A stretch of DNA of 12,895 bases from Candidatus Omnitrophota bacterium (GTDB lineage: Bacteria > Omnitrophota > Koll11 > Aquiviventales > Aquiviventaceae), in NCBI GenBank assembly GCA_023247285.1, contig JAHFGU010000010.1, positions 1-12,895 on the forward strand, in the 5' to 3' direction. The position numbers and the translations under genes were made by a program. Of this stretch, positions 1 to 12,895 are shown in pieces. Positions within the stretch are counted from its first letter, which is position 1. Each line of letters opens with the position of its first letter. The notes under the pieces were generated by a model. It had not been told where the DNA came from, did not search any database, and saw nothing but the letters and a program-made list of their open reading frames with translations.

Positions 1-158
1 GCGCGGCTGCGCGGCAGCGATTCGCCGCGCTCCCACCGGTTCAGCGTCGAATAGGTCACCCCCAGCTGATAGGCGCAGAACTCCTCGGACCATCGCAAGC
101 GCTTGCGGATGGCCCGGAGCCGGTCGATGCGTCCTTTGATCTCACCACTCGGCTGCAT
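1..158 (-). CDS. XRE-type helix-turn-helix DNA-binding protein, 3'-truncated by window edge
   Basis: Reading the minus strand from the ATG at 158 gives an open frame of 52 complete codons that leaves the window at base 1. Residues 10-52 look like a Cro/C1 (XRE) helix-turn-helix: a basic first helix (RIDRLRAIRKRLRW), then the turn and recognition-helix pattern 'AYQLGVTYSTLNRWERGE', with the W-E-x-G-x-x-x-P ending typical of XRE proteins. A purine-rich ribosome site (AGAGGA) lies about 6 bases before the ATG. The gene is transcribed away from the diguanylate cyclase at 330, so the two share an upstream region, and this protein could regulate that gene, itself, or both. Only the DNA-binding part is visible. 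Whether a sensor domain follows cannot be said. Confidence 0.75.
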   Translation of the reverse strand, partial: MQPSGEIKGRIDRLRAIRKRLRWSEEFCAYQLGVTYSTLNRWERGESLPRSR

Positions 159-329
159 GATGATCCTCTGCAGGACACTTTACAGCACCTGCTATAGCAT
201 CGACTATGATCTGCGTCATCTTCGATGCGCGCGCCGCATGATGGCGGTCATAGAACGCGGGGCGGCGAGGCTGTACACTTGCTTCGCACTTGAGGATGGG
301 GGTGTTGCGGAATCTCAGGGGGACCGCCC
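159..329. promoter_or_regulatory. Divergent intergenic region with candidate promoters and a 10-bp palindrome
   Basis: These 171 bases are the only real intergenic space in the left part of the window and must hold start signals for both the HTH gene (minus) and the signalling gene (plus). It is more AT-rich than the coding DNA. A perfect palindrome, TGCTATAGCA, sits at 190-199. On the minus strand ATGACG and TATAGC are separated by 17 bases (about 4/6 matches each to the sigma-70 -35 and -10 boxes), placing the -10 over the palindrome. On the plus strand TTTACA (179-184) and TATGAT (205-210) are better hexamers, but their 20-base spacing is too long. An XRE operator here is plausible but unproven. 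The plus gene has a ribosome site, AGGGGGA, just before 330. Confidence 0.35.
190..199. repeat. Perfect 10-bp palindrome TGCTATAGCA, possible operator
   Basis: A perfect inverted repeat lies in the divergent region, overlapping the best candidate -10 box of the HTH gene. XRE-family dimers often bind such short palindromes and autorepress. That role is inferred only from position and symmetry. A 10-bp palindrome can also arise by chance. Confidence 0.25.
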
Positions 330-2213
330 ATGCGAGCCACGGATGGGCTGCGACACGATCATGACGTCCTGCGGATCACCCTCACCCGCCTCGATGAGCG
401 GCTGGCGTGTCCGCCGGCTGCTCCGAGCGCGCTCCAGCCTCTGACCCACTCGATCGCCCGCCTGCTCCGCGACCATACGGAGCGGGAAGAGCGGCTCTTC
501 GGTAAGCTGCGAGAGGCCCTGCGGCGGCAGTCGGACGAGCGCGGCTTGCAGCTGCTCGCCGACCACGAGCATCACCGGAAGACAGCGGCAGCGCTCCTGG
601 AATTGCTCGGACGGTGCACGGCTGTGCCCGTCGATCACCTCTGCGCCTGCGCCGCGAATGCCATCGCCAGCTTACGGGAGCAGCTGGCCGAAGAAGAGGC
701 GCGGGTCTTTCCAGCTATCGATCAGTTCCTGCGAGAGGCCTCCGAACCGTCCCCCGCCGATCAGCTAGAGCCTGTGATCACCGGCGAGATGGTTGTCCAG
801 GACGTCGAACGCATCCATCCAAGGGCGCGGGAGGTCTTTCGCGCCTTCGGCGTCGATCCCGACGCCGACGGACCCTGTCGCCTGGACGGCCTCACGTGGC
901 GCCGCCGCGTGGACGTCGAAGCCCTCACGTTGGCGCTGCGCCAATCCCTCGGCGCCGACGGCCACACGGCGCCGATCCCGCAGCTCTTGTGGGATTCCTG
1001 TGATGGGTTGATGGTGATCGATGAGCGCCGCCGGATCCTGGCGATGAATCATGCCCTGGAGCGCTTGATGGGGCGGCGGGTCCAGGATGTGGCCGGGAGC
1101 GAGTGCAGCGCGTTACTGGCGTGCCAGGATGCGCGCGGGTGTCCCCTCGCGAACCATCCGGAGCGCTGCCCAGGGCTCAAAGCCGTGCGGCGTCGCAGGC
1201 CAGTGGCGGCTGCGGAATACACGATCGCGGCGGATCAAGGGCGGCGGCTGCCGGTCTCCACCAGCTACACGCCGTTGCGGTGCTCCTCGGCGGGCACGAC
1301 GTGGGCGCTGGTGGCCGTCCGCACCAACGCCGTGCAGAAACGGCGCGAGCGCCATCTCGCCGAGCAGGCGATGCGCGATCCGCTCACCACGCTGCCCAAT
1401 CGCGCCGGGTTCATGGAGGCGTGCGCGAGCGAATTCGCGCGGGCCAGCCGCCACCCTCGACCGCTGGCGGTGGCCATGGCAGACCTCGACGGGCTGAAAA
1501 CCTACAACGACACGTATGGCCACCTGGCCGGGGACGAGCTGCTCAAAACCGTAGGGGGCGCGCTGCGGATCGGCCGCCGGTCTGGCGAGGTGGTGGGGCG
1601 GTACGGGGGCGATGAATTCGCCGTCCTGCTGCCTGAGACCGCAGCCCCTGGGGCCATGGTGGCGGCTGAACGCCTGCGGCAAACCGTCACCGAGTTCTCT
1701 ATGGCTCACGCGAGCGCGGCAGGCGGCGCGCCACCATCGCTCACCCTGAGCGTGGGGATCGCGGTGTTCCCTGACGACGGGCCGACGCTGAGCGCCCTCT
1801 TACGGACAGCGGACCAGCGCCTATACGAGGCCAAGCATCGCGGCCGGAATCAAGTCGTCGGGCCTGCCAATTGCCTGGAGCGCCGCCGGCAGCGCCGGAT
1901 CAGGCTCGAGGCAGCCATCCGCCTGACCATCTCCGGCATCGAACAGCCGCCGTTCACCCACGAGGGCCGCCTCACCGACCTCAGCCTCACCGGAGCCTAC
2001 TGCACGACGGCACCGTGGAAACCCCTCATCCATCTCGGCGAGCTGGTGGCCTTCTCCCTGACGATTCCGCCCGCCCACAGCGCGGAATTTCCCTATGCCC
2101 AGCTCGCGGGGCACGGCCGCATCGTCCGGATGCATGGATTGCCAGACACCGCAGCCGGCGAGAAGCGGATCGGCCTTGCCTTGGACTTTGACGAGCTCCC
2201 CGCACCCCACTAG
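330..2213 (+). CDS. Hemerythrin / DUF1858-like / PAS / GGDEF / PilZ multidomain diguanylate cyclase
   Basis: A 627-residue cytosolic signalling protein without membrane segments. Residues 5-135 form a hemerythrin-like four-helix domain (H11, H49xxxE53, H79-H82 cluster), but the second HxxxE motif reads QxxxE (Q118, E122). Residues 149-207 resemble DUF1858/ScdA_N. Residues 215-335 are a PAS domain carrying a cysteine cluster (C259, C265, C271, C280). Residues 345-511 are a GGDEF domain with intact GGDEF at 426-430, so it should make c-di-GMP from two GTP. The product-inhibition site position reads RSGE (417-420) instead of RxxD. Residues 516-622 are a PilZ-like domain with an arginine cluster (518-525) and a D-x-S-x-x-G motif (D550, S552, G555), the c-di-GMP-binding signature. 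Hemerythrin-linked cyclases are known as oxygen-dependent enzymes (Vibrio Bhr-DGC), so O2, NO or redox input is likely. The ATG has an AGGGGGA ribosome site. The 3' end overlaps the stop of the convergent M50 gene. Confidence 0.9.
   Translation: MRATDGLRHDHDVLRITLTRLDERLACPPAAPSALQPLTHSIARLLRDHTEREERLFGKLREALRRQSDERGLQLLADHEHHRKTAAALLELLGRCTAVPVDHLCACAANAIASLREQLAEEEARVFPAIDQFLREASEPSPADQLEPVITGEMVVQDVERIHPRAREVFRAFGVDPDADGPCRLDGLTWRRRVDVEALTLALRQSLGADGHTAPIPQLLWDSCDGLMVIDERRRILAMNHALERLMGRRVQDVAGSECSALLACQDARGCPLANHPERCPGLKAVRRRRPVAAAEYTIAADQGRRLPVSTSYTPLRCSSAGTTWALVAVRTNAVQKRRERHLAEQAMRDPLTTLPNRAGFMEACASEFARASRHPRPLAVAMADLDGLKTYNDTYGHLAGDELLKTVGGALRIGRRSGEVVGRYGGDEFAVLLPETAAPGAMVAAERLRQTVTEFSMAHASAAGGAPPSLTLSVGIAVFPDDGPTLSALLRTADQRLYEAKHRGRNQVVGPANCLERRRQRRIRLEAAIRLTISGIEQPPFTHEGRLTDLSLTGAYCTTAPWKPLIHLGELVAFSLTIPPAHSAEFPYAQLAGHGRIVRMHGLPDTAAGEKRIGLALDFDELPAPH
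2210..2213. other. Convergent genes with interlocked TAG stop codons
   Basis: The four bases CTAG contain both stops: TAG at 2211-2213 for the plus-strand cyclase and TAG at 2212-2210 for the minus-strand protease. The genes therefore meet with no spacer and no room for a conventional intergenic terminator. Transcripts of one or both probably run antisense into the other unless termination occurs inside coding DNA. Confidence 0.85.
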
Positions 2214-3322
2214 GATCGTCCCGGCATCTCGCCACGCCCATTGGCTCGCTTCCGTAGGGCCGCCTGGATCATCAAGAGCTCGCCGACGTTCTCCATGGTT
2301 ACCATGCCGACCAGGCGCCCATGCTGGGCAACCGGCAGGGTATGGCAGTCGTGGCGATGGAGGCGGGCCAAGGCCTGCTCCAGCATTTCAGCAGGCTCAG
2401 CTGTCTCAAACTGCTGCTGCATGACCTCCCGGACACGCGTGCCCTCTCCGCGTTGGGCGAGCGCAGCCAATAACCTCCCCTGCGTGAGGACCCCGACGAC
2501 CTGCCCGGCTTCCACCACCGGAAAGTCTTGCTGGAAGCCTGCGAGCACATGCTCCACAGCCTGCGCCAGCGTATCGGTGGGTGCAAGCGTCTGAAACTCC
2601 GTGATCATCGCGCGGCTCACCGGGACATCGCCGAGCGCTGAGTGCATCTGTGCGGCCATCGCCTCTTCCGCTGCGCCGATCCAGACGAACAAGGCGATGA
2701 ACAGCAACACGGGGTTGACGAAGAGGCCTAGGAAGCCAAACCAGAGGGCGAGGCCCTGGCCGATGTTGGCAGCGATCTGGGTCGCCCGGGCGCGGTCCAT
2801 CCGCATCGCCAAGAACGCCCGCAGCACCCGGCCGCCGTCCATCGGAAAGGCCGGCAACAGGTTGAACACCGCCAGCGAGACGTTCGCCCAGAAGAGCTTG
2901 ATGAGCAGGGGGCCTCCCACCCATGAGGTCGGCGTCAGTCCGGCAAGGCCTGCGCCCGGCGCGAGCACGAGCCACAGCACGCCTGCCAACGCGATGTTCA
3001 CGGCCGGGCCGGCCAGCGCCACGAGCAATTCTTGCGTGGGGCGGCTCGGCATCCGCTCCATCCGGGACACGCCGCCGATGGGCAGCAAGATGATATCCCG
3101 CGTCGCAATGCCGAACCGTTTGGCGGCCAAGGCATGCGCCAGCTCGTGGATCACCACGATGCCAAAGAGCAGCAGGATGAACACCAGCCCGTCGATCGCA
3201 TCCACGATGCGGTGCCGGATGAGGAAACGGCTCATCGCCACCCAGGCCAAGAGGAAGAGAAATGTCCCATGCACATGGACGCTGATCCCGGCAATCTGTC
3301 CAAGGCGCCAGGCCCATCTCAT
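2210..3322 (-). CDS. M50 site-2-type membrane metalloprotease with C-terminal CBS pair
   Basis: A 370-residue integral membrane protease of the SpoIVFB/Rip3 group. The zinc site HELAH is at residues 59-63 inside a transmembrane segment (about 44-66), and the third-ligand motif is the LLPAFPMDGG region, with D162. Further hydrophobic segments lie near 12-32, 100-125, 140-160 and 188-215. Residues 236-290 and 298-353 form a cytosolic CBS pair, a module that usually binds adenine nucleotides and could gate proteolysis of a membrane-bound client. The frame stays open upstream to 3517, but that extension has no membrane-protein character and lies inside the glycosyltransferase gene. The ATG at 3322 overlaps that gene's TGA as ATGA, and no clear Shine-Dalgarno precedes it, which points to translational coupling. 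The client is unknown. Confidence 0.9.
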   Translation of the reverse strand: MRWAWRLGQIAGISVHVHGTFLFLLAWVAMSRFLIRHRIVDAIDGLVFILLLFGIVVIHELAHALAAKRFGIATRDIILLPIGGVSRMERMPSRPTQELLVALAGPAVNIALAGVLWLVLAPGAGLAGLTPTSWVGGPLLIKLFWANVSLAVFNLLPAFPMDGGRVLRAFLAMRMDRARATQIAANIGQGLALWFGFLGLFVNPVLLFIALFVWIGAAEEAMAAQMHSALGDVPVSRAMITEFQTLAPTDTLAQAVEHVLAGFQQDFPVVEAGQVVGVLTQGRLLAALAQRGEGTRVREVMQQQFETAEPAEMLEQALARLHRHDCHTLPVAQHGRLVGMVTMENVGELLMIQAALRKRANGRGEMPGRS

Positions 3323-4686
3323 CGCTGCGGCTCGCGATCCGCGGTGCCATCGAGCCGCATGAGGGCGGTCCTTGTCGCATGCGTGACGTTTCTCAAGAGC
3401 TGCCATTCCGTCTGCATGCGGCGCATCGCCTGCGCCCAGGCGCCGTCGCGGGGGGCTCGCGCCGCTCGCCCCCGTGCCAGCACGACGCGATACAGGGCCA
3501 GGGCGCGCTGGGCGCATCGGGAGAGCGAAAAGGCCTTCGCCGCTTCTTTGGCGGCCCGCCCTACGTCACGACGCGTGCGGGGGGCTGCCGTGGCAACCCA
3601 TCGGAGCGCCCTCACGTAGTCCTCGACGCGCGCCGATGAGGAGAGCAGCCGCCCGTTATACCCATCCTGAACCACTTCACGGACCCCTGAAGCGTCCAGC
3701 GCGATGACGGGCACCCCGGCGGCCATCGCTTCGATCAAGACGATGCCCTGCGTTTCCGTCTTGGACGTAAAGGCAAAGGCATCCATTGCGTGGTAGCAAT
3801 CGACCAACTGCTGCCGTTCCAGGATGCCGGCCATATGGAGCCGGCCGGCAACGCCTGCGCGGTGAAGGGTGCGGCGTATATCGTCTTCGCAGGATCCGCG
3901 CCCGGCGATGAAACAATGGGCCTGCGGGTGGGCCCGCAAGAACAGCGCGAGGGCCTGCGCGAGGAACCCAAGATTCTTCTCCGATGCCAGGCGCCCGATA
4001 TGACCCACGAGGAACGCACCGCGAGGAATGCCGAAGGCGCGCCGGGCGGCCGCGCCATCCCCGTGAGCAAACCGGCTGATCTCGACACCGGTCGGCACGA
4101 CGGCAATGGGGCGCCGGACTCCCCAGGCCCGCAGGAGCGCTGCGACACTGTCGCTGGGCGCAATGACCTGCTCACAGAGGTTCGCGTACGCAATCGACAG
4201 CCCCGCCATGAAGCGTTCCGCCATCGGCGAGTCCAGCGGCAGATAATGCGTGTACTCCTCGAACCGGACATGGTGGGTGTAGACCAGCGGCGCGTCGAAG
4301 GCGCGGGCGAACCGGAGCGCCGTGTTCCCCATGAGAAAGGGGTGGTGCGCGTGGATGAGATCCGGCTGCAACCGCTTCAACGTCCGGAGCACACCCAGCG
4401 GCATGGGCAGCGCCACGGAGAATGCCGAGCCACGGAACCGGCCGCGGATCGCCGGGATCCTGATGACATCAGGCTCATGCCTCGGCATCCCCGCATGCAC
4501 CGGGGCGACGATCACCACCCGGTGGCCGCGCCGGCGAAAGGCGGCCGTGAAGTCTTTGATCGACCGCTCGATGCCGCCGACGAACGGCGTATAGGTGTTG
4601 GTCATCATGAGGATCGTCAGCCGCCGAGGCATGCGGGCCTTGCTGTCCTGCCAGCCGTCACGGCGCCCACGCCCTCGAACCCTCAT
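3319..4686 (-). CDS. GT4-family glycosyltransferase (group 1)
   Basis: A 455-residue cytosolic or peripheral-membrane glycosyltransferase with the GT-B double-Rossmann fold. Residues 22-190 form the acceptor domain, beginning with 'TNTYTPFVGGIE', the usual loop of the PimB/DGDG-synthase-like GT4 group. Residues 195-400 form the nucleotide-sugar domain, with the retaining-enzyme E-x7-E motif at E311 and E319 followed by 'AMAAGVPVIALD'. The basic C-terminal tail (about 400-455) could lie along the membrane. The likely role is transfer of a sugar from UDP- or GDP-sugar to a lipid or polysaccharide; the exact substrate cannot be read. The ATG at 4686 overlaps the stop of the universal stress gene as ATGA and has GAGGAA five bases upstream. 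A second possible start is at 4632, with a weaker site. Confidence 0.88.
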   Translation of the reverse strand: MRVRGRGRRDGWQDSKARMPRRLTILMMTNTYTPFVGGIERSIKDFTAAFRRRGHRVVIVAPVHAGMPRHEPDVIRIPAIRGRFRGSAFSVALPMPLGVLRTLKRLQPDLIHAHHPFLMGNTALRFARAFDAPLVYTHHVRFEEYTHYLPLDSPMAERFMAGLSIAYANLCEQVIAPSDSVAALLRAWGVRRPIAVVPTGVEISRFAHGDGAAARRAFGIPRGAFLVGHIGRLASEKNLGFLAQALALFLRAHPQAHCFIAGRGSCEDDIRRTLHRAGVAGRLHMAGILERQQLVDCYHAMDAFAFTSKTETQGIVLIEAMAAGVPVIALDASGVREVVQDGYNGRLLSSSARVEDYVRALRWVATAAPRTRRDVGRAAKEAAKAFSLSRCAQRALALYRVVLARGRAARAPRDGAWAQAMRRMQTEWQLLRNVTHATRTALMRLDGTADREPQR

Positions 4687-5717
4687 CGTTGTTCCTCACG
4701 ATGGGTGACCTGACCCGCGGCACCACGGTCGAACTGCTCCACATCGTGGATCGAGTCTTGGCTCGCGCCGGTGCGCGGCACGGCCGGGCGCACGACCTCG
4801 ACCGGACAGGGGGCTCGCATGGCCACCGCCGTTGAGACGCTGCCAAGCAAGAACCGTTTGATCCCTCGCAAGCCCCGCGCCCCCACGAAGAGGCCGTCAG
4901 CATCCCAGCGCTTGGCTTCCTCGACCAGGACCGTTCTCGGATCGCCTCGCTTGACCACCGGGGCAACGAAGAGTCCGGCTGCACGGAGCCGGTGAACCGG
5001 ATCGTCGATCATCCGGCGCATCCACGAGGACGCCTGGCGGTTGCGTCCTTCGATCCATCGGAGCGTCGGCACGGCGGCCGACAAGGCCCCATCAATGGCC
5101 GTCACCATGCGCACCGTGCTCCTGGCAGGCCACACGCGCTCTGCGACGGCCGCAACCGCCGCCTCGGCATCCGGCGAGCCGTCGAACCCGATCATGAGAC
5201 ATGGCGGCGCATCGCGCTTAGCCAGCCGCCCGTGGACAACACGGACACCGCAGGGGGCGTCTCTGACGACCGCTTGCGAGACGCTGCCGGCGATGAACCG
5301 ACCGAGTGCCGAGCGTCCATGCGATCCCAGGACGATCAAATCGGCATGCCACTCTTCAGCCCGCTTGATAATACCCCACGCCGGTGCATCCGCAGCGGAT
5401 TCTGCCCGGACCTTCCAGCCGGGGCAGGCGGTTTGCAGCGCCTGGCACGCTTCCAAGGCAATCCCCCGCGCCTGTTTGAGCTCTTGGCGTTCGACTGTCT
5501 GGAGTGTTTGCAGTTGAGCCGCCGTCACTGGTGCGGCATCCAGGCCATCCACCCAGAACGAAGTCGATCGTGCCGCCGTCCAGATGTCGGCAACACAGAG
5601 CACGATGACCTCCATGCCGTCCGGCAATCCGGCACGGTTGCGCTTCAGATCTTCGAGCGCTTGCTTGGCTCCGTGTGATCCGTCGTAGGCCATCAAGACG
5701 CGCCGCGGCCTGGTCAT
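4683..5717 (-). CDS. Tandem-domain universal stress protein (UspA family)
   Basis: A 344-residue protein with two UspA folds. The first spans residues 4-163 and ends in the ATP-binding pattern G-x2-G-x9-G-S at 131-145. The second spans 172-310 with the same pattern at 279-293. Both are intact, so the protein should bind ATP like the two-domain USPs, for example mycobacterial Rv2623. Residues 311-344 form a polar tail. The family is linked to hypoxia, starvation and redox stress and acts in the cytosol. The ribosome site AAAGGAG is strong and overlaps the stop of the preceding CBS gene, leaving a 12-base spacing. The 3' end overlaps the glycosyltransferase start. Lone USPs average about 145 residues, so this is a fused pair. 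Confidence 0.93.
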   Translation of the reverse strand: MTRPRRVLMAYDGSHGAKQALEDLKRNRAGLPDGMEVIVLCVADIWTAARSTSFWVDGLDAAPVTAAQLQTLQTVERQELKQARGIALEACQALQTACPGWKVRAESAADAPAWGIIKRAEEWHADLIVLGSHGRSALGRFIAGSVSQAVVRDAPCGVRVVHGRLAKRDAPPCLMIGFDGSPDAEAAVAAVAERVWPARSTVRMVTAIDGALSAAVPTLRWIEGRNRQASSWMRRMIDDPVHRLRAAGLFVAPVVKRGDPRTVLVEEAKRWDADGLFVGARGLRGIKRFLLGSVSTAVAMRAPCPVEVVRPAVPRTGASQDSIHDVEQFDRGAAGQVTHREEQR

Positions 5718-5729
5718 CAGCTGCTCCTT

Positions 5730-6200
5730 TCAGTCCTTTCGTGCGGCCTGCGCGGTGGCGATCGCTTCGATGATATCGGCCATCTGCTGCTCCGTCCTGC
5801 GCGGCCCCGTGCCCGCCCATTCCTTTCGAGCCGCTCGGGCGATGTCCTTCAGGGAGAGAATCCCCACCAGTTTGCCGTCTTCCACCACCGGCAATCGGTG
5901 CACGGCATGCTGCTCCATGACCCGAGCCGCCTCTTCCAGCTCGGCCTCAGGGGCAACCGTCTTAGGCTCCTTCGTCATGCAGTCTGCGACCGTCACCCGG
6001 CTGGCCTGGACATCAGCCTGGGTCAGACACAGGGCGATATCGCGATCCGTGAGGACGCCGATCACCTGTTTGGTCGCCCGGCTGTCGATGACAGGGACGA
6101 ACCCGCACCGGCGCCGCCGCATGATCCGGCCCGCGAAGCCCAGCGTGTCCTGTGGCGTGCACGCGTCTGGATCAGCGGTCATCAGTTCGCGGACATTCAT
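5730..6200 (-). CDS. CBS-pair protein (copy 2 of the locus)
   Basis: A 156-residue soluble protein made of two CBS domains, about residues 7-62 and 74-125, forming one Bateman module. Each repeat carries the ribose-contacting G-h-x-T/S-x-x-D signature: 'GVLTDRD' at 48-54 and 'GILSLKD' at 113-119. Such modules bind AMP, ATP, NAD(P) or related ligands and can act as stand-alone sensors, as with mycobacterial Hrp1 (Rv2626c). It aligns without gaps over its first ~126 residues with the CBS protein at 8006-8464, at about 60% identity counted by eye. Cysteines C14, C32 and C74 are shared by both copies. The ribosome site GGAGGA lies 7-8 bases before the ATG. It follows the small basic ORF by 20 bases and precedes the tandem USP gene. 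Confidence 0.93.
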   Translation of the reverse strand: MNVRELMTADPDACTPQDTLGFAGRIMRRRRCGFVPVIDSRATKQVIGVLTDRDIALCLTQADVQASRVTVADCMTKEPKTVAPEAELEEAARVMEQHAVHRLPVVEDGKLVGILSLKDIARAARKEWAGTGPRRTEQQMADIIEAIATAQAARKD

Positions 6201-6220
6201 GATCGCGTCCTCCGTTCATC

Positions 6221-6442
6221 CTATTGGCCGTGCTTCATCGGCGCACCGGAGGCGTGTCGCCGCAGCCGCCGCTTCGAGATCCGGAGTGCCAGCGACTGCA
6301 TCTTCTGGCGCCACAGCGTGCCTTCCTGGTGCGCGCCGCCACCTGTTCGAGCGCGTGCTGACGGCGCGATCCGCTGCGTCGTCCATCTGGCGATCGGCGC
6401 TTTTTTGCTTTCCTCGATCTGTCCGGTCAGCTTGATGCCCAT
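6221..6442 (-). CDS. Small basic hypothetical protein, 73 residues
   Basis: A short frame fills the otherwise empty 258 bases between a hemerythrin gene and a CBS gene. It starts with ATG at 6442, preceded by AGGAG with an 8-base spacing, and ends in TAG 20 bases before the CBS start. Third codon positions are strongly GC-rich (close to 80% by eye), as expected for real coding here. The product is rich in Arg and Lys, especially near its C-terminus (RISKRRLRRH), with no membrane segment, no cysteines and no domain I recognise. It could bind nucleic acid or act as a small partner of the flanking hemerythrin or CBS proteins. It could also be non-coding. No function is assigned. Confidence 0.5.
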   Translation of the reverse strand: MGIKLTGQIEESKKAPIARWTTQRIAPSARARTGGGAHQEGTLWRQKMQSLALRISKRRLRRHASGAPMKHGQ

Positions 6443-6450
6443 GCGACCCG

Positions 6451-6455
6451 CTCCT
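6451..6455 (-). promoter_or_regulatory. Ribosome binding site AGGAG for the small basic ORF
   Basis: AGGAG on the minus strand lies 8 bases before the ATG at 6442. It is the main non-composition evidence that the short frame at 6221-6442 is translated. Confidence 0.45.
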
Positions 6456-6458
6456 GCA

Positions 6459-7136
6459 TCATCGACAGGCACACACCTCTTTCTCCTGCGCGCGCTCGCC
6501 GGTTGGAGACCCAGAGAGCGCTGATTGTCCAAGCCGGTCCAACAGCTCCTGGACATCCATCCCGCGCCGCCAGGCGACCTCATCAAGACAATCACACCCC
6601 TCATACGGGATGTTCACGAAGAGGTCCTCGAAGACGCCGCTGGTCGCCGGGTACTGATGCAGCACGCTGTTGACCGTCATGCATGCATGCAACGGCGCCC
6701 CTGACGGCTGCTGCGCCTGAGCGTTCGCAGGCTCCCGCGCGGCCAGCGCCTGCTCAAGGATCGGGAACAAGTCACGCTCCTCTTCAGTCATGTGGTGCCG
6801 AAGGCCTTGAATCACCTCGGTGAGCGCCGGCCGGATCCGATCGAGCGTATGGCCGTGCTCCTCCACGAAGAGGCGGTTGATCGTCCGCAGGTGCTCCGGC
6901 TCGTCACGGTGTTCCGCGGCCAGCTCGGCCAGCACGTGAGGCTTCATCGCCTTGCGGCAGGCCATGACCAGGTCCTCTTCGCGCTGCATGTGGTCCCGGA
7001 GCTGCCGCGAGAGCGTAAAGCACACCTCGCGGAGCACGTACCAGGTCTCCGGCCCCATCCGGAGACCCGCCTCCAACACCTCGAGCTTCGAGCGCAGGAT
7101 GGCATGATCGCGCTTCAGCCGCTCAATCGCGCTCAT
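6459..7136 (-). CDS. Hemerythrin-domain protein with C-terminal DUF1858/ScdA_N-like domain
   Basis: A 225-residue soluble protein. Residues 3-132 form a hemerythrin HHE domain with a full ligand set: H11, H49xxxE53, H76/H82 and H115xxxE119. It should therefore hold a di-iron centre able to react with O2, NO or peroxide. Residues 150-204 resemble the DUF1858/ScdA_N helical domain (pattern V-x2-V-x4-P...VF...GC-x-CLD...WRRGMDV-x2-LL), with a C-x-C pair at 181/183. RIC proteins (YtfE/ScdA), which repair iron-sulfur clusters after nitrosative stress, have these two domains in the opposite order. The tail ends in another C-x-C (222/224). I chose the ATG at 7136 because GAGGAGGC stands directly upstream; the frame is open to 7193 but that start has no comparable site. 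Confidence 0.88.
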   Translation of the reverse strand: MSAIERLKRDHAILRSKLEVLEAGLRMGPETWYVLREVCFTLSRQLRDHMQREEDLVMACRKAMKPHVLAELAAEHRDEPEHLRTINRLFVEEHGHTLDRIRPALTEVIQGLRHHMTEEERDLFPILEQALAAREPANAQAQQPSGAPLHACMTVNSVLHQYPATSGVFEDLFVNIPYEGCDCLDEVAWRRGMDVQELLDRLGQSALSGSPTGERAQEKEVCACR

Positions 7137-7141
7137 CGCAC

Positions 7142-7149
7142 GCCTCCTC
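7142..7149 (-). promoter_or_regulatory. Strong ribosome binding site GAGGAGGC deciding the start at 7136
   Basis: GAGGAGGC on the minus strand sits 5 bases before the ATG at 7136 and selects it over in-frame upstream codons at 7193 and 7172. The hemerythrin motif begins right after this start, as in its paralogues, whose first ligand is also H11. Confidence 0.75.
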
Positions 7150-7162
7150 TGCGCGATCGCAG

Positions 7163-7957
7163 TCAGCGCCATGATTCCACCGTGTCCGGACAAGGAGCGC
7201 AGAGAGGGCGTGCCCGCGACCCTGCGCTTCGTGAAGGCCTCCGCGGCTCGCTCGGCGCGCCCAGGTAGACGCTCCCGGGCGCGATGCGGGTGTCTTTGGG
7301 CACCACGGCGCCCGCGGCGATCACCGCCCCGTCGCCAACGTCGACCCCGGGCAGGATGATCGCATTGAGCCCCACGACAACGCGCTGGCCGATGCGGACC
7401 CGTTTGAGGATGAGCCGGCCCTCTTCAAAGAGGTGCCCCACAATCGTCGCATGACCTCCGATCACCGACCGGTCCCCGATCTCCAACAGCGAGGGATCAG
7501 CGCAGGACTTGGAGTTGATCTGCACCTCTCGGCCGATCTTCGCCCCCATGAGACGATAGAAGAGGGCCGCGAAGGGCGTCAGGAGGAGAACGCTGAGAAA
7601 CGTGATCGAGACAGGGGACTTCAGCGCGGTGCTGATCGCCCACTTGATGGCGTCCAGCGAGACGAGCGGATACGCGCCTTCTCGGAGATTGAGACGGAGC
7701 AGGCCGCGCAAGAGGCCGACCAGCAGGATCAGGATGACGCCGTACAGGAAATAGGACGCACTACCCGCCATGCACACCCAGAGGATCCGCGCCCACATGG
7801 GAGCAGCCGCTGTGTGCACCCAAAGCAGATGACACAGCCATGCGCCTGGAAAGATCGCCGCGCCGAGAAGCGGAATCTCCCCCGCGTACCCGATCAGCGC
7901 CAGTGCGGCGAGCCCGATGCTGAGCAGCCTTGTCTGACGAGCAACTGATCGTGGCAT
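7163..7957 (-). CDS. Membrane-anchored hexapeptide-repeat (left-handed beta-helix) acyltransferase
   Basis: A 264-residue protein. The N-terminal half is hydrophobic, with membrane segments near 11-46, 58-86 and 115-135. Residues 140-236 are a left-handed parallel beta-helix built of imperfect hexapeptide repeats (IGREVQ, IGDRSV, IGQRVV, VGLNAI, VGDGAV), closing with the 'GSVYLGAPS' type ending of the LacA/WbbJ/NodL acetyltransferase family. H169 or H175 may be the catalytic base. It probably transfers an acyl group to a membrane lipid, sugar or peptide at the cytoplasmic face; the architecture recalls the membrane-bound C-terminal part of NRPS-like proteins such as poly-lysine synthetases. 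AAGGTGGTG lies about 8-10 bases before the ATG. It sits between a CBS gene and a hemerythrin gene, and the last ~28 residues are an unrelated polar tail. Confidence 0.82.
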   Translation of the reverse strand: MPRSVARQTRLLSIGLAALALIGYAGEIPLLGAAIFPGAWLCHLLWVHTAAAPMWARILWVCMAGSASYFLYGVILILLVGLLRGLLRLNLREGAYPLVSLDAIKWAISTALKSPVSITFLSVLLLTPFAALFYRLMGAKIGREVQINSKSCADPSLLEIGDRSVIGGHATIVGHLFEEGRLILKRVRIGQRVVVGLNAIILPGVDVGDGAVIAAGAVVPKDTRIAPGSVYLGAPSEPRRPSRSAGSRARPLCAPCPDTVESWR

Positions 7958-8005
7958 GAGCGGTTCACCACCTTCACATTCAAGAGAGCGGGCGCGAATC
8001 CCCGG

Positions 8006-8464
8006 CTAGCTCCGGGCTGAGGCGATGGCCTCCACGATCTCTCCGAGTTTCTGCTCTGCCGTGGCCGATTCGGGATACGCCCAGCGTTTGTCGGCGGCCA
8101 CGGCGATGTCTTTCAGCGAAAGCACCCCGACGACCCGCCCGTTCTCGACCACGGGCAGCCGGTGAATGGCGAACTGCTCCATAAGCGCAGCCGCCTCGTT
8201 CAGGCTCGCGCTCGGGCCGATGCTCTTGACGTCCGCCGTCAGGCAGGCCTTCACCGGCACATCATCTGCGGTGTCATCCGCCTGGCCCAGATGCAGCGCG
8301 ATATCCCGATCCGTCACGACCCCAATCAGCCGCTTGGCGGCGTGGCTGTCCACAACCGGCACGAACCCGCAGTTGCGCCGCCGCATGATCGCGACCGCCG
8401 CAGCGCAGCTATCGGTTGCCAGGCAGGCCTCCGGCTCGGCCGTCATGAGCTCACGGATTTGCAT
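8006..8464 (-). CDS. CBS-pair protein (copy 1 of the locus)
   Basis: A 152-residue Bateman-module protein with CBS repeats at about 7-62 and 74-125. Nucleotide-contact motifs are 'GVVTDRD' (48-54) and 'GVLSLKD' (113-119). It is the paralogue of the protein at 5730-6200 (about 60% identity by eye, collinear, shared C14, C32 and C74). It also has C20, which its copy lacks. Its start codon lies inside the 3' end of the hemerythrin gene at 8443-8874, a 22-base overlap, with a GGGAGG ribosome site upstream within that gene. This suggests coupled synthesis of the hemerythrin and the CBS protein. The stop codon falls in the loop of a short GC hairpin (8001-8016). Confidence 0.93.
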   Translation of the reverse strand: MQIRELMTAEPEACLATDSCAAAVAIMRRRNCGFVPVVDSHAAKRLIGVVTDRDIALHLGQADDTADDVPVKACLTADVKSIGPSASLNEAAALMEQFAIHRLPVVENGRVVGVLSLKDIAVAADKRWAYPESATAEQKLGEIVEAIASARS

Positions 8465-8874
8465 AGCAGCCTCCCGCGTTCTTCCGCCGCATGCTCGACA
8501 ATCGGAAACACCTGGTGCTCTTCCTCCTCAAAACACTCCCGCAACTCATCGATCAGATGCCTGAGGTGGATGGTCAGGAGCCCCGTCGGCACGTGCCGCC
8601 ATGCGGCAAAGAGCATCCCGAGATCCCGGAGCACGACCTTGGGCTCGGCGTGATCAGGAAGCCGAGTCGCTCTCAGAACAGCCTGAATCCGGCCCTCATA
8701 GGGAGCCGTCGTCTGCTCCTCCTTGCGGAGGTGCGCCTCCAGCAACTCGACGATTGCCTGGTGGACGTCCTGGGCCACCTCTGCAGGCTGCGAGTCTGCG
8801 AGCACCTCCTGAAACACCGACAGCGTGTGGCGAATCAACCGGTGCTCAGCCTGCAACTCTTCCACGCTCGGCAT
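8443..8874 (-). CDS. Hemerythrin-domain protein with His-to-Cys change at a predicted iron ligand
   Basis: A 143-residue soluble protein that is almost entirely one hemerythrin HHE four-helix bundle. Visible ligands are H11 and H48xxxE52, with H94, H103 or H106 available for the middle positions. The fourth-helix motif, HxxxE in the paralogues, reads CxxxE here (C114, E118), followed by the conserved 'HQVFPIVE'. I checked the codon by reverse-complementing the sequence: it is TGT. The protein may hold an altered or mono-iron site, or use the thiol as a redox or NO sensor; this is inference. A strong TAGGAGGA ribosome site precedes the ATG and overlaps the stop of the small membrane protein gene. 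The 3' end overlaps the CBS gene by 22 bases. Confidence 0.88.
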   Translation of the reverse strand: MPSVEELQAEHRLIRHTLSVFQEVLADSQPAEVAQDVHQAIVELLEAHLRKEEQTTAPYEGRIQAVLRATRLPDHAEPKVVLRDLGMLFAAWRHVPTGLLTIHLRHLIDELRECFEEEEHQVFPIVEHAAEERGRLLCKSVSS

Positions 8875-8883
8875 CGCGTCCTC

Positions 8884-9231
8884 CTACTCGTCCGGCCGGT
8901 CGTTGCCCCACTCGGGGGCGCCGGGACGGGTGCCACCGGACGTCTGACCCGCATGCTGAGGCTCGTCCTTGCCGGCCGCCTTCGGGTGGAAATCGCCAAG
9001 CGCCATGGTGGGGGGGCGCGGCGGTGTCGGCTGCTGCTTCTCCAAGGCGATCCGCGCCAGCCATGCTGAGAGGACGCCGGCGATGGGACACACCACCCAG
9101 CTCACCCACATCGGGATCGCCACCGTTCCGATCGTGACGGGGATGTGCGCCAGCGTCCGCACCAGATGGACGCCGGCCGCCAGCGCAAACACACCAGACC
9201 ACCACATGCTCCACAATCGCCGCGTGTCCAT
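8884..9231 (-). CDS. Small membrane protein with two predicted helices and a Pro-rich tail
   Basis: A 115-residue protein I cannot assign to a family. Residues 9-30 and 36-62 are hydrophobic and should cross the membrane twice. Residues 63-115 are polar and rich in Pro, Gly and Lys (PTPPRPPT), probably an unstructured cytosolic tail. There is no signal-peptide cleavage pattern and no metal motif; single His residues occur at 22 and 29 in or next to the first helix. The frame is open to 9291, but I start at 9231 because GGAGGT lies 4 bases before that ATG; the ATG at 9249 has its GAGGAG too close. It sits between Hsp20 and a hemerythrin. It might be a membrane partner for either, or a client of the M50 protease; both ideas are speculation. 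Confidence 0.7.
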   Translation of the reverse strand: MDTRRLWSMWWSGVFALAAGVHLVRTLAHIPVTIGTVAIPMWVSWVVCPIAGVLSAWLARIALEKQQPTPPRPPTMALGDFHPKAAGKDEPQHAGQTSGGTRPGAPEWGNDRPDE

Positions 9232-9235
9232 CGCA

Positions 9236-9241
9236 ACCTCC
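9236..9241 (-). promoter_or_regulatory. Ribosome binding site GGAGGT deciding the start at 9231
   Basis: A perfect Shine-Dalgarno core on the minus strand, 4 bases from the ATG at 9231. It favours the 115-residue product over the longer frames that begin at 9249 or 9291. Confidence 0.65.
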
Positions 9242-9287
9242 GACCACCTCATTCTCCTCAGCGTGCCGGCTCCCGCCCCCACCCCCC

Positions 9288-9752
9288 TCACTTCACCTCC
9301 ACCTTGACCTGCTTGGCCTTCGCCGCGGCGAGCTTGGGCAGCGTGATCTCCAACACACCGCTCTTATAGGCCGCGTTCACCTTGGCCGCATCGACCCCGG
9401 CGGGGAGGGTAAAGCTGCGCAGGAAGCTGCCATAGCTGCGCTCCACCCGGTATGTCTTCGCATCCTTCGTCTCCGACTCGCGCTTGCGCTCCCCCCGAAT
9501 GGTCAGCACGCCCTCGGACACCTCGACCGCAATCTCCTCCTGCTTCATCCCCGGCAGATCAGCTTTGACGAGGAGGCGGTCCTTCTCCTCCGTGATATCC
9601 ACATCGGGGAACCACTGCTCGATGTTCTTCGGCGCCAGCCACGGCGCCGGGAACAGCGGCCGCCCGAACAAGCGGTTGATCTCTCGTGGGAACTCCCCGA
9701 ACTCGCGAAACGGCTCCAGCACATCCTCGCCCATCCATTTGATGAGGGCCAT
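9288..9752 (-). CDS. Hsp20 / alpha-crystallin family small heat shock protein
   Basis: A 154-residue ATP-independent holdase chaperone. The N-terminal arm (1-44) is hydrophobic and Phe-rich ('MGEDVLEPFREFGEF'). The alpha-crystallin domain spans about 45-141, with 'PDVDITEEKD', 'ADLPGMKQEEI', 'GVLTIRGER' and the closing A-x3-G-V-L motif ('AAYKSGVLEITLPK', 128-141) that is the family signature. The short Lys-rich tail (142-154) lacks an obvious I-x-I motif but ends V-K-V-E-V-K. The length is typical. GGAGGTGGGAG lies immediately before the ATG. It follows a hemerythrin gene by 20 bases and precedes the small membrane protein. Hsp20 proteins in other hypoxia-responsive loci (HspX/Acr) accompany USPs and CBS proteins. 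Confidence 0.96.
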   Translation of the reverse strand: MALIKWMGEDVLEPFREFGEFPREINRLFGRPLFPAPWLAPKNIEQWFPDVDITEEKDRLLVKADLPGMKQEEIAVEVSEGVLTIRGERKRESETKDAKTYRVERSYGSFLRSFTLPAGVDAAKVNAAYKSGVLEITLPKLAAAKAKQVKVEVK

Positions 9753-9772
9753 CTCCCACCTCCGCGCTGCGG

Positions 9773-10234
9773 TTACGCCAGACCCAACAGTTCGACCGAT
9801 GTCTCATCAACCGCCGTCGCGACCTCGCCCCCGCCGGCTCGATCGATGATGGGGAAGAACTGGCGCTCCTCCACCGCCATGTGCTCCCGCAGGTCCTTCA
9901 CGAGGTGCGAGGCGTGCGTGGCGATCTGCTCCTCGGAAGCCGGCTCGGGCGTGGTGAGGAGCTCGTGCAGGATGGCCAGCCGCGTGCGCTGATTCTCATG
10001 CGCATCGTGCAGATGCTGGAGCGGCTCACCCCAGGGGGTGCGTTGCCGGCCGGCGAGTGTCGCGAGGAGCTGCTCTTCCCGTTCGGTGTGCGAGCGCAGG
10101 CAGGTTGCGAGGGAATCCGTCAGGCGGGACAGCGTGCACGCGCACTCACGGCACGAAGGCAGATACCCCTCAAGCGTGGAGAGTTTCGCGCGCAGCACTT
10201 CATGATCGTATCGGAGCTCGTCACTGAACCCCAT
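9773..10234 (-). CDS. Stand-alone hemerythrin-domain protein next to the P1B ATPase
   Basis: A 153-residue soluble HHE protein with the complete ligand pattern H11, H49xxxE53, H76/H79 and H118xxxE122, so a di-iron centre is expected. It aligns in register with the N-terminal domain of the cyclase at 330-2213: H11, HTEREE at 49-54, H79 and residue 118 fall at identical positions, showing the two are close paralogues. A cysteine group, C28-x2-C31-x-C33 plus C45, lies in and after the loop between the first two helices and could bind metal or form disulfides. The ATG has CGGAG about 7 bases upstream and sits at the centre of a 12-bp palindrome. The gene follows the ATPase by 82 bases, the largest gap on this strand. 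P1B-5 ATPases of other bacteria carry this domain fused at their C-terminus. Confidence 0.92.
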   Translation of the reverse strand: MGFSDELRYDHEVLRAKLSTLEGYLPSCRECACTLSRLTDSLATCLRSHTEREEQLLATLAGRQRTPWGEPLQHLHDAHENQRTRLAILHELLTTPEPASEEQIATHASHLVKDLREHMAVEERQFFPIIDRAGGGEVATAVDETSVELLGLA

Positions 10235-10239
10235 GGGGT
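10228..10239. repeat. Perfect 12-bp palindrome ACCCCATGGGGT over a start codon
   Basis: The inverted repeat is centred on the ATG (10234-10232) of the hemerythrin gene. In RNA it could pair between molecules or form a very short stem hiding the start. DNA-binding or RNA roles are speculative. Confidence 0.3.
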
Positions 10240-10316
10240 GCTCCGGGTGTCAACGAACTCTCGACCCCCAACACCGCCACCATAGCGCGATGCCCGCCGG
10301 GATTCTATGACCTGGA
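10235..10316 (-). promoter_or_regulatory. 82-bp spacer before the hemerythrin gene, possible internal promoter region
   Basis: This is the longest gene-free stretch on the minus strand, so an internal promoter for the downstream stress genes is plausible. Only weak boxes are visible: TATGGT about 40-50 bases before the ATG, with a poor -35 (TAGAAT) 17 bases upstream. A TTGACA lies too near the ATG to serve. At the spacer's upstream end, overlapping the ATPase stop, ATGACCTGGATCAT (10307-10320) forms an interrupted inverted repeat (ATGA-6-TCAT) loosely like a Crp/Fnr half-site pair. No terminator hairpin with a U-tract is seen. Confidence 0.25.
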
Positions 10317-12191
10317 TCATGCGTGGTAGTCGGTCAGCGCTGTGGGCGGGCGCGCGGCGCGCAGCGCATTGACCACGGCGACCAAGTCGATGAGCTCCTG
10401 CGCCATGGCGCCCATCACCGGCGAGAGGTGCCCGGTGGCCGCAGCGGTCATGCCGGCGAGGCTGGCGACCATGCCTCCCACGGCGCTCTGGAGCGCCACG
10501 CGCCGCATGCGCGCGCTGATATGCAGGAACTCATCCAGCTTCTGCAGCGAGCTGTCCATGATCACCACGCCGGCCGCTTCACCCGCGACATCGCTGCGAT
10601 GGCCGATGGCCACCCCCACGGTCGCGGCCATGAGCGCCGGGGCGTCATTGATCCCGTCACCGACGACGAGCGTGTTGGCGCGCGCGGTCTCGCGCCGGAC
10701 GAGCGCCAGCTTGTCCTCAGGGCTCTGCTGCGCGAACACCTCGGCAATCCCCACCTGCTTCGCCAGAGACGCGACCTCGGCCTCGCGATCGCCGGACACC
10801 ATGAGAAGGCGCGAGAGCCGGTGCTTCGGGCCGAGGTGCGCGATGAACGGGCGCCCCTCAGCCCTCGGCTGATCGCGGAATCGCAACGCCGCTGCCGGAT
10901 GCCCATCGACAAGGACCACGCACTCGAGCCCCGACGGCGCCGCCGGCAGATCCGTCATGGCGGACGCCTGCTCGCGGCCGAGCTTCGCTCGGCCCGTGAC
11001 CTGCGCCATTCGGCCCAAGACGGCTCCGCGCAGCCCGTCGCCGGGCGCTTCGCTGACCTGCGAGGCTTCGTGGACCACGACCGATTCCTCGCGCGCCGCG
11101 GCGAGCACCGCCCTCGCCAGCGGATGCTTCGAATACTGCTCCAGGCTCGCGGCGAACCCCAGCGCGTCCTGGCGCGTGACCCCTGGGACGCAGAGGACCT
11201 CGGACAGGCGGGGTTCTCCGTAGGTCAGCGTTCCCGTCTTATCGAAAATCGCCGTCGTGCAGGTCGTGATCTGTTCCAGCACCACCGGCTTCTTCACGAT
11301 GATCGACCGTCTCGCGCACAGCGACACAGCGCCGATGATGGCCACCGGAATGCCGATCAGCAGCGGGCACGGCGTGGCGATGACCAACACGGCGAGAAAG
11401 CGGCTGGCCTGGCCGCTCCACGCCCAGGCGATCCCCGCCACCGCCAGCGCCAACGGCGCGTAGAGCCCGCCCAGCTGGTCCGCCAGCCGGCGGAGCCGCG
11501 GTTGGTGCTGTTCGGTCGCGCGCATGACCTCCATGATCTTCGCGTAGCGGGAGTCCTGGGCCCGCTTGGTGGCGCGGATCGTCAGCGCGGCCTCGCCGTT
11601 CACCGCGCCTGAGATCACGGCGGCACCCGGCGCCTTGGACATCTGGAACGGCTCGCCGGTTAAAAAGGACTCGTCCATCGCGCCGTGGCCCTCGAGCACC
11701 ACGCCGTCGACCGGACAGACCTCATGGGGAAAGACCACCAGCGTCTCGCCGACGGCAACGGCATCGAGGGCCAGGTCAACCATCTGCCCATCAACTTTGC
11801 GATGGGCGACGGAAGGCACGCGGCGGGCGAGCGCGCGGAGCACCGAGGCGGCGTTGCGCACGGCGTAGTCCTCGAGCAGGGTGCCGCTCGCCAGCATCAG
11901 GACGATGAAGGCCCCGGCCAGATATTCCTGCAGGAGCACCGCGGTGATGATCGACAGCGCGGCAATGAGATCCGCGCCCCATTCGCGGCGCAGGAGCTGG
12001 CGCAGGATGTCCCAGACCAGCGGCAGGCCGCCGACGACCAGCGCCGCCAGGAGCGGCCATTCCTGGACCGACGGGCGCGCCTGGACGACCACACGCAGGA
12101 ATAGGTAGACCAGCAGCGCGGCCAGCGAACCAACGAAAATAACGAGATGCCGGCGGCTGGATGCGGTGGCTGAGGAGCCTTCGACGTTCAT
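10317..12191 (-). CDS. P1B-type heavy-metal translocating ATPase with TPCP motif (P1B-5-like)
   Basis: A 624-residue inner-membrane pump with all P-type signatures: TGE (178-180) in the actuator domain, phosphorylated D317 in DKTGT (317-321), the P1B HP dipeptide (356-357) and GDGIND (511-516). The ion-path motif in the fourth-helix region is TPCP (273-276), not CPC or SPC. A late helix carries 'MAQELIDLVAV..NALR', with a Q-E-x-x-D arrangement (598-602). TPC plus QExxD are, from memory of the literature, marks of the P1B-5 group linked to Ni and Fe export. There is no N-terminal HMA domain, and the protein stops right after the last helix, without the C-terminal hemerythrin domain P1B-5 pumps usually have; a separate hemerythrin gene follows. 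The ATG at 12191 has only a weak G-rich site. Metal specificity is inferred. Confidence 0.92.
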   Translation of the reverse strand: MNVEGSSATASSRRHLVIFVGSLAALLVYLFLRVVVQARPSVQEWPLLAALVVGGLPLVWDILRQLLRREWGADLIAALSIITAVLLQEYLAGAFIVLMLASGTLLEDYAVRNAASVLRALARRVPSVAHRKVDGQMVDLALDAVAVGETLVVFPHEVCPVDGVVLEGHGAMDESFLTGEPFQMSKAPGAAVISGAVNGEAALTIRATKRAQDSRYAKIMEVMRATEQHQPRLRRLADQLGGLYAPLALAVAGIAWAWSGQASRFLAVLVIATPCPLLIGIPVAIIGAVSLCARRSIIVKKPVVLEQITTCTTAIFDKTGTLTYGEPRLSEVLCVPGVTRQDALGFAASLEQYSKHPLARAVLAAAREESVVVHEASQVSEAPGDGLRGAVLGRMAQVTGRAKLGREQASAMTDLPAAPSGLECVVLVDGHPAAALRFRDQPRAEGRPFIAHLGPKHRLSRLLMVSGDREAEVASLAKQVGIAEVFAQQSPEDKLALVRRETARANTLVVGDGINDAPALMAATVGVAIGHRSDVAGEAAGVVIMDSSLQKLDEFLHISARMRRVALQSAVGGMVASLAGMTAAATGHLSPVMGAMAQELIDLVAVVNALRAARPPTALTDYHA

Positions 12192-12209
12192 CAGGGGGAA
12201 CCCGCCCGA

Positions 12210-12895
12210 TCAGGCGTTCGCGCGGCTGTGCGTACCCCGCTCGAGTCGAAACAACTCAACCAGTCCACCGCCAACCGCCAACAGGATGACGATCCAGAGC
12301 AGGCAGAGGTGCTCCATCGCATGCTTCTGCAACAAGGCGTGGCGCCGCTGAATGAGCTCCGCCCGAAAAAAGAGGAGGATCAGCAGGATCACCACCCACG
12401 CCAGTGTCCTCAACTCCTTGCTCGCCAGAATGCCTCGCCAACTCCACTGACCGTGACGCTGGGGATAGCGCCGCCAGGTGGGCACCCAGCGCGGCACCGC
12501 CCCCTGATACCGCTCGAACTCCTGGGGCCACTCGTGGCGCAGGGTGGCTTCTTCCTCGGCCATCTTTCGTCGATAGACCAGGATGAAGGCCGCCGGCGCC
12601 ACCAGCAGCACCCACGGATTGCCGGCAATTACCAGCATGCCGACCCCGATCAGCAGACTCCCGAAGTAGAGCGGGTGCCGAATAAACGCGTAGGGGCCTG
12701 CGGTGACGAGGTGGCCGATCTTCCGTTGTCCCTGCTCGCGATCCGTCCAGTTCACCTTCACATGGCCGACATACCCGTTGGCCCACAGGCGGATGAGTTC
12801 GCCGAAGAGGACGAGCACAATACCGACATGGAGCGAGCGCCGCGTCGTGTGCGCGACGATGAACGTCCATGCCGCCAGCGGGTAGACGATCAGGA
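12210..12895 (-). CDS. ICMT/PEMT-like membrane methyltransferase family protein, 5'-truncated by window edge
   Basis: The frame is open to the right edge, so the true start lies outside; the GTG at 12818 is internal, because the 25 codons upstream of it read as continuous hydrophobic membrane protein. About 227 residues are visible. The core 'TAGPYAFIRHPLYFGSLL' followed by a hydrophobic helix and an 'EEEATL' acidic motif is the signature of the isoprenylcysteine carboxyl methyltransferase / phospholipid methyltransferase fold, which binds S-adenosylmethionine at the membrane. Two more hydrophobic segments lie near the C-terminus. The substrate in bacteria is mostly unknown. Related proteins (CzcN, NnrU-like) often sit beside metal exporters, and here the P1B ATPase starts only 18 bases after its stop. 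Co-transcription is likely. Confidence 0.82.
   Translation of the reverse strand, partial: LIVYPLAAWTFIVAHTTRRSLHVGIVLVLFGELIRLWANGYVGHVKVNWTDREQGQRKIGHLVTAGPYAFIRHPLYFGSLLIGVGMLVIAGNPWVLLVAPAAFILVYRRKMAEEEATLRHEWPQEFERYQGAVPRWVPTWRRYPQRHGQWSWRGILASKELRTLAWVVILLILLFFRAELIQRRHALLQKHAMEHLCLLWIVILLAVGGGLVELFRLERGTHSRANA

What the first reader, a model, noticed from the sequence alone, without database searches (positions are those of the whole stretch)
2210..12191. Dormancy-type (DosR-like) gene set built around hemerythrins
On one strand lie Hsp20, a tandem USP, two CBS-pair proteins, an M50 protease with a CBS pair, and a P-type ATPase. The mycobacterial hypoxia/NO DosR regulon has matching types: HspX, Rv2623 (tandem USP), Rv2625c (M50-CBS), Rv2626c/Hrp1 (CBS pair) and CtpF. 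Here the set is mixed with three hemerythrins and no DosR-type regulator is visible. This may be a hypoxia or nitrosative-stress survival locus in an unrelated lineage, sensed through di-iron proteins.
Basis: partly seen in the sequence, partly recalled or inferred. Interest (0 to 1): 0.78.

Follow-up and report, generated by a model that had tools for sequence, protein, structure and literature searches.

The report
Hemerythrin stress operon under FNR-like switch
This stretch of DNA from an uncultured bacterium, probably of the phylum Omnitrophota, carries a stress operon of iron-binding hemerythrins, a small heat-shock protein and energy-sensing CBS proteins whose promoters share a control sequence of the FNR/CRP type, so it looks like that lineage's own low-oxygen or nitrogen-oxide response rather than a copy of the tuberculosis dormancy regulon.

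Summary
The genes are as described, with two corrections: a fourth hemerythrin protein (330-2213+, Hr-PAS-GGDEF-PilZ), and a heavy-metal P1B ATPase, not a CtpF type. DosR kinship is not supported: no DosR box, and Rv2623 and Rv2626c are not the closest PDB relatives. The missing regulator can be inferred. ATGATnnnnGTCAT occurs three times in the window, each before a gene start (0.01 expected). Around Omnitrophota hemerythrin orthologs, CTATGAYnnnnRTCATAG gives 16 sites against a permutation mean of 0.8, first of 1260. Of 22 sites, 19 have a TAnnnT hexamer 29-30 bp from the centre; no other offset pair tested exceeds 2: a class-II CRP/FNR promoter. Crp/Fnr genes lie beside the hemerythrin ortholog in 6 of 7 genomes. 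Genome G280 keeps site-Hr-Hsp20-Hr-CBS-LbH-basic protein-CBS. USP and M50-CBS are not conserved with this core, and the ATPase is unlinked. Genome-wide motif counts alone do not discriminate. The hypoxia/NO idea is partly supported; signal and binding are untested.

The parts
1..158 (-). XRE-type helix-turn-helix protein, cut by the window edge; its start is about 54 bp from the centre of site 206-219
   Evidence: Pfam HTH_3 26.7 bits, cut-off 23; 64-70% identical to XRE genes in L128, L179 and L189, each just after a site (L179 and L189 were fetched because of their sites)
206..219 (-). FNR/CRP-type site 1 (ATGATCTGCGTCAT on +), with a TAAAGT -10 toward the XRE gene at offset 30
238..251 (+). 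FNR/CRP-type site 2 (ATGATGGCGGTCAT), with a TACACT -10 toward the Hr-GGDEF gene at offset 29
330..2213 (+). hemerythrin - PAS - GGDEF - PilZ protein; GGDEF motif and PilZ DLSLTGA motif intact; last hemerythrin-domain His is Gln
   Evidence: Pfam, motif scan, alignment; 41% relative beside a Crp gene in L133
2210..3322 (-). M50 site-2 protease with a CBS pair; start overlaps the GT4 stop
   Evidence: Pfam; 7973 relatives among 8000 candidates scored; start read
3319..4686 (-). GT4 glycosyltransferase
   Evidence: Pfam
4683..5717 (-). tandem universal stress protein
   Evidence: Pfam Usp, two stretches; relatives
5730..6200 (-). CBS-pair protein CBS1
   Evidence: Pfam; 57-65% relatives in L207, L208, L211
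6221..6442 (-). 73-aa basic protein with no Pfam match, directly before CBS1
   Evidence: 87% over 62 aa in G280 (before CBS1), 68% over 34 aa in G219 (before CBS1), 81% over 31 aa in G267 (between Hr_DUF and LbH); no Pfam or PADLOC match
6459..7136 (-). hemerythrin domain plus C-terminal DUF542-like part (my reading of the sequence) (Hr_DUF)
   Evidence: Pfam hemerythrin 49 bits; 7 of 285 Omnitrophota genomes have a match at E<=1e-8; ligands
7163..7957 (-). left-handed beta-helix (hexapeptide) membrane protein LbH
   Evidence: Pfam Hexapep; next to Hr_DUF in L131, 62%; 80% over 105 aa in G280
8006..8464 (-). CBS-pair protein CBS2
   Evidence: Pfam; 78% in G280, 75% in G267
8443..8874 (-). hemerythrin Hr2; last ligand His not conserved
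   Evidence: Pfam 37 bits
8884..9291 (-). small membrane protein
   Evidence: no Pfam match above cut-off; 56% relative over 71 aa beside Hr genes in L133
9288..9752 (-). Hsp20 small heat-shock protein
   Evidence: Pfam; 63-75% in G219, G267, G280
9773..10234 (-). hemerythrin Hr3, first gene of the operon
   Evidence: Pfam 52 bits; YtfE is the best PDB match but weak, E=0.023
10307..10320 (-). FNR/CRP-type site 3 (ATGATCCAGGTCAT on -), centre 80 bp before the Hr3 start, with a TATGGT -10 at offset 29
   Evidence: similar distance (84 bp) in G280
10317..12191 (-). P1B heavy-metal ATPase with TPCP motif, no fused hemerythrin; upstream of, and not fronted by, the site
   Evidence: NCBIfam TIGR01525; alignment; comparison with Hr-fused relatives
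12210..12893 (-). ICMT/PEMT-type methyltransferase, open at the window end
   Evidence: Pfam

Best explanation
The locus is a stress-survival operon (Hr3-Hsp20-membrane protein-Hr2-CBS2-LbH-Hr_DUF-basic protein-CBS1-USP-GT4-M50), with a divergent XRE/Hr-diguanylate cyclase pair. All three promoters are switched on by a CRP/FNR-family activator that binds CTATGAYnnnnRTCATAG centred about 41 bp upstream of transcription start (class II). In relatives this activator is encoded next to the hemerythrin gene. Context suggests it responds to low oxygen or nitrogen oxides. The YtfE-like hemerythrins would then handle NO or iron for cluster repair, Hsp20 and CBS/USP proteins would protect proteins and read ATP/AMP, and the Hr-GGDEF-PilZ protein would tie the response to c-di-GMP. 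Shown: genes, sites, -10 spacing, conservation of the core and linkage to Crp/Fnr genes in relatives. Inferred: which Crp/Fnr paralogue binds, the signal, the biochemical roles, and the phylum of the source.
For: Motif 3 times against 0.01 expected in the window. Rank 1 of 1260 permutations in the window (3 against a mean of 0.04) and in seven loci fetched by Hr_DUF homology (16 against 0.80); no excess in eight ATPase-anchored loci (1 against 1.14). 19 of 22 sites have TAnnnT at offset 29 or 30; 71 other adjacent offset pairs average 0.31, maximum 2. 18 of 22 sites lie within 125 bp of a gene start by my simple caller. At least one Crp/Fnr gene lies within about 1.1 kb of the best Hr_DUF match in 6 of 7 genomes; E and R of the recognition helix are invariant in 6 of 6 aligned regulators. 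Core synteny with site in G280; partial in G267 and G219. Neighbours: Sec-type NosZ (830 bits, cut-off 625) and NirK (312, cut-off 296); multihaem cytochromes and FeoB; cytochrome oxidase subunits I and II, just under NCBIfam cut-offs.
Against: No genome is held for the source, so its own Crp/Fnr gene is unseen. Whole-genome counts of the 16-bp pattern with one mismatch do not separate genomes well: 65 against 21 (reversed pattern) in nine genomes, but also 295 against 158 in twenty genomes that one search lists without Hr_DUF. The consensus was widened using some of the loci later tested (its core came from the window alone). L207 was first reached through a site (L192) and only then also by CBS2 homology; without it the spacing count is 18 of 21. 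L127 and L128 carry the same locus. G280's cluster lacks the small membrane protein, and its Hr_DUF lies on another contig. USP: 0 of 10 relatives. M50-CBS: 2 of 12, partial. No expression or binding data exist, and the regulators lack FNR's N-terminal cysteines, so the signal is open.
Confidence: 0.77

Rival explanations
1. A true DosR-type regulon, homologous to the mycobacterial one, with a DosR regulator elsewhere in the genome.
For: The mix Hsp20, CBS pair, tandem USP, M50-CBS resembles DosR-regulon members (recalled; Rv2623 as hypoxia-induced also in the listed abstract of PMC2682197).
Against: GGGACnnnnnGTCCC with up to 2 mismatches is not enriched (6 against 11.6 expected). The Rv2623 chains rank 5th and 6th of 10 and Rv2626c joint 14th of 68. 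The promoters carry CRP/FNR-type architecture instead. The ATPase is P1B.
Confidence: 0.04
2. Convergent assembly of common stress genes driven mainly by energy starvation or general stress, with the CRP/FNR protein responding to a nucleotide or metabolite rather than to O2 or NO.
For: PEPCK, a class V aminotransferase and a gene that I read as MobA-like also lie behind sites. The regulator scores far below the cut-offs of the Fnr, FixK and Crp models, with similar bits for each. CBS and USP domains commonly bind adenylates (passages of PMC11841059).
Against: Repeated linkage to hemerythrins, NosZ, NirK, FeoB and respiratory cytochromes.
Confidence: 0.22
3. The hemerythrin gene beside the ATPase is a split version of the P1B-5 ATPases with fused C-terminal hemerythrin, so the locus is mainly about iron or nickel export.
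For: Same TPCP motif and similar C-terminal helix as S. meliloti, Rhizobium and Cupriavidus ATPases that carry a C-terminal hemerythrin domain. L109 and L110 also hold USP genes, and L110 a CBS gene and a Crp/Fnr gene.
Against: 15 ATPase relatives in genomes (7, 8) have no hemerythrin gene matching the window's in the flanks held; one (L099) has a CBS-pair gene beside it, 26% identical. The ATPase gene ends at the site and is not fronted by it. A closer relative on a Legionella plasmid (53%) has no fused hemerythrin domain.
Confidence: 0.08
4. The palindromes are chance or low-complexity features.
For: Similar patterns occur genome-wide in relatives without Hr_DUF.
Against: Permutation test and the sharp -10 spacing peak at 29 bp, which was not used to define the motif.
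Confidence: 0.02

Closest known systems
Mycobacterial DosR regulon
   Different: No DosR box; CRP/FNR-type class-II promoters; P1B ATPase; hemerythrins central
Myxococcus xanthus NmpRSTU oxygen-utilisation regulon (PMC11841059, passages read)
   Same: CBS-domain protein, USP, P-type ATPase and hemerythrin genes in one low-oxygen regulon
   Different: There controlled by an NtrC-like response regulator; here by CRP/FNR-type sites; the term M50 does not occur in that text
Burkholderia cenocepacia lxa locus (PMC6127331, passages read)
   Same: Six USPs and an alpha-crystallin-type heat-shock protein in a low-oxygen locus, compared by its authors with DosR, with a CRP/FixK-type candidate regulator
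   Different: The passages read do not mention hemerythrins (the term was not searched); different lineage
HcpR, DNR and NnrR nitrogen-oxide regulons of the FNR family (PMC1274295, passages read)
   Same: FNR-type regulators of nir/nos genes; HcpR regulons often contain hemerythrin-like genes; nnnn-spaced palindromes
   Different: Motifs quoted there are TTGACnnnnGTCAA, TTGATnnnnATCAA, TTGcgnnnncgCAA, GTAACnnnnGTTAC and a CRP-like one; here A stands at the first base of the half site (ATGAY)
Rhizobial P1B-5 ATPase clusters (loci L109, L110; P1B-5 described in PMC9388753 passages)
   Same: TPCP ATPase with USP genes (both loci) and with CBS and Crp/Fnr genes (L110); TTGAYnnnnRTCAA boxes present, chance not tested
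   Different: Hemerythrin fused to the ATPase there; separate genes here

Membership tests
DosR regulon | DosR-type response regulator and GGGACnnnnnGTCCC-centred box (box recalled) | tested here: not met
   6 matches against 11.6 expected; no response regulator among the 15 ORFs scanned
DosR regulon | Members orthologous to Rv2623, Rv2626c and CtpF | tested here: not met
   by rank of PDB matches and by ATPase class only; Rv2625c and HspX were not compared directly
CRP/FNR class-II regulon | Palindrome with TGA...TCA core centred near -41.5 from the start, -10 hexamer about 29 bp on (geometry recalled) | tested here: met
   start sites themselves are not mapped
CRP/FNR class-II regulon | A Crp/Fnr-family regulator that binds the site | tested here: inconclusive
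   Genes adjacent in 6 of 7 relatives; none in the window; binding untested
FNR proper (oxygen-sensing iron-sulfur type) | N-terminal cysteine cluster (recalled) | tested here: not met
   Six aligned regulators have no N-terminal cluster; six other cysteines are invariant
HcpR/DNR/NnrR | Published DNA motifs | tested here: not met
   Motif differs at the first base of the half site
Canonical O2-binding hemerythrin | H-HxxxE-HxxxH-HxxxxD ligands (PMC9388753, passages) | tested here: not met
   Last motif is HxxxE or lacks the His in all four window domains
RIC/YtfE-type di-iron protein | H-HxxxE-H-HxxxE ligands (PMC9268430, passages) | tested here: met
   Hr3 and Hr_DUF only; the equivalog score is far under its cut-off (34.7 against 204.7)
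RIC/YtfE-type di-iron protein | N-terminal ScdA_N domain | tested here: not met
   The DUF542-like part of Hr_DUF is C-terminal, read from sequence; no Pfam match for it
P1B-5 ATPase | TPCP motif (link of motif to subgroup recalled) | tested here: met
P1B-5 ATPase | Fused C-terminal hemerythrin (present in some members) | tested here: not met
   compare

The most novel reading that the evidence does not exclude
Omnitrophota have their own master switch for low oxygen or nitrogen oxides: a CRP/FNR subfamily with six invariant cysteines in the beta-roll and dimer-helix regions (no FNR-type N-terminal cluster) that reads an ATGAYnnnnRTCAT palindrome and turns on a hemerythrin/Hsp20/CBS operon, nosZ and a conserved unknown 73-aa basic protein, making a dormancy-like state that arose independently of DosR.
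Probability: 0.35. Interest if true: 0.78.

Novelty: new variant of a known kind. Interest (0 to 1): 0.62.

Why it matters
It gives a testable regulon, with a named motif, a precise promoter geometry and candidate regulators, for a phylum with almost no cultured members (recalled). It also shows that a DosR-like toolkit (Hsp20, CBS, USP) can be recruited under a different class of switch. The six-cysteine regulator and the 73-aa basic protein are concrete new targets. Linkage to a Sec-type nosZ bears on N2O reduction by such bacteria.

Tried and rejected
Nitrospirota gave 0 of 198 (no positive control). Viral contigs gave no relative for USP or the Hr-GGDEF protein. USP anchoring gave 40% and 35% relatives in G200 and G339 only (1 of 147 genomes, 2 of 16). 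A DosR box was searched and rejected. A kinship of CBS1 to archaeal ribosome hibernation factors was considered because CBS proteins recorded as chains 9znf top the PDB list (PMC13324472 passages, which do not name that entry); CBS similarity is too generic, and that paper's family is a four-CBS module fused to an HPF domain, so it was dropped. No RNA family and no tRNA were found. Genome-wide motif counts were tried as a test and were not discriminating.

Left out of counts: loci L134-L137 (secondary hemerythrin matches) were not in the tests, although L136 holds sites. L127 was dropped as a duplicate of L128 but was counted. Loci L179-L198 were fetched because of sites and were not used in those tests; L207, which overlaps L192, was used because CBS2 homology also finds it. 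The 20 promoters were hand-picked; one search used all 22 sites of its 13 sequences.


Full report
What is there. On the + strand a 627-aa Hr-PAS-GGDEF-PilZ protein adds a fourth hemerythrin domain. A partial XRE gene sits at the left edge. What looked like a 258-bp gap before CBS1 encodes a 73-aa basic protein that is 87% identical over 62 aa in another genome.

The DosR comparison. A DosR-type box is not enriched. In PDB sequence searches the two Rv2623 chains (2jax, named TB31.7, and 3cis, whose identity is recalled) are 6th and 5th of 10 matches for the USP, and Rv2626c is joint 14th of 68 for CBS1. The ATPase scores as heavy-metal P1B, whereas CtpF is a P2 type (recalled). The resemblance is of types, not of descent.

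A shared promoter motif. Reading the upstream regions showed ATGATnnnnGTCAT; a search finds it three times, at 206-219, 238-251 and 10307-10320, and shuffled sequence gives 0.01. The pattern was noticed before it was counted, so that figure alone is post hoc. Other loci were therefore used. Hr_DUF was searched in 285 Omnitrophota genomes: 7 have a match at E<=1e-8, the best at 59% identity. The seven loci fetched around the best match of each (L127-L133) hold 16 sites with at least 12 of 14 matches to CTATGAYnnnnRTCATAG. Over all 1260 permutations of the half site the mean is 0.80, and only the true order reaches 16. The window gives 3 against 0.04, six CBS2-bearing loci give 7 against 0.45 (3 of 1260 permutations reach that), and eight ATPase-anchored control loci give 1 against 1.14. 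L127 and L128 carry the same locus, so the 16 are about 12 independent sites. At the stricter 13 of 14 the CBS2 set has only 1 site and the window none.

Promoter geometry. For all 22 sites in the window and 12 loci, the distance from palindrome centre to any TAnnnT was tabulated on both sides. 18 of 22 sites have it at offset 29 and 19 of 22 at 29 or 30; 71 other adjacent pairs average 0.31 with a maximum of 2. The three misses are L129 19141, L132 8747 and L209 9245. One locus, L207, had first been reached through a site (L192) before CBS2 homology also found it; without it the count is 18 of 21. This is the spacing of a class-II CRP/FNR promoter (site at -41.5; recalled). All three window sites obey it, pointing at the XRE gene, the Hr-GGDEF gene and Hr3. 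18 of 22 sites are within 125 bp of a start by my simple gene caller.

The regulator. PF13545 (Crp-type HTH) rings in 9 of 9 genomes asked, with 16 matches over cut-off; it also rings in all 14 control genomes, so the family is common. At least one match lies within about 1.1 kb of Hr_DUF in six of the seven Hr_DUF genomes; others lie elsewhere. In the seventh, G267, Hr_DUF is on another contig, but two Crp genes sit on a contig with another hemerythrin and FeoB. Six regulators were aligned (the other five are 66-75% identical to the first): they keep E and R of the recognition helix, lack N-terminal cysteines and share six other invariant cysteines. PMC1274295 (passages) describes how CRP positions 180 and 181 correlate with motif bases 3 and 6; here position 180 varies (V, Q, H), E181 is kept, and base 3 is A. 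That correspondence is my reading.

Regulated neighbours. In G123: site-Hr_DUF-Crp-site-XRE-nosZ-nosD-ABC pair (Pfam; the same order by ORFs in G280); the NosZ scores 830 against a cut-off of 625 for the Sec-dependent type, called clade II from memory. In G219: site-Hr_DUF, with NirK (312, cut-off 296) and a CBS pair downstream. In G289: Crp-site-Hr_DUF-HemA, with cytochrome b and multihaem cytochromes further on; G156 has a similar order. In G275: Hr and Hr_DUF behind an 18/18 palindrome, with a relative of the small membrane protein, a Crp gene and a Hr-PAS-GGDEF protein beside it. In G075: Hr-CBS-cytochrome oxidase subunits (oxidase scores just under cut-off). PEPCK and other metabolic genes also follow sites.

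Synteny. CBS2 has matches at E<=1e-28 in 6 of 285 genomes. G280 keeps site-Hr3'(36%)-Hsp20(75%)-Hr2'(40%)-CBS2(78%)-LbH(80% over 105 aa)-basic protein(87%)-CBS1(65%), with the site 84 bp before Hr3' against 80 in the window; the small membrane protein is missing there and its Hr_DUF is on another contig, the one with the Crp genes and nosZ. G267 keeps site-Hsp20-CBS2 and, 4 kb on, CBS1. G219 has site-PEPCK-Hsp20-(other)-basic protein-CBS1. USP (0 of 10) and M50-CBS (2 of 12, partial) are not part of the conserved core, and ATPase relatives are unlinked, except that one (L099) has a 26% CBS-pair gene beside it. One search warns that an empty answer without a positive control shows little; the same query did match G200 and G339.

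Results against. Whole-genome pattern counts with one mismatch exceed the reversed pattern also in twenty genomes listed without Hr_DUF (295 against 158), compared with 65 and 21 in nine genomes. So the pattern alone does not mark the regulon; position and -10 spacing do. The source genome is not held.

The hemerythrins. None of the four has the canonical O2-carrier ligand set. Hr3 and Hr_DUF have the YtfE-type H-HxxxE-H-HxxxE set; Hr2 and the GGDEF protein lack the last His (ligand sets from passages of PMC9388753 and PMC9268430). Two of the eight Hr_DUF-type proteins aligned also lose ligands. This favours NO/iron chemistry over O2 storage, as inference.

The ATPase. S. meliloti, Rhizobium and Cupriavidus relatives with the same TPCP motif carry a C-terminal hemerythrin domain; L109 and L110 hold USP genes, and L110 also CBS and Crp/Fnr genes. 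The window's version has no such domain, and its gene ends at site 3, so it is probably not in the regulon through that site.

Known parallels. The M. xanthus NmpR regulon (PMC11841059, passages) and the B. cenocepacia lxa locus (PMC6127331, passages) are the closest sets that I found. Full-text searches for Omnitrophota with hemerythrin found no paper, nor did hemerythrin with universal stress protein, CBS domain and Hsp20; subscription papers and preprints are mostly not covered. I conclude that this is a new variant of a known kind.

Noticed in passing
window 6221-6442 (-); L207 16539-16724; L211 9543-9644; L131 8773-8865: A 73-aa basic protein with a strongly conserved C-terminus and no Pfam match sits beside CBS1 or LbH in three other genomes.
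   Followed up: partly
L128:6554-7201, L129, L130, L132, L133, L136: Crp/Fnr regulators with six invariant cysteines (positions 70, 79, 80, 125, 128, 139) and no FNR-type N-terminal cluster.
   Followed up: partly
L128:8769-14616: An Omnitrophota genome has a Sec-type nosZ-nosD-ABC operon behind an XRE gene and an FNR-type site.
   Followed up: partly
L128:8769, L179:11724, L189:15383, window 158: XRE genes start 48-54 bp after the palindrome centre in all four places; L179 and L189 were fetched because of their sites.
   Followed up: partly
L106:18977, gene 17986-18927 (-): The 40% USP relative in G200 has TGATGAGCGTCA, the core of the motif, about 50 bp before its start; not tested against chance.
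   Followed up: no
L211:10141-10347, L208:7274-7477: DUF2934 small proteins lie next to the CBS-pair genes in two relatives.
   Followed up: no
L207 16033-17110: LbH in G280 matches only residues 134-238 of the window protein; gene decay or an assembly break is possible.
   Followed up: no
L109, L110: Rhizobial plasmids carry hemerythrin-fused P1B ATPases near USP genes, with nos genes (L109) or CBS, Crp/Fnr and nirK genes (L110).
   Followed up: partly
window 330-2213: The diguanylate cyclase also carries a PilZ domain with an intact motif, so it could bind its own product.
   Followed up: no
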